From Pygmaiobacter massiliensis (GTDB lineage Bacteria; Bacillota; Clostridia; Oscillospirales; Ruminococcaceae): a stretch of 64,000 nt of DNA. The notes below the pieces were generated by a model. That model was not told the DNA's origin and searched no databases. It worked only from the letters and a program-made list of their open reading frames with translations. Where the stretch lies: contig NZ_OAML01000002.1 of NCBI RefSeq assembly GCF_900199435.1, positions 62,001 to 126,000 on the forward strand. Direction: 5' to 3'. Below, piece after piece: positions 1 through 64,000 of this stretch (position 1 is its first letter; the number at the start of each line of letters is the position of its first letter). The position numbers were made by a program, and so were the translations under genes.

Positions 1-1041
1 ATCGCCTTATTGCTGGCGGTCGTGCTTGTACTTACCGGCTGCGGTGCAACGACCGCTGCATCATCTTCGCAGGCGGCGTCTTCTGCCGTGCAGAGCAGCT
101 CTCAGCCTGCCGAGGCGCAGTTCCCTGTAACTATTACAGATGCACTTGGCCGTACTGTTACCATCGAAGCAGAGCCGGAGCGCATTGTAAGCGGCTACTA
201 TATCACCAGTTCGATGCTGATTGCACTGGGCCTGAAAGATAAAGCCGTTGGCATTGAAGCGAAAGCAGATACCCGCCCCATCTATGCACTGGCTGCACCG
301 GATATGCTGGAGCTACCGAATGTAGGCACTGCAAAAGAGTTTGATCTCGAAGGCTGCGCTGCGCTGGAGCCGAACCTCGTAATTTTGCCTGTAAAACTGA
401 AAGACAGCGCTGCGGCACTCGAGCAGCTCGGCATCACCGTAGTTGCGGTAAATCCCGAAAACGTTGAGCAGCTGTATGACACCATCGAAATGATTGGCGC
501 AGCTACCGGCACCACAGAGCGTGCACAAAAGCTCATCGACTTCTCTAAAGAACGCTATACCATGCTTGAAGAGCTGGCAAAACTGGAAGAAAAACCGAAC
601 ATATACCTTGGCGGCAACGCTTCACTGCTTTCCACCGCAGGCGCAAAAATGTACCAGAATTCTATGATTGAAGCTGCTGGCGGTGTAAACGTGGCAGCAG
701 AGCTGGAAGACAGCTACTGGGCAGAAGTATCTTACGAGCAGCTGCTTGCTTGGAACCCGGACGTTATCGTGCTTGCTCCCGGTGCAACCTATACAGTAGC
801 AGACGTGCTTGCTGATCCTCAGCTTTCGGGCGTGAAAGCGGTTACCAACGGTGCAGTATACCAGATGCCGCAGGCCATTGAGGCATGGGATTCTCCGGTG
901 CCCTCTACCGTTTTGGGCAGCCTTTGGCTCGCAAGTGTTTTGCACCCGCAGGAATATAAGCCCGAGCAGTTTGTAAATGACACCGCTGCTTACTACGACG
1001 AGTTTTGCGGCGTGTCCATCAACCAGAGCCTGCTCGCTTAA
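1..1041 (+). CDS. ABC transporter substrate-binding lipoprotein, iron-complex/cobalamin type (5' partial)
   Basis: This is a periplasmic-binding-protein-like lipoprotein that would capture a metal chelate or oxyanion outside the membrane and hand it to the permease encoded next. The reading frame is already open at base 1, so the true start lies upstream of the window. What remains begins inside a hydrophobic signal peptide that ends in a lipobox (LTGC), followed by an Ala/Ser/Gln-rich linker. The fold then reads as a BtuF/FhuD-type domain beginning FPVTITDALGRTV, with the usual pattern of a long central helix. The substrate cannot be read from sequence. The ModE-like and MobA-like genes downstream suggest molybdate or tungstate rather than siderophore, which is inference. 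The stop overlaps the permease start (TAATG). Confidence 0.85.
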   Translation: MALLLAVVLVLTGCGATTAASSSQAASSAVQSSSQPAEAQFPVTITDALGRTVTIEAEPERIVSGYYITSSMLIALGLKDKAVGIEAKADTRPIYALAAPDMLELPNVGTAKEFDLEGCAALEPNLVILPVKLKDSAAALEQLGITVVAVNPENVEQLYDTIEMIGAATGTTERAQKLIDFSKERYTMLEELAKLEEKPNIYLGGNASLLSTAGAKMYQNSMIEAAGGVNVAAELEDSYWAEVSYEQLLAWNPDVIVLAPGATYTVADVLADPQLSGVKAVTNGAVYQMPQAIEAWDSPVPSTVLGSLWLASVLHPQEYKPEQFVNDTAAYYDEFCGVSINQSLLA

Positions 1042-2027
1042 TGAAAGCGCCGAAACAGCGCCCGGCCCGCATGCTGGTGGTGGTTGCCCTGCTGGTTTGC
1101 ATTTTGCTCTTCGGGTTTTCGCTCTGTGTGGGGCGTTACCCGTTGCGCTTATCAGCACTTATCGCCCGCGACCCAATGACGACGCGAGTGTTCTACACAT
1201 TACGGCTGCCCCGCACGGTGCTTGCAGCCACGGTTGGGTTTGCCCTTGCAGTAGCGGGGTTTGTTTACCAACTGGTGTTCCGCAACCCGCTTGCAGCTCC
1301 TGATATTATCGGAGTTTCATCAGGTGCAGGCACTGGGGCTGCCGTAGCAATTTTGTTTTTTGGCGGGGGCGCGGTCGTGACCGCCGTTTCGGCATTTACC
1401 GGAGGTATTACGGCGGTTTTGCTTGCACTGGTGATTGCCGGTGTCGGCAAGAAAAAGCAGATAGCCACTTTTGTGTTGTCCGGCATTGCGGTAAATGCAT
1501 TAATGCAGGCGGCACTGATGGCGCTGAAGCTGACGGCAGACCCGGAAAAACAGCTGGCCTCGATTGAATTTTGGACGATGGGCAGCCTTGCAAGTAGTAC
1601 GTTGCAGAAATTGCCGTGGCCGCTGTTACTGATGGGTTGCGGTTTGGCGGGGATTTTTTTGCTTTATCGCCCGTTGCTCTTTTTAACCTTGGGCGATGAT
1701 GAAGCACGTATGATGGGTGTACCGGTGGAGCGGCTGCGTCGCGTCGTTTTGCTGCTTGCTACACTTATCGTGGCGGCGGCAGTCAGCGTCACCGGGCTCA
1801 TCACCTTTATCGGCTTAATCGCACCGCACCTTGCCAGGCTTTTAACGGGCAGCAGCAAAAAAGAAAGCTGTCTGCTTGCCGGTTTGCTGGGCAGTGCGTT
1901 GTTGCTGGCCGCAGACTGTGCAGCACGGGGCTTGCTGGGGACAGAGGTGCCAATCAGCATTTTAACATCCCTGCTTGGCGCGCCGTTTTTGGTGTGGCTG
2001 GTATGCAGAGAGGAGCGTGTGCCGTGA
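1041..2027 (+). CDS. FecCD-family ABC transporter permease
   Basis: This is the inner-membrane permease of a type II importer (BtuC/FecCD family), 328 residues. It has many hydrophobic segments and the family landmark near residue 80, FRNPLAAPDIIGVSSGAGTG. A second typical stretch, GLITFIGLIAPHLARLL, lies near residue 250 and includes the coupling region that contacts the ATPase. The frame stays open upstream, but the ATG at 1041 overlapping the preceding stop is the natural start. It overlaps the ATPase gene by a few bases, so all three transporter genes are translationally coupled. Homologous systems carry iron chelates, cobalamin, or molybdate/tungstate (MolB type). Confidence 0.9.
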   Translation: MKAPKQRPARMLVVVALLVCILLFGFSLCVGRYPLRLSALIARDPMTTRVFYTLRLPRTVLAATVGFALAVAGFVYQLVFRNPLAAPDIIGVSSGAGTGAAVAILFFGGGAVVTAVSAFTGGITAVLLALVIAGVGKKKQIATFVLSGIAVNALMQAALMALKLTADPEKQLASIEFWTMGSLASSTLQKLPWPLLLMGCGLAGIFLLYRPLLFLTLGDDEARMMGVPVERLRRVVLLLATLIVAAAVSVTGLITFIGLIAPHLARLLTGSSKKESCLLAGLLGSALLLAADCAARGLLGTEVPISILTSLLGAPFLVWLVCREERVP

Positions 2028-2797
2028 AAGAGACCTTGCTTAAAGCTCAAAACTTTTCAGTTTATCGCAAGGGAACTTGCGTGGTGCAGGACATCAGTTT
2101 TACGCTGTGCCCGGGCGAGTTCACTGCGCTGCTAGGGCTGAACGGCAGCGGTAAAAGTACGCTTCTTTCTGGAGTGTGCGGCCTTTTGCCAGCTACCGGG
2201 AGTTGCACCGTAAACGGAGAGCAGATTGCTGGGCTAAAAGAGCGGCAGCGCGCTGCAAAGCTTGCATATCTGCCACAGCGCAGCGAGATGGTGGCAGAGC
2301 TGCCGGTGCTGGATGTGGTGTTGATGGGCTTTCATGCTTCACTTCCCATTCTCGGCGCACCGGGGCAGGCACAACGCGAAACGGCAATGCAGCTTTTAGA
2401 GCGAGTCGGGATGCAAGATGCAGCCAAATGCAGCTTTTTCGCATTGAGTGAAGGGCAGAGGCAGCTGGTATTACTTGCTCGGGCGCTCGCTCAAAACACT
2501 CCGTTTTTGCTGCTGGACGAGCCGGACAGTGCACTGGATTTTAATAACCGGCACCGGATGCTGCACCTGCTAAAAGATTTGGCCCAGCAGGAGAAAAAAG
2601 CTTTGCTACTGACCATGCATGATGCCAATTTTGCACTGCATTATTGTGACCGTCTTTTACTGCTGCAAGGCGGCCGCCTTTGCGGAGACTTGCGCACAGC
2701 AGAAAATGATGGCACGCTGGAAACGGCACTGCAACAGGTTTATGGCGATGTGGAGTTAGGGCGCTGTGGTGAGCAGCGGATTTTGTTAAAAAGATAA
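2024..2797 (+). CDS. ABC transporter ATP-binding protein, FecE/MolC type
   Basis: This is the ATPase that powers the FecCD permease, 257 residues. The Walker A motif GLNGSGKST is near residue 42, the signature LSEGQRQLVLLARAL near residue 143, and the Walker B motif FLLLDEPDSALD near residue 163, with a switch histidine in LLTMHDANF. The GTG at 2024 is chosen because it overlaps the upstream TGA and has an AGAGGAG site about ten bases before it; an in-frame ATG at 2003 lacks such a site. It forms the third gene of an importer operon that continues into the ModE-like gene 13 bases downstream. Confidence 0.88.
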   Translation: MKETLLKAQNFSVYRKGTCVVQDISFTLCPGEFTALLGLNGSGKSTLLSGVCGLLPATGSCTVNGEQIAGLKERQRAAKLAYLPQRSEMVAELPVLDVVLMGFHASLPILGAPGQAQRETAMQLLERVGMQDAAKCSFFALSEGQRQLVLLARALAQNTPFLLLDEPDSALDFNNRHRMLHLLKDLAQQEKKALLLTMHDANFALHYCDRLLLLQGGRLCGDLRTAENDGTLETALQQVYGDVELGRCGEQRILLKR

Positions 2798-2810
2798 GGA
2801 GACGTGTGCG

Positions 2811-3209
2811 ATGCATCCGGTAACCCGAACTTTTCTTTGTGACGAAAACGGAGAGCGCTTTTTTGGTGCGGGCCCCTGCCGCTTGCTGCGAGGAGTGGAA
2901 CGCACCGGCTCACTTAACGCTGCGGCCACAGAAATGAAAATGGCTTATACCAAAGCGCTTGCCCTGGTGCGCGGATTAGAAAAAGCGCTGGGCACATCGG
3001 TTATCTGCCGAACCATAGGCGGAAAAGGCGGGGGAGGCTCTCGGCTAACATCTCAAGCGAAGGAGCTAATCGAGCGATATGAACAATATGAAACGGCCTG
3101 CGCCGAAGCAAACCGCGCAATTTTTGAAACGTGTTTTTGCGGCTTCGAAAAAGCGGCACCTTCTCTTGACGGGGAGCCGTCAGATTGGCAAGACAACACT
3201 GCTCGCTGA
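2811..3209 (+). CDS. ModE-like winged-helix DNA-binding protein
   Basis: This small regulator of 132 residues resembles the N-terminal domain of ModE. It has a LysR-like winged helix from about residue 15 to 90, with the conserved run GVERTGSLNAAATEMKMAYTK and the wing GGKGGGGSRLT. It lacks the TOBE/molybindin domain of full ModE, so it may not sense molybdate itself. It sits between the importer and the NTPase-MobA gene, preceded by an AAGGAG site. Stand-alone ModE-like proteins are common beside molybdenum hydroxylases. The last 20 or so residues are encoded in bases shared with the next gene in another frame and look unlike the family. Confidence 0.85.
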   Translation: MHPVTRTFLCDENGERFFGAGPCRLLRGVERTGSLNAAATEMKMAYTKALALVRGLEKALGTSVICRTIGGKGGGGSRLTSQAKELIERYEQYETACAEANRAIFETCFCGFEKAAPSLDGEPSDWQDNTAR

Positions 3210-4194
3210 GCTGATTGGTGGCGAAAAGCTGCCTGGGCTGCAAAGCAAAGCGGTTTTCAGCGGTGCTCCTCATCCCGACAAAGTGGAATTGCTGGAAACC
3301 ACAACCGGGCGCAAAACTGTCGTAGGGCACTATGAAAATGGCAGCATGCAAGTGCAGCCAGAGGGCTTTGAAGCATTTGGTGTGCAATGCATACACGCTG
3401 CCGCAACGGCACCGAGTGAGTGGGTTCAAATCGACGAGCTTGGATTTTTAGAGCGTGACTGCGCTGCTTTCGCTGATGCGGTGGAGAGGTTGTTTGAGCA
3501 AAAGCGCGTAGTTGCTGTGCTGCGCAAACAGCAAGGCATTCTGCTCAACGATGCATTGCTTGCCCGGCCAGATGTTTTTGTTTTTGACCTCGACGAGCTC
3601 ATCCCACCTGACGGTTTGCAAATTGGATGTGTGATATTAGCAGCTGGTGAGGCGCGCCGGTTTGGGGCCAACAAGCTGCTTGCAGAGTTTCAAGGCAGAC
3701 CAATGCTGGAGCAATCTTTCCTGCGGCTGCCCGCAAGGCTTTGGAGTAACACGCTGATAGTAACCCGTAACAAAGAGGTGGCAGAGTTAGCAGCAGCATA
3801 CGGCTTGCCGACCATAACGCCGGAGGGCGCGCAGCTTTCGGACAGTATTCGCTGTGCTGCAAAAAGCCTAAAAGGCTTGGATGGTGTGCTTTTTTCGGTA
3901 GGGGATCAGCCACTTTGCCGAGCGGAAAGCTTACAGCTTATCCTTCGCGATTTTGTTGCACATCCTAACGCCATCGTTCGGCTCTCTTTTGAGGATTGGC
4001 AGGGGAACCCGGTGATTTTTCCGGGAGATATGCTTTTAGAACTGGAAGAACTTACCTCCGAGCAAGGCGGCAACACAGTAATCCGGCGCCATACCGAAAG
4101 GTTGCGCAGTGTGCAAGCGTTATTTGCAGAGGAACTTGAAGATGCGGATACGCCACAAAAGCTAAACGCACTGCGTCAAATACCGAGAGAGTAA
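3079..4194 (+). CDS. P-loop NTPase / MobA-like nucleotidyltransferase fusion
   Basis: This 371-residue protein joins two enzymes. Residues 25-175 form a THEP1-like nucleoside-triphosphatase with a P-loop at about 31-41 (TGSRQIGKTTL). Residues 182-371 form an NTP_transf_3 domain like MobA/MocA, with the signature CVILAAGEARRFGANKLL and a later GDQPLCR. The second half is expected to attach CMP or GMP to molybdopterin, giving the dinucleotide cofactor of the hydroxylases downstream; this is family knowledge. The role of the NTPase half is unknown. The start at 3079 has an AAGGAG site 13 bases upstream but lies deep inside the ModE-like gene (131-base overlap). A TTG at 3124 is an alternative. 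Either start leaves a long overlap, since the P-loop is encoded there. Confidence 0.85.
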   Translation: MNNMKRPAPKQTAQFLKRVFAASKKRHLLLTGSRQIGKTTLLAELIGGEKLPGLQSKAVFSGAPHPDKVELLETTTGRKTVVGHYENGSMQVQPEGFEAFGVQCIHAAATAPSEWVQIDELGFLERDCAAFADAVERLFEQKRVVAVLRKQQGILLNDALLARPDVFVFDLDELIPPDGLQIGCVILAAGEARRFGANKLLAEFQGRPMLEQSFLRLPARLWSNTLIVTRNKEVAELAAAYGLPTITPEGAQLSDSIRCAAKSLKGLDGVLFSVGDQPLCRAESLQLILRDFVAHPNAIVRLSFEDWQGNPVIFPGDMLLELEELTSEQGGNTVIRRHTERLRSVQALFAEELEDADTPQKLNALRQIPRE

Positions 4195-4335
4195 GTTGTC
4201 GGAGAGCTGGTTTTGTTCATTTAAATGGCTGAACTTGTGGTTTTCAAACACTTTCCACGTTGGTTAAGATGAATCATTTGCAGCACAAGGCAAGGTTTTG
4301 AAACTGCACGGTTACAACATATTTTCTGATTTTAA

Positions 4336-4372
4336 AACAGACAGATGCTTTGCGGCGTCTGTCTGTTTTTTT
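4336..4372 (+). terminator. Rho-independent terminator
   Basis: A 14-bp stem (arms beginning AAACAGACAGATGC) with a six-base loop is followed by a run of T. It closes the importer/NTPase-MobA operon and separates it from the hydroxylase promoter downstream. The rest of 4195-4513 holds only this hairpin and the promoter below. Confidence 0.9.
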
Positions 4373-4405
4373 GCAATAAAGCAAGATGTGCGCGAAATTT
4401 GCAGC

Positions 4406-4435
4406 TTTACATCGTTTTCGGAAAAGTGTTATACT
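4406..4435 (+). promoter_or_regulatory. Sigma-A type promoter of the first hydroxylase operon
   Basis: TTTACA and TATACT are separated by 18 bases. The predicted start of transcription near 4442 gives a leader of about 70 bases, which includes a CTGCGC/GCGCAG stem at 4446-4477 whose role is unclear. Confidence 0.65.
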
Positions 4436-4513
4436 AAGTTGCGAATCTGCGCCGGCACACGCTTGCCCTTTGCGCAGGAACCGAAACACTACCTACCCGG
4501 AGGAGGTTGTATT

Positions 4514-5311
4514 TTGTATACGATAAAAAATTACCACTTTGCCGAAAGTGTAGACGAAGCAGCAGCGCTGCTCCAAAAAAGCCGTGCCAACACCGTGCTT
4601 GGTGGCGGCACATGGCTGCGCCTTGGCGAGCGCAATATTGCTACCGCAATCGATCTTTCCCATTTGGGCCTTGACCAGATTACCGAAACAGAAGAAGAAA
4701 TTACACTGGGAGCTATGGTATCTTTGCGCGCTTTAGAGCAAAGCACACTATTGCAAACCCAGTTTGGCGGGTTGCTTGCCCGGTGTGTACGCCATATTGT
4801 CGGCGTACAGTTTCGCGGCCTCGCCACAGTAGGCGCCAGCGTTGCAAGCCGATACGGCTTTTCGGATGTCATTACGGCGTTGCTTGCACTGGACACTGAA
4901 GTTGAGCTTTGCCCCGGTGGCCGTCTGCCGCTTGCGGCGTATTTACAGCAGCCGCCCGCAAGGCAGCTGCTGGTGGCTGTGCATATCAAAAAAGATGGTT
5001 GCACTGCGGTACATACTTCGCACCGGTTGACTGAAACAGATTTCCCGGTGCTTGCTGTGGCGGCTGCCCGCTGTAAAGACGGCAGTTTCCGCATCAGCGT
5101 AGGTGCACGACCCGCTGTGGCACAGCGCTGCCCGCAGGCAGAACAAGCTGCCGAGGCAAACGGGCCAGAAGCTGCCGGCGAAGCAGCCGCAGAAATGTTG
5201 CAGTTTGGCAGCAATACCCGCAGCAGTGCAGAATATCGCAAGGTGCTTGCAAAGGTACTGGTTACCCGCGCGCTCACAGAACTTGCAGAAAAGGAAAGCC
5301 TTGCGCGCTGA
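4514..5311 (+). CDS. Molybdenum hydroxylase FAD-binding subunit (CoxM/XdhB-like), first set
   Basis: This 265-residue flavoprotein subunit would pass electrons from the 2Fe-2S subunit to an acceptor. The first FAD contact is recognisable (VLGGGTWLRLG near residue 30). The second family motif, normally TIGGN followed by a PxxD-type stretch, reads TVGASVASRYGFSD here, so FAD binding may be altered. The TTG at 4514 is chosen because an AGGAGG site lies seven bases upstream; the open frame extends further back, but through a terminator and promoter. Genes for the 2Fe-2S and molybdopterin subunits follow directly. The substrate is unknown; a purine or related heterocycle is plausible from context. 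Confidence 0.85.
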   Translation: MYTIKNYHFAESVDEAAALLQKSRANTVLGGGTWLRLGERNIATAIDLSHLGLDQITETEEEITLGAMVSLRALEQSTLLQTQFGGLLARCVRHIVGVQFRGLATVGASVASRYGFSDVITALLALDTEVELCPGGRLPLAAYLQQPPARQLLVAVHIKKDGCTAVHTSHRLTETDFPVLAVAAARCKDGSFRISVGARPAVAQRCPQAEQAAEANGPEAAGEAAAEMLQFGSNTRSSAEYRKVLAKVLVTRALTELAEKESLAR

Positions 5312-5340
5312 TACGCGCTGGAAAGGTACGGTTTAATATC

Positions 5341-5802
5341 ATGGAACTTCATTTGACGTTGAACGGAAAACCCGTTTCAAAAACCATCGCGCCGGATGCA
5401 TCGCTGCTCAACTTTTTGCGTGAGTGTGGTTGCCACAGTGTGCGCAGTGGCTGCGATACCGGTAACTGCGGCATCTGCACAGTTTGGGTAGACGGCCAGC
5501 CGCTGCTTTCTTGCGCTTACCCGGCAGCACGCGCCGAAGGCAAAAATATCACCACGCTGGAAGGCGTAAAAGCTGAGGCTGATGAGCTGATTCGCTATAT
5601 GGCAGAAGAAGGCGCAGACCAGTGCGGTTATTGCAGTCCGGGTTTTATTATGGCGGTGCTTGGTATGAAGCGCGAACTACAAAACCCTACGGAAAAAGAG
5701 GTTAAACATTACCTCGCCGGCAACCTTTGCCGCTGCACCGGATACGCCAGCCAGACCCGTATTTTGCAAAAATATTTGGCGGAGGTGCAGAACAATGGCT
5801 GA
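5341..5802 (+). CDS. Molybdenum hydroxylase 2Fe-2S subunit (CoxS/XdhC-type), first set
   Basis: This is the small iron-sulfur subunit, 153 residues, carrying electrons from molybdopterin to FAD. All eight cluster cysteines are present. The N-terminal plant-ferredoxin-type cluster uses C38, C43, C46 and C58; the C-terminal helical cluster uses C95, C98, C130 and C132 (the CGYCSPGF and LCRCTGY motifs). Length matches the family. It begins 29 bases after the FAD subunit and overlaps the molybdopterin subunit by eight bases, giving the usual medium-small-large order of three-subunit enzymes. Confidence 0.95.
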   Translation: MELHLTLNGKPVSKTIAPDASLLNFLRECGCHSVRSGCDTGNCGICTVWVDGQPLLSCAYPAARAEGKNITTLEGVKAEADELIRYMAEEGADQCGYCSPGFIMAVLGMKRELQNPTEKEVKHYLAGNLCRCTGYASQTRILQKYLAEVQNNG

Positions 5803-8101
5803 ACAAAAACTGAAATATGTCAACCATCCTATTCCTAAAAAAGACGCCGAAGCCATTATGGGCGGTGCGCCTGTTTATACCGACGATCTGGTGCCCCCGG
5901 GGACATTGACTGTAAAATTGCTGCGCAGCCCGTATGCATCAGCGCGCATTACCGCTATTGATACCGCCGTCGCAAGTAAAGTGCCGGGTGTTGTATGCAT
6001 TCTTACACATGAGGATGTACCCAAAATCCGTTACAGCTTTGCAGGCTCTAACTATCCCGGCAATAACCCTTTTGACCGATATATTCTCGAAGATGTGGTG
6101 CGCTATGTCGGCGACCCGGTTGCAGTGATTGCAGCCGAAAATGAAGCGGCCGCAATCCGCGCGATGAAATTGGTGAAAGTCACCTACGAGCAGCTTCCTC
6201 CGGTGCTGGACTTTGAAACTGCTGAAGGCAATGCCTCTGTGGTGCATGACGAAGACGATTATTTTTATCAGATGGACATTGGCGGTGACATCAAAAAGAA
6301 CCTGCTCTCCAGCGAGGGCTTTGAGCATGGTGACTTTGATGCGGTTTTTGCTGCCTGCCCGGTACAGCTGGACGAAACTTATTACACCAAGCAAAACCAG
6401 CAGGCAATGATGGAAACCTTCCGCGCATTTAGCTATGTCGATTACAGCGGTAGCCTTACGGTGGTCAGCAGCACGCAGATTCCGTTCCATGCACGCCGCA
6501 TTATTGCGCGCGCACTCGGCTTGCCGCCCGCAAAGGTGCGCGTAATCAAACCGCGCATTGGCGGCGGCTTTGGCGCAAAGCAGTCACTCGTTTGCGAATT
6601 ATTCCCGGCACTGGTTACCCGCAAAACAGGCAGACCTGCCAAAATTGTTTTTACCCGGCATGAATCTTTTTCGGCCAGCAATAGCCGTCACGAATTCCGC
6701 GTGGGGGTGCGTCTTGGCGCAGAAAAAGACGGCACAGTAAAAGCGCTTTGGGTAGATAGCCTTGAAAATGCAGGCGCTTATGGCGAGCATGCCGTCAACG
6801 TTATCGGGCTGTCGGCACATAAAACGCTGCCGCTTTACGGCAAAGCTTCAGCAAACCGCTATACCGGTCGTGTGGTTTACACCAATACCATGGCGGGCGG
6901 GGCTTTCCGTGGATTTGGTGCTACGCAAGGGTGTTATGCAGTAGAAACTACTGTAAATAAAATGGCGCGTCAGCTTGGGCTTGACCCCGCAGCAGTGCGG
7001 CTTGCCAATTTACCCACAGTAGGGGAGCCGATGCCGGCTTACTATAACGAAACCCTGAACAGCTGTTCGCTGGACCGCTGTATCGCAACCGGCAAAAAAA
7101 TGATTGGCTGGGATGAAAAATACGTGCCCGGCAGCTTTGGCCGAAAAACCGGCCCCCACACCTACCGCGGTATGGGTATGGCAATTACCATGCAGGGCTC
7201 TGGTCTTACCAACCTGGATGCTTGTTCGGTAACTCTGCGGCTGGATGATGACGATTATTACACGCTGATGATCGGCGCATCCGATATGGGCACTGGTTGC
7301 GATACCATCTTGGCGCAGATGGCAGCCGAAATTTTGTGTTGCCCTGTCGAAAACATTACGGTAGACGGTGTTGATACCAATCACTCGCCTTATGATAAAG
7401 GCTCTTATGCTTCTTCCACCACCTACGTTACAGGCAATGCAGTGGTAAAAGCGGCAACCCAGCTGGTCGAAAGAATGCGTGATGTCGCGGCGCAAAAGCT
7501 AAATGTGCCTGCAACAACACTTTGCTTTGATGGCACTACCTTCACTGATGGAGAGAAAAGCCTGACGGTAAAAGAAATCGGCATCGAAAGCGTCAACGGC
7601 CAAAACGACTGGCTTACTGTAACCGCAAGCTTCAGCGGTAAAGCATCTCCGCCGCCGTTTGTGGCAGGCTTTGCTGAAGTTGAGGTGGATACCGAAACAG
7701 GAAAAGTGACCTTACTGGATATGGTTGGCGTAGTAGACTGCGGCACCGTGGTAAATAAAAGCCTTGCCCGCGTTCAGGCAGAAGGCGGCCTTGCACAAGG
7801 CGTTGGTATGGCCCTTTATGAAGATGTGCGTTATAGCACTGCCGGTCAGTTGCGCACCGATAGCTTTATGGATTACAAAATTCCCAGTCGGCTTGATCTG
7901 CCGAATATTCGCGTTGCTTTTGAAGAAAGCTACGAACCCAGCGGCCCGTTTGGCGCCAAAAGCATCGGCGAAGTGGTCATCAATACCCCGACTCCCGCTA
8001 TCGTAGAAGCCATTCGCAACGCTGTCGGCGTAGAAATTCACTCACTGCCTGCAACAGCAGAAAAAGTGTACATGGCCTTACAAAACTCAAAAATGGCTTA
8101 G
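5795..8101 (+). CDS. Molybdenum hydroxylase large (molybdopterin-binding) subunit, first set
   Basis: This 768-residue catalytic subunit belongs to the xanthine dehydrogenase / CO dehydrogenase / aldehyde oxidoreductase family. An N-terminal hammerhead domain spans roughly residues 15-125. The molybdopterin-binding part contains the glycine-rich loop GGGFGAKQ near residue 254 and GGAFRGFGA near 367. The catalytic glutamate of the family is E726 in GAKSIGEVV. It starts inside the end of the 2Fe-2S gene, so translation is coupled. Substrate specificity cannot be assigned from sequence. Position beside a purine-riboswitch operon favours a purine or purine-like substrate, which is inference. Confidence 0.92.
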   Translation: MAEQKLKYVNHPIPKKDAEAIMGGAPVYTDDLVPPGTLTVKLLRSPYASARITAIDTAVASKVPGVVCILTHEDVPKIRYSFAGSNYPGNNPFDRYILEDVVRYVGDPVAVIAAENEAAAIRAMKLVKVTYEQLPPVLDFETAEGNASVVHDEDDYFYQMDIGGDIKKNLLSSEGFEHGDFDAVFAACPVQLDETYYTKQNQQAMMETFRAFSYVDYSGSLTVVSSTQIPFHARRIIARALGLPPAKVRVIKPRIGGGFGAKQSLVCELFPALVTRKTGRPAKIVFTRHESFSASNSRHEFRVGVRLGAEKDGTVKALWVDSLENAGAYGEHAVNVIGLSAHKTLPLYGKASANRYTGRVVYTNTMAGGAFRGFGATQGCYAVETTVNKMARQLGLDPAAVRLANLPTVGEPMPAYYNETLNSCSLDRCIATGKKMIGWDEKYVPGSFGRKTGPHTYRGMGMAITMQGSGLTNLDACSVTLRLDDDDYYTLMIGASDMGTGCDTILAQMAAEILCCPVENITVDGVDTNHSPYDKGSYASSTTYVTGNAVVKAATQLVERMRDVAAQKLNVPATTLCFDGTTFTDGEKSLTVKEIGIESVNGQNDWLTVTASFSGKASPPPFVAGFAEVEVDTETGKVTLLDMVGVVDCGTVVNKSLARVQAEGGLAQGVGMALYEDVRYSTAGQLRTDSFMDYKIPSRLDLPNIRVAFEESYEPSGPFGAKSIGEVVINTPTPAIVEAIRNAVGVEIHSLPATAEKVYMALQNSKMA

Positions 8102-8195
8102 TTTTGGGCAATTTTGGCAGATAGGTGATAGCGAACTAGTAAACATAACACAAAAACATCACAAATTTGCTACAAAGTTTAGCAAAAAATTGGGG

Positions 8196-8225
8196 TTTCC
8201 AAATCTTTTTGCAATATGCTATACT
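8196..8225 (+). promoter_or_regulatory. Probable promoter upstream of the purine riboswitch
   Basis: A good -10 (TATACT, 8220-8225) has a weak -35 (TTTCCA) 18 bases upstream. Transcription from here would produce a leader of about 230 bases containing the riboswitch and terminator. The first hydroxylase gene has no clear terminator, so read-through is also possible. Confidence 0.5.
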
Positions 8226-8314
8226 TTTATGCGTTGGGCAAAAGCCGCAAGCCTTTGCTCCAATGCAACTATGGCCTGCAATCGCGCGGTGCCTAAATGA
8301 ATAATAAAGCACGA

Positions 8315-8379
8315 TTCGTATATTTTTGAGGATTGGCTCAAACGTTTCTACCTCCCTGCCGGAACGGGGAGACTACGAG
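8315..8379 (+). ncRNA. Purine riboswitch aptamer, guanine class, with shortened loops
   Basis: Three helices around the conserved purine core are visible. P1 pairs 8315-8320 with 8374-8379. P2 pairs 8325-8330 with 8337-8342 and is capped by GATTGG. The J2/3 core GTTTCTACC lies at 8344-8352. P3 pairs 8353-8358 with 8365-8370 and is capped by CCGGAA, followed by J3/1 GACTACG. The specificity base corresponding to position 74 is C (8373), as in guanine/hypoxanthine aptamers; adenine aptamers have T. The GG of loop 2 and the CC of loop 3 needed for the kissing contact are kept, but each loop appears one base shorter than the common form. The aptamer precedes the second hydroxylase-transporter operon. 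Confidence 0.85.
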
Positions 8380-8421
8380 GAAGTGATTTCACAGCCGGGC
8401 AGCTTTGCGCGGTGTGATTTT

Positions 8422-8454
8422 GCCGTCCTCTTTTGAGGGCGGCTTTATTTTTTT
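8422..8454 (+). terminator. Terminator in the riboswitch expression platform
   Basis: A 9-bp stem (GCCGTCCTC with GAGGGCGGC) around a TTTT loop is followed by an 11-base T-rich tract, ending just before the ribosome site of the next gene. GAGGA at 8377-8381, in the 3' strand of P1, could instead pair with TCCTC at 8426-8430. That fits an OFF switch in which ligand binding frees the terminator, but the competing helix is only five base pairs. Confidence 0.85.
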
Positions 8455-8469
8455 GCCGGAGGTGATTTT

Positions 8470-10557
8470 TTGGATAGATTGACAGGCACTGGGGTGCGCC
8501 GGTTGGATGCGCCGGATAAAGCCCGCGGAATTGCGAAGTACGCAGCGGATTATACCGCACCTAACATGCTGCACCTTGCGCTGGTACGGGCAGAAGTTGC
8601 CCATGCAGATCTGCTCGAGGTGGATGCTTCCGCACTTCCGAAAGATGCATTTTGCTTTACGGCAAAAGATTTGGCAAGCAATTTGCTGCCTTCGATTATG
8701 AACGACCAGCCCGTTTTTGCAGAAGACAAAATTCGTTTTTGGGGCGAGCCGGTTGCAGTAGTTGCGGCAGCCACACCGCAAAAAGCGAGAGAGGCTGCGG
8801 CATCGGTCAAGCTGCGATGGAACCCGCTGCCGGTGGTTTGCGGAGCAAAAGAGGCTTTGCAAAAAGAGGCTGCAACAGTACAAAAAGCTGGCAATGTATG
8901 TTCCGAATTTCACTGCGTGAAAGGTCAGCCTCAGCATGCGTTTGATGAATGCGAGCTTGTTTTGGAAGATGAATTTTTTCTGCCAACACAGGAGCATGGC
9001 TATTTAGAACCCGAAGCAGCGTTCTGCCAAAAAGATGAAAAAGGCCGGCTTTGCCTTGTTGCTTCTACCCAAAATGCATTCGCAGACCGCGAGATGATTT
9101 GCCATGTTCTTGACCTGCCGCAAGAGAAAGTCGCCTGTAAGGCGGCAGTAGTAGGCGGAGGGTTTGGCGGCAAAGACGGAAACACCGCACAGATTTTCCC
9201 CGCGATTGTTACATACTTTACCGGTCGTCCCAGCAAGCTGGTTTTTACGCGAACCGAAAGTATTCGAACCAGCTATAAACGTCATAGTGCTACCGTTCAC
9301 GTCAAGATGGGCTTTACAAAAGAGGGCATTATTCACGCATTTGAAGGGGAGATGTGGCTGGATACCGGCGCGTATGCAGCACTCGGGCCGGCGGTTTTAT
9401 CGCTTGGTACCGAGCATCTGCCGGGCCCCTACCGTATCGAGCATGTAAAAGTGGACGGTTGGCTGGCTTATACCAACAATACACCAGCGTCGGCAATGCG
9501 TGGTTTTGGTGCCCCGCAGGGTGCAATGGCAACAGAGTGCCTGATTAGCCAAGCGGCAGTAAAGCTTGGCATTGACCAGGTTGAAATTCGCCGCAAAAAT
9601 GCGTTGCGCAAAGGCGATACCGGTGCATTGGGGCAGTTGATGGAACACTCTGTTGGCTTGCAAGAAGCGCTTGACCAGTTTGAACGCTCTGACTTTTACA
9701 AGGAGATGCGGACAAACAGCGACCCCGGAATCGGCTACGGCATTGCCGCAGGCATGATGAGCAGCGGTATGGGCAGGGGAATCCCCGACCACGCCACAGT
9801 GACGATTGAAAAAACAAGTACCGGATACCTCGTGCGGGTCGGCGTAGTCGACATTGGACAGGGAAGCGAAACTGCACTTGCCATGTTGGCCGCCGAGGCA
9901 CTGGAGGTACCGATTTCAGCGATTGAAATGCGGATGGCCAATACAGATGAAACCATCGACAGCGGCTCTACTGCTGCCAGTCGCAGTGTTTATATCTGCG
10001 GTAACGCACTGCTTGCAGCGGCAGAAAAAATAAAAGCAGGCGCAAACAGCGCTACCGAGCAAGCGGTTTTTCCAGAAAACAAAACCGATGTAGGTATGCC
10101 GGGATTGCCCCATACCCTTTACGGTTTCATCGTGCAGGGCGCAAAAGTGAGATTGGACAACGCCACTGGTGCAGTTACTGTGTTGCGCGTACATAACACC
10201 ACCGAAGCAGGCCGCATCCTGAATCCTGTCTCTATGGCAGGGCAGATTTTTGGCGGCATTGCAATGTCGACCGGATACACTCTTTCAGAAGAAATTCGCT
10301 GGCGCGAAGGCCGCTCTCTCGAAGATAGCTTTGCAAGCTATGTCATGCCGACAGCGCTGGATGTGCCGCAGATGACAAGCGATAACATTGATGCTTACGA
10401 GCCGACCGGTCCCGCCGGAGCCAAAGGCGTGGCCGAGGCTTCTACCGTGGCGCTTGCCCCGGCAATTGCTGCAGCGGTAGAAAATCTGCTGCCCCAAACG
10501 CGGCTAACCGAGCTGCCGCTTCGGCGCGAGAAAATTCTTGCAGCGACAAAAAAATAA
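8470..10557 (+). CDS. Molybdenum hydroxylase large subunit, second set (xanthine-dehydrogenase-like)
   Basis: This 695-residue molybdopterin-binding subunit is about 70 residues shorter than its neighbour at 5795-8101. It has the hammerhead domain at the N-terminus (MDRLTGTGVRRLDAPDKARG), the loop GGGFGGKDG near residue 229, AMRGFGAPQG near 343, and the family catalytic glutamate at E656 in GAKGVAEAS. The TTG start at 8470 follows a strong GGAGGTGA site. It is the first gene after the purine riboswitch, and its likely FAD and 2Fe-2S partners lie 5 kb downstream beyond a transporter. A purine hydroxylase is the best guess; the partners could also be shared between the two large subunits. Confidence 0.9.
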   Translation: MDRLTGTGVRRLDAPDKARGIAKYAADYTAPNMLHLALVRAEVAHADLLEVDASALPKDAFCFTAKDLASNLLPSIMNDQPVFAEDKIRFWGEPVAVVAAATPQKAREAAASVKLRWNPLPVVCGAKEALQKEAATVQKAGNVCSEFHCVKGQPQHAFDECELVLEDEFFLPTQEHGYLEPEAAFCQKDEKGRLCLVASTQNAFADREMICHVLDLPQEKVACKAAVVGGGFGGKDGNTAQIFPAIVTYFTGRPSKLVFTRTESIRTSYKRHSATVHVKMGFTKEGIIHAFEGEMWLDTGAYAALGPAVLSLGTEHLPGPYRIEHVKVDGWLAYTNNTPASAMRGFGAPQGAMATECLISQAAVKLGIDQVEIRRKNALRKGDTGALGQLMEHSVGLQEALDQFERSDFYKEMRTNSDPGIGYGIAAGMMSSGMGRGIPDHATVTIEKTSTGYLVRVGVVDIGQGSETALAMLAAEALEVPISAIEMRMANTDETIDSGSTAASRSVYICGNALLAAAEKIKAGANSATEQAVFPENKTDVGMPGLPHTLYGFIVQGAKVRLDNATGAVTVLRVHNTTEAGRILNPVSMAGQIFGGIAMSTGYTLSEEIRWREGRSLEDSFASYVMPTALDVPQMTSDNIDAYEPTGPAGAKGVAEASTVALAPAIAAAVENLLPQTRLTELPLRREKILAATKK

Positions 10558-10636
10558 ACCTTGGCACTTGCCGCATCTGCGGTTTTGCGATAGCCGGCGG
10601 CATAAGCCGGACGCACCGATTTTAGGAGGAAACAAG

Positions 10637-11671
10637 ATGAAAAAGATTCTTGCACTTACCATGGCTATGGCACTTAGCCTTACCCTGTTCGCAGGCTGCG
10701 GCAGCAAAGCTCCCGCTTCCAGCGCAGCAGCTTCCGGTTCCGGCGCTGCAAATGGCGAAAAAACCGAGCCCCTCAAGATTGCGCTTATCCTGCCCGGCGC
10801 CAAAGACGACGTCAGCTTTAATCAGGCAATGTACGAAGGCATGACCGAGATTGAAGCCGAGTACGGCGATGCTGTCGAAGTCAGCTATGTCGAAAACGTA
10901 TATGACGTTGCAGACATCACCCCGACTGTCATCGACTTTGCTGAAGAAGGCTATGATTTGGTCTTCGGCCACGGCTTCCAGTTCATGGAGCCCATCATGG
11001 AGCTTGCAGACCAGTACCCCGACACCGTCTTTTTGACCGGTACCGGCTATCTGACCTCTGACAATGCTGGCTATTACAATACCCACCTTGCATCCGGTGG
11101 CTATGTGATGGGCGTTATTGCAGCGACCATCAGCGAGACCGGCAAAATCGGTGTCATCGGCGGCAGCAACGTGGCAGAAATCTATCAGGGCCACGAAGGC
11201 TTTAAAGCAGGCGCAAAAAGCGTAAACCCCGACATCGCCATTGAAGAAGTTTACACCGGCGACTTTAATGACACCCCGCTTGCCAAAACCACTGCCGACG
11301 GCATGTATGATGCAGGTGTAGATGTTATCTGGCACTCCGGCGACGGCATCGGCCTCGGCGTTGTACAGTCGGCGAAAGAAAAAGGCAAGTACTGCCTGAC
11401 CAACGCAGCCGATCAGTCCAGCCTGGCACCGGAAAGCGTTGTCAGCGGCGTAGTGTACGACTGGAAACTGGCGATTCGCGAAGCAATTGAAGATGTAAAG
11501 GCTGGCACCTTTGCAACTGGCGAAAAGGCTTACTGGTGCACAGTAGAGAACGGCGGCATTAACATTGCCCCGTATCTGGAAGGCGCAATGACGGAAGAGC
11601 AGACCGCAACCGTCAATAAAGTGGTCGAGGACATTCGTTCCGGCGCGCTTGAAATTCCCGAGTATAAATAA
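10637..11671 (+). CDS. BMP-family nucleoside/purine-binding lipoprotein
   Basis: This is the substrate-binding protein of a BMP (PnrA/Med-like) ABC importer, 344 residues. A signal peptide ends in the lipobox LFAGC, then a Ser/Ala-rich linker precedes the binding domain, which begins LKIALILPGAKDDVSFNQAMYEG near residue 40. Family members bind nucleosides, autoinducer-like compounds or purines. The ATG at 10637 follows AGGAGG; the open frame upstream carries no signal peptide. Its place between a purine-regulated hydroxylase subunit and the transporter ATPase argues for a purine base or nucleoside as ligand. Confidence 0.9.
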   Translation: MKKILALTMAMALSLTLFAGCGSKAPASSAAASGSGAANGEKTEPLKIALILPGAKDDVSFNQAMYEGMTEIEAEYGDAVEVSYVENVYDVADITPTVIDFAEEGYDLVFGHGFQFMEPIMELADQYPDTVFLTGTGYLTSDNAGYYNTHLASGGYVMGVIAATISETGKIGVIGGSNVAEIYQGHEGFKAGAKSVNPDIAIEEVYTGDFNDTPLAKTTADGMYDAGVDVIWHSGDGIGLGVVQSAKEKGKYCLTNAADQSSLAPESVVSGVVYDWKLAIREAIEDVKAGTFATGEKAYWCTVENGGINIAPYLEGAMTEEQTATVNKVVEDIRSGALEIPEYK

Positions 11672-11700
11672 GCCTTTATCGGCTGAAACGAAAGCGGAAT

Positions 11701-11734
11701 ACCCCGAAGCGCAGGGCAACCTGGGCTTCGGGGT
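11701..11734 (+). other. Stem-loop between binding-protein and ATPase genes
   Basis: A perfect 10-bp stem (ACCCCGAAGC with GCTTCGGGGT) lies 30 bases after the binding-protein stop. No T tract follows, so it is more likely a transcript-stabilising or pausing hairpin than a terminator. Such elements often allow more binding protein than membrane components. Confidence 0.6.
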
Positions 11735-11792
11735 AGCTCGTTGTTAAGTGCAGGAAAAACAACCATACCAAACAAAGGCGGGGGAGATACTT

Positions 11793-13352
11793 TTGGAATA
11801 CGCAGTTGAATTGCGAGGCATAACCAAACGGTTTGGAAGCAATGTTGCAAACAAACAAGTAGATTTAAAAATCAGATCAGGATCGATTCATGGCCTGCTC
11901 GGCGAGAACGGCGCAGGTAAATCCACCCTGATGAATGTGCTTTACGGCCTTTATAAACCGGAAGAGGGCGAAATCTACCTGCGGGGAGAGCGTCACGTTA
12001 TCGATTCTCCGCTCAAAGCAATGGAACTGGGCATCGGTATGGTGCACCAGCACTTTATGCTGGCACGCCCGTTGACCGTGGCAGAAAATATCATGGTAGG
12101 CACAAAGTCAAAGCGTGGCCCGCTGCTGGATACCCGCCGCGTCATGCGCGAAATTCAGGAAGTGAGCGATCGCTATCATCTTGATGTAGACCCCGCTATT
12201 AAAATTGAAGCACTTTCGGTAGGTCAGCAGCAGCGCGTAGAAATTTTGTCTGCCATCTATCAAGGTGCTGATATTTTGATTCTGGACGAGCCCACTGCCG
12301 TGCTGACACCGCAGGAAGTACAGGAGCTGTTTGTGATTCTGCGCAAAATGCGGGAGGACGGCAAGTCGGTTATTCTCATTACTCATAAGCTCGACGAAAT
12401 CATGGAAATCGTAGATGAAATTAGTGTGCTGCGTGACGGCGAGTATGTCGGCAGCCGTGTAATGGGCCCCGATGTTACCAAAGACGAGTTGACCCAAATG
12501 ATGGTGGGCCGCGAAGTGCTGTTTGACTTTAGCGATGCGGGCACATTGACAGAGCCCGGCAAAGTGAAGGTAGCTTTACGCGATGTGCACGCAAAAAATA
12601 CCTGCGGGGTAGAAGCGCTGCGCGGCATTTCGCTCGAACTTCATGAAGGAGAGATTTTGGGACTCGCGGGGGTCGACGGCAATGGCCAGAAAGAGCTGGC
12701 AGAAGTATTAACTGGCCTGGCTAAGGTGAGTGAAGGCGAAATGCTTTACAACGAAAAACCGATTCAAAATCGCCGGCCGATTGATTATATCAACGATAAA
12801 ATTGCCCATGTACCGGAAGATCGCCAGACGACCGGCATTGCAATGAATTTTTCCATCAAAAACAACCTCATTATAAAAAATCATGGTGCAAAACGTTTTA
12901 AAAAGGGCCCGGTAATTAACTATGACGTGGTAAACGCTTATGCTGAAGAGCTGATGGAGCAATACCACGTAAAGGCAACTGGCCGCAATGAAATTATCAA
13001 AAATCTTTCGGGCGGCAATCAGCAAAAAATTGTGCTGGCTCGTGAGCTTGCTGATGAACCGGAATTTTTGATTGCAAGTCACCCGACCCGTGGCTTGGAC
13101 ATTGGCGCGAGCGAATATGTTCGCGGACAGATTCTTGCCCAGCGCAACAAAGGCGTAGCAGTTTTATTAATTTCAGCAGATTTGGAAGAAATTTTACAGC
13201 TTTCTGACCGCATTGCGGTAATTTATGATGGGCGCATTACCGGCATTTTGCCGCGCGGCGCTTCTGCAGAAGAAATTGGCTACTTGATGCTTGATAACCA
13301 AAAGAAGGAGGCGCCCCATGGCAACCAAGAAAAAGAAAAATCTCGCGTATAA
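11793..13352 (+). CDS. BMP-type ABC transporter ATPase with two nucleotide-binding domains
   Basis: This 519-residue duplicated ATPase resembles YufO/NupO and RbsA. The first domain has Walker A GENGAGKST near residue 37, signature LSVGQQQRVEIL near 142 and Walker B ILILDEPTAVL. The second domain has GVDGNGQKEL, signature LSGGNQQKIVLAREL near 407, and ASHPTRGLD in place of the standard Walker B DEP, as often seen in sugar/nucleoside systems. The TTG at 11793 follows a GGGGGAG site, while an upstream GTG in frame has none. The end overlaps the first permease by 35 bases. Confidence 0.92.
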   Translation: MEYAVELRGITKRFGSNVANKQVDLKIRSGSIHGLLGENGAGKSTLMNVLYGLYKPEEGEIYLRGERHVIDSPLKAMELGIGMVHQHFMLARPLTVAENIMVGTKSKRGPLLDTRRVMREIQEVSDRYHLDVDPAIKIEALSVGQQQRVEILSAIYQGADILILDEPTAVLTPQEVQELFVILRKMREDGKSVILITHKLDEIMEIVDEISVLRDGEYVGSRVMGPDVTKDELTQMMVGREVLFDFSDAGTLTEPGKVKVALRDVHAKNTCGVEALRGISLELHEGEILGLAGVDGNGQKELAEVLTGLAKVSEGEMLYNEKPIQNRRPIDYINDKIAHVPEDRQTTGIAMNFSIKNNLIIKNHGAKRFKKGPVINYDVVNAYAEELMEQYHVKATGRNEIIKNLSGGNQQKIVLARELADEPEFLIASHPTRGLDIGASEYVRGQILAQRNKGVAVLLISADLEEILQLSDRIAVIYDGRITGILPRGASAEEIGYLMLDNQKKEAPHGNQEKEKSRV

Positions 13353-14454
13353 GTTAGACAAGGGCCTCTCCCGTTTGCTGCCTGCCCTTGGCACCATCGC
13401 ACTGGCTTTGCTGGTGGGCGGCATTATCATTGCCATCTCGGGCAATAACCCGCTGGAAGCATATGCACAGATGTTCAAGGGTGCATTCGGCTCGAAAAGC
13501 CGCATCAGCGAAACGCTTGTTAAAACAGTACCTCTGATGCTGCTTGCACTCGGTGTTTCTGTGGCATTCCGCAGCCAGATTTGGAATATCGGTGCAGACG
13601 GTCAGTTTACTATTGGCGCCATTTTCGCAATCTGCGTTACCCTTTATCTGCCGGGCGAAAACATTTTTATTCTGCTGCTTTCGTTTGTAGCCGCTTTTGT
13701 TGGCGGTGCACTTTGGGGTGGACTTTCCGGCTTTTTAAAAGCAAAGTTTAACGCCAACGAGGTTATTACTACGCTGATGCTGAACTATGTAGCGCAGTAT
13801 CTGCTTGCATACCTCATTCGCGGCCCGCTCATGGACCCCAACGGCGGCAACAATCCTCAGTCTGCGTCTATCCCGGAAGCTTACCGCCTACCGCGCTTTG
13901 TTTCCAACCTGCGCGTCAACTATGGCATTTTTATTGGTCTGGCGGTGCTTATTTTCATTTATTATTTCTGGCGCAGTGCTTACGGGTATAAGCTCAAGCT
14001 GGTCGGCGCCAGCAACACGGTGGCAAAATACGCTGGGCTTAAAGTTTCCGGCATTGTGCTTTTTACCATGGTGCTTTCCGGCGGTATTGCCGGTATCGCG
14101 GGCTGGACCGAAGTTTTTGGCGCCCAGTACCGCTTGCTCGACAACATCTCATCCGGCTATGGCAATCTTGCCATTGTTGTGGCATTGCTCGGCAACCTGC
14201 GCCCCATCGATATCGGCATTGCCTCGTTCTTCTTTGCAGCGCTGATGTCTGGCGGCAACGCTATGCAGCGCATGACCGAGGTGCCTTACTCGGTGGTGGA
14301 TATCATTCAGGGTCTCATTATCGTCTTTGTTATCTGCCGCACAGTAGGGCAGAGCAACGGCTGGAAACAATGGATTGCCGCGCGCCGCAATGCGCGTAAA
14401 GCGGTTACAGCTGGCGCGGCCGAAGAGGACGGCGGAGAGGAGGACAACGGATGA
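13318..14454 (+). CDS. BMP-type ABC transporter permease 1
   Basis: This 378-residue membrane protein belongs to the BPD_transp_2 family (YufP-like). A basic N-terminus (MATKKKKN) is followed by about ten hydrophobic segments. Family stretches include FRSQIWNIGADGQFTIGAI near residue 90 and NANEVITTLMLNYVAQYL near 145. The ATG at 13318 lies after AAGGAGG, inside the end of the ATPase gene. It forms the membrane channel with the permease whose start overlaps its stop (ATGA). The hydrophilic tail is rich in Glu and Asp. Confidence 0.92.
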   Translation: MATKKKKNLAYKLDKGLSRLLPALGTIALALLVGGIIIAISGNNPLEAYAQMFKGAFGSKSRISETLVKTVPLMLLALGVSVAFRSQIWNIGADGQFTIGAIFAICVTLYLPGENIFILLLSFVAAFVGGALWGGLSGFLKAKFNANEVITTLMLNYVAQYLLAYLIRGPLMDPNGGNNPQSASIPEAYRLPRFVSNLRVNYGIFIGLAVLIFIYYFWRSAYGYKLKLVGASNTVAKYAGLKVSGIVLFTMVLSGGIAGIAGWTEVFGAQYRLLDNISSGYGNLAIVVALLGNLRPIDIGIASFFFAALMSGGNAMQRMTEVPYSVVDIIQGLIIVFVICRTVGQSNGWKQWIAARRNARKAVTAGAAEEDGGEEDNG

Positions 14455-15395
14455 TTCAGCAAATTTTTACCACAACTTTTTTTGCAAGCGTGCTTGGCTC
14501 TGCCATTCGTCTTGCCACCCCAATTCTCGCCACTTCTTTGGGCGAAATTTATACCCAACGTTCCGGTGTTATGAACCTTGGCCTAGAGGGGACCATGCTG
14601 ATGGGAGCACTTGCCGGTTTCCTTGGCTGCTATTTTAGCGGAAGCCTTGCACTGGGGGTGCTTTGTGGCATGGCAGCGGGTGTTCTGATGAGCACCGTTA
14701 TGGCTTTCCTCAGCGTAACAATGAAAGCGAATCAGGTCATTGCAGGCACCGCACTTACTATTTTGGGCAGCGGTCTTGCAGCATTCATCTATCGCTCTGT
14801 GTTTGGCCTGCAAAAATCTCCGCCGCAGGTAGAGAACTTCCGCGCGCTGCCGATTCCCGGCTTGTCCAAAATTCCATTTTTCGGGGACGTGCTGTTCAAT
14901 CATAATCTTTTGGTTTATATTATCTTCGCACTGGTGCCCATCACATGGTTTGTGCTTGAAAAAACCGTGCTTGGCCTGCGTATTAAAATGGTAGGCGAAC
15001 ATCCGCGCGCGGCAGATTCGAAAGGCATTTCGGTAGCCGGTGTGCGTTACACTGCGGTGATGATTGGCGGCGCTTATGCCGGACTTGCCGGCGCTTACCT
15101 TACCATTGCCTACATGAACAGCTTTACCGATAATATTGTTTCGGGTCGTGGATACATTGCCCTTGCAGTTGTTATCTTTTCTCACTGGAAGCCCAGCCTT
15201 GCCATGTGGGGCTCGCTATTGTTTGGTTTTGCAAATGCATTGCAGATTCGTTTGCAGGCACTCGGCGCGCCGATTCCAAACCAGTTCTTGCTGATGCTGC
15301 CTTACGTCATCACTATCGTAGTGCTGGTAGGTGTATCTAAAAAAGCAGAATTTCCGTCGGCTTACACACAACCCTATTCAAGGATGGAACGATGA
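14451..15395 (+). CDS. BMP-type ABC transporter permease 2
   Basis: This 314-residue YufQ-like partner permease carries the family stretch RSGVMNLGLEGTMLMGALAG near residue 38 and KANQVIAGTALTILGSGLA near 90. Its start overlaps the first permease stop. The two permeases, the duplicated ATPase and the BMP lipoprotein make a complete importer. Its stop overlaps the start of the next small gene, so that gene is also part of the operon. Confidence 0.92.
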   Translation: MIQQIFTTTFFASVLGSAIRLATPILATSLGEIYTQRSGVMNLGLEGTMLMGALAGFLGCYFSGSLALGVLCGMAAGVLMSTVMAFLSVTMKANQVIAGTALTILGSGLAAFIYRSVFGLQKSPPQVENFRALPIPGLSKIPFFGDVLFNHNLLVYIIFALVPITWFVLEKTVLGLRIKMVGEHPRAADSKGISVAGVRYTAVMIGGAYAGLAGAYLTIAYMNSFTDNIVSGRGYIALAVVIFSHWKPSLAMWGSLLFGFANALQIRLQALGAPIPNQFLLMLPYVITIVVLVGVSKKAEFPSAYTQPYSRMER

Positions 15396-15856
15396 GCAAA
15401 CGAAAAAAATGGAGCATCGCTTTTGCAGTGGTAGCTTTACTGGTTGCAGTGCTTGCAGGCTTTTTGCTTACCCACCCGGCACTTTCGCCAAAGGGTGAAC
15501 CATACGCCGAAAAGCGTGTGCTGGCAATGGCAAAAGCGGCAAACGAAAATGACCCCGCAAAAGTATACGATTTTTTGACCAAAGAGCTGCGGGATATCTG
15601 CAGCAAAGAAGAGTTTTGTAAAAACTGGGAAGATGAGCGAACCTATCCTTATTTGATTCCGTTTTGGATCTTTTTCCGGGGAATAGAGATGGAACAGGGG
15701 AATGAACAGGGCAGTGCTAAATTTGAGCGTGCAGCCCGGTTGCCCGGCCAGTTTGAAGAGTACGGCATTGTCTACGAAAACGGCGGATATTATATCGATG
15801 CATTCCGCACGATTGCAGACGGCAGCTATGTCGAAATCTTCGAGCGCCTGTCATAA
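15392..15856 (+). CDS. Membrane-anchored protein of unknown function in the purine operon
   Basis: I do not recognise this 154-residue protein. One N-terminal transmembrane segment (about residues 8-27, after MSKRKKW) is followed by a soluble domain outside the membrane. That domain contains NDPAKVYDFLTKELRDICSK and a compact alpha-beta pattern reminiscent of small NTF2-like or DUF4878-type lipoprotein domains; this is only a resemblance. It overlaps the preceding permease by four bases and is followed 66 bases later by the FAD subunit, so it is firmly inside the riboswitch-controlled operon. An accessory role in the transporter or hydroxylase is possible. Confidence 0.75.
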   Translation: MSKRKKWSIAFAVVALLVAVLAGFLLTHPALSPKGEPYAEKRVLAMAKAANENDPAKVYDFLTKELRDICSKEEFCKNWEDERTYPYLIPFWIFFRGIEMEQGNEQGSAKFERAARLPGQFEEYGIVYENGGYYIDAFRTIADGSYVEIFERLS

Positions 15857-15922
15857 CATTTTACGGCGTTGCCCCAGACGCAGCAAAAGCCTACCCAAAC
15901 ACCGAAAGGAAAGTTCTGAGCT

Positions 15923-16774
15923 ATGAGTTTTGTATTACACCGCCCGCAAACACTTGCGCAGGCCATAGAGCTTCAACCCAAAACAAACGGGAGTTACCTT
16001 GCCGGTGGCACCGTTTTAATGGTCAACTATAACAAAGGGCTGTCCATTGGGCAAGAAGTCATTGACCTTACCCAGGTTGCAGAACTGCACTCTGTGCAAG
16101 AACAAGAAGATGCTTTGGTGCTTGGGGCTGGCCTCACTTTTGATGAGCTAGAGCACCTGCCGCTTTGCCGCCAATACGCCTATGCGCTTTGGCAGGCCGC
16201 CTGTGAAGTGGGCGGCCCCCAGGTGCGCAACCGTGCTACGCTGGGCGGCAATTTGTGTGCTGCATCACCCTCTGCAGATGCAGCAACACCGCTTTTGGCG
16301 CTTGGAGCAGAGTTTGAACTGGTAGGCGCAAAAGGGACAAGACGCGTTGCCGCCGAGCAGTTTTTTACAGCACCAGGCAAAACGGTAAAGCTGCCGGACG
16401 AGATATTGACTCGCGTTTTTGTACCAAAGGCAGGCAGCGAATCACTCTTTTATAAAGTGGGCAAACGCAATGCGCTTGCGGTATCCTGCATCAATATGGC
16501 GGTTGCTGTAAATGCAAACAGCGAAGGCAAGCTTTCTGCGCTGCGTATTGCAGTTGGCGCAGCTGCACCAACCGTGCGGCTGTGTGCCAAAACCGCAGCA
16601 CTGCTTGAGGGTAAAGCGCTGACCCAAGAGGTGCTTTTACAGGCGACAGAATTGGTTCAAACAGAAATTGCACCCATAGACGACCGCTGGGCCAGTGCTG
16701 ATTACCGACGTATGGTTTGTGCAAATCTTTTAGAAAAACTGGTTTTGGAACTTGCAAACAAGGAGGGTGTTTAG
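15923..16774 (+). CDS. Molybdenum hydroxylase FAD-binding subunit, second set
   Basis: This 283-residue flavoprotein subunit has standard family motifs, unlike the first set. It has YLAGGTVLM near residue 30 and [20 protein letters not shown] near 106. It should move electrons from the 2Fe-2S subunit encoded next to NAD or another acceptor. It lies at the 3' end of the purine-riboswitch operon, together with the 2Fe-2S gene, while the matching large subunit is the first gene of the operon 5 kb upstream. The start has an AAAGGAAAG site. Two bases separate it from the next gene. Confidence 0.93.
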
Positions 16775-16775
16775 T

Positions 16776-17252
16776 ATGGCACAGATGCTGCATTGCACCG
16801 TGAATGGCACGTTGGTAGAACGAATGGTAGAAGACGATACCACGCTGCTTACCTTTTTGCGGGAAGAGCTTGGCCTTACCGGCACCAAAGAGGGCTGCGG
16901 TGAGGGTGATTGCGGAGCTTGCACTGTTTTGGTGGATGACACCAGCGTAAACAGCTGCCTTTTCCTTGCATTGCGCGCAGAAGGTCGCAGTATTACCACG
17001 ATTGAGGGTATTGAGCAAGATGGCGAGCTAAGCGATATTCAGCAGGCTTTTATCGACCACGGAGCGATTCAATGCGGGTTTTGCAGTCCGGGAATGATTG
17101 TTTCGGTCAGCCATTTGCTGAACCAAAACCCCGAGCCCAGCGAAGAAGAAATTCGCCGAGGGATGTCCGGCAACCTCTGCCGCTGCACCGGATACCAACA
17201 AATGGTAGAAGCGGTGCAGGAAGTAGCTGCTCATCGCAAGACGGAAAAATAG
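16776..17252 (+). CDS. Molybdenum hydroxylase 2Fe-2S subunit, second set
   Basis: This 158-residue iron-sulfur subunit has a full set of cluster ligands. C41, C46, C49 and C61 hold the ferredoxin-type cluster; C100, C103, C135 and C137 hold the second one (CGFCSPGM and LCRCTGY). The ATG at 16776 follows AAGGAGGGTG, which also covers the end of the FAD gene. It is the last gene of the operon, followed by a strong terminator. It differs clearly in sequence from the other 2Fe-2S subunit at 5341, so the two enzymes are not a recent duplication. Confidence 0.95.
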
Positions 17253-17280
17253 TCTGAAAAAGCAATCTTAATTTAAAACA

Positions 17281-17320
17281 AAAAGCCCCTGCCTAGCAAT
17301 GCGCCAGAGCAGGGGCTTTT
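17281..17320 (+). terminator. Bidirectional terminator
   Basis: AAAAGCCCCTGC pairs with GCAGGGGCTTTT across a 16-base loop. T-rich runs flank the hairpin on both strands, so it can end the purine operon and the convergent radical SAM gene. Confidence 0.9.
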
Positions 17321-17468
17321 ATTATATAGAACAGGATGCGGCTTCTCCGAAAACAAGCTGTTGTTTAGCATGATTTTTTCAATACAGCGAAAAGGCGGTG
17401 GCCCCCAAGGAAGCTTTAAGCCTTGCCAATGATAAGGCAAAGTAAGAGCATTATATTAAAGCAAAAGT

Positions 17469-18383
17469 CTAAATGCCCTCCAAATCAAATGGCGGGGTAT
17501 ATTCTTCTTTCGCGGCGGTGCGCTGTTGGGTGTAAATGTATTCAAAGCCCAGCGCTTCTGCATGGGCAACAACAGCTTTGTACTCATAGCTCGATAGTTT
17601 GCGGTTAAGCTCGGCATATGGGCTTTGTAGGTACGGGGTATACTGGCTCATCAAGCTTAAAATAAAGCCATCTTTCGGCAGAGCCTCAGCCAGCCAATCC
17701 AAAAGCTGTAAACTGTCCTTGTGGTGTCCGGGTAAAATCAAATGACGAATGATAACGCCGCTGTGCAGCATTTCGTTATCATCAAATCGAGGCGGCCCGG
17801 CAAGACGAACCATTTCAGAGATGGCAGGTGACGCAACTGCAAAATAATCCTTTGCGCGGGCAAACTTTTCTGAAACATCAGGGCTGAAAAATTTAAGGTC
17901 GGGCATGAAGATGTTCGTATGCTCGGCCAGTGCGCGCACGGTTTCGACAGTTTCGTAACCAGAGCAATTGCAGGCAACGGGGATGCGAAGCCCGGGGCGT
18001 GCGGCAGAAAGTGCAGCGAGAACATCGGGCAGGTAATGGTCTGGTGTGACAAGATTAATGTTTGCCGCGCCTTTGGCTTGCAGCTCTAAAAAAATTTCGG
18101 TAAGCCGTGCTTGCGTGGTTGCCTTGCCCACCGCGCCGCGGCTGATTTCGTGGTTCTGGCAAAAACAGCAGCCTAAACTGCAACCCGAGAAAAAAACAGT
18201 GCCGCTGCCAGGGGCATCTTTTCCGGTACCGCTGATGCAGGGTTCTTCCCAAAAATGGAGTGCTGCACGAGAGAGCAGCAGGGTATCGGTGCAGCCACAC
18301 CGTCCGCGCGTTTGGGTTCTGTCAACACCGCAGTTGCGTGGGCAAAGGGTGCAATGCTGGTAAGGTGAGGTCAACTTAATCAT
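17469..18383 (-). CDS. Radical SAM protein, pyruvate-formate-lyase-activase-like (COG1313 type)
   Basis: This 304-residue radical SAM enzyme carries the cluster motif CSLGCCFC (CxxxCxxC) near residue 68, preceded by a cysteine-rich N-terminus (CTLCPRNCGVDR, then CGC) that could bind a second cluster. It resembles the uncharacterised PflX-like group of activase homologues. The partner and reaction are not known, and no glycyl radical enzyme is present in the window. It is a single gene convergent with the purine operon and divergent from fbp. A GGAAG-like site precedes the ATG. Confidence 0.85.
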   Translation of the reverse strand: MIKLTSPYQHCTLCPRNCGVDRTQTRGRCGCTDTLLLSRAALHFWEEPCISGTGKDAPGSGTVFFSGCSLGCCFCQNHEISRGAVGKATTQARLTEIFLELQAKGAANINLVTPDHYLPDVLAALSAARPGLRIPVACNCSGYETVETVRALAEHTNIFMPDLKFFSPDVSEKFARAKDYFAVASPAISEMVRLAGPPRFDDNEMLHSGVIIRHLILPGHHKDSLQLLDWLAEALPKDGFILSLMSQYTPYLQSPYAELNRKLSSYEYKAVVAHAEALGFEYIYTQQRTAAKEEYTPPFDLEGI

Positions 18384-18533
18384 CTACTTCCGGTTTTGTT
18401 CCTAAACCGCCCATTGGCACATTGCAGAAAATGCCGCATACCAGAGCGGTTTTTACAAGAATTATACCACAGGAATGGGCTTTTGTGATATACTTAAACT
18501 AATATGAAATGATAAGATACAAAGAATGATGAG

Positions 18534-20528
18534 GTGTTTGAAACCGTGTATTTTAGCTCTGCAACTACTCCGGAGCAACGCTGCCTGGAGCTTTTGTCTC
18601 AAGAATATCCTACAATGTCTGCTGCCTCTGCGGCAATTATCAACTTAGAGGCTGTTTTAAAGCTGCCCAAGGGCACAGAACACTTTATGAGTGACCTGCA
18701 CGGGGAGCACGAGGCGTTTACGCATATCCTGAATAATGCGTCGGGTGTCATCAAAGAAAAAGTTGATTTTGTGCTTGGTAAAACGGTTTCCGAAAAAGAG
18801 CGGTCCCGCCTTGCAACATTGATTTATTACCCTGTACAAAAAATAGAGGAGCTCAAAGAGCTGGGCATCGTCAATCGCGAATGGTATCGGCTCACGCTTT
18901 ATCGCATGGTAGAGGTTTGCCGCTTTGTTGCCAGTAAAAACACTCGAAAATTCGTGCGTGAAAGCTTACCGAAAAATTTTGAATATATCATCGACGAGCT
19001 GTTGCACGCACATTTTGAAGACCATCCCAAAGAGCGCTACTACGATCAGATTATCACAGCTATCCTCGATGTGGGCCACGCAGAAGAGTTTATTGCTGCG
19101 CTGGCAGAGCTGATTAAAAAACTCGCAGTGTATAAGCTGCATATTGTGGGCGATATCTTCGACCGCGGTCCTCGCCCGGATATTATCATTGATAAGCTGA
19201 TGGCTCACCATTCGGTTGACCTGCAATGGGGCAACCATGATATACTGTGGATGGGTGCAGCTGCCGGCAGCCCGGCCTGTGTGGCAGCGGCGCTGAATAT
19301 TACGTTGAGCTATAACAATGCAGAACTGGTAGAAGAGGGGTACGGTATCAGCCTGCGCCCACTTGGCCAGCTTGCAGAGCAGGTATACGCCCATGTGGAT
19401 TGCAGCCGCTTTGCACCTAGTGCAGCAGAAACTGCCTATATTAGCCCACAGGATACTGACCGCATTGCACGCATGCATAAAGCAATCGCCATTATCATGC
19501 TGAAGCTCGAGGCACAGACGATTCGCCGCAATCCGGACTTTGCAATGCAGGACCGGTTGCTGCTGGGCGCAATTGATTTTTCTGCTGGCACAGTAAACAT
19601 AGGCGGCAAGATATACATGCTGCAGGATACCGATTTGCCGACCATTGACCCTGCTGACCCGGAAAAGCTGACAGAAGAGGAAGCAGACGTGCTGGCAAAA
19701 CTTTGCCGTGCATTTATGCAGAGCGAAAAGCTGGCTCGTCAGGCTCGCTTTTTCTATGCGGCGGGCAGCGTTTACCGCATTGAAAATGACAATTTGCTGT
19801 TCCATGGGGCAATTCCGCTGAAAGCTGACGGTACCATGGATGAGGTTTGCTTTGAGGGGACGGAATACCATGGCCGTGCCTTGATGGAGTATTGCGAAAA
19901 AGCAGCACGCCAAGGCTACTTTGCCCCCGAGGAAAGCGACGAGCGGCAGCGGGGCAGAGACTTTTTATGGTATTTGTGGTGCGGCCCGAAATCGCCTATT
20001 TATGGCCGTGCAAAGATGTCCACATTTGAGCACCTGTTCCTTAACGAAAAAGATACCTGGGACGAGAAGAAAAATTTCTATTACGACTACACCGATTCCG
20101 AAGAGACTTTTTGCATGTTGCTGCGTGAATTTGGGCTTAACTCCAATGATGCGCACATTATTAACGGACATGTGCCGGTGCTTGCCGCGAAAGGCGAAAA
20201 TCCCGTTAAGGCAGGCGGCAAACTGATTGTAATTGATGGCGGATTTTGCAAAGCGTACCACAGCAAAACAGGCCTTGCCGGATACACGCTGGTTTCGTCT
20301 TCACGAGGTCTTTCACTGCGCAGCCACGAGCCGTTTGAGTCGATTCAGAAAGCCATTACGGAAAATCGCGATATCCTATCCAGTGTTGCGATTTTTGAAA
20401 CCAACCGTGAACGTCGGCTCATTGAGGATACCGATGAAGGGCAGGCGATTCGTCGCCAGATTACCGAGCTGCAGCGACTGCTGGCAGCATACCGCGCGGG
20501 AATAATAAAGGAGAACAACAAGCAATGA
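18534..20528 (+). CDS. fbp: Fructose-1,6-bisphosphatase, class III
   Basis: This enzyme hydrolyses fructose-1,6-bisphosphate to fructose-6-phosphate in gluconeogenesis. At 664 residues it matches the Bacillus-type class III family. Metallophosphatase motifs are present: SDLHGEHEAF near residue 53, GDIFDRGPRPD near 206 and WGNHDILWMGAA near 234. The family stretch LPKGTEHFMSDLHGE is diagnostic. The start is a GTG with a poor ribosome site, so the N-terminus is less certain. A TATACT at 18489-18494 may be the -10 of its promoter. It overlaps the phosphatase gene downstream by four bases. Confidence 0.95.
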   Translation: MFETVYFSSATTPEQRCLELLSQEYPTMSAASAAIINLEAVLKLPKGTEHFMSDLHGEHEAFTHILNNASGVIKEKVDFVLGKTVSEKERSRLATLIYYPVQKIEELKELGIVNREWYRLTLYRMVEVCRFVASKNTRKFVRESLPKNFEYIIDELLHAHFEDHPKERYYDQIITAILDVGHAEEFIAALAELIKKLAVYKLHIVGDIFDRGPRPDIIIDKLMAHHSVDLQWGNHDILWMGAAAGSPACVAAALNITLSYNNAELVEEGYGISLRPLGQLAEQVYAHVDCSRFAPSAAETAYISPQDTDRIARMHKAIAIIMLKLEAQTIRRNPDFAMQDRLLLGAIDFSAGTVNIGGKIYMLQDTDLPTIDPADPEKLTEEEADVLAKLCRAFMQSEKLARQARFFYAAGSVYRIENDNLLFHGAIPLKADGTMDEVCFEGTEYHGRALMEYCEKAARQGYFAPEESDERQRGRDFLWYLWCGPKSPIYGRAKMSTFEHLFLNEKDTWDEKKNFYYDYTDSEETFCMLLREFGLNSNDAHIINGHVPVLAAKGENPVKAGGKLIVIDGGFCKAYHSKTGLAGYTLVSSSRGLSLRSHEPFESIQKAITENRDILSSVAIFETNRERRLIEDTDEGQAIRRQITELQRLLAAYRAGIIKENNKQ

Positions 20529-21550
20529 TAGATTTTGCCACCGCATTTGAAACACGCAAAACCGACACAGACTATACCGTAACCGCAGCGATGCCAGGCC
20601 AATATAGCTTGTTTACCAGCACCTCGCCGGATGGGTTCACTCCGGATGCACTGGCAGCAGAGTTCACTGACCTTGTGGAGCTGGATGATCCGATGCCGGG
20701 CAAACGATGCTTCTTTCATGTGCTTGATGATTGCGGCAGTCATTATGTAACGTCGCTGCGCATCTTGCCGTTTGAAAGTGTAGAGAATTTTCGCGAGCTT
20801 GGCGGTTATCGCACCGAAGAGGGCAGATTTGTGCGTTGGGGCAGATTTTACCGCTCTGCCCGACTCTCGCACTTGACCGAAGCGGAGACAGAGCAAATTG
20901 CTTCGCTGGGTATTCGTACTTTGCTGGATCTTCGCAGCGGGGGAGAGATAGAACAGCACCCGGACCCGGAGCTGCCGGATGCCGATTACCGTGCAATTTC
21001 TGCAATTTTAAATATGGATGGCAACGAGAAGGATTTTGACCCTGCTCATCTGCTGACACAAACTGCAGAAGAGATGGAGCAGGACGAAAAAGATTTCATG
21101 GATATCTATCGTGCTATGCCGTTTGCTAACCGTGCGTACCAGTGGATGTTCGATCAGCTGCTTTCAGAAAAGACACCGATTTTGTTTCATTGTACGGCGG
21201 GCAAAGACCGTACCGGCATAGGGGCTGCATTGATTTTGCTTGCGCTGGGCGTGCCGCGCAAGTTAATTGAAGAAGATTATATGCTCACCAATCACTGTTG
21301 CCGCAAAAATATTGATCGCTTAGTGGACCAATATTATCGTGAAGGTCAGCCCCAGTTTGTAAAACGCTACCTTACTGCAATTGGCGGTGTAGGCCTTTAC
21401 AACCTGGAAGCCGCCCTTGACGAGATAGAAGTTCGGTACCCGTCAAAAGAAGCGTTTTTTGAGTGCGAGTACGGATTGGATGCCACAAAGCTTGCAGCAT
21501 TGCGCGCGATGTATTTGGAATCACCGCATCCCGTAAAAGAAAGCAGCTAA
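20525..21550 (+). CDS. Tyrosine-protein phosphatase, IphP/PTP type
   Basis: This 341-residue phosphatase has an N-terminal region of about 80 residues of unclear fold, followed by a protein-tyrosine-phosphatase domain. That domain begins NFRELGGYRTEEGRFVRWG, and its catalytic signature HCTAGKDRTG is at about residues 222-231 (Cys nucleophile, Arg in the loop). Relatives act on phosphotyrosine or phosphoinositides. The ATG overlaps the fbp stop (ATGA) after an AAAGGAG site, so it is coupled to a gluconeogenic enzyme. The reason for that pairing is unknown. Confidence 0.88.
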   Translation: MIDFATAFETRKTDTDYTVTAAMPGQYSLFTSTSPDGFTPDALAAEFTDLVELDDPMPGKRCFFHVLDDCGSHYVTSLRILPFESVENFRELGGYRTEEGRFVRWGRFYRSARLSHLTEAETEQIASLGIRTLLDLRSGGEIEQHPDPELPDADYRAISAILNMDGNEKDFDPAHLLTQTAEEMEQDEKDFMDIYRAMPFANRAYQWMFDQLLSEKTPILFHCTAGKDRTGIGAALILLALGVPRKLIEEDYMLTNHCCRKNIDRLVDQYYREGQPQFVKRYLTAIGGVGLYNLEAALDEIEVRYPSKEAFFECEYGLDATKLAALRAMYLESPHPVKESS

Positions 21551-21596
21551 ACCGCTGAGCGAAAAGTTGTCGCATAGCGTGTAACCATAAACAATG

Positions 21597-21638
21597 AAAA
21601 CAGCAGGCCGCAATCTCATTCAGCGGTCTGCTGTTTTT
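21597..21638 (+). terminator. Rho-independent terminator
   Basis: AACAGCAGGCCGC pairs with GCGGTCTGCTGTT (one G-T pair), followed by six T. It ends the fbp-phosphatase operon. Confidence 0.9.
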
Positions 21639-21656
21639 TATATCAAAAGGCGAAAA

Positions 21657-21693
21657 AGCCGGGCAGCTGGATAATACCAAGCTGCCCGGCTAA
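21657..21693 (-). terminator. Rho-independent terminator of the MATE gene
   Basis: AGCCGGGCAGCT and AGCTGCCCGGCT form a perfect 12-bp stem. On the minus strand it is followed by TTTTT, about 20 bases after the MATE stop codon. Confidence 0.9.
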
Positions 21694-21713
21694 AGTTTTG
21701 TATCCGGGGAATA

Positions 21714-23087
21714 TTACTGCTCGCCATATTCAGGCAAACCCATTAACACATTGCGATAAAGTTTTGCGTAGATGAGAATGCTTGCAATCAACGAAAAGGT
21801 TTCCGCAATCGGGAAAGCATACCACACCACGGTCAGGTCGTGGGTCAGCACTGCAAATGCAAGAGAAACGGGCAGGATTACGATAAGCTGACGCAAAATC
21901 GAAATGAAAAGGCTCGAAAAGCCCTTGCCCAAAGCCTGAAAAGCAGAAGAGAAAACAATGCCGAGTGCGGCAGGGATAAAGCACAAGCTGATGGTGCGCA
22001 AAGCGGGCACGCCAATTGCAAGCATCTGCTCCGAGGCATTGAAAATGCCAAGCAACTCTGTCGGCAAAGCCCAGAACAAGATAGTGCCGGAAGCCATAAT
22101 AATGACGGCGATGATGCTGCCCCATTTGACGGTTTGGGTGACGCGGTGACGAGAGCGTGCACCATAGTTGAAGCCGATAATCGGCAAAAGGCCTTGGTTG
22201 AGGCCGAAAACGGGCATAAATACGAAACTTTGCAGCTTAAAGTAAATGCCAAAGAACGCGACCGCAGTTTCAGAGAATGCAATCAAAATAGCATTCATAC
22301 CTACTACCATCACCGAGCCAATCGACTGCATGATGATAGCGGGGAAGCCAACTGCGTAAATGTTCTTAATCATCGAAAGGGTGGGCTTAAACCCGCGCAA
22401 CACGACCGAAACGCCATGTTTTTTGGTGAAAAGCACGAACAGCAAATAAAGCATAGAGACAATTTGCCCAATGATTGTTGCCACTGCGGCACCTGCAACG
22501 CCCATTTGGGGGAAGGGCCCAATACCGAAGATGAACAGCGGATCCAGAATAATATTAGTGATTGCACCAAGCAGCTGAGAGAGCATCGGGTGAATCATAT
22601 CACCGGTTGCCTGAAGAGTTTTTTCAATGTTAATTGAAACACAGCAACCTACCGAGCCAATACAAACAATGGACATATAGCTTTCGCCCATTGCAATAAT
22701 CTCAGGGTTGGCAGTAAAAAGCGTAAAGAAAGTACGCGAGAAGAAAATGCCCAAAAGAGCGAAAAACAGCCAATTCAAAAGGCCAATCAGCAAACCATGG
22801 GTAGCGGCGCTATCGGCATCTTTTTGGTTGCGCTCGCCCAAACGGCGGCTGATAAGCGAATTGAGACCAACACCGGTGCCAACCGCAACTGCAATCAGCA
22901 GGTTCTGAATTGGGAAAACCAGCGAAACCGCAGTAAGTGCACTTTCGCTTACTTGCGCTACGAAGTAGCTATCAACGACGTTGTACAAAGCCTGTACCAA
23001 CATCGACATCATTGCGGGCAACGACATTGCCAGAATTAACGGTAAAATAGGTCTTGTCCCCATTTTATTTTGCTTTTTTTGTTCCAA
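21714..23087 (-). CDS. MATE family efflux transporter
   Basis: This 457-residue membrane exporter has the MATE topology of about 12 hydrophobic helices in two halves. The N-terminal family stretch is MSLPAMMSMLVQALYNVVDSY, with later GLNQGLLPIIGFNYGA. MATE proteins expel drugs or metabolites using sodium or proton gradients; the substrate here is unknown. The TTG at 23087 (reading LEQKKQ) is chosen because AGGAGTG lies just upstream; an ATG eight codons later is the alternative. The gene stands alone, with its own terminator. Confidence 0.92.
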   Translation of the reverse strand: MEQKKQNKMGTRPILPLILAMSLPAMMSMLVQALYNVVDSYFVAQVSESALTAVSLVFPIQNLLIAVAVGTGVGLNSLISRRLGERNQKDADSAATHGLLIGLLNWLFFALLGIFFSRTFFTLFTANPEIIAMGESYMSIVCIGSVGCCVSINIEKTLQATGDMIHPMLSQLLGAITNIILDPLFIFGIGPFPQMGVAGAAVATIIGQIVSMLYLLFVLFTKKHGVSVVLRGFKPTLSMIKNIYAVGFPAIIMQSIGSVMVVGMNAILIAFSETAVAFFGIYFKLQSFVFMPVFGLNQGLLPIIGFNYGARSRHRVTQTVKWGSIIAVIIMASGTILFWALPTELLGIFNASEQMLAIGVPALRTISLCFIPAALGIVFSSAFQALGKGFSSLFISILRQLIVILPVSLAFAVLTHDLTVVWYAFPIAETFSLIASILIYAKLYRNVLMGLPEYGEQ

Positions 23088-23453
23088 AAAATTCACTCCT
23101 ATCCAGCCACTTCGAGACAAAGCAAAACAAAGCAGCTTTTCTATTCTAATCATTTTTCAATATAAATGCAAGTTTTTTTACTTTACATTTAATAAAACGC
23201 ACAAATGGTCCATAAAGCACGAAAAAAGCCGAAAAGGCTTTTGTTAATTTTGCCCAAAAAACAATGCGTGCATTTTAATAGGGCTTATAACAAAGTTCAA
23301 GAAGGTCTAGCTGTATAGAATGTTAGATTAACCTATGAACAAGTTAAAGTAGACAAAAGGGATATAAAATCAAAAAAGCCACTTGCTCCATTGTGGTTGT
23401 TGGCATTTTCTATTATAATAAAACAAACAGCTTGCCAACAGAAAGGGATATTT
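23088..23453. other. Divergent intergenic region of about 365 bases
   Basis: AT-rich spacer between the MATE gene and the YcxB-like gene. It contains a short AAAAGCC/GGCTTTT hairpin at about 23222-23243 with no gene to terminate, and a promoter for the right-hand gene: TTGTGG (23391-23396), 17 bases, TATAAT (23414-23419). I see no other coding signal. Confidence 0.5.
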
Positions 23454-23984
23454 ATGGATCGTTTTTATTTTGTGATACAAACGAAGATGGAAAAAGAGGA
23501 TTACAAAAAATTTTTGTACCTTGCCACTTTTTTTAGAAACAAGCTTACCTTGCCCATCATTTTACTACTGGCGTTTTTGGGCAGCGCAGCCGTTCAACTT
23601 ACCGAGGGTGCGTTTAGCTTGGCACCTTTTTTAGTGGTTACGATACTGATGTTTGTGGTTGCAGTGGCGGCAGTGTGCTTTCAGGTAGAGCGAAAAAACA
23701 AACAACGTGTTACCACAGATAAAACCGGAGCATTTGGGAGCATTAGCACCCTGCGTTTTGGCGAAGAAGTAATACAAATGGAAAACGAAGCAATGCATTC
23801 CAGCGGTGAGCTGAGATATGACCAAATCTATCAGCTATTAGAAACGCACGATTATTTTATCTTTTACCTCACGGCGAATCAAGCCTCGCTGGTAAGAAAA
23901 AAAGATGTAACAGATGTAGCGGCTTTCCGTACATTCTTGCAAGAGAAGTTTGCAGGCACGTACAAAAAAATGGGCAAGGTGTAA
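23454..23984 (+). CDS. YcxB-like membrane protein
   Basis: This 176-residue protein has two adjacent transmembrane segments around residues 33-75 (LPIILLLAFLG and FLVVTILMFVVAVAAVCF), then a soluble C-terminal domain. That domain matches the YcxB_C pattern: LRFGEEVIQMENEAMHSSGELRYDQIYQLLETHDYF followed by an end like FRTFLQEK. No biochemical role is known for the family. The ATG at 23454 follows AAAGGGAT; the longer open frame upstream lies over the promoter. It is a single-gene unit ending in a terminator. Confidence 0.75.
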   Translation: MDRFYFVIQTKMEKEDYKKFLYLATFFRNKLTLPIILLLAFLGSAAVQLTEGAFSLAPFLVVTILMFVVAVAAVCFQVERKNKQRVTTDKTGAFGSISTLRFGEEVIQMENEAMHSSGELRYDQIYQLLETHDYFIFYLTANQASLVRKKDVTDVAAFRTFLQEKFAGTYKKMGKV

Positions 23985-23986
23985 AC

Positions 23987-24022
23987 AAAAAGAACCGGAG
24001 AAAGATCTCCGGTTCTTTTTTT
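23987..24022. terminator. Bidirectional terminator
   Basis: AAAGAACCGGAGA pairs with TCTCCGGTTCTTT around a short loop and is flanked by A and T runs. It serves the YcxB-like gene and the convergent DHHW gene. Confidence 0.9.
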
Positions 24023-24034
24023 ATAATACAAGAA

Positions 24035-25213
24035 TTAGCTATTGTACAAGTTCAGGCCGGGCAGGTTTTTGTCTGCCTGATAGCTCTGGAAGTTGTAAAG
24101 AATCAGCACATCATCATAACCGTTTTCGGCAATGATTTTATCCACGCTGGAACGTAGATTACGAAGATCAATAATGTCGATTTGCGCATAGTCGGCAGTT
24201 AAGAACGGAACAAAGCAGTTTGCATAGCTGTCTTTGATAACCAGTACTTTGCCGGTACCATTGCCTTCTACGCGAGAGAATCCGTTATTGCCATAAAGGA
24301 ACATCGCGTACTTATCGCGAACCTCCAGTTTGGTTTCGTCATACAAGTCTACAAAACTGGTCTCCAGCCCTGCATTTGCTGCAAGTTGCTGTTCCTCCAA
24401 TGTGCCGCCCTGTAAAATTGCCATTGGGTTGGTAAGGTCGCTGTAATAGGTGAGAGTATCGGGCACTGCACTGTACAGCTTGGACTTGCTGTATAAAGTG
24501 CCAAAGAAGTCATCAACGGTGGTTGCAGTATGACCTGATGGAGTAAACGAGCCTTTGCCGACCTCGGCTGCAAATTGCCGATAAGCCAGGTAAGCGCCGC
24601 TGGTTGTCCAGTGGTGGTCAGTCGCATAATAAAGCGGCTCTGATTGATGGGCGGTAAAGGCGGGCAGCAAATCAATAAAAGTGCCGTTTGCGCCAAACCG
24701 TGTTGCCATATCCTGCAGGTACGGCAGCTCATCAACGAAAGGTGCGCTCGGCGCATTGGGGCTAACCATATCAGCAGAGGGGACAATCATCACCTTTACA
24801 AGGCCCGGATGGCGGCTTATAAAGCGCTCAATAGCCTTTGTATTGTTCTCCAGCTGAGTGGTGTCTACCGTGTAGAATTTTTGGTACATGGTGCCGTTGT
24901 CGCCATAAAGAATGCCATTGTTTTCTGTTTTCATCAGCAAGCCTTCGACGCGGCTTTTTAGTGTGATCCAGACGTCTCGGCCAAGAAACTGGTCATTGAC
25001 ATAGGTTTCATACAAGTACGAAAACTTTTTATCCTCATCGACGGCGAGCAGATTTGTACGTGTAACAATTGGCTTTTTGGCCAGTGAACGGTTTTCTAAT
25101 TCGCTGAAAGCGCGATTGTTTGCGCGGTTATCGGCAAGGCTAAATAAAATGATGAAACTGCTAAATACAATAACTGCGGGGTGGCGCAGCAGCGTTTTCC
25201 ATTTTTCTTTCAT
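24035..25213 (-). CDS. DHHW/AlgX-like cell-surface protein
   Basis: This 392-residue protein has one N-terminal membrane anchor (about residues 12-27) and an extracellular SGNH-like domain. The family signature ATDHHWTTSGAY lies near residue 192, and VIKDSYANCFVPFL near 320 looks like the serine-containing block of AlgJ/AlgX-like acetyl-transfer proteins. Such proteins work with an MBOAT protein to place acyl groups on surface polymers. The MBOAT gene lies 13 bases upstream in the same operon, which supports that reading. The polymer is not known. Confidence 0.82.
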   Translation of the reverse strand: MKEKWKTLLRHPAVIVFSSFIILFSLADNRANNRAFSELENRSLAKKPIVTRTNLLAVDEDKKFSYLYETYVNDQFLGRDVWITLKSRVEGLLMKTENNGILYGDNGTMYQKFYTVDTTQLENNTKAIERFISRHPGLVKVMIVPSADMVSPNAPSAPFVDELPYLQDMATRFGANGTFIDLLPAFTAHQSEPLYYATDHHWTTSGAYLAYRQFAAEVGKGSFTPSGHTATTVDDFFGTLYSKSKLYSAVPDTLTYYSDLTNPMAILQGGTLEEQQLAANAGLETSFVDLYDETKLEVRDKYAMFLYGNNGFSRVEGNGTGKVLVIKDSYANCFVPFLTADYAQIDIIDLRNLRSSVDKIIAENGYDDVLILYNFQSYQADKNLPGLNLYNS

Positions 25214-25226
25214 ACACTACGCCTCC

Positions 25227-26618
25227 TTAAAAACGGAAATAGATAAACGGGTTATAGGTGCTGTCGACGAGGTATGCAATTGAAACTAGCAACAGCACGG
25301 CGAGAAAAGCAATGCGCAGAACTTCTTTTTTCTGGCGGCAGAGCTTATGGTAGAAGCGCCCGGGGTAGGGGGTGCTGCAAACAATGCCCAGCAACAGGCT
25401 GAGGCCATAGTTTCGCACAAAATACCCTGCCGAAATACCACTCTGCGGAATGAACAATTTGCTAAAGAACATCGCAAGGTCGCCCATGCCGGTGTCTACC
25501 GCAAAAATTGCCCAGCCAACAACAATAAAGAAGAGTGCGTAAATATGGGGCCAGATTTTGCCCTTTGCAAGCGGTTTGTGCAACCATAGTTTTTCGACGG
25601 TAAGCAGCACAAAATAGTAAAAGCCCCAGAGTAAAAAGTTCCAGTTAGCGCCATGCCAAAACCCGGTAAGACACCACACGATGAAGAGGTTGAGTACCTG
25701 TCGTTTCATGCCACGGCGGTTGCCGCCAAGGGGGATATACAGATATTCGCGGAACCAGCCGGACAGTGTCATGTGCCAGCGACGCCAGAAATCGGTGATG
25801 CTGCGCGAAATATAAGGCAGGTTAAAGTTTAGAGGGAAGTTGAAGCCCAGCATTTTGCCAAGGCCGATGGCCATGGTGGAATAGCCGGAAAAATCAAAGT
25901 AAATTTGCAGCGTAAAGGCGATTGCACCCAACCATGCAAGAGGGGTCGAGATGTTGGCATAGCCAAGCACCTTAATATCATCCCACAAAGCGCCAATGCT
26001 GTTTGCAAGCAAAACTTTTTTGGCAAGGCCCAGCACAAAAAGACCGATGCCTGCATCAATTTCAGAAAGAGTATAGCGGTTTTTGTGGACTTTGAGCTGA
26101 GCGGCAACGTCTTTATACAAAACAATAGGGCCAGCAATCAGCTGCGGGAACATGACAACATAAGCGCCCAAGTCAATAATGTTGCGCTCGGGCTCCACCT
26201 CTCCGCGGTATACATCCAGCGTGTAGCTCATCGTCTGGAAGGTGTAGAAGCTGATGCCAAGGGGCAAAGTCAGCCTTAACAGCCCAATAGATGTGCCGAA
26301 CAGGGCGTTGATATTAATGATAAAGAAATCGGTGTATTTAAAGAAGAAAAGCATACCAAGGTTAAAAACCAGGGTTAATACCAAAAGCCAGCGGCGCACG
26401 GTAGGCTTGTCCTGATTTTTACCGAGAAAAATCGCAATAAAATAGTTACCTACAATGCAGGCCAGCATGATGGGGAAGTAGCGTACCTCGCCCCAGGAGT
26501 AGAAAAAGATGCTGACCAGAAAAAGTGCGAGATTTTTTAATTTTGCAGGCGCAAGGTAATAAATCGCCAGCGCAATGGGAAGAAAACGGAAAATGAACAA
26601 CAGGCTGCTGAATATCAA
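25227..26618 (-). CDS. MBOAT family O-acyltransferase (AlgI/DltB-like)
   Basis: This 463-residue polytopic membrane protein would move acyl groups across the membrane for O-acetylation of a cell-surface polymer. The family core DFWRRWHMTLSGWFREYLY lies near residue 283, and the second histidine sits in GFWHGANWNF near 318. The start is a TTG preceded by GGTGATTG. It shares an operon with the DHHW protein that follows, the standard two-component arrangement seen for alginate and other polysaccharide acetylation. Confidence 0.92.
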   Translation of the reverse strand: MIFSSLLFIFRFLPIALAIYYLAPAKLKNLALFLVSIFFYSWGEVRYFPIMLACIVGNYFIAIFLGKNQDKPTVRRWLLVLTLVFNLGMLFFFKYTDFFIININALFGTSIGLLRLTLPLGISFYTFQTMSYTLDVYRGEVEPERNIIDLGAYVVMFPQLIAGPIVLYKDVAAQLKVHKNRYTLSEIDAGIGLFVLGLAKKVLLANSIGALWDDIKVLGYANISTPLAWLGAIAFTLQIYFDFSGYSTMAIGLGKMLGFNFPLNFNLPYISRSITDFWRRWHMTLSGWFREYLYIPLGGNRRGMKRQVLNLFIVWCLTGFWHGANWNFLLWGFYYFVLLTVEKLWLHKPLAKGKIWPHIYALFFIVVGWAIFAVDTGMGDLAMFFSKLFIPQSGISAGYFVRNYGLSLLLGIVCSTPYPGRFYHKLCRQKKEVLRIAFLAVLLLVSIAYLVDSTYNPFIYFRF

Positions 26619-26659
26619 ACAATCACCAACTTCAGAAATATTTCAATTACACAAAACAA

Positions 26660-26682
26660 GCCGACGCCAAAACGGCGCCGGC
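26660..26682 (-). terminator. Possible weak terminator
   Basis: A GCCG-CGCC stem with one mismatch is followed on the minus strand by TTGTTTTGTG. It lies between the DUF4358 lipoprotein stop and the MBOAT start. Confidence 0.4.
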
Positions 26683-26751
26683 CAGTATCGGTACAACCAC
26701 AAGTATATCGAATTATATGCGATTTCGCAAGGCAATTCGCAAACCTTGGCT

Positions 26752-27249
26752 TTACTTTAACGCGTTATCAATGGCTTCGTCGATGGGCTTGTAAACTGCC
26801 TCAGCGCCTTCATCCATGATTTTTTCAGAGTCACCTGCAATAACAAAGATGACATAATCGCCTTTTACAACAATACGGCCAGCTTTTGCTTTTTCATATT
26901 CTTGAGAAAGGTACATTTCGCACTGGCTTGCTTTTGCATCGCGGCGTGCCTCACAGGCAGTTTTGATGGTATCTGCTTTGCCTTTTGCAGCTTTTACAAT
27001 CAAAATCTCGTCGCTGGAAACGTTAACGTTGGAGTATTTACCCACATATTCTTCCACGTCGCTCATATTGATGCCGTAAAGGTCGGTCAGCATCGAGTCA
27101 TCGATGTTACCTGGCATAGTTACAGGTGCGACTTTTTCGATTGAAGTCATGATGTCGTTGATATTGTAGTTTGCAGAGCTGCTTCCACAGCCCACCGCTA
27201 ATACAGCGACCATGCAGGCAGCAAGTACGGTTGAAACTATTTTTTTCAT
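26752..27249 (-). CDS. DUF4358-type lipoprotein
   Basis: This 165-residue secreted lipoprotein has signal peptide MKKIVSTVLAACMVAVLAVGC, with the lipobox cysteine near residue 21. The mature part contains DLYGINMSDVEEYVGKYSNVNVSSDEILIVKA, a pattern typical of DUF4358 proteins of Clostridia, whose function is unknown. The ATG at 27249 is chosen because it begins the signal peptide and has AAAGGA about a dozen bases upstream; an ATG four codons earlier lies almost on top of that site. It may share a transcript with the MBOAT operon, as the terminator between them is weak. Confidence 0.75.
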   Translation of the reverse strand: MKKIVSTVLAACMVAVLAVGCGSSSANYNINDIMTSIEKVAPVTMPGNIDDSMLTDLYGINMSDVEEYVGKYSNVNVSSDEILIVKAAKGKADTIKTACEARRDAKASQCEMYLSQEYEKAKAGRIVVKGDYVIFVIAGDSEKIMDEGAEAVYKPIDEAIDNALK

Positions 27250-27400
27250 AAATTTTTGCATATCCTTTCTTTGTGAAAAAATCGGCGCCAAAAAGGCCGC
27301 CCCGATGCTTAATATACTACTTTAAATTGGCTGTTTATGCAACCCTTTTTGTAGTATTCTTGCAAATGTTACCGAATATTCACAAACCTGACAAAGCGCA

Positions 27401-27439
27401 AAAAAACATCGCCCCCGCTGATGGCAAGGGCGATGTTTT
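27401..27439 (-). terminator. Rho-independent terminator of the FMN-binding lipoprotein gene
   Basis: AAAACATCGCCC pairs with GGGCGATGTTTT, with a T run following on the minus strand. Confidence 0.88.
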
Positions 27440-27444
27440 ATCGA

Positions 27445-27900
27445 CTATTTGGATTTGGAACTGGAAGTTTCATTTACAACAACAACAGTAGTGTTGCCGT
27501 TTTTCATGTTTTCGTCCAGTGCCTGCATCAAGGTTTTAAAATTATTGGTGGACACCGTTGCACCAGCCACCGTAGCGACATCTTTCAATTTGCCGGATTC
27601 AAGATACTGGTTGGTGATATCTGCATAGAATTTTGCAGGATAAGTGCCCTCTACGGACTGCATGTTGCTGCGATAGGATTCATCCGCAGATTTCAGTTTG
27701 CCGTCTACATCAACACCGTCGAAGGTAAGTACCGTAACGGTATTTCCGCTTACTTGAACATCCACATACTCTTTCCAACCATGGCTGTCGAAATTCGCAA
27801 ACTCAGCATGGTAGACACCGTCTTTATAATCGGGTGTGCAGCCAGTTAAAAAGCTAAGTGCGACAACAAGCAAGGTGGAAATTGCAAGCAATTTTTTCAT
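27445..27900 (-). CDS. FMN-binding domain lipoprotein
   Basis: This 151-residue lipoprotein has a signal peptide ending in LTGC (C21) and a small FMN-binding domain. It opens with DYKDGVYHAEF, typical of the family. The flavinylation motif is at residues 107-118 (DVATVAGATVST), in which T115 would receive FMN through a phosphoester bond. The ApbE-type FMN transferase gene is divergent and next door, which supports covalent flavinylation. Such proteins act as extracellular electron carriers. The ATG at 27900 follows GGAGGCAA; a longer frame upstream covers the promoter. Confidence 0.85.
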   Translation of the reverse strand: MKKLLAISTLLVVALSFLTGCTPDYKDGVYHAEFANFDSHGWKEYVDVQVSGNTVTVLTFDGVDVDGKLKSADESYRSNMQSVEGTYPAKFYADITNQYLESGKLKDVATVAGATVSTNNFKTLMQALDENMKNGNTTVVVVNETSSSKSK

Positions 27901-27946
27901 TTGCAGAGTTGCCTCCTGATTCTTGAGTTTTGGGGAATACTGGCCT

Positions 27947-27975
27947 ATTATACTGTTTTTTAGATGAGTTGTCAA
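27947..27975 (-). promoter_or_regulatory. Strong promoter of the FMN-binding lipoprotein
   Basis: On the minus strand TTGACA is followed after 17 bases by TATAAT, a consensus sigma-A promoter about 50 bases before the ATG. Confidence 0.8.
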
Positions 27976-28035
27976 ACAGTTGCTCATTTAAGCTTGTGGC
28001 ACTGTACAAAATTGTGAGCCAAATAAGAGGCTTTC

Positions 28036-28064
28036 TTGACTTTTTCACAATATAATTCTAAAAT
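28036..28064 (+). promoter_or_regulatory. Promoter of the apbE operon
   Basis: TTGACT, 17 bases, TAAAAT, about 50 bases before the apbE-like start. It diverges from the lipoprotein promoter, suggesting linked control. Confidence 0.6.
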
Positions 28065-28112
28065 GAAAAATCAGGACAACTCATCGGATGCACACATGAG
28101 AGGATTTGAAAC

Positions 28113-29165
28113 ATGAACCCGAAAGCAAAAAAAGCGCTGCTGGCAGCCACGGCGGTTGTAGCGGTTGGCGCCGCAGCCGTCCTATTAATAAACAAAAAAG
28201 CTGCCCAAACACAGTACACTGATACCACCTACGCGATGAGCACTGTAATTACGCAGGCGGTGTATGGCAAAAACGCAGAAAAAGCGATGGCGCAGGTGAA
28301 TGCCGCGCTGCGAGAATATGAGGACAGGCTTTCGCTGTTTAGCAATACCAGCGAGATTGCCAAAATCAATACAGGTGCGGGCACGCCGGTTGCGGTAAGC
28401 GATGAAACCTACGCACTTTTATCTCGCGCCTTAGAGCTTTCTGCTCAGTCTGACCATGCTTTTGATTTAACGATTGCACCGTTGACGCTGCTTTGGGGTG
28501 TTACCGGAGAAAACCCGAAAGTGCCCCCGCAAGGCGAGATTGACGCACTTTTGCCGCTGGTAGATGATGCTGCCGTAAAGCTGGATCCTATCAACAAAAC
28601 CGTACAGCTTGCACCGGGCCAGGGGCTCGATTTAGGCGGGATTGCAAAAGGTAATGCATGCACCGCGGCACAAAAAATATATGACGAGCAGGGAATCACT
28701 TCTGCGGTGCTTAATATCGGCGGCAATGTGTATATAAAGGGCACAAAGCCAGATGGAAGCCTTTATCGTGTGGGATTCCGTGACCCCAATGGAGATGAAT
28801 CCAGCTATATTGCATCACTTGCAATGAAAGACCAGGTGCTTGCAGTTTCAGGTGGATACGAGCGCTATTTCGTAGAAAATGGTAAAAAATATTGTCACAT
28901 TATTAGCGGACAAACTGGTTGGCCGGTAGAAAGCGATATCGTTTCGGTCGGCATCGTCACCCCCGATGGCACTTTGGCAGATTTTCTTTCGACCACGCTT
29001 TATGTCTGGGGCGAGCAAAAAAGCCTTGCGTGGGCCGCGGCACAAGATGATGTGCAGATTTTGCTGCTGGACAATAAAGGAACCTTGTATGCGACAAAAG
29101 GTCTGGAAGGCAGCCTTGAGCTGACCGAAGAGGCGCAAAAGTCATATACAATACAATATATATAA
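28113..29165 (+). CDS. ApbE-type FAD:protein FMN transferase
   Basis: This 350-residue membrane-anchored enzyme would transfer FMN from FAD to a threonine of target proteins outside the membrane. An N-terminal hydrophobic anchor (about residues 8-27) has no lipobox. Family motifs are TTYAMSTVI near residue 41, FDLTIAPL near 115, LDLGGIAKGNA near 171 and the ADFLSTTLYVWG block near 288. The likely target is the FMN-binding lipoprotein encoded divergently. The Gx-family membrane gene follows 24 bases later. Confidence 0.92.
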   Translation: MNPKAKKALLAATAVVAVGAAAVLLINKKAAQTQYTDTTYAMSTVITQAVYGKNAEKAMAQVNAALREYEDRLSLFSNTSEIAKINTGAGTPVAVSDETYALLSRALELSAQSDHAFDLTIAPLTLLWGVTGENPKVPPQGEIDALLPLVDDAAVKLDPINKTVQLAPGQGLDLGGIAKGNACTAAQKIYDEQGITSAVLNIGGNVYIKGTKPDGSLYRVGFRDPNGDESSYIASLAMKDQVLAVSGGYERYFVENGKKYCHIISGQTGWPVESDIVSVGIVTPDGTLADFLSTTLYVWGEQKSLAWAAAQDDVQILLLDNKGTLYATKGLEGSLELTEEAQKSYTIQYI

Positions 29166-29189
29166 TATAGACAATCAGGAGGAGAAGCG

Positions 29190-29714
29190 TTGCAGCGGAA
29201 TACAAAAAGTCAGGCACGTAGAGTTGCTTTTAGCGGAATGCTGTTTGCGCTTGCCATTGTGCTTTCGGTTGTAGAAGGCATTGTAACCCCCGCACTCGGG
29301 TTACCCCCCGGCATCAAGCCGGGCCTTGCAAACATTGTTGTTATGTATGCACTTTTTACTATGGGGGCAGGGCAGGCAGCTGTGCTGGTGCTGATGAAAA
29401 GCTTTTTCGTGTTTTTAACCCGCGGGGTAGCAGCAGCGGCACTTTCAGCGTCGGGCGGCTTTTGCTCGCTTGCAGTTATGCTTCTGCTGTTGCTACTGAC
29501 GCGCAGGCAAGCTTCTTACCTCATTCTTTCGGTGTTGGGTGCAATTACCCATAATCTTGGCCAGTTGGCGATGGCAGCACTCTGGCTTGGTACAGCGGTT
29601 TCATTTGCCTATACCCCCGTGCTCATTTTAGCGGGTATTGGCATGGGCACGATGACTAGCCTTACCCTAAAGGCGCTGATGCCGACACTTCAAAAACTCA
29701 ATTTAACAAATTAA
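29190..29714 (+). CDS. Gx family membrane protein (heptaprenyl diphosphate synthase component I-like)
   Basis: This 174-residue membrane protein of about five hydrophobic segments belongs to the Gx/Hpre_diP_synt_I family, recognisable from SVVEGIVTPALGLPPGIKPG near residue 26. Despite the old name, members resemble ECF-transporter substrate components. They recur beside ApbE and FMN-binding proteins in Gram-positive electron-transfer loci. The TTG start follows AGGAGGAG. Operon with apbE supports a role in supplying flavin or quinone-related precursors, which is not proven. Confidence 0.82.
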   Translation: MQRNTKSQARRVAFSGMLFALAIVLSVVEGIVTPALGLPPGIKPGLANIVVMYALFTMGAGQAAVLVLMKSFFVFLTRGVAAAALSASGGFCSLAVMLLLLLLTRRQASYLILSVLGAITHNLGQLAMAALWLGTAVSFAYTPVLILAGIGMGTMTSLTLKALMPTLQKLNLTN

Positions 29715-29758
29715 AAGAAAGCTGTCTGCTTTAAGAAAGAGCAGACAGCTTTCTTTTA
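29715..29758 (+). terminator. Rho-independent terminator
   Basis: AAAGAAAGCTGTCTGCT pairs with AGCAGACAGCTTTCTTT, followed by T-rich sequence. It ends the apbE operon. Confidence 0.9.
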
Positions 29759-29790
29759 AAAAAAATTATTAGAAAAAATTGGAAAATGTA

Positions 29791-29820
29791 TTGACATAAC
29801 TATACCAGTATGGTATAGTT
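29791..29820 (+). promoter_or_regulatory. Rubrerythrin promoter with overlapping palindromic operator
   Basis: TTGACA (29791-29796), a 17-base spacer and TATAGT (29814-29819) form a near-consensus promoter. An inverted repeat, AACTATACC (29798-29806) and GGTATAGTT (29812-29820) with a five-base centre, covers the spacer and the -10. A repressor bound there would block RNA polymerase. The regulator is not identified; the site does not fit the usual PerR box. Confidence 0.75.
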
Positions 29821-29886
29821 TAATCACGGCAAAAAACAAGCCACAAGATGGCTCGAATAACACAAATAATAAAGGAGATTACGATT

Positions 29887-30429
29887 ATGAAAAAATTTGT
29901 TTGCACTGTTTGCGGTTACGTACATGAGGGCGATTCCGCTCCGGAGTCCTGCCCGGTTTGCAAAGCTCCGGCTTCTAAGTTTGTAGAGCAGAAAGACACC
30001 ACTGTCTATGCTGCTGAGCATGTTGTTGGCATTGCACAGGGTGTTGATCCTGAAATCATCGAGGGCCTGCGCATGAACTTTAACGGCGAGTGCAGCGAGG
30101 TTGGCATGTACCTGGCAATGAGCCGCGTGGCTGACCGCGAGGGCTATCCCGAAATTGCTGAGGCTTACAAACGCTATGCCTTTGAGGAGGCAGAGCACGC
30201 TGCTAAATTTGCAGAGCTGCTCGGCGAAGTGCTGACTGATTCCACCAAAAAGAACCTCGAGATGCGCATTGATGCAGAGCATGGTGCTTGCGACGGCAAG
30301 ATGCAGCTTGCTGCGAAAGCAAAACAGCTCAACCTGGATGCAATCCATGACACTGTTCATGAGATGGCAAAAGACGAAGCACGTCACGGCAAAGGCTTTG
30401 CTGGCCTGTATGCACGCTTCTTCAAATAA
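29887..30429 (+). CDS. Rubrerythrin with N-terminal rubredoxin domain (reverse rubrerythrin)
   Basis: This 180-residue non-haem iron protein would reduce hydrogen peroxide or oxygen in anaerobes. Residues 1-35 form a rubredoxin-like domain with CTVCGY and CPVCK. The diiron domain follows, with [15 protein letters not shown] near 60, [15 protein letters not shown] near 94 and DEARHGKGF near the end. This rubredoxin-first order matches the oxygen-induced reverse rubrerythrins of clostridia. The ATG at 29887 follows AAAGGAG. The promoter with its operator suggests oxidative-stress control. Confidence 0.92.
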
Positions 30430-30470
30430 GTTATCCTCTTACCAAAAAAAGTATAGTTTTCCCCTGGTTC

Positions 30471-30501
30471 AAAAGCCCTCGCAGAAATGTGGGGGGCTTT
30501 T
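30471..30501. terminator. Hairpin after the rubrerythrin gene
   Basis: AAAAGCCCTC pairs with GGGGGCTTTT. Only a short T run follows, so strength is uncertain. Confidence 0.6.
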
Positions 30502-30521
30502 GGTATATAGCGTTAGAATAA

Positions 30522-30554
30522 AAAATCCCCCGCCAGTTTTGGCAGGGGATTTTG
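30522..30554. terminator. Second hairpin, terminator-like
   Basis: AAAATCCCC-C-GCCA pairs with TGGC-A-GGGGATTTT with one mismatch. It sits only 30 bases before the next start codon, so it could attenuate that gene as well as end the previous transcript. Confidence 0.5.
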
Positions 30555-30584
30555 TGCTACAATAAGAAAAAAGGAGGCATTATC

Positions 30585-30923
30585 ATGCAAGTCCAAATCG
30601 TAAAGCTCGAAATTTTTGTACCAGAAAGTCATTTCGAAGCCGTGCGTGCTGCTCTGCAGCAAGAAGACGCAGGACACATCGGTAATTATGACAGCTGCCT
30701 TTCCACCACGCAGGTACAGGGCTATTGGCGGCCACTGGAAGGTGCTGACCCTTACGATGGAGAGGTTGGGGTGTTATGCAGTGCGCCGGAACTGAAAATA
30801 GAAGTTTGCTGCCGGGTAGAAAAACTGCCTCAAACGTTGTGCGCGGTTAAGGCTGCCCACCCATATGAGGAGCCTGTTATTAATGTGCTGCCGTTGCTTG
30901 CAACCGGCCTTTCAGAGTTATAA
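30585..30923 (+). CDS. Stand-alone NIF3/YqfO insert-domain protein
   Basis: This 112-residue protein matches the ferredoxin-like insert domain of YqfO/NIF3 proteins: VQIVKLEIFVPESHFEAVRAAL at the start, GHIGNYDSC near residue 32 and the signature AHPYEEPVINVLPL near 92. The metal-binding halves of NIF3 are absent, so this is the independent form of the domain, related in fold to CutA/PII. The function is unknown. The ATG follows AAAGGAGG. It ends one base before the convergent DUF421 gene. Confidence 0.82.
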   Translation: MQVQIVKLEIFVPESHFEAVRAALQQEDAGHIGNYDSCLSTTQVQGYWRPLEGADPYDGEVGVLCSAPELKIEVCCRVEKLPQTLCAVKAAHPYEEPVINVLPLLATGLSEL

Positions 30924-30924
30924 G

Positions 30925-31629
30925 CTATTCAAAACAGTTGTGCTGGCGTTTTTCCTCCAGCATGGGGATGGCATATAGCTTGCCTTTGGTATCAATCGCA
31001 GCGAAAAAGATATCGCTCAGCTGCGTCATGCCCAAAGCGTGAAGCTCTTTTTCAAGCCATTTTTCGTCTCGGCCAGAAGCTTGCAAGTTTGCATCAATGA
31101 GCTTTCCGTCCAGCACCACATAGTAGGGCAAAACCTCAGGCTGCAGTGTAACACCAAGGTCGGAAGCGGTAATAGGGCGCTGCTCTGCAAGTGGCAAAAA
31201 GCTTACCTGTCCATTTGTTTCAAGAATCGCAGACTCCAACTGGTTTAAGTCGAAATAACCTGCAATACGGCATTGTGTCAAAAATTCGTTGATGTCCATT
31301 TTCGCGCAGGCAAGATTCTTTTTGTATAGTTTGTTGTGAGAATAAAGCACCAGTGGCTGCCCGTTGAAAAATTTGCGTAGTTTTATAGAATGACAGGTGC
31401 AAAGAGAAATGCCGATTGCGGCAAGCGCATAAACGACCATTGCTGTAAAAGAATGTAAGGGGTTTTCCAGGTTTGTCGCAAACTCAGCCGCAATAGAGCC
31501 AATTGTAATGCCGTTGATATAGTCGAACATACTCATCTGGCTGAGCTGCCGATTGCCCATTAGCTTGGTGAGGACAAAAAGTGCGATGATGGAGCATATA
31601 CTGGTAAGGATAACGTAAAGAATATTCAT
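30925..31629 (-). CDS. DUF421 membrane protein (YetF-like)
   Basis: This 234-residue protein has three N-terminal transmembrane helices (residues 1-85) and a cytoplasmic DUF421 domain. The family core TKLMGNRQLSQMSMFDYINGITIGSIAAE lies around residues 20-50, and the C-terminal part contains DGKLIDANLQASGRDEKWL. Relatives in Bacillus are spore or envelope proteins of uncertain role. The ATG at 31629 follows AAAGGAATG. It is convergent with the small NIF3-like gene and divergent from the lipid kinase. Confidence 0.88.
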   Translation of the reverse strand: MNILYVILTSICSIIALFVLTKLMGNRQLSQMSMFDYINGITIGSIAAEFATNLENPLHSFTAMVVYALAAIGISLCTCHSIKLRKFFNGQPLVLYSHNKLYKKNLACAKMDINEFLTQCRIAGYFDLNQLESAILETNGQVSFLPLAEQRPITASDLGVTLQPEVLPYYVVLDGKLIDANLQASGRDEKWLEKELHALGMTQLSDIFFAAIDTKGKLYAIPMLEEKRQHNCFE

Positions 31630-31701
31630 GAATAGGGCATTCCTTTCGCGAAAAATTTGTATCAAACCGAATCGGTGCGTTTGCACAGCATCGCAGACGG
31701 C

Positions 31702-31851
31702 TTATTTGCGCAGCAGAAGATAAACGAAGTATTGCAAGCCTGCCACATACGCATTCATGTTGTATTTTGCACCAATTCCAGGGTGTTTATCAGTGCAATA
31801 TGTGGGATTTTTCACACCTGAGTTGTAAGTGTGAAAGAAAAAGTTTATCAT
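31702..31851 (-). CDS. Possible small protein of 49 residues
   Basis: A short frame upstream of the DUF421 gene on the same strand would encode MINFFFHTYNSGVKNPTYC and end AYVAGLQYFVYLLLRK. Its composition looks protein-like, but no ribosome site precedes the ATG and I recognise no family. It could be a remnant of a larger gene. The rest of 31630-31922 shows nothing else. Confidence 0.2.
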   Translation of the reverse strand: MINFFFHTYNSGVKNPTYCTDKHPGIGAKYNMNAYVAGLQYFVYLLLRK

Positions 31852-31922
31852 ATTGAGTGAAAGTTCACGTAATGTAAAAAGGTAAATTATTTTGCAGAAG
31901 GACTTTTCCGGAGGGCGTAGCA

Positions 31923-32888
31923 ATGAAGCATATTTTTATTGTAAATCCCAATGCGGGCAAATCTGATGTAACCGGCACGCTTGTACCGAAATTGATTGAG
32001 CAATTGGCTCCGTTGGGCTTAGATTATACGATAGAGCTGACCAATCACCCCGGACACGCTACCGAGATTACAAAACAGTATGCAATGGCGCGTGAGCCGG
32101 TGCGGTTCTACGCCTGTGGTGGAGATGGCACATTAAACGAGGTCATCTCCGGTGCATACCTTTACCCAGAGGCCGAGGTGGCTTGCCTGCCGGTAGGGTC
32201 GGGGAACGACATGGTGCGTAATTTTGGCACCAAAGAGGATTTTTTGAATCTTACAGACAATATTGCAGGCACAGCAATTCCCATCGACCTCATGGAAGTG
32301 GACGGGAAGATAGGCATTGCAATCTGCTCTGTCGGGCTGGATGCTTCGGTGGCGTACGAGATTCCGAAATATCGCCGTATTCCTTTTATGGGTGGCTCAC
32401 TCGCTTACGACCTTTCCATTATAGAAAACATTTGCAAGCCGCTGGGCAGAGTGCTTTCGGTTACGATAGATGGGGAAACCTTTGTTGGAAAGTATATGAT
32501 AGCAGCGGTGGCAAACGGCAGTTATTACGGTGGGGGCTTTTGCGCGGCGCCTTGTGCACGTATGGACGATGGCCTTCTGGATGTGGTGCTGGTAAAGAAA
32601 ATCAGCCGGTTGCGTATTGCACAGCTGATTGCGCAGTATCAGAGTGGACGCCACTTTGAAAATGGCGAAATTGCCGAAGCGCTAAAAGAAATCATCCAAT
32701 TTCGGCGGGGGCATGAGGTAACGATTCAGCCCGAAGAAACGATTATTGCAAATATTGACGGCGAATGTATGCCGCGCGATCTATTGAATATTCGCAATGT
32801 CCCGAAAGCCGGGCAATTTGTTCTGCCCGCAAAGCTTTATAAAGAATACATAGCAAAATCTCCGGCGCAGGCCATGGCGACCCTATAA
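31923..32888 (+). CDS. Diacylglycerol/lipid kinase family protein (YegS/DagK-like)
   Basis: This 321-residue lipid kinase homologue would phosphorylate diacylglycerol or a related lipid at the membrane. The N-terminal IFIVNPNAGK and the catalytic block CGGDGTLNEVISG near residue 62 are diagnostic. A second block, LPVGSGNDMVRNFG near 90, binds nucleotide. The C-terminal domain contains the expected YGGGFCAAPCARMDDGLLDVV. The ATG follows CCGGAGGG. It is a single-gene unit ending in a strong terminator. Confidence 0.9.
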   Translation: MKHIFIVNPNAGKSDVTGTLVPKLIEQLAPLGLDYTIELTNHPGHATEITKQYAMAREPVRFYACGGDGTLNEVISGAYLYPEAEVACLPVGSGNDMVRNFGTKEDFLNLTDNIAGTAIPIDLMEVDGKIGIAICSVGLDASVAYEIPKYRRIPFMGGSLAYDLSIIENICKPLGRVLSVTIDGETFVGKYMIAAVANGSYYGGGFCAAPCARMDDGLLDVVLVKKISRLRIAQLIAQYQSGRHFENGEIAEALKEIIQFRRGHEVTIQPEETIIANIDGECMPRDLLNIRNVPKAGQFVLPAKLYKEYIAKSPAQAMATL

Positions 32889-32959
32889 AGGTAAGCGTCG
32901 ATAAAAATAGCGCGTTTATAAAACAGCACAAAATAGCAGCCAATTTTTAAAATAAAAGG

Positions 32960-32998
32960 TAAAAGCAGCGGAGAAAAAACTCTCCGCTGCTTTTTTAT
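32960..32998 (+). terminator. Rho-independent terminator
   Basis: AAAGCAGCGGAGA pairs with TCTCCGCTGCTTT, followed by a T run, ending the lipid kinase transcript. Confidence 0.92.
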
Positions 32999-33053
32999 CA
33001 GACAAAACAGGGAAAACTACACATTTGTTCATAATTTTTTTTCAATTTAACTA

Positions 33054-33081
33054 TTGCAATTTAAGAAAAATGAGTTAAAAT
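33054..33081 (+). promoter_or_regulatory. groESL promoter
   Basis: TTGCAA, 16 bases, TAAAAT, immediately upstream of the CIRCE element. Confidence 0.75.
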
Positions 33082-33085
33082 AATC

Positions 33086-33112
33086 TTAGCACTCAAGAAT
33101 GAAGAGTGCTAA
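33086..33112 (+). promoter_or_regulatory. CIRCE operator (HrcA binding site)
   Basis: A perfect CIRCE inverted repeat, TTAGCACTC-N9-GAGTGCTAA, lies just after the -10. It places groESL under the heat-shock repressor HrcA; hrcA itself is not in the window. Confidence 0.97.
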
Positions 33113-33129
33113 ACGAAAAATTACTTTAA

Positions 33130-33435
<306 letters not shown>

Positions 33436-33455
33436 CCAACAGTTCGATTTTTTAG

Positions 33456-35117
<1,662 letters not shown>

Positions 35118-35132
35118 TCGGCACTGAATATG

Positions 35133-35173
35133 AAAAACAGGCACAGCAAAACGCTGTGCCTGTTTTATTTTTT
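35133..35173 (+). terminator. groESL terminator
   Basis: AAAACAGGCACAGC pairs with GCTGTGCCTGTTTT, then ATTTTTTT. Confidence 0.93.
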
Positions 35174-35251
35174 TCTGTTCGCAACCCCTGAATTTTAAAA
35201 AGCGATAGTGAGGAAGCTTTGCATCCGCACAGAAAGCAAATAGCATAAAAG

Positions 35252-35458
35252 CTAGGTGGAATTACGATGTGCCTTGTCGTATTTGCGCAGTAGTAAAATC
35301 ACTTTTGCAATGAGCCAAAAGATAAGTAAGGTAAGGGCAATGCCCTCAAAAAAACCAATCCAAAAGTCAGTCAAATAATTACGAAAGAAAAGCGCCGTTA
35401 AGCTGGCAAGCAGACCAACCAGTAAATCTAATTGAAGCAGAAAATCCACTTTTTTCAT
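35252..35458 (-). CDS. Small two-helix membrane protein
   Basis: I do not recognise this 68-residue protein. It reads MKKVDFLLQLDLLVGLLASLTALFFRN..., with two hydrophobic helices at about residues 8-26 and 33-55 and a basic tail. An AAAGGGAG site precedes the ATG. It lies close downstream of the Xre regulator and membrane protein pair on the same strand, about 100 bases away, and may belong to that group. Confidence 0.6.
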   Translation of the reverse strand: MKKVDFLLQLDLLVGLLASLTALFFRNYLTDFWIGFFEGIALTLLIFWLIAKVILLLRKYDKAHRNST

Positions 35459-35565
35459 ACACAAAAGACTCCCTTTCGCCAAAATAATAGCAGCGGGCAG
35501 ATTGAGCTTTGCAGTCCTGCCTCAAAAAGCTTGCTGTCAAAGAAATCTTTAACTCCTCCGCTGAG

Positions 35566-36036
35566 TTAAAACTTCCTTGCGTAATAAATTTTAAAGGGGA
35601 GTTTTACCAAGGCCAACACAAAAAGTGTAGCGATGAGGGTAATGCAAACTTTTTCGTCAAAAAAGCCTGCAACGATAGCTGCAAATGCAAGCAGGCCCAT
35701 AGAAAACAAGCCACTGGTGGCAAATGTGTGCAGGCGAATGCTGGCCTTGCGCTCATCATGTTCAGCAATATACAAGGCAAGCAGGTCTTTGTCGTTTTTC
35801 TGGGCTGCCATAATTTTGCTTACGTGGTAAACAAGCAACAGTTCCAAGCCGATAAAAAGCCCAAGTTGAAAACCGTGAATGAAATCTCCGCCGTGGCTGC
35901 GTGCGGCAGCGCCAAAAAAGTAATTAATCGAAAAAATACCGATGCAGCTGAGTGCTAATGCACTGGCGATAAGTTGCTGCCGCCGCTGCAGCTGCTGACG
36001 ATAAGCTTGCAATTTTGCATCCATTTTTGTTTCCAT
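35566..36036 (-). CDS. Membrane protein paired with Xre regulator
   Basis: This 156-residue membrane protein has four hydrophobic segments, in two pairs at about residues 21-65 and 105-150, separated by a charged stretch (AAQKNDKDLLALYIAEHDERKASIR). It resembles the DUF3169/DUF6773-like membrane proteins found beside small Xre regulators in Firmicutes; the exact family is not certain. Its ATG overlaps the regulator stop (TAATG), so the two are translationally coupled. Such pairs commonly respond to envelope stress, but the function is unknown. Confidence 0.75.
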   Translation of the reverse strand: METKMDAKLQAYRQQLQRRQQLIASALALSCIGIFSINYFFGAAARSHGGDFIHGFQLGLFIGLELLLVYHVSKIMAAQKNDKDLLALYIAEHDERKASIRLHTFATSGLFSMGLLAFAAIVAGFFDEKVCITLIATLFVLALVKLPFKIYYARKF

Positions 36037-36242
36037 TACAATTCCTCCAAGTCTGTAAAATCGAATACTTCTTCGATACTTTGATTAAAATAGCGGGCGA
36101 TTTTATACGCCAAAATTAAGCTGGCAGTGTATTTTTCGTTTTCTAGGCTGATAATGGTCTGCCTTGTCACGCCAACCGCAAGAGCCAATTCTTCCTGGCT
36201 GACTTTTGCAGCTTTTCGCAGCTCTTTGATTTTTGTTTTCGT
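36036..36242 (-). CDS. Small Xre-family transcriptional regulator (YozG/YgzD-like), possible ACG start
   Basis: This is a compact helix-turn-helix protein. The reading IKELRKAAKVSQEELALAVGVTRQT covers the DNA-binding helices, and the end FNQSIEEVFDF is typical of this short family. Relatives start MKxKIKELRK. Here the codon at that Met position is ACG (36242-36240), with GGGAGG eight bases upstream. The only canonical upstream start, a GTG at 36251, overlaps the Shine-Dalgarno itself. I therefore give the ACG as start (68 residues), noting that the GTG would give 71. Confidence 0.75.
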   Translation of the reverse strand, partial: TKTKIKELRKAAKVSQEELALAVGVTRQTIISLENEKYTASLILAYKIARYFNQSIEEVFDFTDLEEL

Positions 36243-36273
36243 GGGTCGCACCTCCCAAAATTAATGTTAAGCT

Positions 36274-36319
36274 CGCTTGACAAAATTAGTATAGCTGGCT
36301 TTACATAAAATGTCAAGCG
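36274..36319 (-). promoter_or_regulatory. Promoter of the Xre operon flanked by an inverted repeat
   Basis: On the minus strand TTGACA (36316-36311), 17 bases and TATACT (36293-36288) make a consensus promoter. CGCTTGACA, which contains the -35, is repeated in inverted form as TGTCAAGCG at 36282-36274, near the transcription start; the arms are nine bases each and 28 apart. This could be an autoregulatory operator. Confidence 0.75.
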
Positions 36320-36413
36320 TGTTTTACAAATTTTTTGAGTTTTAAAATTCAGTCTTTAATTTATCTTGCCGCTGTTTTTTAAGTAATCAAACGATGCTGT
36401 GCTATAAATATAA

Positions 36414-36447
36414 AAAAGGAGCCACTCTCCGGTGAGAAAGCGGCTCT
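36414..36447 (-). terminator. Terminator of the glycosyltransferase gene
   Basis: GAGCCGCT pairs with AGTGGCTC, followed by CTTTTTT on the minus strand, just after the stop codon. Confidence 0.75.
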
Positions 36448-36451
36448 GTTT

Positions 36452-37264
36452 TTATTTTGGCAACATTTCTTCTGCTTCGTGGTAAAAAATATCAAGTTTG
36501 CCACGATAATGAGGCTTCCAAGGCTTATTGCGGCCGCAGTAATGCATAAACACAGTGTGGCGGCGTACCCAATCCACATCAATCGGCGGGTTTTTAGGAG
36601 AGAGGTTATAGTGCCGATAATATTTTTCTGAAAGATTATAAAGTAACGGATTAAGGTGCAAAATGCGGTCGTGATAAAGAGCATTCAATACGTCTTGATC
36701 TGGCAAAAGCATCTTTGCTTTATTTTCTGCTATATAGTCGAATACATCCTGCGTGTTCTGCTCTTGGCGCAGTGCGGCTAAATTCATCAGCATAACACCA
36801 CTGTTGACGTATGCACTGCCGTTGGGCATATCAAGCCTTAGATTATTAAGGGCCTGAAAGCTTCGTTTCACATGGCTCGCGGCTGCAAAAAAGTAAGAAC
36901 CCAGGTCCAATTTATAAAATTCCCGGATGTCATTCAGCACGACAATGTCAGGATCGAGATACAGCACGCGGTCGAGTGTTTGCGGTAAAAATTTTGCGGC
37001 AAAAAGGCGGTAATACATTTCTTTAGGATAGCGGTCCTCAATGGGCGCGTTTGCAAGTGCATCATCGCAGACCGTAATTGGCTGCAAAATCAGCCGCGCT
37101 TCGTCAAATCCCCGTGCAACTTCTTTAAAATCGTCTGGTGTTAAGCTGCTGCAGGCGAGGTAAAGTGTAAACGAAGTATCGGGCGTAGTGTGCAAAATAG
37201 AAGCGAGCATCACCCGCAAAATGGGAATATATCTTTGGTCTAACGTTACTAATAAGTGAATCAT
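36452..37264 (-). CDS. Glycosyltransferase family 8 protein
   Basis: This 270-residue retaining glycosyltransferase resembles LgtC/GspA proteins. The metal-binding DxD is in RVLYLDPDIVVLND near residue 99; the acceptor-side NSGVMLMNL lies near 153; the C-terminal HYCGRNKPWK carries the third metal ligand. It would add a hexose to a lipid- or protein-linked acceptor; the donor and acceptor are unknown. The ATG at 37264 is preferred over the GTG one codon earlier. It is a single gene divergent from the penicillin-binding protein. Confidence 0.9.
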   Translation of the reverse strand: MIHLLVTLDQRYIPILRVMLASILHTTPDTSFTLYLACSSLTPDDFKEVARGFDEARLILQPITVCDDALANAPIEDRYPKEMYYRLFAAKFLPQTLDRVLYLDPDIVVLNDIREFYKLDLGSYFFAAASHVKRSFQALNNLRLDMPNGSAYVNSGVMLMNLAALRQEQNTQDVFDYIAENKAKMLLPDQDVLNALYHDRILHLNPLLYNLSEKYYRHYNLSPKNPPIDVDWVRRHTVFMHYCGRNKPWKPHYRGKLDIFYHEAEEMLPK

Positions 37265-37495
37265 CACAAATTTTATCCCTGCGCTTTCTTAATTGTAGTT
37301 AGGAATCAGAGATTCCATTGACTAACAGTATTTTACCGCGTTTGCCGCGTGTTTGTGTGAACAATCTGTTTAATTTGAAAAGAGCGCGTGCAAACTAAAC
37401 AGATAGAAGAACACACGAAAATGACTTTTGGCCGCGTTGCTGTTATAAAACTGTTTTCTGGTTCTATTTTACTCCGGAAAGGGGCGTATGCCAAG

Positions 37496-39112
37496 ATGTC
37501 CAGCAAACGTTTGATTGCATTGTTTGGCCTTTTTTTGGCTTTGTTCACTGTGGTGCAGTTACGCATTTTTGCGTTGATGCTGGACCCCTATACCGCCGAT
37601 ACTGCAAAAGCGCAAAGCACGGTATCGTTGCAGCTCTCAGCTGGGCGCGGCGAAATTTTAGACAGGGAGGGTCGCTCGCTGATTGACGGCAACAACGAAA
37701 CAATGGCGTTGGCACTGCCAGGCGATTCCAGCTATGCTAAACTCTACCGCAGCCTTTCACCAGATGCGGCGGCCAGTCTGTACAATAATGGTGTCTACGG
37801 CCCTTCGCTGGTCTCTGTGGAAAGCTTGCCCGCAGATCAAGGCATCTATACCTTTACGCGGCCCGGCCGTTATTTTGAAACACCGACGGCGGTGCATCTG
37901 ATTGGTTATTTAGACGGCGATGGAAAAGGTGCATCCGGCATTGAAAAAGCTTACAACGATGTACTGGCACGCGGTGGCACCAAAACTTTTGTGCGGTGCG
38001 AAACAATGGCTGCCGGCGGGCTGATGCAAGGTACTGAGCCGGAGGTTTACAGTGAAGAAGGCACAAGCGAGGCAGTACAGATGACGCTGTCGCTGTCGGT
38101 GCAGCGGCTATGTGAAGCTGTGGCGGAAAGCAGGCTGACGAGCGGTGCGGTAGTTGTGCTGGATACAAAGAGCGGGGAAATTCTAGGCCTTGCAAGTGTG
38201 CCGCAGTACGACCCGTTGAATGTAGCGAAAAGCATTAAGAATGGCGACACTGCGCTGCTTTGCCGCGCAACGGCAGCTTATAACGTTGGCTCCGTATTCA
38301 AACCGATTGTTGCCGCAGCAGCATTGGAAGCTGGTATGGATGAAAATGCTGTTTATGAGTGCACTGGCGAAATTGAAGTGGCAGGACACAAATACCACTG
38401 CGCCAAAAACAAAGCACACGGTTCGGTGGATATGAAAAAAGCGCTGGAACAGTCTTGTAACTGTTACTTTATCCAGCTGGCACAGCAGATGGAGGAAAAA
38501 GATACGCTTTGCTCTATGGCACGGCGCGCCGGTTTTGGGCGTGGCCTGATGCTGTGGGATAATTACCTTTCTGCCGCTGGCAACCTGCCCGATGTTTCGC
38601 AGATGACCACACCCGGCGAATTTGTAACCTTGAGTTTTGGTCAGGGACAGTTGCTGGCAAGCCCTTTGCAGCTTGCAGGCGCTATCAATGCCATTGCCAA
38701 TGATGGGGTTTATATTGCCCCCACAGCAGTAAAGGGCGTAATCAACCAAAATACAGGAGAAGTGGTTAGCCCCGGACCCACGCAGGAAACGCTGCGTATT
38801 ATGAAGCCTGAAACGGCAAAAACCTTGCAAAAAATGCTTGAGGCCGTTATTACCGAGGGCATTGCAGGCACAGCTGCCCCGCAAGAAGGGCTTGCGGCAG
38901 GTAAAACGGGCACTGCTCAAACCGGGCGTATGAATGAAAATGAAGAAGAACTTTACGATGCTTGGTTTGCAGGCTTTTACCCTTCAGAATCTCCGCGTTA
39001 TACGATTGTAGTTTTCGAGGATTCTACTACCCGCAGCGGTGAAGCTTTAAGCCCTGTTTTTGCAGAACTTTGCAATAGCCTTGCACTTTTTAAAGACCAA
39101 AAGATAGATTAG
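37496..39112 (+). CDS. Penicillin-binding protein, class B transpeptidase
   Basis: This 538-residue protein would crosslink peptidoglycan in the extracytoplasmic space. An N-terminal anchor (RLIALFGLFLALFTVVQL) is followed by a short dimerisation region with GRGEILDREGRSL. The transpeptidase domain has the serine motif GSVFKPI near residue 265, SCN near 320 and KTGTAQTG near 468. It is shorter than FtsI/SpoVD proteins and lacks PASTA domains. The ATG at 37496 has AAAGGGG upstream; the frame extends further back without a better site. The exact division or sporulation role cannot be assigned. Confidence 0.9.
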   Translation: MSSKRLIALFGLFLALFTVVQLRIFALMLDPYTADTAKAQSTVSLQLSAGRGEILDREGRSLIDGNNETMALALPGDSSYAKLYRSLSPDAAASLYNNGVYGPSLVSVESLPADQGIYTFTRPGRYFETPTAVHLIGYLDGDGKGASGIEKAYNDVLARGGTKTFVRCETMAAGGLMQGTEPEVYSEEGTSEAVQMTLSLSVQRLCEAVAESRLTSGAVVVLDTKSGEILGLASVPQYDPLNVAKSIKNGDTALLCRATAAYNVGSVFKPIVAAAALEAGMDENAVYECTGEIEVAGHKYHCAKNKAHGSVDMKKALEQSCNCYFIQLAQQMEEKDTLCSMARRAGFGRGLMLWDNYLSAAGNLPDVSQMTTPGEFVTLSFGQGQLLASPLQLAGAINAIANDGVYIAPTAVKGVINQNTGEVVSPGPTQETLRIMKPETAKTLQKMLEAVITEGIAGTAAPQEGLAAGKTGTAQTGRMNENEEELYDAWFAGFYPSESPRYTIVVFEDSTTRSGEALSPVFAELCNSLALFKDQKID

Positions 39113-39244
39113 CGTCTAAGAAACGTGAAATAAAAAAATTAGACGCAAACTTAGACGGTACGAGAAAAAGCGAAAGAAAAAACAACAGGTCGAAACTGTT
39201 GAAAGGTTCTATTTCTTTCCGGAAAATTTACTTCATTCTGCCAA

Positions 39245-39290
39245 TTGAGCCGCGAAAAACCAAATGCTAAGATGAAACCACAAGTGGTTT
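39245..39290 (+). promoter_or_regulatory. Promoter with adjacent palindrome before the YjiH-like gene
   Basis: TTGAGC, 16 bases, TAAGAT (39267-39272) is followed at once by AAACCAC-AA-GTGGTTT (39275-39290). The palindrome sits at the predicted transcription start and may be an operator. Confidence 0.45.
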
Positions 39291-39320
39291 TACATTTGCG
39301 ATTTGAATGGAGGCATTAAA

Positions 39321-40664
39321 ATGGATGAAATTGTGGTTTCTAGAAACGAAGCTGTAGAGCAAAAGACACACGACCCCAAAGTTGTAGCCAAATTCTTTTT
39401 GCTTAATCTTGTCGGCATTTTTATGTTCTTTATCCCCGTTACAATCAATGGCGCAAAGTCGATTCCCATCGACCATATTGTTACAGCCATCCGGGCCGTT
39501 CCTAATTTCGGGCTGGTGTATGCCGGCATTATCGTCGTCTTGGGCGCGGCCTTGCCGTTTGTTCGCAAAACATGGAACAAAGATAAAGTAACAATTATCT
39601 TCTCTGTTTTCAAAGTGCTTGCGGTTTTCGTTTATATTATGGTGGTATTTCATTTGGGACCAGAGAGCATCTGGGCACCTGATATGCTGCCCTTCGTATT
39701 CAATAAAGTGGTGATTCCGGTTACACTGTTGGTTCCGGTAGGTGCAGTTTTTCTTGCTTTCCTCATCAATTACGGGCTGATGGAATTCGTCGGTGTTTTT
39801 ATGCGCCCCATAATGCGGCCGATTTGGAAAACACCCGGCCGCTCTGCTATCGACGCCGTGGCCTCCTTTGTCGGCAGCTACTCGGTAGGTCTTTTGATTA
39901 CAAACCGCGTCTATAAAGAAGGGCGGTATTCTACCAAAGAAGCTTGTATTATTGCCACCGGATTTTCTACCGTATCGGCCACCTTTATGGTAGTTGTTGC
40001 GAAAACACTGGGCTTAATGGGCAAGTGGAATGCATACTTCTGGGGCACTTTGGTGATTACTTTTATCGTGACAGCGCTTACCACAAGGCTTTATCCGCTC
40101 AACCACAAATCCGACCTTTCTTACGGCGGCAAACCGCCAGTGCCGGAAAGAGTAGCTGAAAAAGGCAAACTGTTTGCAACCGCATGGGACGAAGGACTTA
40201 CTGCCTGCGAGAATGCCGGAGGCATAGGGGAAGGTATTGTTAAGAATTTCAAAGATGGCCTCAACCTAGCACTTTCGATTGGCCCGACACTACTTTCGAT
40301 TGGCTTTTTTGGATTGTTGCTTGCAGCGTTTACGCCGGTATTCGATATCATCGGCTACTTGTTCCTTCCGTTTACAAAACTGCTTGGCTTCGGGCCGGAG
40401 GCGGCTATGCTTGCCAAAGGCTGCGCAGTCAGCCTTGCAGAGATGTTCTTGCCTGCAAGCATCGTAGCCAATGCCAGCCCGCTGGTGCAGGCAGTGGCGG
40501 CTATTGTATGCGTGTCCGAAATATTGTTTTTCTCTGCCTCGATTCCGTGCATTCTTTCTACCGATATTGAAATTAAGCTCAAAGACATCTTGATTATCTG
40601 GGTAGAACGCATCATTCTTTCGCTTGTGTTGGCAACCCCGTTTGCTTACTTCTTCCTCGTTTAA
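39321..40664 (+). CDS. YjiH-like membrane protein with nucleoside-recognition (Gate) domains
   Basis: This 447-residue polytopic membrane protein belongs to the YjiH family. Family features are the N-terminal FFLLNLVGIFMFFIPVTING, the first Gate-like block around ASFVGSYSVGLLITNRVYKEGRYSTKEACIIATGFSTVS near residue 165, and a second block near 370 (AKGCAVSLAEMFLPASIVAN). Gate domains occur in nucleoside and ferrous iron transporters; the substrate of YjiH is unknown. The ATG at 39321 follows GGAGGCATT. It is a single gene before the alaS leader. Confidence 0.85.
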   Translation: MDEIVVSRNEAVEQKTHDPKVVAKFFLLNLVGIFMFFIPVTINGAKSIPIDHIVTAIRAVPNFGLVYAGIIVVLGAALPFVRKTWNKDKVTIIFSVFKVLAVFVYIMVVFHLGPESIWAPDMLPFVFNKVVIPVTLLVPVGAVFLAFLINYGLMEFVGVFMRPIMRPIWKTPGRSAIDAVASFVGSYSVGLLITNRVYKEGRYSTKEACIIATGFSTVSATFMVVVAKTLGLMGKWNAYFWGTLVITFIVTALTTRLYPLNHKSDLSYGGKPPVPERVAEKGKLFATAWDEGLTACENAGGIGEGIVKNFKDGLNLALSIGPTLLSIGFFGLLLAAFTPVFDIIGYLFLPFTKLLGFGPEAAMLAKGCAVSLAEMFLPASIVANASPLVQAVAAIVCVSEILFFSASIPCILSTDIEIKLKDILIIWVERIILSLVLATPFAYFFLV

Positions 40665-40703
40665 CAGCGGGGCGAACGTTCAGCCTGATTAGGACATCTG
40701 CCC

Positions 40704-40732
40704 TTGACATTCCGGGCTTCCTTTCCTATAAT
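40704..40732 (+). promoter_or_regulatory. alaS promoter
   Basis: TTGACA, 17 bases, TATAAT: a consensus sigma-A promoter just upstream of the T-box leader. Confidence 0.88.
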
Positions 40733-40737
40733 AATAC

Positions 40738-40982
40738 AGTAATCATGCAAAAAGGCATTGATGGGATCAAAGGCCCGCATCGGTCATAGAGAGAAAACCC
40801 TCGGCTGAAAGGTTTTTACTGCATTGCGCGCCCAAGCCGCCCCTGAGCCTCCGGCAAAACCGGACGTCTTGCTGCGTTAAAGCAAACAGAGTGGCGTGCT
40901 GCAAAGCAGTGCGCAATTTGGGTGGTACCACGGAGTTTTCACGGCCTTCGTCCCTGTTTGGGGCGGAGGCCTAACCTTTTTT
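40738..40982 (+). ncRNA. T-box leader RNA of alaS with terminator
   Basis: The T-box sequence TTTGGGTGGTACCACGG lies at 40917-40933. The tRNA-contacting TGGT (40923-40926) fits the ACCA end expected of tRNA-Ala. Upstream are AAAACC/GGTTTT with GGCTGAAAGG (stem III) and the usual GTTAA...GAGTGG segment at 40876-40894. CAGTAA/TTACTG seems to close a compact stem I of about 80 bases. The terminator pairs 40943-40954 with 40960-40971 and is followed by T. Uncharged tRNA would favour the antiterminator and raise alaS expression. I could not place the specifier codon with confidence. Confidence 0.93.
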
Positions 40983-41038
40983 AACCCTCTCCATGCAAAA
41001 CCGAGAAATTTCAAAAGAAAAGGAATGGAATGTAACTT

Positions 41039-43702
41039 ATGAAATGGACTGGACTGAACGACCTGCGCGAAGAGTTTCTCTCGTTTTTTGAAGAGAAAGG
41101 ACATCTTCGTCTGGACAGCTTTCCGCTTGTTCCGAAAGATGACAAAAGCCTGCTGCTGATCAACAGCGGCATGGCCCCGATGAAGAAATGGTTCCTTGGG
41201 CAGGAAGAGCCGCCGCGCAACCGCGTCTGCACCTGCCAGAAATGTATCCGCACCCCGGATATTGAGCGTGTTGGCATCACTGCGCGCCATGGTACCTTCT
41301 TCGAAATGCTGGGCAACTTCAGCTTTCAGGATTATTTTAAAGAAGATGCAATTGCATGGGGCTGGGAGTTTTTGAACAAACGCCTTGCGATTCCGGCCGA
41401 AAAGCTTTATATCTCGGTTTACCTCGAGGATGATGAAGCTTACGACATCTGGACGAAAAAAATCGGCATTGACCCCGATCACATGGTTCGCTTCGGCAAA
41501 GAAGATAACTTCTGGGAGCATGGCTCCGGCCCGTGCGGCCCTTGCAGCGAAATTTACTTTGACCGTGGACCCGAATATGGCTGCGGCAAAGCAGATTGCA
41601 AAGTCGGCTGCGACTGCGACCGCTATATGGAAGTTTGGAACCTCGTGTTCAGCCAGTTTGATTCTGACGGCGCAGGTACCTACACGCTGCTGGAGCATCC
41701 GAACATCGATACCGGCATGGGCCTTGAGCGCCTTGCCTGCGTACTTCAGGGTGTTGGCAACCTGTTCGAGGTGGATACCGTCAACAACATTCTGAAACAT
41801 GTTGAGCGCATCACTGGCAAGCATTACGGTGATGACCCCAAAACCGATATTTCCATCCGCGTTATTACTGACCACGTTCGCTCCACTGTCTTTATGGTAA
41901 GCGACGGAATTCTGCCCTCTAACGAAGGCCGCGGCTATGTGCTGCGCCGTTTGCTGCGCCGTGCAGCACGCCATGGCCGTATGTTGGGCGTCGACCGTCC
42001 GTTCCTCGCTGAACTTTGCAATACCGTAATTGCAGAAAACGGCGGTGCTTACCCCGAGCTGCGCGAGCATGAAGATTATATCAAAAAAGTCATCAGCGCA
42101 GAGGAAGACCGTTTCTCCCGCACAATTGACCAGGGCCTTTCCATCCTCAACGGCATGGTAGATGCCATCAGCAACGCAGCGATGGAAGGCAAGAAAAAGA
42201 TTCTCTCCGGCATTGAGGCGTTCCGCCTGCACGACACCTTTGGTTTCCCGCTGGATTTGACCAAAGAAATCGTGGCAGAGGCTGGCATCGAAGTCGATGA
42301 AGATAAATTCCGCGAAGAGCTGCAGCGCCAGCGTGAAACCGCTCGTGAAGACCGTAAGTCCAAAGACATCAACGGTTGGGCGACCGACCTGTTCGGTGAG
42401 CTGGATGCTGAGCCGACCGTATTTGTTGGTTATGATAAGCTGGAAAGCGACAGCACCGTACTGGCAGTGGCCGACGAAGACGAGCTTGTAGATGCTGTAT
42501 CGATGGATGACGGCGCCAAAGAGGGCGTACTGGTTGTTCTAGATAAGACCCCCTTCTATGCAGAAGCTGGTGGCCAGGTTGGCGATATGGGTTACCTCAC
42601 CGGCGAAGGCGTAAAGCTGCGCGTCACCGGCTGCAAAAAGACCCCGAAAGGCTTCTATGTTCACACCTGCGTGCTTGAGAGCGGTTTGCTCGTAAAGGGT
42701 GCCAAAGTGGTAGCAAGTGTCAGCCGCCGTCTGCGCATGGCGACAGCCCGCAACCACAGCGCTGCACATCTGCTGCAGGCAGCTCTGCGCGACGTTCTGG
42801 GCCTGCACGTGCACCAGGCTGGTTCTTACGAGGATAGCTCCCGCGTGCGTTTTGACTTTACTCACTTTGGCGCTGTGACGGCCGATGAGCTGGCGAAGGT
42901 CGAAAAAATCGTGAACGAGAAGATTTTCGATGCACTGCCGGTTATGACTGAGGTCATGTCCATTAAAGAAGCAAAAGAGCGCGGCGCGATGGCATTATTT
43001 GGCGAAAAATATGGCGACACCGTGCGTGTTGTTAACATCGAGGGTTACTCCACCGAGCTCTGCGGCGGCACCCACGTTGCCAATACCGCAATGATTGGCG
43101 GCTTTAAGATTCTGTCCGAGACCAGCGTTGCAGCGGGCATCCGCCGCATCGAAGGTGTCACCGGCACCAACGTGCTGGCTCTACTTGCAGAGCGTGAAGC
43201 GTTGATTGCCGATACTTGCGAAAAGCTGAAAGTCAGCAATATGGCAGATTTGCCGATCCGTGTAGCATCTGTCAATGCAGAGCTGCATGACCTGCGCAGC
43301 CAGCTGGATAAAGCAAAAGCTGCCGCTGCAAGCCAGCAGGCAGAAGGCCTCTTTAAAAACGCACAAGAGGTTGATGGCATCAAAATTATGACCGCTTATT
43401 TCAGCGGCACCGGCGCAGATACGCTGCGCAGCATGTGCGATAAAATCCGTGACACTGTGCCCCTTTCGGTTGTAGTGCTTTGCGGAGACAGCGATGGCAA
43501 AGGTACCATGGCGGTAGCTGTGGGACGTGAAGCGATTGCTCGCGGCATCAAAGCGGGTGCACTTGCAAAGCTTGCTTCGGCCATTACCGGCGGCAACGGC
43601 GGCGGTAAACCGGATTTTGCTATGGCTGGCGTACGCGACGCAAGCAAGGTAGACGAAGCGCTGGCAGCTGTGCCGGAGCTGGTTCGAAGCCTGATGAAAT
43701 AA
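41039..43702 (+). CDS. alaS: Alanyl-tRNA synthetase
   Basis: This 887-residue enzyme charges tRNA-Ala. The catalytic domain begins at MKWTGLNDLREEFLSFFEEKGH with the class II motif 2 region CTCQKCIRTPDIERVG near residue 63. The editing domain carries NHSAAHLLQAAL near 572 and CGGTHVANT near 674, which supply the zinc ligands. The C-Ala domain ends in GGNGGGKPDFAMAG. Length and domain order are standard. It is controlled by the T-box leader and followed by a hairpin without a T tract at 43714-43740, so transcription may continue into the HIT gene. Confidence 0.98.
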   Translation: MKWTGLNDLREEFLSFFEEKGHLRLDSFPLVPKDDKSLLLINSGMAPMKKWFLGQEEPPRNRVCTCQKCIRTPDIERVGITARHGTFFEMLGNFSFQDYFKEDAIAWGWEFLNKRLAIPAEKLYISVYLEDDEAYDIWTKKIGIDPDHMVRFGKEDNFWEHGSGPCGPCSEIYFDRGPEYGCGKADCKVGCDCDRYMEVWNLVFSQFDSDGAGTYTLLEHPNIDTGMGLERLACVLQGVGNLFEVDTVNNILKHVERITGKHYGDDPKTDISIRVITDHVRSTVFMVSDGILPSNEGRGYVLRRLLRRAARHGRMLGVDRPFLAELCNTVIAENGGAYPELREHEDYIKKVISAEEDRFSRTIDQGLSILNGMVDAISNAAMEGKKKILSGIEAFRLHDTFGFPLDLTKEIVAEAGIEVDEDKFREELQRQRETAREDRKSKDINGWATDLFGELDAEPTVFVGYDKLESDSTVLAVADEDELVDAVSMDDGAKEGVLVVLDKTPFYAEAGGQVGDMGYLTGEGVKLRVTGCKKTPKGFYVHTCVLESGLLVKGAKVVASVSRRLRMATARNHSAAHLLQAALRDVLGLHVHQAGSYEDSSRVRFDFTHFGAVTADELAKVEKIVNEKIFDALPVMTEVMSIKEAKERGAMALFGEKYGDTVRVVNIEGYSTELCGGTHVANTAMIGGFKILSETSVAAGIRRIEGVTGTNVLALLAEREALIADTCEKLKVSNMADLPIRVASVNAELHDLRSQLDKAKAAAASQQAEGLFKNAQEVDGIKIMTAYFSGTGADTLRSMCDKIRDTVPLSVVVLCGDSDGKGTMAVAVGREAIARGIKAGALAKLASAITGGNGGGKPDFAMAGVRDASKVDEALAAVPELVRSLMK

Positions 43703-43713
43703 TAAACCTGGCT

Positions 43714-43740
43714 CAGCAGGTGTCGCAAAGCCGCCTGCTG
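43714..43740 (+). other. Stem-loop between alaS and the HIT gene
   Basis: CAGCAGG pairs with CCTGCTG around 13 bases. No T tract follows, so it is not a standard terminator. Confidence 0.5.
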
Positions 43741-43813
43741 CACCAAGGTGAAAATAAAGCTGCCGGGCAAAAATCATTTTGTCGGGCACAAGGCAGAAAG
43801 GCTGGTCAATAAA

Positions 43814-44152
43814 ATGGATTGTCTGTTTTGCAAAATAGCGGCAGGGGAGATTCCCTCAAACAAACTGTTTGAAGATGATCGGATTCTTGCATTTTACGAC
43901 ATCGATCCGCAAGCCCCGCTGCATTTCCTCGTGGTGCCGAAAAGGCACATTGGGTCAGCTGCTGAGCTAACCGCACAGGACGGCGATTTGCTTGCGCATA
44001 TCTTCGCGACCATCGCGAAACTTTGTGCAGAGCAGGGCGTAGAAAAGGGTTATCGTGTTGTGACCAATGTAGGCGAAGATGGCGGGCAAAGCGTGGCGCA
44101 CCTGCACTTTCACGTGCTGGCAAAACGTAGCCTTGCATGGCCTCCGGGCTGA
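43814..44152 (+). CDS. HIT family nucleotide hydrolase (HinT-like)
   Basis: This 112-residue histidine-triad protein hydrolyses phosphoramidate or aminoacyl-adenylate bonds. The N-terminal zinc-type CLFCKIAAGEIP and the catalytic SVAHLHFHVL triad near residue 94 are present, with the usual WPPG ending. Placement after alaS fits a role in clearing aminoacyl-AMP, although such pairing may be coincidental. The ATG at 43814 follows AGAAAGG; the frame extends upstream without a better site. Confidence 0.95.
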   Translation: MDCLFCKIAAGEIPSNKLFEDDRILAFYDIDPQAPLHFLVVPKRHIGSAAELTAQDGDLLAHIFATIAKLCAEQGVEKGYRVVTNVGEDGGQSVAHLHFHVLAKRSLAWPPG

Positions 44153-44214
44153 TAGCCACCGGCAACTACACTTTTATTATGGGCAATGCCCGATTACGAA
44201 GGAATGATAGAATA

Positions 44215-44754
44215 ATGGAAAACACTTACGAACTGCACGTTGCAGGCTTAATACGCCATCTTCCGATTTGCGCAGTAAATGAGCATATGGACATTGCTGC
44301 TTTTATCATGTTTAGCGACGTTGAGCTGACGGTTGCATGTGCAAAAGCGCTGCTCGAAAAATGCCCGGAGTTCGATATTATCGTCACCGCAGAAGCAAAA
44401 GGCATTCCACTTGCTTACGAGATGGCTCGCCAGAGCGGTAAAAACTATATCCCGGCACGTAAAGGTCCTAAACTTTACATGAGCGAAGCAGTCATTGTGG
44501 AGGATAAATCCATCACTACCGAAGCGGTACAGCGTCTTGTCATCGACAAAAAAGACCTGGACCAGATGGATGGCAAACGTGTGCTTATCGTGGATGATGT
44601 TATCAGCACCGGTGGCTCGCTGCATGCGCTGGAGGCGCTGGTTGGCAAAAGCAAAGGCCAGATTGTTGGCAAAGCTGCAGCCCTGGCAGAAGGCGATGCA
44701 GGCGACCGTGACGATATCATCTATCTCGAACATTTGCCCCTATTCTTTAAATAA
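44215..44754 (+). CDS. Purine phosphoribosyltransferase family protein (Apt-like)
   Basis: This 179-residue type I phosphoribosyltransferase has the PRPP-binding motif RVLIVDDVISTGGSL near residue 122 and the family stretch EFDIIVTAEAKGIPLAYEMAR near 58. It resembles adenine phosphoribosyltransferases and the PurR-type PRTase domain; the base used cannot be fixed from sequence. The ATG at 44215 is preceded by AAGGAATG. It lies five bases before the ComEC-like gene, in a group of otherwise unrelated housekeeping genes. Confidence 0.8.
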   Translation: MENTYELHVAGLIRHLPICAVNEHMDIAAFIMFSDVELTVACAKALLEKCPEFDIIVTAEAKGIPLAYEMARQSGKNYIPARKGPKLYMSEAVIVEDKSITTEAVQRLVIDKKDLDQMDGKRVLIVDDVISTGGSLHALEALVGKSKGQIVGKAAALAEGDAGDRDDIIYLEHLPLFFK

Positions 44755-44759
44755 GACCT

Positions 44760-46829
44760 ATGAAAAGACCTCTTGCGACATTTTGCTTTGCGTGGGCTTT
44801 GACGCAACTGATCTTCATAAAATGCCCTCAGGCAGCCTGGCTGCTTGGGGGCATTGCTTTTTTATTATCACTCTGCGTGCTAGTCGGCAAGCAATATCGA
44901 CAAAATTCAACACGCATTCTGGTAGCCGCAGCAGGTGTGGTGGCAGCAGTATTATGGATTACGGCCGCAGAGTTTTTTCTTTTACCTAATCTGGCATCTT
45001 TCTGTGGCAGAACAATGCAGGTGGAGGCGAAAATTGTTTCGGTGGATTCTACCGACGAAAATGGCTGGGCAACTTTGCAGATAGAAACTGCGGGCGGGCA
45101 TCGGTTGCCCATTGCGCCGCGCATCGGCCTCTCCGGCTTTGCGGGATGTGAAGCAGGTGAGCTTGTCAGTGTGCCGCTGCGGTTTGTTTCGGTGAATCGA
45201 GAAATACTGCCCCGAGAGCAGTATCTTTCTGCGGAGATTGCGGGGGCTCCGGTTATCACCGGCAAAAGCAATCGTTTAACTGATTGGCTGACTCGGCTTG
45301 GCGACAAGCTTTCGCTCACGCTGCAAAGTCAGCTTCAGCCAGAGCCGGGTGCGCTGGCCGCGGCAATTTGCACAGGGGACAAATCCGCCCTTAGCAATCG
45401 GCTCACCATCGAAAGCCAAAGAGCAGGGCTGTCGCATTTGCTGGCGGTTAGCGGAATGCACCTTTCGGTCATCACCGGATTGTTGCTTGCACTAATACCA
45501 CGCGGCAGGCGCTGGCTGAGGCTGATTTGCGGAACCATCGGCATTTTAAGCTTTAGCGCTCTTTCTGGCGCCTCGCCTTCGGTACTGCGCGCTGGCGTTA
45601 TGTTGTTTTTGGTGCTGTTGGCCGATGTTATCAGTACCCGTACGGATCCTTGTACCTCGGTGGGATTTGTATTATTTTGTATGACATTGACCAATCCTTA
45701 CCGGGCTGCAAATCCTGGGCTTTTGCTCTCTTGTGCAGCCACACTTGGAGTTTTGCTTGCAGGGGAGGCCATTGACAGGCTATGGGGAAATTTAAAGCGA
45801 GAACCTGCTCGCTATCAAAAAGCACTTCTTCGCTTGACTTCTTGCATTTTAGTTCCAGTCGCTGCCTGCATAGCGACGTTGCCGATTCTGATTGCAATGG
45901 GGTGGGGCGTTTCGCTTTGGGCGTTGCCGGCCAACCTTTTGGCAACCCCGGTTTTGCCCTGCTTAATGGCTAGTGGCCTTGCGGGTGCAAGTATTTATCA
46001 GATTTTTCCGTTAGGTGGCCGCATACTGCTTGGGCTTTGCGGCATTTTATGCCGATGGGTGATTGGTGTTTCTCGCTTTTTTGCAAATCTGCAAATGGGA
46101 TATTGGTCTTTGCGTGGTGGCTATACGCTTCTTGTATTAGGCATCTTGGCCGTGTTGTGCGTACTGATTTTAAAAGCAAAAAAACGGCGTGCACTTTGCT
46201 TTTTTGCAGCAGCGCTTTCGCTATGGGCATTGCTACTTGGCAACGTCCTCTCCGCGGGCACCGTAAAAGCAGCGCTGATTAAAAGCGGTTCAGCCCCCGC
46301 TGTGGCGATTACTGCTGGCCGTAAAGCCGCAGTGATATGGAGCGGCGGCAACCGTGGCACTGATGCCCTGGAAAGTTACCTTACCCAGCAGAACATTCAA
46401 GAATTGGTACTTCTTTGCGATCTTTCAGCTAAAACAGCAGCTCGCCCGGTTTTGCAATGGTATCAGCCAGCAAGCTATCAAAAACCGCAAGAAAAAGAGG
46501 AGCAAACCGTTACTTTTACGCCATTTGATGATATAATGATTACCGTACAGTTTCAAAAAGAAGGTGCCTTTGCATTAATCGAAATCGGTAGGTTCCGGTT
46601 GTTGCTTCCCACTGGGCAGGTGAACGCATCACACCTTGGAGAAGTGGATGCTTGCTTTGCTGCCGCCAAAGAGCCTGTTGCATTGCAGACAAGCTGTATT
46701 TTGGCCGGGGATTTGCGCCCTGAATGGGCGTGGCAGCAAAAAGAAAAATTGGTAACGGGCACCGTGCCCACTGCATTTTTGCGCCTTGATGGTGCGATTA
46801 CATACCGCAGTGGGGGATTGTTTTCATAA
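44760..46829 (+). CDS. ComEC/Rec2-type membrane protein with degenerate C-terminal domain
   Basis: This 689-residue protein resembles the DNA-uptake channel ComEC. An N-terminal DUF4131-like region with hydrophobic segments (to about 190) precedes the Competence domain, recognisable from LAVSGMHLSVITGLLLALIPRG near residue 230 and the following membrane helices to about 500. The C-terminal 190 residues occupy the place of the metallo-beta-lactamase domain, but I find neither the HxHxDH motif nor the other histidines. They read instead KAALIKSGSAPAVAITAGRK and onward. The start lacks a clear ribosome site and may depend on coupling to the gene before it. Confidence 0.88.
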   Translation: MKRPLATFCFAWALTQLIFIKCPQAAWLLGGIAFLLSLCVLVGKQYRQNSTRILVAAAGVVAAVLWITAAEFFLLPNLASFCGRTMQVEAKIVSVDSTDENGWATLQIETAGGHRLPIAPRIGLSGFAGCEAGELVSVPLRFVSVNREILPREQYLSAEIAGAPVITGKSNRLTDWLTRLGDKLSLTLQSQLQPEPGALAAAICTGDKSALSNRLTIESQRAGLSHLLAVSGMHLSVITGLLLALIPRGRRWLRLICGTIGILSFSALSGASPSVLRAGVMLFLVLLADVISTRTDPCTSVGFVLFCMTLTNPYRAANPGLLLSCAATLGVLLAGEAIDRLWGNLKREPARYQKALLRLTSCILVPVAACIATLPILIAMGWGVSLWALPANLLATPVLPCLMASGLAGASIYQIFPLGGRILLGLCGILCRWVIGVSRFFANLQMGYWSLRGGYTLLVLGILAVLCVLILKAKKRRALCFFAAALSLWALLLGNVLSAGTVKAALIKSGSAPAVAITAGRKAAVIWSGGNRGTDALESYLTQQNIQELVLLCDLSAKTAARPVLQWYQPASYQKPQEKEEQTVTFTPFDDIMITVQFQKEGAFALIEIGRFRLLLPTGQVNASHLGEVDACFAAAKEPVALQTSCILAGDLRPEWAWQQKEKLVTGTVPTAFLRLDGAITYRSGGLFS

Positions 46830-46856
46830 GATCTAATGAGAAAAGAGGCTTTGCAG

Positions 46857-47933
46857 ATGGCAATATTAGACAGCTCTGAACTATCGCGCGCGATTAAAAC
46901 GGGGCGTGCAGTTCCCGCATGGCTGCTGTACTCTTACGACGAATATCTGCTCAGCTCCTTTACTTCGCGGCTGATTGGCTCGCTGACGCAGGAGACGGGC
47001 GAGGACGCCACGATTTTGCCGGGGCCTATCCCGGATATTGGCAAAGCGGTGGAAGCTGCGGGGGCAATTTCGCTGTTTGGTACTAAACGCGTTGTGCTTT
47101 TTTCGCATCTTGACCCCGCAGCTGTGAATACAGCGGATTTAAAATTGCTGGCGGATCTTTGTTCGGAAGTGGAAAATGCTGTGTTGGTTTTTACCGTTTT
47201 GCTGAAAGAGCCGGCCAAAACCTGGAAAGGTGCAGCGGCCTTAAAGTTGCCGGCCTCTGCAAAAACACTGCTTTCTGCGGTAGAGCAATGCGGCATTGTG
47301 GCGGCACTCGAAAAACCTAATGAAGGGTCTGCAAAGCAGTATGTAATGCGCTATGCAAAAAAGCTGGGCGCAGAATTTGATGAAAATGCCGCCGAAACGC
47401 TGGTAGAGCGCTGCGGCATAGATTTGCTGTTGCTGCGTGCCGAAACAGAAAAACTGGCGGCTGCTTGTGGCTATGGTGAAATAAACCTGACCTTAGTACA
47501 AAAAATGTCTACCCGAAATATCGAAGCTGATGTGTTCGAGCTTTCAAGACATATCTTATCCGGACGTGCAGACGCAGCGTACCGCTTGTTGGGTGAGCTG
47601 TTTTATCTGCAAAATGAGCCCATTATGATTGCCGCAGCGTTGACAGGTAGTTATCTGGATATGTACCGTGTCAAGGCTGGCGCGGCAGCCAGTGCCGGTT
47701 ATGGCACTGTGTTTAAAGAGCTTGGATATAAGGGCAGTGATTACCGCCTGAAAAAAAGCTTGGAAACAGCAAAAAACTATTCTCTTTCTCAGTTGGCAGA
47801 ATGTTTGGACATTTTGGCGCGGCTGGATAAAAAATTAAAAGGCAGCGCCGTTGACCGTAAAATTCTGCTGGAGCTTGCGGTTGGGGAGTTGCTGATGTGC
47901 GGCGGCACAAAGCGGAGGAACTATGCGCATTAA
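46857..47933 (+). CDS. holA: DNA polymerase III delta subunit
   Basis: This clamp-loader subunit of 358 residues opens the sliding clamp at the replication fork. The sequence has the family pattern AWLLYSYDEYLLSSFTSRL near residue 18, LFGTKRVVLFSHLD near 75 and the C-terminal collar region KLKGSAVDRKILLELAVGELL. It shows the usual low conservation of HolA. The ATG at 46857 has GAGG eight bases upstream; an ATG seven codons earlier is the alternative. comEC-holA adjacency is common in Firmicutes. The end overlaps the RNase M5 fusion by 11 bases. Confidence 0.9.
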   Translation: MAILDSSELSRAIKTGRAVPAWLLYSYDEYLLSSFTSRLIGSLTQETGEDATILPGPIPDIGKAVEAAGAISLFGTKRVVLFSHLDPAAVNTADLKLLADLCSEVENAVLVFTVLLKEPAKTWKGAAALKLPASAKTLLSAVEQCGIVAALEKPNEGSAKQYVMRYAKKLGAEFDENAAETLVERCGIDLLLLRAETEKLAAACGYGEINLTLVQKMSTRNIEADVFELSRHILSGRADAAYRLLGELFYLQNEPIMIAAALTGSYLDMYRVKAGAAASAGYGTVFKELGYKGSDYRLKKSLETAKNYSLSQLAECLDILARLDKKLKGSAVDRKILLELAVGELLMCGGTKRRNYAH

Positions 47934-49188
47934 CGAGGTATTGGTAGTTGAGGGTAAATATGATGCAGCCAAACTTTCTGGCATTGTAGACGGCCTGATT
48001 ATTACAACCGGCGGTTTTTCGATTTACCGGGATGAAGAAAAACGAGAGCTTATCAAAAACTTGGGTAAAAAACGCGGAATTATTATTTTGACAGACTCTG
48101 ACGCTGCGGGATTTCGTATTCGCAATTACATCAAAAACTTTGCAAAAGGCGCCGTAATTAAGCATGCTTATATACCTGCGGTGCAGGGTAAAGAATCCCG
48201 AAAATCTGCTCCTTCCAAAGAGGGAACCTTGGGTGTAGAGGGTTTGCCCAATGAAATTATTCTGGAAGCATTGCGGCGGGCCGGAGCCACCGAAGAAACG
48301 CCGCGTGCCGGACGTTTGCTGAACTACACGGATTTGTTCGAGCTTGGTATTTCCGGCACACCCGGCAGTGCAGAGCGTCGCCGTGAACTGCTTGCAACCA
48401 TAGGCCTGCCTTTGCGGCTTTCTAAAAAAGCACTGCTGGAAACACTGAATGCAACTTATTCTTATGAAGAAATGGTTGCGATTTGCCGCAAAAAGCCGGT
48501 ACTGTTTTGGGATTTTCACGGTACACTGACGCTGCCAGAGCACACATGGAGCGACGTGGCGATGCGCTCCATTCTAAAACGCAGGCCAAACAGTACGCTG
48601 ACATGGGAAGAGTTGCACCAGAAATTGCGCCATAACTGCTTGCCCTGGTGGGTTTATCCCGGCGAGAACACCAAACCTCTGACCGAAAAAGGCGCATGGT
48701 GGCACTACGTAGAGCAAAATTTTGCAGCTGTTTATAAAGAGCTGGGTTTTAATTCTGAAGAAGCACGCGAAATGGCAAAAGAGTTTCGCCCTGTGCTAAC
48801 AGCACCGGAAACGCATCACCTGCGTGAAGATGCTGCTGAAGTGCTTGCTACGCTGCAAAAGCGGGGGTATCGGCAAGTGCTCGTTTCTAATAATTTTCCG
48901 GAACTGTCTAAAATCGTGGAAGCATTGGGGCTGATGCCCTATTTCTCAGATTTGGTCGTTTCAGGGCTCGTGGGCTATGATAAACCGAAAAAAGAGATTT
49001 TCGATTATGCAATGGCAGTGGCGGGCCATCCGCAACAGGCAATTATGATTGGGGACAATGCGCAGGATGATGTGGCGGGCGCAAAGGCTGCCGGGCTGGG
49101 GGCAATCGGCATAGACCGTGCGGCTGATGCACCAGACGCAGACTTTGGCGCAAACACATTAAGCGAACTGCTTAATGTGCTGCGCTAA
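47923..49188 (+). CDS. RNase M5 fused to a HAD-like domain
   Basis: This 421-residue protein joins two domains. Residues 1-185 match RNase M5, the toprim nuclease that matures 5S rRNA: VLVVEGKYDAAKL holds the catalytic Glu near residue 10, and ILTDSDAAGFRIRNYI near 56 holds the DxD. Residues 190-421 match the HAD superfamily: nucleophile D197 in FWDFHGTLT, VSNNFPE near 325, lysine in YDKPKKEIF near 350 and MIGDNAQDDVAGAKAAG near 376. The second Asp of the HAD DxD motif is His here, so phosphatase activity is uncertain. GGAGGAAC precedes the ATG. Confidence 0.9.
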   Translation: MRINEVLVVEGKYDAAKLSGIVDGLIITTGGFSIYRDEEKRELIKNLGKKRGIIILTDSDAAGFRIRNYIKNFAKGAVIKHAYIPAVQGKESRKSAPSKEGTLGVEGLPNEIILEALRRAGATEETPRAGRLLNYTDLFELGISGTPGSAERRRELLATIGLPLRLSKKALLETLNATYSYEEMVAICRKKPVLFWDFHGTLTLPEHTWSDVAMRSILKRRPNSTLTWEELHQKLRHNCLPWWVYPGENTKPLTEKGAWWHYVEQNFAAVYKELGFNSEEAREMAKEFRPVLTAPETHHLREDAAEVLATLQKRGYRQVLVSNNFPELSKIVEALGLMPYFSDLVVSGLVGYDKPKKEIFDYAMAVAGHPQQAIMIGDNAQDDVAGAKAAGLGAIGIDRAADAPDADFGANTLSELLNVLR

Positions 49189-49242
49189 GCCAATGCGACA
49201 ACAAAAAACACAGCATACCGAGAGCGAAAAGAAAGGAATTAC

Positions 49243-50058
49243 ATGGGATTATTTTGCTGCCCGCTTTGCGGGAAAAAATTAGTGAAGCAGCAGGGGACGC
49301 TGCGCTGCCTGAACCGACATAGCTTTGATATTGCCGCAGAAGGGTACACGCATCTGCTGCCGGCAAATCGCAAGCATTCGGCTGTGCCTGGCGATGATAA
49401 ACAAATGGTTGCGGCACGCCGGCGCTTTTTAGAGGCAGGCTTTTACGCGCCTTTTGCCAATAAGCTTTGCGAGCTGGCAAGCGAGACGGTTGCGGACATT
49501 GCCCACCCTGTGCTGCTGGATGCAGGTTGCGGCGAAGGCTATTATACGGCGCAGATGGCAGCAGAAAATTTGCAAATGCGAACGGCAGGTTTTGATATTT
49601 CAAAATTTGCCGTGAAAGCAGCAGCGAAAAAATATCCGGGCATAGAATTTGCCGTTGCAAGCATTTTCCATATTCCGGCACCCGCCGAAAGTGTGGATTG
49701 CGTGGTAGATATTTTCGCACCTGCTGTGCCAGAAGAATTTGCCCGTGTCTTAAAAAAAGGCGGTCGGTGGATTTACGCGGTACCCGGTGCGCGGCACCTG
49801 TACGGAATGAAAGAGGTGCTGTACGCACAGCCCTACGAAAACGAAGTGAAGGACACTGAATATCCAGGCTTTCGTTTTGAAAAACGCGTTTCTGTACAAG
49901 CTGAAATTACTTTGCCCGATGCCGAAAGCATTGAAGCTTTGTTTTCGATGACGCCTTATTATTGGAACACCCCGAAAGAAGGAGCTGAACGCTTGCGGGC
50001 ACTTACTACACTGAAAACCGAAATTGCGTTTGATTTTTTGGTGTACCAACGAAAATAG
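49243..50058 (+). CDS. 23S rRNA (guanine-N1)-methyltransferase, RlmA family
   Basis: This 271-residue SAM-dependent methyltransferase modifies a guanine in helix 35 of 23S rRNA. An N-terminal zinc ribbon (CCPLCGKKL, then LRCLNRHSFD) is followed by the family stretch GYTHLLPANRKHSAVPGDDKQMVAARRRFL. The SAM-binding motif LLDAGCGEGYYTAQMA lies near residue 90. Gram-positive members usually methylate G748 and Gram-negative ones G745; the sequence alone does not decide. The ATG follows GAAAGGAAT. A strong terminator follows. Confidence 0.92.
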   Translation: MGLFCCPLCGKKLVKQQGTLRCLNRHSFDIAAEGYTHLLPANRKHSAVPGDDKQMVAARRRFLEAGFYAPFANKLCELASETVADIAHPVLLDAGCGEGYYTAQMAAENLQMRTAGFDISKFAVKAAAKKYPGIEFAVASIFHIPAPAESVDCVVDIFAPAVPEEFARVLKKGGRWIYAVPGARHLYGMKEVLYAQPYENEVKDTEYPGFRFEKRVSVQAEITLPDAESIEALFSMTPYYWNTPKEGAERLRALTTLKTEIAFDFLVYQRK

Positions 50059-50068
50059 ACAAAAAGAA

Positions 50069-50118
50069 AAGCCCGGTGCCTTGCTGCAAAATGCAGCGCA
50101 CGGGGCTTTTTTTATTAT
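50069..50118 (+). terminator. Rho-independent terminator
   Basis: AGCCCGGTGC and GCACGGGGCT flank an inner GCTGCA/TGCAGC stem, followed by a run of T. Confidence 0.85.
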
Positions 50119-50146
50119 CGCACAAGATGATTTTCTGGTAGGGACA

Positions 50147-51103
50147 CTACTTTAGGGTGCCATCTAAAACCTGCTCGAAATACCAGGGTTTTTCTGCTGT
50201 AAAGGTTTTTCCTGATACAGCTGCCAAAGGCCCTTCATGGCAGGCGGGGAAAGTGATTTTACGTGCGCAAAGCAGCTGATATTTGGCTTTCAGCTCGCGA
50301 TTAACGGCATTGTTCCCATACTTGGAGTCGCCGACAATCGGGCAGCCAATACTTGCGAGATGCGCGCGAATCTGATGGGTGCGCCCGGTGATAAGGTTGA
50401 CTTCCAGCAAGGCAAGCCGTCCGCTAACGGCAAGCTGATGATATTCTGTCACAATCTCGACAGCACCCGAGCGCGGTGCATCCAATACTTGAACCACACC
50501 CTTTGCGGCGTTTTTGTAAAGGTAGCCGCGCAAAGTTGCCTCTGCGGGCTGCGGACGACCAAAGGTAACACAGTAATACGTTTTTGCAATGCTGCGTTTT
50601 TTAATGGCAGCCAGCACCGCCGTTTCGGCTTTTGAGGTTTTTGCTAGAATAACAAGCCCGCTGGTTCCGGTATCCAACCGGTGACAAAGTGTAGGGGTGT
50701 AGCCCTTGTCCGGCTGGTACTCTTTTTTACCGTAGAGGTAAAGCAGTGCCCGATTAATCAAGGTGTCTGCCAGTTGCTCGGCTTCGTCCATCACGGGCAG
50801 TCCAGCAGGCTTATCGACAATCAGCAGCTGGCTGTCTTCGTATACTACCGCTAGTGACGGCCGTGCAGAAAGAAAAAGCGGACCGCCTTCTGGTCGGCGC
50901 AGCAGCTCGTCCGGCAAAAACAGCGTTAGCTCATCTCCGCTTTTTATTTTCGTACCGCCCTCGCATTTGGCTCCGTTCAGCTTAATCTTTTTCTCTTTGG
51001 CAAGCCGAAATACTTTACCAGAACCACCCAAAAGCGGGCATACACCCGGCAGATAATCGCAAAGCCGCACAGGGGCCGGGGTGGATACAATAAGACGCTG
51101 CAT
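50147..51103 (-). CDS. RluA-family pseudouridine synthase
   Basis: This 318-residue enzyme would convert specific uridines in rRNA or tRNA to pseudouridine. An N-terminal S4-like domain (about residues 10-70) is followed by the catalytic domain with CHRLDTGTSGLVILAKT near residue 138, where the Asp is the nucleophile, and GRTHQIRAHLASIGCPIVGD near 236. The ATG at 51103 has GGAGTG upstream. It is one of two members of this family in the window (the other at 54638); the target uridine cannot be told from sequence. Confidence 0.92.
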   Translation of the reverse strand: MQRLIVSTPAPVRLCDYLPGVCPLLGGSGKVFRLAKEKKIKLNGAKCEGGTKIKSGDELTLFLPDELLRRPEGGPLFLSARPSLAVVYEDSQLLIVDKPAGLPVMDEAEQLADTLINRALLYLYGKKEYQPDKGYTPTLCHRLDTGTSGLVILAKTSKAETAVLAAIKKRSIAKTYYCVTFGRPQPAEATLRGYLYKNAAKGVVQVLDAPRSGAVEIVTEYHQLAVSGRLALLEVNLITGRTHQIRAHLASIGCPIVGDSKYGNNAVNRELKAKYQLLCARKITFPACHEGPLAAVSGKTFTAEKPWYFEQVLDGTLK

Positions 51104-51212
51104 AAATAACACTCCGTTTGCTTTGCTGCCCCACGCACGGGCAGCATATTTTTATTTAGTATAGCATAGATATCAGTGATTTGTAATAAAAAAGCACAGA
51201 AAGGAAACCGCT

Positions 51213-51545
51213 ATGAATTTCATGCCAATCCTTCTTATGGCTGTAGTAGTAGAGGGTCTTATCACTTACCTGCAGCATCTCATCCAAAACCATCATCTTT
51301 GCTGGCAAATGGCTCTTTCGATTGGCATTGGGGTATTTTGTGCAGTAGTCTATCGAATCGATCTTTTCGAGATGCTGGGACTGGAAGCGTCGTTGCCTTA
51401 TGTGGGCAGTGTACTGACCGGTGTGCTTATCAGCCGTGGCAGCAACTATCTGTTCGATCTCATCAAACAGTTTGGTAGCATTGTAAACGGACCAGCAGCG
51501 CAAACTATAAAAGCAAAGGCCAACAGCACAACTACCGCAAACTAA
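51213..51545 (+). CDS. Small membrane protein of unknown function
   Basis: I do not recognise this 110-residue protein with confidence. It has two or three hydrophobic segments (about residues 3-20, 31-48 and 60-75) and a stretch YVGSVLTGVLISRGSNYLFDLIK that recalls small membrane proteins found in clostridial chromosomes and phages. The tail is rich in Thr, Ala and Asn. AAAGGAAA precedes the ATG and a terminator follows, so it is a monocistronic gene. Holin-like function is possible but unsupported. Confidence 0.65.
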   Translation: MNFMPILLMAVVVEGLITYLQHLIQNHHLCWQMALSIGIGVFCAVVYRIDLFEMLGLEASLPYVGSVLTGVLISRGSNYLFDLIKQFGSIVNGPAAQTIKAKANSTTTAN

Positions 51546-51567
51546 CAACATTATAAGTTTTATTTAT

Positions 51568-51600
51568 ACCACAGAGCGTACGCACTGTGGTATTTTTTTG
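51568..51600 (+). terminator. Rho-independent terminator
   Basis: ATACCACAG pairs with CTGTGGTAT, followed by seven T. Confidence 0.9.
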
Positions 51601-51738
51601 ATTTTGCGGAAGACACTAAGATAAGAATGGCGAAAAAGATGTAAAAATGGTATACTCAAATTCGATACTTTTGGTCAGTAATAACGGTGTATGCACCAGT
51701 TGCTGACAAAAACAAACGCGGATAACGGAGAATAAAAG

Positions 51739-52908
51739 GTGAAACAGAGAATACCGGATTACTATCCCGATTTTCATTGCATTGGCAGTGCCTGCAAAGA
51801 CAATTGCTGCATTGGATGGGAAATAGATATTGACCCCGTTGCATGGGAGGATTACCGCTCCCAGCCGGGGGCTTTTGGCGAGCGCCTTCGCACGGAAATT
51901 GACACCGAGGGTGAGCCTCATTTTCGGCTGAAAGAGGACGAGCGTTGCCCTTTTTTAAACGAACAAAACCTTTGCGATATTATAACCACGCTGGGTGCCG
52001 GGCACCTTTGCCAAATCTGTGACCGGCACCCGCGTTTTTATACTTGGCTGAGTGATTGCACTGAGGCGGGGCTAGGCCTTTGCTGTGAAGAAGCGGCACG
52101 GCTGATTTTGACCCATCGTACCCCTGTTGCCTTTTTGGAGAGGGAAGCCCCCATAAAAGGGGAACAGGAACTGCCACACCGGCAGCCGGATCAATGGGAA
52201 AACCACCTGCTTGCAGCCCGGCAGCGCGCGCTGATGATTCTCCAAAACCGTACACTGCCGATTGAAAGCCGTGTACTTTTGTTGCTTCAGTATGGGGAAG
52301 AGCTGCAGTCTTGCCTGGAAGAAAACCTGGAGCAATTGCCGGAACTGTTTGCCCGCTGGGACGCTGTGCAAGAGTTGCATCAGCCTATCAAACGCCCAGT
52401 GCTTTCTACCCGGCAGCAAAAGGGTGCCCTGGCTTGGTACCAACAGTTTGCAGGGCTATACCAAGAGTTTGAAATCAATGATCCAGCGTGGATGACACAG
52501 TTGCAAGAGATACAAACCCGGCTGCCGGAGATTTTGCAACACGCTGTACAAGGTTTTGTACTTTCACCGGAAGCTGCGCGGGAGGAAGAGCAGCTTTTGG
52601 TTTACGGCGTCTGGCGTTATTTTATGAAAGCCATGCAAGACCATGATGCGCTGTCAAAAATTCATCTTGTGTTTTCCAGCTGGCTGATGCATCGGTTGCT
52701 GGTATTGGCACAAACAGAGGATTGTAGCTGCGCGCAGCGACTTTCACTTGCGGTAAGATACTCGAAAGAGATTGAATATTCCGAAGAGAATATAGATGCG
52801 TTGCTCGCAGCAAGCTTTCGTTCTGCGCTGTTCGGTCAAGATGCTTTACGCATGGCTTTATTTGCAATCATGCCAGATAAAGTAGCACTCTCGGCTCTCA
52901 CCAATTAA
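51739..52908 (+). CDS. FliB-like lysine N-methylase family protein
   Basis: This 389-residue protein matches the FliB family, known in Salmonella for methylating flagellin lysines. The N-terminus is cysteine-rich, as in the family: FHCIGSACKDNCCIGW near residue 13, CPFLNEQNLCDI near 74, and HLCQICDRHPRFY near 92, followed by a CCEEA block. These cysteines suggest an iron-sulfur cluster. The GTG start has CGGAG eight bases upstream. No flagellar gene occurs in the window, so the substrate may be something else. Confidence 0.88.
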   Translation: MKQRIPDYYPDFHCIGSACKDNCCIGWEIDIDPVAWEDYRSQPGAFGERLRTEIDTEGEPHFRLKEDERCPFLNEQNLCDIITTLGAGHLCQICDRHPRFYTWLSDCTEAGLGLCCEEAARLILTHRTPVAFLEREAPIKGEQELPHRQPDQWENHLLAARQRALMILQNRTLPIESRVLLLLQYGEELQSCLEENLEQLPELFARWDAVQELHQPIKRPVLSTRQQKGALAWYQQFAGLYQEFEINDPAWMTQLQEIQTRLPEILQHAVQGFVLSPEAAREEEQLLVYGVWRYFMKAMQDHDALSKIHLVFSSWLMHRLLVLAQTEDCSCAQRLSLAVRYSKEIEYSEENIDALLAASFRSALFGQDALRMALFAIMPDKVALSALTN

Positions 52909-52918
52909 TTATAATTTT

Positions 52919-52956
52919 TTCAGTGTGCCTCGCATAAGAGCGGGCACACTGATTTT
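52919..52956 (+). terminator. Rho-independent terminator of the FliB-like gene
   Basis: TCAGTGTGCC pairs with GGCACACTGA, with an inner CGC/GCG, followed by TTTTTT. Confidence 0.9.
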
Positions 52957-53182
52957 TTGTTCCAAGACAAAGCTTGGCAGGCCCCAGTAACTGCTTATTT
53001 TGTTGCATACCCGGACGGCGCAGCGTAATCTACGGTGCAAGCTATTGCAAAAGTTCGGGGCTCAACAGCATATACAGCACTAATAAAAAGACAAGAGCAG
53101 TATTTATAGTGAAAACGGTTTTAGCGCATAATTGCCGTAAAAGAATATTCCATATAAAGCTGGCGGCTTTGCATAAAATAAA

Positions 53183-53206
53183 AAGTCGGTGTAAAAACAC
53201 CGACTT
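53183..53206 (-). terminator. Terminator of the YbjQ gene
   Basis: AAGTCGGTGT pairs with ACACCGACTT; on the minus strand TTTATTTTAT follows. Confidence 0.85.
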
Positions 53207-53228
53207 ACGAAACTTGAAAAGCAAAGAA

Positions 53229-53540
53229 TCATTTAAATTTTACCGCTGTGCCATAAGCAAGAATCTCTGCCGCTCCCTGCATCACAGAAGAGGAGTTATA
53301 CCGTACACCCACAATGGCATCTGCACCAAGTGTCTCCGCTTCTTCTACCATACGCTGCGTGGCAAGTGCACGTGCCATGCTCATCATTTCGGTGTAAGCA
53401 GTCAGCTCGCCGCCAGCAAGGCTTTTAAAGCCTTGCGCAATATCCTTGCCAAGGTTTCGGGATTGTATGGTGCCGCCCTTTACCAGCCCAAGCATCTCCA
53501 GCTCCTTACCGGTAATATGATTAGTAGTGACCAAAATCAT
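53229..53540 (-). CDS. YbjQ/UPF0145 family protein
   Basis: This 103-residue protein belongs to the YbjQ family of small pentameric cytosolic proteins. Recognisable stretches are GLVKGGTIQSRNLGKDIAQG near residue 18 and GADAIVGVRYNSSSVMQGAAEILAYGTAV near 73. The family has been called heavy-metal binding but its function is not settled. The ATG at 53540 has AAAGGAG upstream; the longer open frame reaches across a terminator and is not convincing. Confidence 0.9.
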   Translation of the reverse strand: MILVTTNHITGKELEMLGLVKGGTIQSRNLGKDIAQGFKSLAGGELTAYTEMMSMARALATQRMVEEAETLGADAIVGVRYNSSSVMQGAAEILAYGTAVKFK

Positions 53541-53617
53541 TTCCTTCACTGCTCCTTTTGTTTTGCTGCACCCAAATGCTGCTCTAAACAGGTGTCGGGC
53601 AGCGGATAAAAAATTTA

Positions 53618-53647
53618 CCGCCCACCACAACCCGGTAAAACGGGCGG
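53618..53647 (-). terminator. Probable terminator of xpt
   Basis: CCGCCC pairs with GGGCGG around an 18-base loop; on the minus strand TAAATTTTTT follows, about 100 bases after the xpt stop. Confidence 0.5.
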
Positions 53648-53752
53648 GCGTGACGGCTTTTTTATTGCTGGCACGCTTTATATGCAATAGTGTGCCACAT
53701 TTTGTGCCAAACAAGCAAAGAGAGGAGAAAAAGGTTCTTTGCTTTAGCGAAA

Positions 53753-54325
53753 CTAATCGCGGAAGGTCAGATCGTTATCGCTCATAGAATCCACAATGGC
53801 AAGGCTCTGCAGGTCATAGCCTATCTCGCGCAGATGGTCGCCACCACCTTGAAAGCCCTTTTCAATCACAATACCAATGCCCGCAACAGTTGCGCCAGCC
53901 TGTTTTGCAATGTCCAAAAGTCCCATTTGTGCTTTGCCGGTAGCAAGAAAATCGTCGATAATCAAAATCCGGTCTTCTTTGCCGAGAAATTTCTTTTCCA
54001 GCACAACGGTGTAATCAGTGCCATGAGTGTAGCTGGTTACAACAGTTTGGTAAAGGTCACCGTCCAGGTTTTTGCTTTTTGCTTTTTTGGCAAATACTAC
54101 AGGTACGTTAAAATATTGTGCAGCAATGCAGGCAATGCCGATACCGCTAGCCTCGATGGTAATAATACGAGTAATCTTTTTCTCTTTAAAATGGCGATAG
54201 AACTCTTTGCCAATCTCGTTGAGCAGCGCGACGTCGATTTGGTGGTTAATGAAGCTGTCCACCTTCAGAATGTTACCGGGGCGCACTGTACCATCCTGTA
54301 AAATACGCTGCTTTAAAAGTTCCAT
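53753..54325 (-). CDS. xpt: Xanthine phosphoribosyltransferase
   Basis: This 190-residue salvage enzyme converts xanthine (and less well guanine or hypoxanthine) and PRPP to XMP. The Xpt-type sequence begins [29 protein letters not shown]. The PRPP motif [15 protein letters not shown] lies near residue 120, and [23 protein letters not shown] near 60. The ATG at 54325 follows GAGGAGAG. No purine riboswitch lies upstream, unlike Bacillus xpt; it uses the same base class as the riboswitch operon at 8470-17252. Confidence 0.95.
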
Positions 54326-54462
54326 AAAATCTCTCCTCACGATTTGTAGATGTTGCTATTATAGCGAAGTTGGACGGTAAGAGCAACCCCATCACCAAAA
54401 GAATTCGACATACTTTGCATTAAGGTTGCAGTACAATCCCGAAAAAGGGGGGTGAAATCAAC

Positions 54463-54564
54463 GTGCTTTGCTTTTTGCTTCTTGTAGCGGGCTGGCTTTT
54501 CTGGCTTTGCAGACTCAGCAGCTATGCCGCAGAACGGGTAGAAGGGCGAAACCTTAAGCGCTGA
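54463..54564 (+). CDS. 33-residue single-helix membrane micropeptide
   Basis: A very short gene starts with GTG at 54463 after a strong GGGGGGTGA site seven to eight bases upstream. It encodes MLCFLLLVAGWLFWLCRLSS followed by a charged tail (YAAERVEGRNLKR). The first 17 residues form one hydrophobic helix, and the tail is basic, giving a predicted N-out/C-in orientation. A terminator lies 35 bases after the stop, which makes an independent transcript likely. I recognise no family. It occupies the space between xpt and a pseudouridine synthase, both on the other strand. Confidence 0.6.
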   Translation: MLCFLLLVAGWLFWLCRLSSYAAERVEGRNLKR

Positions 54565-54598
54565 TAAATGCATGGACGAAATTTCAGAACACAGAGGA

Positions 54599-54637
54599 AC
54601 CCCCTGCCGGTTTGACAGGGGGCCTTTCCTTTTTTTA
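54599..54637 (+). terminator. Terminator after the micropeptide gene
   Basis: CCCCCTG pairs with CAGGGGG; CCTTTCCTTTTTTT follows on the plus strand. Confidence 0.75.
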
Positions 54638-55585
54638 TTAAAGCTGTTTGAATTTTACCGGCAGAGAGGGAGAAGGCAGCTCAATGGTTTGTCCATTCAG
54701 GTAAGCCAGTGTGCTCTCTCTTGGGATTCCCTCAAAGCTTAGCCGGTACGCGCATAAAGCCTGGTCTGTAAAAGCAGGATAAAGGGCGTTAAAGTTTACA
54801 TCACCATATTTTTTATCGCCCAGCAGCGGGCAGCCGAGAAAAGCAAGATGCGCCCGAATTTGGTGGGTGCGCCCGGTGTAGAGCGTAACGCGGCAAAGCG
54901 AACAGCCAGCGCGTTCTTCCAACACCTCTACGCCAGTGATAATTTCTTTGCGCTTTTCTGCGGGTTTGCGATAAATGAAAACCTTTTTCTTTCCTTCGTC
55001 ATGCTGCCAGTACGCAGTCAGCCGACCCTCTGTGGGGCGGCCTTTTACGATGCAGAGATATTGTTTGTGTAGCCAGCTTTCCCGTATAATTGCGGTTGCA
55101 TCGCGCAAGGCCGGGTAAGTTTTGGCTGCAAGCACCAGCCCTTCGGTACCACGGTCCAGTCGGTTGCAAATCGCCGGGCGAAAGGGGCTGCCCCCAGCGG
55201 GGATATATTCGCCGGTTTCTTTTAAATGGTCTACAAAAAGATCCACAAGGTTGGTATCACCTGTACGGTCAGAATGGCAAAGCATATGCACCGGTTTGTA
55301 CAGCACGGCAATGGCAGCGTCTTCGTATACGATTTGCAGTTTGCCGGGTTTCTTTTTTAAAGGCGCGGCAGAAGGTGCGGCAAAGAACTCATCATTCAGG
55401 TAAAGCTGCACCAGGTCTCCGGTGGCAAGCCGGTAATCTGGGTCTTGCTTTTTTCCATTTACTTTAATGCGTTTATTGCGAAAACTCTTGTAAAGTACAG
55501 AACGCGGCAGTTCTGCCGTTACTTTCTCTACGAAGCGCGAAAGGCGGACGCCTTCCTCATTTGCGCTGGCGGTAAATTCTTTCAC
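54638..55585 (-). CDS. RluA-family pseudouridine synthase, second
   Basis: This 315-residue pseudouridine synthase has an N-terminal S4 domain (LSRFVEKVTAELPRSVLYKSFRNKRIKVNGKK, residues 15-46) and the RluA catalytic core. The active-site motif reads NRLDRGTEGLVLAAKT near residue 142; the usual His before RLD is Asn, but the catalytic Asp is kept. GRTHQIRAHLAFLGCPLLGD lies near 245. It resembles the RluC/YhcT group. The ATG has no strong ribosome site. It is divergent from radC. Confidence 0.92.
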   Translation of the reverse strand: MKEFTASANEEGVRLSRFVEKVTAELPRSVLYKSFRNKRIKVNGKKQDPDYRLATGDLVQLYLNDEFFAAPSAAPLKKKPGKLQIVYEDAAIAVLYKPVHMLCHSDRTGDTNLVDLFVDHLKETGEYIPAGGSPFRPAICNRLDRGTEGLVLAAKTYPALRDATAIIRESWLHKQYLCIVKGRPTEGRLTAYWQHDEGKKKVFIYRKPAEKRKEIITGVEVLEERAGCSLCRVTLYTGRTHQIRAHLAFLGCPLLGDKKYGDVNFNALYPAFTDQALCAYRLSFEGIPRESTLAYLNGQTIELPSPSLPVKFKQL

Positions 55586-55745
55586 TTAAAACATCCTTTT
55601 GGGGTATCAGCCCACAGAAATTAAATTGCTCTTGCCGCCTGACCTGTGCTATAATAAAAACGTTGCTTTTTCAGTAAAAAACGATGTTCAGGCAATACAA
55701 AAATCAATAAAAGTAAGTATAAACAAAAAACAGGGGGGTGTCAAT

Positions 55746-56438
55746 TTGGGGATTCACGATGGGCACCGTCAGCGCTTGCAAAAGCGGTTTTTGCAACAGG
55801 GCATTGAAGGATTTGAACCAATAAATGTGCTGGAACTACTTTTGTTTTTTACCCATAAACGCTGCGACACCAACGAAATGGCACACCGCCTGCTAGAACG
55901 ATTTGGCAGCTTTGCGGGGGTATTGGATGCCCCTTATAACGCCTTAATAGAGGTTGAGGGAATTGGCCCGACTTCGGCGACACTCATTAAGCTGGTGCAG
56001 GCAGTGGCTGCCTTTTACCAGGCCGACCGCACTGCAAACTGCACCGTGATTACCAGAACCTCCGACGCCGGCGAGTTTTTCGTAGGCAGGCTTTTTGGTA
56101 AGCCTAACGAAGAAGTGCATGTTTTATTGCTGGACGATAAAAACAAGGTACTGCGTGCCACGAAACTTTTTGAAGGCACCGTAAATATGGCGCCGATTAG
56201 CATCAAAAAGGTTGTCACAGAAGTAGTCGCTACCAATGCCACAGGGGTTATCTTAGCTCATAATCACCCGGGTGGCCTTGCGCTGCCCTCACGGAATGAT
56301 AAGCAGGCAACCGCCCAGCTGATGCAGGCATTGCAGCTTTTAAATGTGCGTCTGGTAGATCATATTATTGTTGCGGAAGACAGTTATATTTCTCTTGCAG
56401 ATACGGGACTGCTCGCACAGCTTGCGTATACCAGATGA
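55746..56438 (+). CDS. radC: RadC family protein (JAB/MPN domain)
   Basis: This 230-residue protein has an N-terminal helix-hairpin-helix region (IEVEGIGPTSATLIKLVQA, residues 60-80) and a C-terminal JAB/MPN metalloprotease-like domain with AHNHPGGLALPSRND at about 171-185, which holds the zinc ligands. It was long called a DNA repair protein; its true role is not settled. The TTG at 55746 follows GGGGGGTGT; the open frame upstream has no better site. It is a single gene with a terminator downstream. Confidence 0.93.
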   Translation: MGIHDGHRQRLQKRFLQQGIEGFEPINVLELLLFFTHKRCDTNEMAHRLLERFGSFAGVLDAPYNALIEVEGIGPTSATLIKLVQAVAAFYQADRTANCTVITRTSDAGEFFVGRLFGKPNEEVHVLLLDDKNKVLRATKLFEGTVNMAPISIKKVVTEVVATNATGVILAHNHPGGLALPSRNDKQATAQLMQALQLLNVRLVDHIIVAEDSYISLADTGLLAQLAYTR

Positions 56439-56478
56439 CAGGACGCGGCAACGCGCCAACAGAAATATTTTGATAAAA

Positions 56479-56528
56479 CGAAAGCACAGAGTTTCCCCAT
56501 GCAAACAGCTGGGCGCTCTGTGCTTTTA
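56479..56528. terminator. Bidirectional terminator
   Basis: AAAGCACAGAG pairs with CTCTGTGCTTT across a long loop; it lies between the convergent radC and helical-repeat genes. Confidence 0.8.
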
Positions 56529-56972
56529 TTATTGGCCTAAAGCATCTAATGCCTCCCTAACGTCTTTTGCAAGCAAAGGCTGCATGCTGGGGGGATAACT
56601 GCTTATGGTGATATCCGCAAGCGCGGTGATGATATCGCTCTTCCACAGTGGCTTTGCTGCGGCAAGGGCCGGCAAAGCCTTAAGGCACTGCCGCGCGGCT
56701 GTGGGCTTTACATCGCCGAGGCAGGCCAGGCACCGCGCTTGTACCGCTTCTATTTTGTTTGCACTGTCCCATTTTGCACTGGCTGCAATCAAGCGAAATC
56801 CACGCGTGCGCAGGTAAGAGTTTTCGCTCCACAGCATCGCAGTAAAAACGTCTAAAAAATTGTAAATCTGCGCAGATTTACGGCTTTCTTCTTCCAGTGT
56901 TTGTAAGCAGAAAAACGCATAGTTATGGTCTGCTGCGCTTAAACCGGCTATCAGCTCCGGCAGCTCTTTCAT
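56529..56972 (-). CDS. HEAT-like helical repeat protein
   Basis: This 147-residue all-helical protein has no catalytic motif that I can see. The pattern of paired helices (SAQIYNFLDVFTAMLWSENSYLRTRGFRLIAA, then ARCLACLGDVKPTAARQCLKALPALAAAKP) fits three or four HEAT-like repeats, so a protein- or nucleic-acid-binding scaffold is likely. The family is not recognised. The ATG at 56972 follows GGAGGTGTG. It is divergent from uvrB. Confidence 0.7.
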   Translation of the reverse strand: MKELPELIAGLSAADHNYAFFCLQTLEEESRKSAQIYNFLDVFTAMLWSENSYLRTRGFRLIAASAKWDSANKIEAVQARCLACLGDVKPTAARQCLKALPALAAAKPLWKSDIITALADITISSYPPSMQPLLAKDVREALDALGQ

Positions 56973-57089
56973 TTGCACACCTCCAGCAAATTTCATCTGT
57001 CTTTTTTGCCATTGTAGCAGCAGAAACTGGTTTCATCAACTGTATCGTGCAGGCAACCGTGAATTTTACAAATTTACAAGGGTGTTCTA

Positions 57090-57118
57090 TTGATATTAAA
57101 AATGTTTAATGAGATAAT
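57090..57118 (+). promoter_or_regulatory. Possible uvrBA promoter
   Basis: TTGATA, 17 bases, GATAAT, about 105 bases before the uvrB ATG. The -10 is not ideal. Confidence 0.45.
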
Positions 57119-57222
57119 ATAACATATGTGTTTTTTGATAAGAATAGAGTGAATTTTGCCCGAAAAGGCAGAACATGCCCAGGCAACAGGTGCCTCGGTA
57201 TGCAGTAAGGAGGCGAAACAGT

Positions 57223-59181
57223 ATGGACCATTTTGAACTGGTCTCAGAATATAAGCCGACGGGTGACCAGCCCCAAGCGATTGCAAAGCTGACAGAAGGA
57301 TTAAAAAACGGATACCACGCACAAACGATGCTGGGCGTTACCGGCAGTGGTAAAACGTTTACCATGGCCAATATTATTGCAAATGCCAACCGGCCGGCGC
57401 TGGTGTTGGCACATAATAAAACGCTGGCAGCTCAGTTGTGCACCGAGTTTCGGGAATTTTTTCCGAACAACGCGGTAGAGTATTTCGTTTCGTATTACGA
57501 TTACTATCAGCCGGAAGCCTACATTCCTTCTACCGACACCTACATTGAAAAAGATAGCGCAATTAATGAGGAAATCGACCGCCTGCGCCACTCTGCCACC
57601 GCGGCACTGTCTGAGCGACGTGACGTTATCATCGTTGCCAGCGTATCCTGCATTTACTCGCTCGGTAGCCCTATTGATTACCGCAGCATGGTTATCAGTC
57701 TACGCCAGGGGATGATGATGAAACGCGATGAGCTGATGCGGCGGCTGGTAGATTTGCAGTATGAGCGCAACGACATCAATTTCACCCGCAACAAATTCCG
57801 CGTACACGGCGACATCGTAGAGATTAACCTTGCCTATTACAATGATGTTGCCATCCGGGTTGAGTTTTTTGGTGACGAGATTGACCGTATCAGTGAGGTA
57901 AATGCACTGACCGGAGATCGCAAAAACACCATTAAGCATGTAGCCATTTTCCCGGCAAGCCATTATATCGTCCCACGCGAAAAAATGGCTTCGGCGATCG
58001 GTCAAATTCGGGAAGAAATGGATGAGCAGGTGAAAGCCTTTACAGCTGAGGGCAAGCTGATTGAAGCGCAGCGCATTGCCCAGCGCACCAACTACGATAT
58101 GGAAATGCTGCAGGAAGTAGGTGTCTGCAAAGGTATCGAAAACTATTCCTGCACCCTTTCCGGGCGTGAGCCGGGCAGCATTCCGTGTACGCTGCTGGAC
58201 TATTTCCCAGATGATTTCATCTTATTTGTGGACGAAAGTCACGTTATGCTGCCCCAGTTGCGGGCGATGTACGGCGGCGACCGGGCACGCAAGCAGAACC
58301 TTGTGAACTTTGGTTTCCGGCTGCCTTCTGCTTTTGATAACCGCCCGCTGACCTTTGATGAGTTTGAGGGCAAAATAGGGCAGGCAATCTATGTTAGCGC
58401 AACCCCGGGCGAATACGAGCGTACTCACTCCGCGCAGATTGCAGAGCAAGTAATTCGTCCCACCGGGCTTCTGGATCCGGAAGTTATCGTTAAACCCGTC
58501 GAGGGGCAAATTGAAGATCTGCTTTCGGAAATCAACCAGCGCATTGACCGCAAAGAGCGGGTGCTGGTAACCACCCTAACCAAAAAAATGGCAGAAGATC
58601 TTACCGAGTATCTTTCTGACCACGGGGTAAGAGTAAAATACTTGCACCACGAGGTAGATAACTTTGAGCGTCAAGAGCTGATTCGGGACCTGCGCAGTGG
58701 TGCCATCGATGTTTTGGTGGGCATTAACCTGCTGCGTGAAGGGCTTGATTTACCAGAAGTCACGCTGGTTGCAATTTTGGATGCCGACAAAGAAGGCTTT
58801 TTGCGCAGCGAAACCAGCTTGATACAAACCATCGGCCGTGCCGCGCGCAACGCCGAAGGCAAGGTAATCATGTATGCCGATACGGTTACCCCAAGCATGG
58901 AGCGTGCGCTGCTGGAAACCGACCGGCGCCGCGGCATTCAGCAGTCATACAACGAGGCACATGGCATCGTGCCTAAAACAATCCACAAAGAGATTCGCGG
59001 CATGATTAACATTTCTACCGAAGAAGACGGCAGTGAGAAAAAGGCAAAGCGCATGAGCAGGGCAGAGAGAGAACAGCTGATTACGCGCCTGACCAGAGAA
59101 ATGAAAGAAGCCGCTAAAATACTTGATTTTGAGCACGCAGCTTACTTGCGTGACCGTATTGAAAAACTCAGAAAGGGCTAA
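57223..59181 (+). CDS. uvrB: Excinuclease ABC subunit B
   Basis: This 652-residue helicase-like subunit of nucleotide excision repair verifies damage and recruits UvrC. The Walker A motif [13 protein letters not shown] lies near residue 38. The beta-hairpin region [21 protein letters not shown] lies near 93. Helicase motif VDESHV is near 337, and [13 protein letters not shown] near 508. The C-terminal UvrC-binding domain ([17 protein letters not shown]) is intact. The ATG at 57223 follows AAGGAGG. It is followed four bases later by uvrA. Confidence 0.98.
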
Positions 59182-59185
59182 TATT

Positions 59186-62011
59186 TTGAGCAGAGATAAA
59201 ATCGTCATCAAAGGTGCCAGAGAGCACAATTTAAAAAATATCGACGTAACCCTGCCGCGTGACCAACTGATTGTAATGACTGGTCTTTCGGGCAGCGGTA
59301 AATCCAGCCTTGCGTTCGATACGATTTACGCCGATGGACAGCGCCGCTATGTAGAGAGTCTTTCCAGCTATGCGCGTCAGTTTTTGGGCCAGATGGACAA
59401 GCCCGATGTAGATTCCATCGAAGGACTTTCTCCGGCTATTTCCATAGACCAAAAGACTACTTCGCGCAACCCGCGTTCCACCGTTGGCACCGTAACCGAG
59501 ATTTATGACTACCTGCGTTTGCTTTATGCACGCATCGGCGTGCCGCACTGTCCGGTTTGCGGCAGGGTGATTGAGCAGCAGACTGTCGACCAGATGGTGG
59601 ATGCTATTCTCAAACTGCCGGAGGGAACTCGTTTTCAGGTGCTCGCGCCGGTGGTGCGGGGCCGAAAAGGTACCCACGTAAAAGAGTTTGAAGCAGCGGC
59701 CCGCAGTGGTTTTGCCCGCGTAAGGGTGGATGGCAACCTCTATGACCTTGAAGAAGAAATCAAGCTGGAAAAGAACATCAAACACACCATTGAAATCGTA
59801 GTCGACCGCCTTGTCATTAATGATGAGGTGCGCAGCCGTCTTGCGGATTCCATTGAGACTGCAACCGGCCTTTCCGGTGGGCTTATCGTCATCGATGTCA
59901 TCGGCGGGGAAGAGATGCACTTTTCTCAAAACTATGCCTGCCCGGAACATGGTGTTTCGGTGGATGAGCTAGCGCCCCGCATGTTCAGCTTTAATAACCC
60001 GTTCGGTGCCTGCGAAAAATGTACCGGCCTCGGTACCTTTATGCGGGTAGACCCGGAGTTACTGCTGCCGAACAAAAAACTTTCCATCAAACAGGGTGGC
60101 ATTAAGGCAAGTGGCTGGTATTATTCGCCGGGCTCCATCAGCGAAATGTATTACAAGGCGCTTGCGAAGCGGTATAACTTTACACTCGACACGCCCATTA
60201 AAGAGATTTCCGCAGAGGGCCTTCAAGCCCTGCTCTACGGTACTGGCAGCGAAAAGCTGGAACTCTACCGGGAAACGGAACGAGGCGAAGGCCGATATTA
60301 TGCCAGCTTTGAGGGCTTGGTGGGCAACCTAGAGCGCCGTTTTCGCGAAACCACCAGCGACTGGATGAAAGAAGAGATTGCAGGCTTTATGAACGGCGTA
60401 GCCTGCCCGGATTGTAACGGTGACCGTTTGAAGCAAACGAGCCTTGCCGTGACAGTCGGTGGCATCAATATTACACAGTTCACACAAAAATCTGTGCGTG
60501 ATGAGCTGCTTTTCCTGGATACGCTGGAGCTGACCGAGCGCGAGCATATGATTGCTGATCGCATTTTAAAAGAAATTCGTGAGCGCCTCGGCTTTTTACA
60601 GAGCGTAGGACTTGAGTATCTCACACTGTTTCGTAACGCGCAGACCCTTTCGGGCGGTGAAAGCCAACGTATTCGGCTTGCAACCCAAATCGGTTCTTAC
60701 CTTGTGGGGGTGCTTTATATTCTCGACGAGCCTTCCATTGGATTGCACCAGCGTGATAACAGCAAGCTGATTGCTACCATGCAACGGCTTCGTGACCTCG
60801 GCAATACCCTTATTGTGGTAGAGCATGATGAGGACACGATGCGCGCGGCGGATTATATTGTTGATATTGGCCCGGGTGCGGGCGTCCACGGCGGCGAGTT
60901 GGTGGCAGCCGGTACCGTGGCAGACATTATGGCAGAGCCACGCTCTATCACCGGGCAATATCTTTCGGGCAAAAAGCAAATCGCAGTACCGAAAGAGCGT
61001 CGCAAGGGAACAGGGCAGGCAATTCGCATTATTGACGCGACCCAGAACAACCTCAAAAATGTTACTGCGGAGTTCCCGCTCGGTGTCATGACCTGCGTGA
61101 CCGGCGTTTCGGGCAGCGGAAAATCCAGCTTGATTAACGATATCCTGTACAAAAAGCTTGCCAGTGAATTGAACGGTGCCAAGCTGCGCCCCGGCAAATT
61201 TGCAGATATTGAAGGGCTGGAATATGTCGATAAGGTGATTGGTATTGATCAGTCACCCATCGGGCGCACACCGCGCTCGAACCCTGCCACCTACACCGGT
61301 GTATTCACAGATATTCGCACTCTGTTCTCGCAAACACAGGATGCCAAAATGCGCGGCTACGGTCCGGGACGCTTTTCCTTTAACGTGAAGGGCGGCCGCT
61401 GCGAAGCTTGTGAGGGCGACGGCATTATTAAAATCGAAATGCACTTTTTGCCGGATATTTATGTGCCTTGCGAGGTTTGCAAAGGGAAACGTTACAACCG
61501 CGAAACGCTCGAAGTCAAATACAAGGACAAGAGCATTTATGATGTGCTGGATATGACAGTGGAAGAAGCGATGGGCTTTTTTGAGAATATTCCGCGCATT
61601 TATCGCAAAATCAAAACTTTGTCGGATGTAGGCCTTGGCTATATCAAGCTGGGGCAGAGTGCAACTACTCTTTCGGGCGGTGAAGCACAGCGCGTTAAAC
61701 TGGCACTGGAGCTGGCAAAACGCGAAACAGGGCAGACAGTATATATTCTAGACGAGCCGACCACCGGTCTGCATGTTGCAGACGTGCATAAACTCATCAC
61801 AGTGCTGCAAAAACTGGTCGATGCAGGCAATACGATTATTGTGATTGAGCACAATCTGGACATTATCAAGGTAAGCGACCACATCATCGACCTTGGCCCG
61901 GAGGGCGGCGATGCGGGCGGTGAGATTATTGCAGTAGGCACCCCCGAAGAAGTAGCCGCCTGCGAGCGAAGCTATACCGGCCAATATTTGAAGCCTTTGC
62001 TCGCCAAATAA
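59186..62011 (+). CDS. uvrA: Excinuclease ABC subunit A
   Basis: This 941-residue damage-recognition ATPase has two ABC domains: [14 protein letters not shown] near residue 32 with [14 protein letters not shown] near 487, and [13 protein letters not shown] near 640 with [15 protein letters not shown] near 830. Zinc modules are visible as CPVCGR near 127, CPDCNGDR near 408, and CEACEGDG with CEVCKGKR near 740. The TTG at 59186 follows AGAAAGGG; the frame extends back into uvrB. uvrB-uvrA order and the four-base gap show one operon. Confidence 0.98.
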
Positions 62012-62021
62012 CGACTAAGAC

Positions 62022-62050
62022 TTGTGAAAAGCCTCCAAAAGTAGTATAAT
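62022..62050 (+). promoter_or_regulatory. Possible miaB promoter
   Basis: TTGTGA, 17 bases, TATAAT, giving a transcription start near 62057, only about 15 bases before the start codon. A CCTCCAA sequence inside the spacer is complementary to the miaB ribosome site (see findings). Confidence 0.55.
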
Positions 62051-62071
62051 TAGCTAATTGGAGGTGAAGCT

Positions 62072-63466
62072 TTGGATTACCAGAACTTCGTGGAGCAGGA
62101 TCGCGTGATTGACGCGATTGCTAACTATTATGAAACCCCGCCCCTTGCTTATATGCACTCCTTTGGCTGTCAGCAAAACGTAAATGACGGTGAAAAGATC
62201 AAAGGCGTGCTGGTGCAGCTCGGGTATGGGCTGACAGACCGTGCCGAAGGCGCGGACCTTGTCATCTTTAACACCTGCGCAGTGCGAGAGCATGCAGAAC
62301 AGCGTGTTTTCGGCAACATCGGCGCGCTGAAAAATCTAAAGGTCGCAAACCCGAAAATGATGATTGCTGTTTGTGGCTGCATGGTGCAGCAAAAAACAGT
62401 AGTCGATAAAATCAAACAGAGTTATCCGTATGTAGATATCGTGTTTGGTGTAAATGGCATCGATCAGCTGCCTCATATGATCGGAGAGCGTATCCGAACC
62501 CGTAAAAAAGTGATTATGGAGCCGGCGGAGCGGACTGAGCTGGTAGAAAACCTGCCAATCCATCGCGACTCTTCCTTTAAAGCGTGGCTGCCCATTATGT
62601 ATGGCTGCGATAATTTCTGCTCGTACTGCATTGTTCCGTTTGTTCGTGGCAGAGAGCGCAGCCGTTCGGCAGAGAACATTCTGGCAGAGTTTCGTGCGCT
62701 GATTCAGAGTGGATATAAAGAGATTACGCTGCTGGGGCAGAACGTGAACAGCTATGGCAAGGGCCTGGATCACCCGATGGATTTTGCAGATCTTCTCGCA
62801 ATGCTTGCAGAAGAGCCCGGTGACTTCCGCCTGCGGTTTATGACCAGCCACCCCAAAGATGCAAGCCGGAAGCTGATTGACACAATCGCCACGCACGATA
62901 AGATTTGCAACAATCTCCACCTACCGGTACAGAGCGGCTCGGATTCCATCCTTGCTCAGATGAACCGCAAATACAATGTTACAGAATACCTTTCTCTGAT
63001 TCGCTACGCAAAAGAAAGGATTCCTGAGATGACTTTCTCCAGCGATATCATCGTCGGTTTCCCGGGCGAGACAGAAGAGGATTTTGAAAAAACACTGGAA
63101 CTGGTGCGTGAAGTAGGCTACGTGCAGTTGTTTACTTTTATCTATTCCAAACGTACTGGCACAAAAGCCGCAATGATGCCCGACAGCACCCCTTATAGCG
63201 CCAAAACGGCGCGTATTAGCAAACTGCTGAATCTGCATGAGGAATTTGCCGTTAATTTTGCAGAAAAAATGGTCGGCCGCAAGGTGCGCGTACTGGTAGA
63301 CGGTTTGGGCAAAATAGAGGGCACTTGGAGCGGACGCCTTGAAAATAATCTGGTGGCAGAGTTTTCTGCACCGGAAAACCACACCGGCAAATTTGTGTGG
63401 GTGAATATTACAGGGCATCGGGGCATTCTGCTTACCGGTTCTATTGCCGAAGAGCAGGGCGAATAA
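62072..63466 (+). CDS. miaB: tRNA-2-methylthio-N6-isopentenyladenosine synthase MiaB
   Basis: This 464-residue radical SAM methylthiotransferase modifies A37 of tRNAs reading UNN codons. The N-terminal UPF0004 domain carries the auxiliary cluster cysteines in SFGCQQNVNDGEKI near residue 30, FNTCAVREHAEQ near 68 and CGCMVQQK near 104. The radical SAM motif CDNFCSYC lies near 178, and a C-terminal TRAM domain (RKVRVLVDGLGKIEGTWSGR) follows. The TTG at 62072 follows TTGGAGGTGA. The YlbF-like gene comes next, as in other Firmicutes. Confidence 0.97.
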   Translation: MDYQNFVEQDRVIDAIANYYETPPLAYMHSFGCQQNVNDGEKIKGVLVQLGYGLTDRAEGADLVIFNTCAVREHAEQRVFGNIGALKNLKVANPKMMIAVCGCMVQQKTVVDKIKQSYPYVDIVFGVNGIDQLPHMIGERIRTRKKVIMEPAERTELVENLPIHRDSSFKAWLPIMYGCDNFCSYCIVPFVRGRERSRSAENILAEFRALIQSGYKEITLLGQNVNSYGKGLDHPMDFADLLAMLAEEPGDFRLRFMTSHPKDASRKLIDTIATHDKICNNLHLPVQSGSDSILAQMNRKYNVTEYLSLIRYAKERIPEMTFSSDIIVGFPGETEEDFEKTLELVREVGYVQLFTFIYSKRTGTKAAMMPDSTPYSAKTARISKLLNLHEEFAVNFAEKMVGRKVRVLVDGLGKIEGTWSGRLENNLVAEFSAPENHTGKFVWVNITGHRGILLTGSIAEEQGE

Positions 63467-63536
63467 ACAAAAAGATGTATGGCCTGCCGGCAGGCAGCCA
63501 ATCCTAAATACAATATAATCAAAGGAGCTATTATAA

Positions 63537-63947
63537 ATGGACGTTATTGAATTGACTAAACAGCTGGGCCTGGAGCTTCAGAAAAGTGAAGCCTTTAAAG
63601 TGCTGGACAACGCACGCAAGCTGAACGATGCTGACCAGGAGCTGCAGCAGCAGATTGCTGACTTCAATCTTGCTCGCATGGACCTGAACAACGAGATTGC
63701 AAAAGGCGACGACAAAAATACCGATCGCGTCAACGACATCAACGAGAAAATCCATGCACTGTACATGGAAATCATGAATAACGAGAGCATGGTCGCTTAC
63801 AACCAGGCGAAAAACCAGATGGATACGCTGATGCAGTACATTACCGATATCCTGACCGCTGCCGTAAACGGCGAAGATCCGACCGCTGTGCAGCAGTCCT
63901 CTGGCGGCTGCAGTGGCAGCTGCGGCAGCTGTGGTGGCTGTCACTAA
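63537..63947 (+). CDS. YlbF/YmcA family protein with cysteine-rich tail
   Basis: This 136-residue helical protein belongs to the YlbF/YmcA (RicF/RicA) family; in Bacillus these proteins join RicT in a complex that affects mRNA processing. The body is an antiparallel coiled coil (EAFKVLDNARKLNDADQELQQQIADF near residue 18). The last 14 residues contain four cysteines, C125, C129, C132 and C135, followed by His, set in Gly and Ser. The Bacillus proteins carry C-terminal cysteines that bind an iron-sulfur cluster, so this tail may do the same. AAAGGAG precedes the ATG. The miaB-ylbF order often continues into mutS. Confidence 0.88.
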   Translation: MDVIELTKQLGLELQKSEAFKVLDNARKLNDADQELQQQIADFNLARMDLNNEIAKGDDKNTDRVNDINEKIHALYMEIMNNESMVAYNQAKNQMDTLMQYITDILTAAVNGEDPTAVQQSSGGCSGSCGSCGGCH

Positions 63948-63964
63948 TAGAACAGCTTTCAACC

Positions 63965-64000
63965 GAAGCGGTGCGCGTAGATCCGCGTACCGCTTTTTAT
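63965..64000 (+). terminator. Terminator at the window end
   Basis: AAGCGGTGCGCG pairs with CGCGTACCGCTT (one mismatch), followed by TTTAT at the window edge. Confidence 0.8.

Follow-up and report, generated by a model that had tools for sequence, protein, structure and literature searches.

Guanine riboswitches commonly reduce the expression of genes for biosynthesis, salvage or uptake, and genes for xanthine dehydrogenase, allantoinase and dioxygenase are not commonly associated with them according to the excerpted text of PMC9295807, which assigns such genes to the guanine-riboswitch variant xanthine-II. The xanthine-II RNAs have the scaffold in common with the window (the whole 64-kb stretch of DNA analyzed here) and xanthine dehydrogenase among their targets, but carry G51 and insertions in J2/3 and J3/1, whereas the window has U51, no insertions and a predicted OFF rather than ON output. 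The xanthine-I or NMT1 riboswitch controls purine-oxidation genes, as the title of PMC7373994 states, which is like the window, although the excerpts of PMC9295807 describe an architecture entirely different from the guanine riboswitch scaffold; xanthine-I/NMT1 has no Rfam match in the 64-kb window. The window riboswitch is a genuine guanine-I-type member of the known class with uncommon but recurrent target genes. It is closely related to the C74 members of RF00167 in its three-helix junction, its pocket bases, the GG/CC contact between loops L2 and L3 and a P1 helix shared with the terminator decision, and differs from them in having six bases rather than seven in both loops and in its target, a molybdenum (Mo) hydroxylase and importer operon. 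A search of the open-access literature at the level of titles and abstract openings returned no other description of a guanine-riboswitch Mo-hydroxylase regulon or of six-base loops, which is not proof of absence; the target regulon is considered modestly novel, and the riboswitch class is known.

The aptamer and its six-base loops

A first-pass annotation had named a guanine-class purine riboswitch with C at the specificity position and two six-base loops keeping the GG/CC contact, and had proposed a covariance-model search as a check. That search gives RF00167 (Purine) as the sole Rfam match above the gathering score in the 64-kb window, scoring 64.6 bits where the gathering score is 37, with an E value of 5.5e-9 and one deletion per loop relative to the model. 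The Rfam alignment (GACUACG) places C74 at 8373 and defines the loops as GAUUGG and CCGGAA, confirming the class, the specificity base and the loop lengths (Table 1). The core pattern TATA-GTTTCTACC-GACTA with limited gaps occurs once in the window and in none of 100 shuffles, and a purpose-built covariance model, with the window's riboswitch site in its training set, found this site alone in positions 1-20000 with filters off and E values up to 10. All three helices covary across 36 aligned sequences, the window among them: 88.5% of cells pair and 20 of the 22 pairs are changed on both sides, with a covariation score of 0.797 compared with 0.108-0.201 when the partner strand is slid, and the folding z-score for 8310-8458 is -4.28.

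The pocket bases U22, U51 and C74, whose roles are set out in the excerpts of PMC9295807, are all kept with no junction insertions. J1/2 is UAU compared with a consensus UAA, J3/1 is AC, and J2/3 (GUUUCUAC; DNA GTTTCTAC) has the consensus length. Adenine riboswitches have U at position 74, and the C at 8373 excludes that class; xanthine-II is excluded by U51 and the uninterrupted junctions, and guanine-II by a J2/3 of consensus length lacking the one-base insertion. Excerpts of PMC3764141 give this position as Y74.

Table 1. Features of the riboswitch leader and the operon in the window
Feature	Position	Strand	Basis
Possible promoter TTTCCA-18-TATACT, extended -10 TG	8196-8225	+	Consensus scan, 1 found vs 0.6 expected, weak
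Purine riboswitch aptamer, Rfam envelope	8296-8395	+	RF00167, 64.6 bits
P1 5' strand, partner 8374-8379	8315-8320	+	Rfam alignment, prefix folding
P2	8325-8330 with 8337-8342	+	Rfam alignment, loop assignment
Loop L2 GAUUGG (DNA GATTGG), six bases, caps P2	8331-8336	+	
J2/3 GUUUCUAC (DNA GTTTCTAC), contains pocket U51	8344-8351	+	Sequence and Rfam alignment
P3	8352-8358 with 8365-8371	+	Rfam alignment, loop assignment
Loop L3 CCGGAA, six bases, caps P3	8359-8364	+	
Specificity base C74, guanine class	8373	+	Rfam alignment GACUACG
GAGGA, overlaps P1 3' strand; predicted antiterminator 5' half	8377-8381	+	Prefix folding
Hairpin between aptamer and terminator	8389-8417	+	Folding
Intrinsic terminator stem-loop, 9 pairs	8422-8443	+	Terminator scan, folding
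UCCUC in terminator 5' arm; predicted antiterminator 3' half	8426-8430	+	Prefix folding
Terminator U-tract	8444-8454	+	Sequence, terminator scan
Shine-Dalgarno GGAGGTGA of controlled gene	8458-8465	+	Read from sequence
Mo hydroxylase Mo subunit, 695 aa, TTG start, first controlled gene	8470-10557	+	Pfam Ald_Xan_dh_C, MoCoBD_1, MoCoBD_2
BMP-family (PnrA-like) substrate-binding lipoprotein; true start probably near 10637	10538-11671	+	Pfam Bmp
ABC transporter ATPase	11748-13352	+	ORF, named by eye; 55-60% identical in three relatives' operons
ABC permease	13291-14454	+	ORF, named by eye; conserved in three operons
ABC permease	14451-15395	+	ORF, named by eye; conserved in three operons
Conserved 154-aa protein	15392-15856	+	38-46% identical partners beside permeases in G408, G447, G524
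Hydroxylase FAD subunit	15923-16774	+	NCBIfam XdhB-like, below cut-off
Hydroxylase 2Fe-2S subunit	16752-17252	+	NCBIfam XdhC-like, below cut-off

The L2-L3 contact, GG (37, 38) with CC (60, 61), is present as judged by sequence only. Excerpts of PMC3764141 and PMC5480868 describe it as two base quadruples, 33-66-38-60 and 34-65-37-61, and all eight positions can be filled in the window (A33, U34, G37, G38, C60, C61, A65 and A66); L2 lacks one base from 35-36 and L3 one from 62-64. Work cited in the excerpts of PMC5480868 found that mutations outside the quadruples were without significant effect on binding. The loss of one base per loop looks structurally mild.

A length of seven bases is not defining for RF00167, since among 194 unique aptamers from loci L001-L182 assigned with a covariance model 12 have L2/L3 loops of 6/6 and 132 of 7/7 (10 are 6/7, 10 are 7/6 and 30 other), in a set that is not a random draw, L001-L033 being mostly a family's best-scoring Rfam matches and L034-L182 having come from a pattern search that required a canonical core and limited the loop lengths, and with a model that was itself trained on sequences enriched in short loops. 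The 6/6 aptamers span seven lineage labels, which rules out loop shortening as a rare novelty. A pattern survey, likewise no random sample, of 233 unique sequences among the matches listed and other loci, with one plain chance match (G649) excluded, assigned 216 and left 17 unassigned, giving 14 with 6/6, 5 with 6/7, 7 with 7/6, 157 with 7/7 and 33 other. The wider set of 214 aptamers contains 19 with 6/6 loops and is biased, L213-L232 and L234-L252 having been chosen partly for short matches or loops, so the L001-L182 and pattern counts are used instead. Short L2 and short L3 co-occur with an odds ratio of 16 (p = 4e-7, raw, 194 unique aptamers), and with an odds ratio of 6.5 (p = 0.0036; counts 7, 9, 9 and 75) when collapsed so that each combination of lineage label and loop class counts once, L033 and all loci before it sharing one label and L114-L152 each being counted as a separate lineage. 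Strict coupling is ruled out by the 6/7 and 7/6 aptamers, the correlation being strong in the raw counts and moderate after the collapse; in these counts double loop shortening is recurrent and partly coupled between the loops. The correlated loss of one base per kissing loop suggests where the loops can do without a base. Four riboswitches, L004:1501-1600 (of the same genome as the window, before a BMP lipoprotein gene), L052, L151 and L146, appear to combine a long L2 and a short L3 (8/6, 8/5, 9/4), as though the one offset the other; this assignment is uncertain.

Expression platform and controlled operon

The predicted arrangement of P1, antiterminator and terminator follows the usual architecture of guanine OFF switches. 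The terminator stem-loop (8422-8443) is directly followed by TTTATTTTTTT, and a terminator scan of 8100-8600 identifies two terminator-like sites compared with 0.7 expected from shuffles. When the growing transcript is folded, no structure beats the P1 fold by more than 0.7 kcal/mol up to 8426. The antiterminator then gains the advantage over the P1 fold, by 5.1, 6.2 and 3.1 kcal/mol for transcripts ending at 8430, 8434 and 8438, before P1 becomes the most stable again at 8442; from 8446 to 8458 the combination of P1 and terminator is favored over the antiterminator by 6.3 to 11 kcal/mol. The predicted antiterminator is short, with just five plus four pairs. Folded to the U-tract, the window has equal energy and the same terminator whether it is free or has the aptamer forced. 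Because the terminator is the more stable at equilibrium whether or not ligand is bound, a switch would need to act kinetically, possibly with leakage.

The output sign, left open by the first-pass annotation, is now predicted to be OFF because the P1 3' strand (8377-8381) can pair with the terminator 5' arm (8426-8430). Without ligand, GAGGA of the P1 strand would pair with UCCUC of the terminator arm once the transcript reaches approximately 8430-8438, and with the antiterminator formed transcription would go on. Binding of guanine or, more weakly, hypoxanthine or xanthine would lock P1, the terminator would form, and transcription would stop near 8450. The favored reading, held to be likely, is a guanine-I-type transcriptional OFF switch for an operon of a purine-type Mo hydroxylase and a BMP/ABC importer, the latter probably for nucleosides; the riboswitch would probably turn off purine import and purine oxidation when guanine is plentiful. 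The competing helix and its energies are computed; we infer the ligand, the direction of control and the part that the operon plays in taking up and hydroxylating purines.

The gene context named in the first-pass annotation, an Mo hydroxylase followed by a BMP transporter, is upheld by Pfam and NCBIfam. The Mo subunit is below every NCBIfam cut-off, with pucD, 4-hydroxybenzoyl-CoA reductase and selenium-dependent xanthine dehydrogenase as the best models, and its best PDB relative is nicotinate dehydrogenase (3hrd_A), so the term purine hydroxylase is taken from context. The 154-amino acid protein has no NCBIfam or Pfam match. A search at E values up to 1e-100 found no match to the Mo subunit in the other 296 of the 297 family genomes, and the closest relatives among 398 genomes of the phylum are 53, 50, 49 and 48% identical, in genomes G408, G447, G524 and G382. 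The order of Mo subunit, BMP lipoprotein, ATPase, two permeases and small protein is kept in the first three, and two of these have a purine riboswitch upstream. In G447 and G524 the riboswitch is followed by an adenine deaminase gene (TIGR01178, above cut-off in both) and then by the Mo subunit, BMP and ABC genes, with the 2Fe-2S and FAD genes of G447 placed 5' of the riboswitch. Prefix folding of these two leaders gave no clear antiterminator, and the free folds of G524 are mostly without P1. G408 has a GntR-family regulator and G382 an ORF that resembles one by eye, with no NCBIfam match at E 1e-25; no purine riboswitch scores above the gathering level in 18 kb of each.

Predicted wiring of related leaders and alternative readings

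Guanine-type riboswitches precede Mo-hydroxylase genes in several families. Of 171 aptamers whose flanks were long enough, 10 have such genes within 1.5 kb downstream, namely L109 (Desulfosporosinus), L116, L171-L174 (family f24), L182 (f44), L005 (f1), L169 (f57) and the window, and in L224 (genome G219, f1) they are farther downstream, past another gene. The window and 12 other leaders were folded to the U-tract freely and with the aptamer forced, the energies excluding ligand and loop contacts. Four leaders (the window, L005, L234 and L235) form the same terminator with or without the aptamer, as expected for OFF wiring, at forcing costs of 0, 0, 2.9 and 6.4 kcal/mol; the terminator of L169 is likewise unchanged but lacks a convincing U-tract. 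L109, L224 and L182 have the terminator 5' arm within P3 and L3, and here the cost of imposing the aptamer is 20.6, 21.7 and 18.1 kcal/mol. The cost is 5.5-16 kcal/mol in L242, L245, L244 and L116 and 2.7 kcal/mol in L243, with energy gaps distorted in L244, L116 and L224 by a P3 recognized with only 3 or 4 pairs and with a hairpin of 5-6 pairs persisting at the U-tract of L242, L245 and L243 when the aptamer is forced. By folding, L109, L224 and L182 look like clear cases of ON wiring and the other five like weaker ones.

A swap control, in which downstream regions were exchanged between riboswitches (180 swaps), sets the 95 and 99% levels for an aptamer-overlapping terminator at 19.8 and 23.0. 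The higher level is exceeded by 15 of 209 leaders, including L109 and L027 (the L224 site), several of which (e.g. L058 and L145) are probably chance. L235, read as OFF, is also among the 15 (25.6), with a higher score for its own local terminator (31.6). Between the two levels are L182 (22.4), L174 (22.8, the L243 site) and L116, L172 and L173 (20.0 each), and L171 (15.4) is below both.

These leaders bear on whether the same aptamer might instead be an ON switch in the window, with the ligand freeing the Shine-Dalgarno sequence or blocking a fold that competes with the aptamer, so that guanine would induce purine oxidation. This is thought unlikely. Other Mo-hydroxylase leaders with guanine-type aptamers do have terminators that exclude the aptamer, at 18-22 kcal/mol in the three clear cases with weaker costs elsewhere, and ACCUCC of J2/3-P3 in the window can pair with the Shine-Dalgarno sequence, which would argue for ON. 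However, the window terminator coexists with the aptamer at zero energy cost, its aptamer-overlapping terminator score (16.8) is below the 95% swap-control level, and the six Shine-Dalgarno pairs when forced give a structure 2.5 kcal/mol worse than the aptamer fold, on which basis sequestration as the main mechanism is rejected.

The gene context, being like that of xanthine-II in the excerpts of PMC9295807, would also suit xanthine, urate or another oxidized purine as the ligand, as for the xanthine-II variants before xanthine dehydrogenase genes, but the substitution U51G and the J2/3 and J3/1 insertions of that variant are all absent from the window, making such a ligand highly improbable. 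A further reading treats the short loops as a functional subclass with affinity or folding kinetics changed to suit purine-oxidation operons, in line with the proposal of the first-pass annotation that loop shortening could alter affinity or folding speed. A short L2 is indeed commoner before Mo-hydroxylase genes (7 of 22 compared with 3 of 149, p = 2e-5, with no correction for relatedness), but f24 or f24-like loci account for five of these seven cases, so the association is weak. The absent bases lie outside the published quadruples, and 6/6 loops also occur before the ordinary purine genes xpt (L040, L114) and purC-like (L001) and before a BMP gene (L237), so the proposal finds no support and the subclass is judged improbable. 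The guanine-responsive OFF switch is the reading retained for the window.

The most interesting result, which concerns leaders beyond the window and is predicted by folding, would be that related operons stand behind leaders wired in opposite senses, some OFF and some ON. A division into OFF operons with an importer and ON operons without one is ruled out, as the ON-wired L253 and L257 also have BMP/ABC genes. The ON-wired G219 has as its first gene a guanine deaminase-like gene (348.7 bits, just under the TIGR02967 cut-off of 375.4), a 5'-deoxyadenosine deaminase is encoded in the ON-wired operons of G372 and G483 (NF005557, above cut-off) and an SsnA-type aminohydrolase in the one of G394 (TIGR03314, above cut-off), whereas the OFF-wired G447 and G524 have adenine deaminase instead. 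This suggests that the control sign follows what the operon does with purines, in a small number of cases grouped after the fact. A tentative extension, more doubtful than not, is that guanine-I riboswitches govern widespread and so far unlisted anaerobic Mo-hydroxylase purine operons with a sign that follows the chemistry, OFF with adenine deaminase or no deaminase (window, G447, G524, G114) and ON with guanine deaminase, 5'-deoxyadenosine deaminase or SsnA-type amidohydrolases in operons that presumably burn purines (G219, G372, f24). The aptamer would be constant and only the terminator rewired, its 5' arm being placed outside the aptamer or inside J2/3-P3-L3. If true, the OFF and ON lineages would offer a natural set of cases where a single sensor drives opposite outputs, and guanine sensing would be tied to anaerobic purine breakdown.

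Neighboring genes and further riboswitches

Several minor observations concern the other loci. In Desulfosporosinus (L109, 5567-7866, reverse strand) and G372 a break near residue 420 divides the Mo subunit, and in G483 an in-frame TAG is found at approximately that residue (L258:333-2630 and L254:1664-3921 for the two numbered genomes), an arrangement that recalls the large and medium subunits of nicotinate dehydrogenase. At L239:4095-4278 a borderline guanidine-I match (64.0 compared with 63 bits) overlaps the end of the purine riboswitch match on the same strand. The permease-like ORFs of L241 and L222 are named by eye and have no NCBIfam match at E 1e-25. The C74 riboswitches L082, L229, L230, L232 and L102 have ON-like aptamer-overlapping terminators and precede ORFs that by eye resemble FAD-dependent oxidoreductases, those of L082 and L229 having no NCBIfam match at E 1e-25.

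The genome of the window contains a second purine riboswitch with 6/6 loops (L001:1501-1600), which has a divergent core (GTATCTACG and TACTATG) with C74 kept and lies before the purC-like gene (106 bits, below the TIGR00081 cut-off of 189.9). Adenine switches are ruled out for the genome's other riboswitches, three reading GAC or TAC in the alignment, which corresponds to C74. Directly upstream of the riboswitch in the window is a second FAD/2Fe-2S/Mo hydroxylase set (4298-8101, Mo subunit 5795-8101), preceded by genes for a ModE-like DNA-binding protein and a fusion of an NTPase with a MocA-like nucleotidyltransferase (2811-4194). No second, degenerate riboswitch was detected at this set with the covariance model at E values up to 10. 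Relatives of its Mo subunit in G114 (61% identical) and G382 (54% identical) have a guanine-type riboswitch in the leader (L255 and L256).
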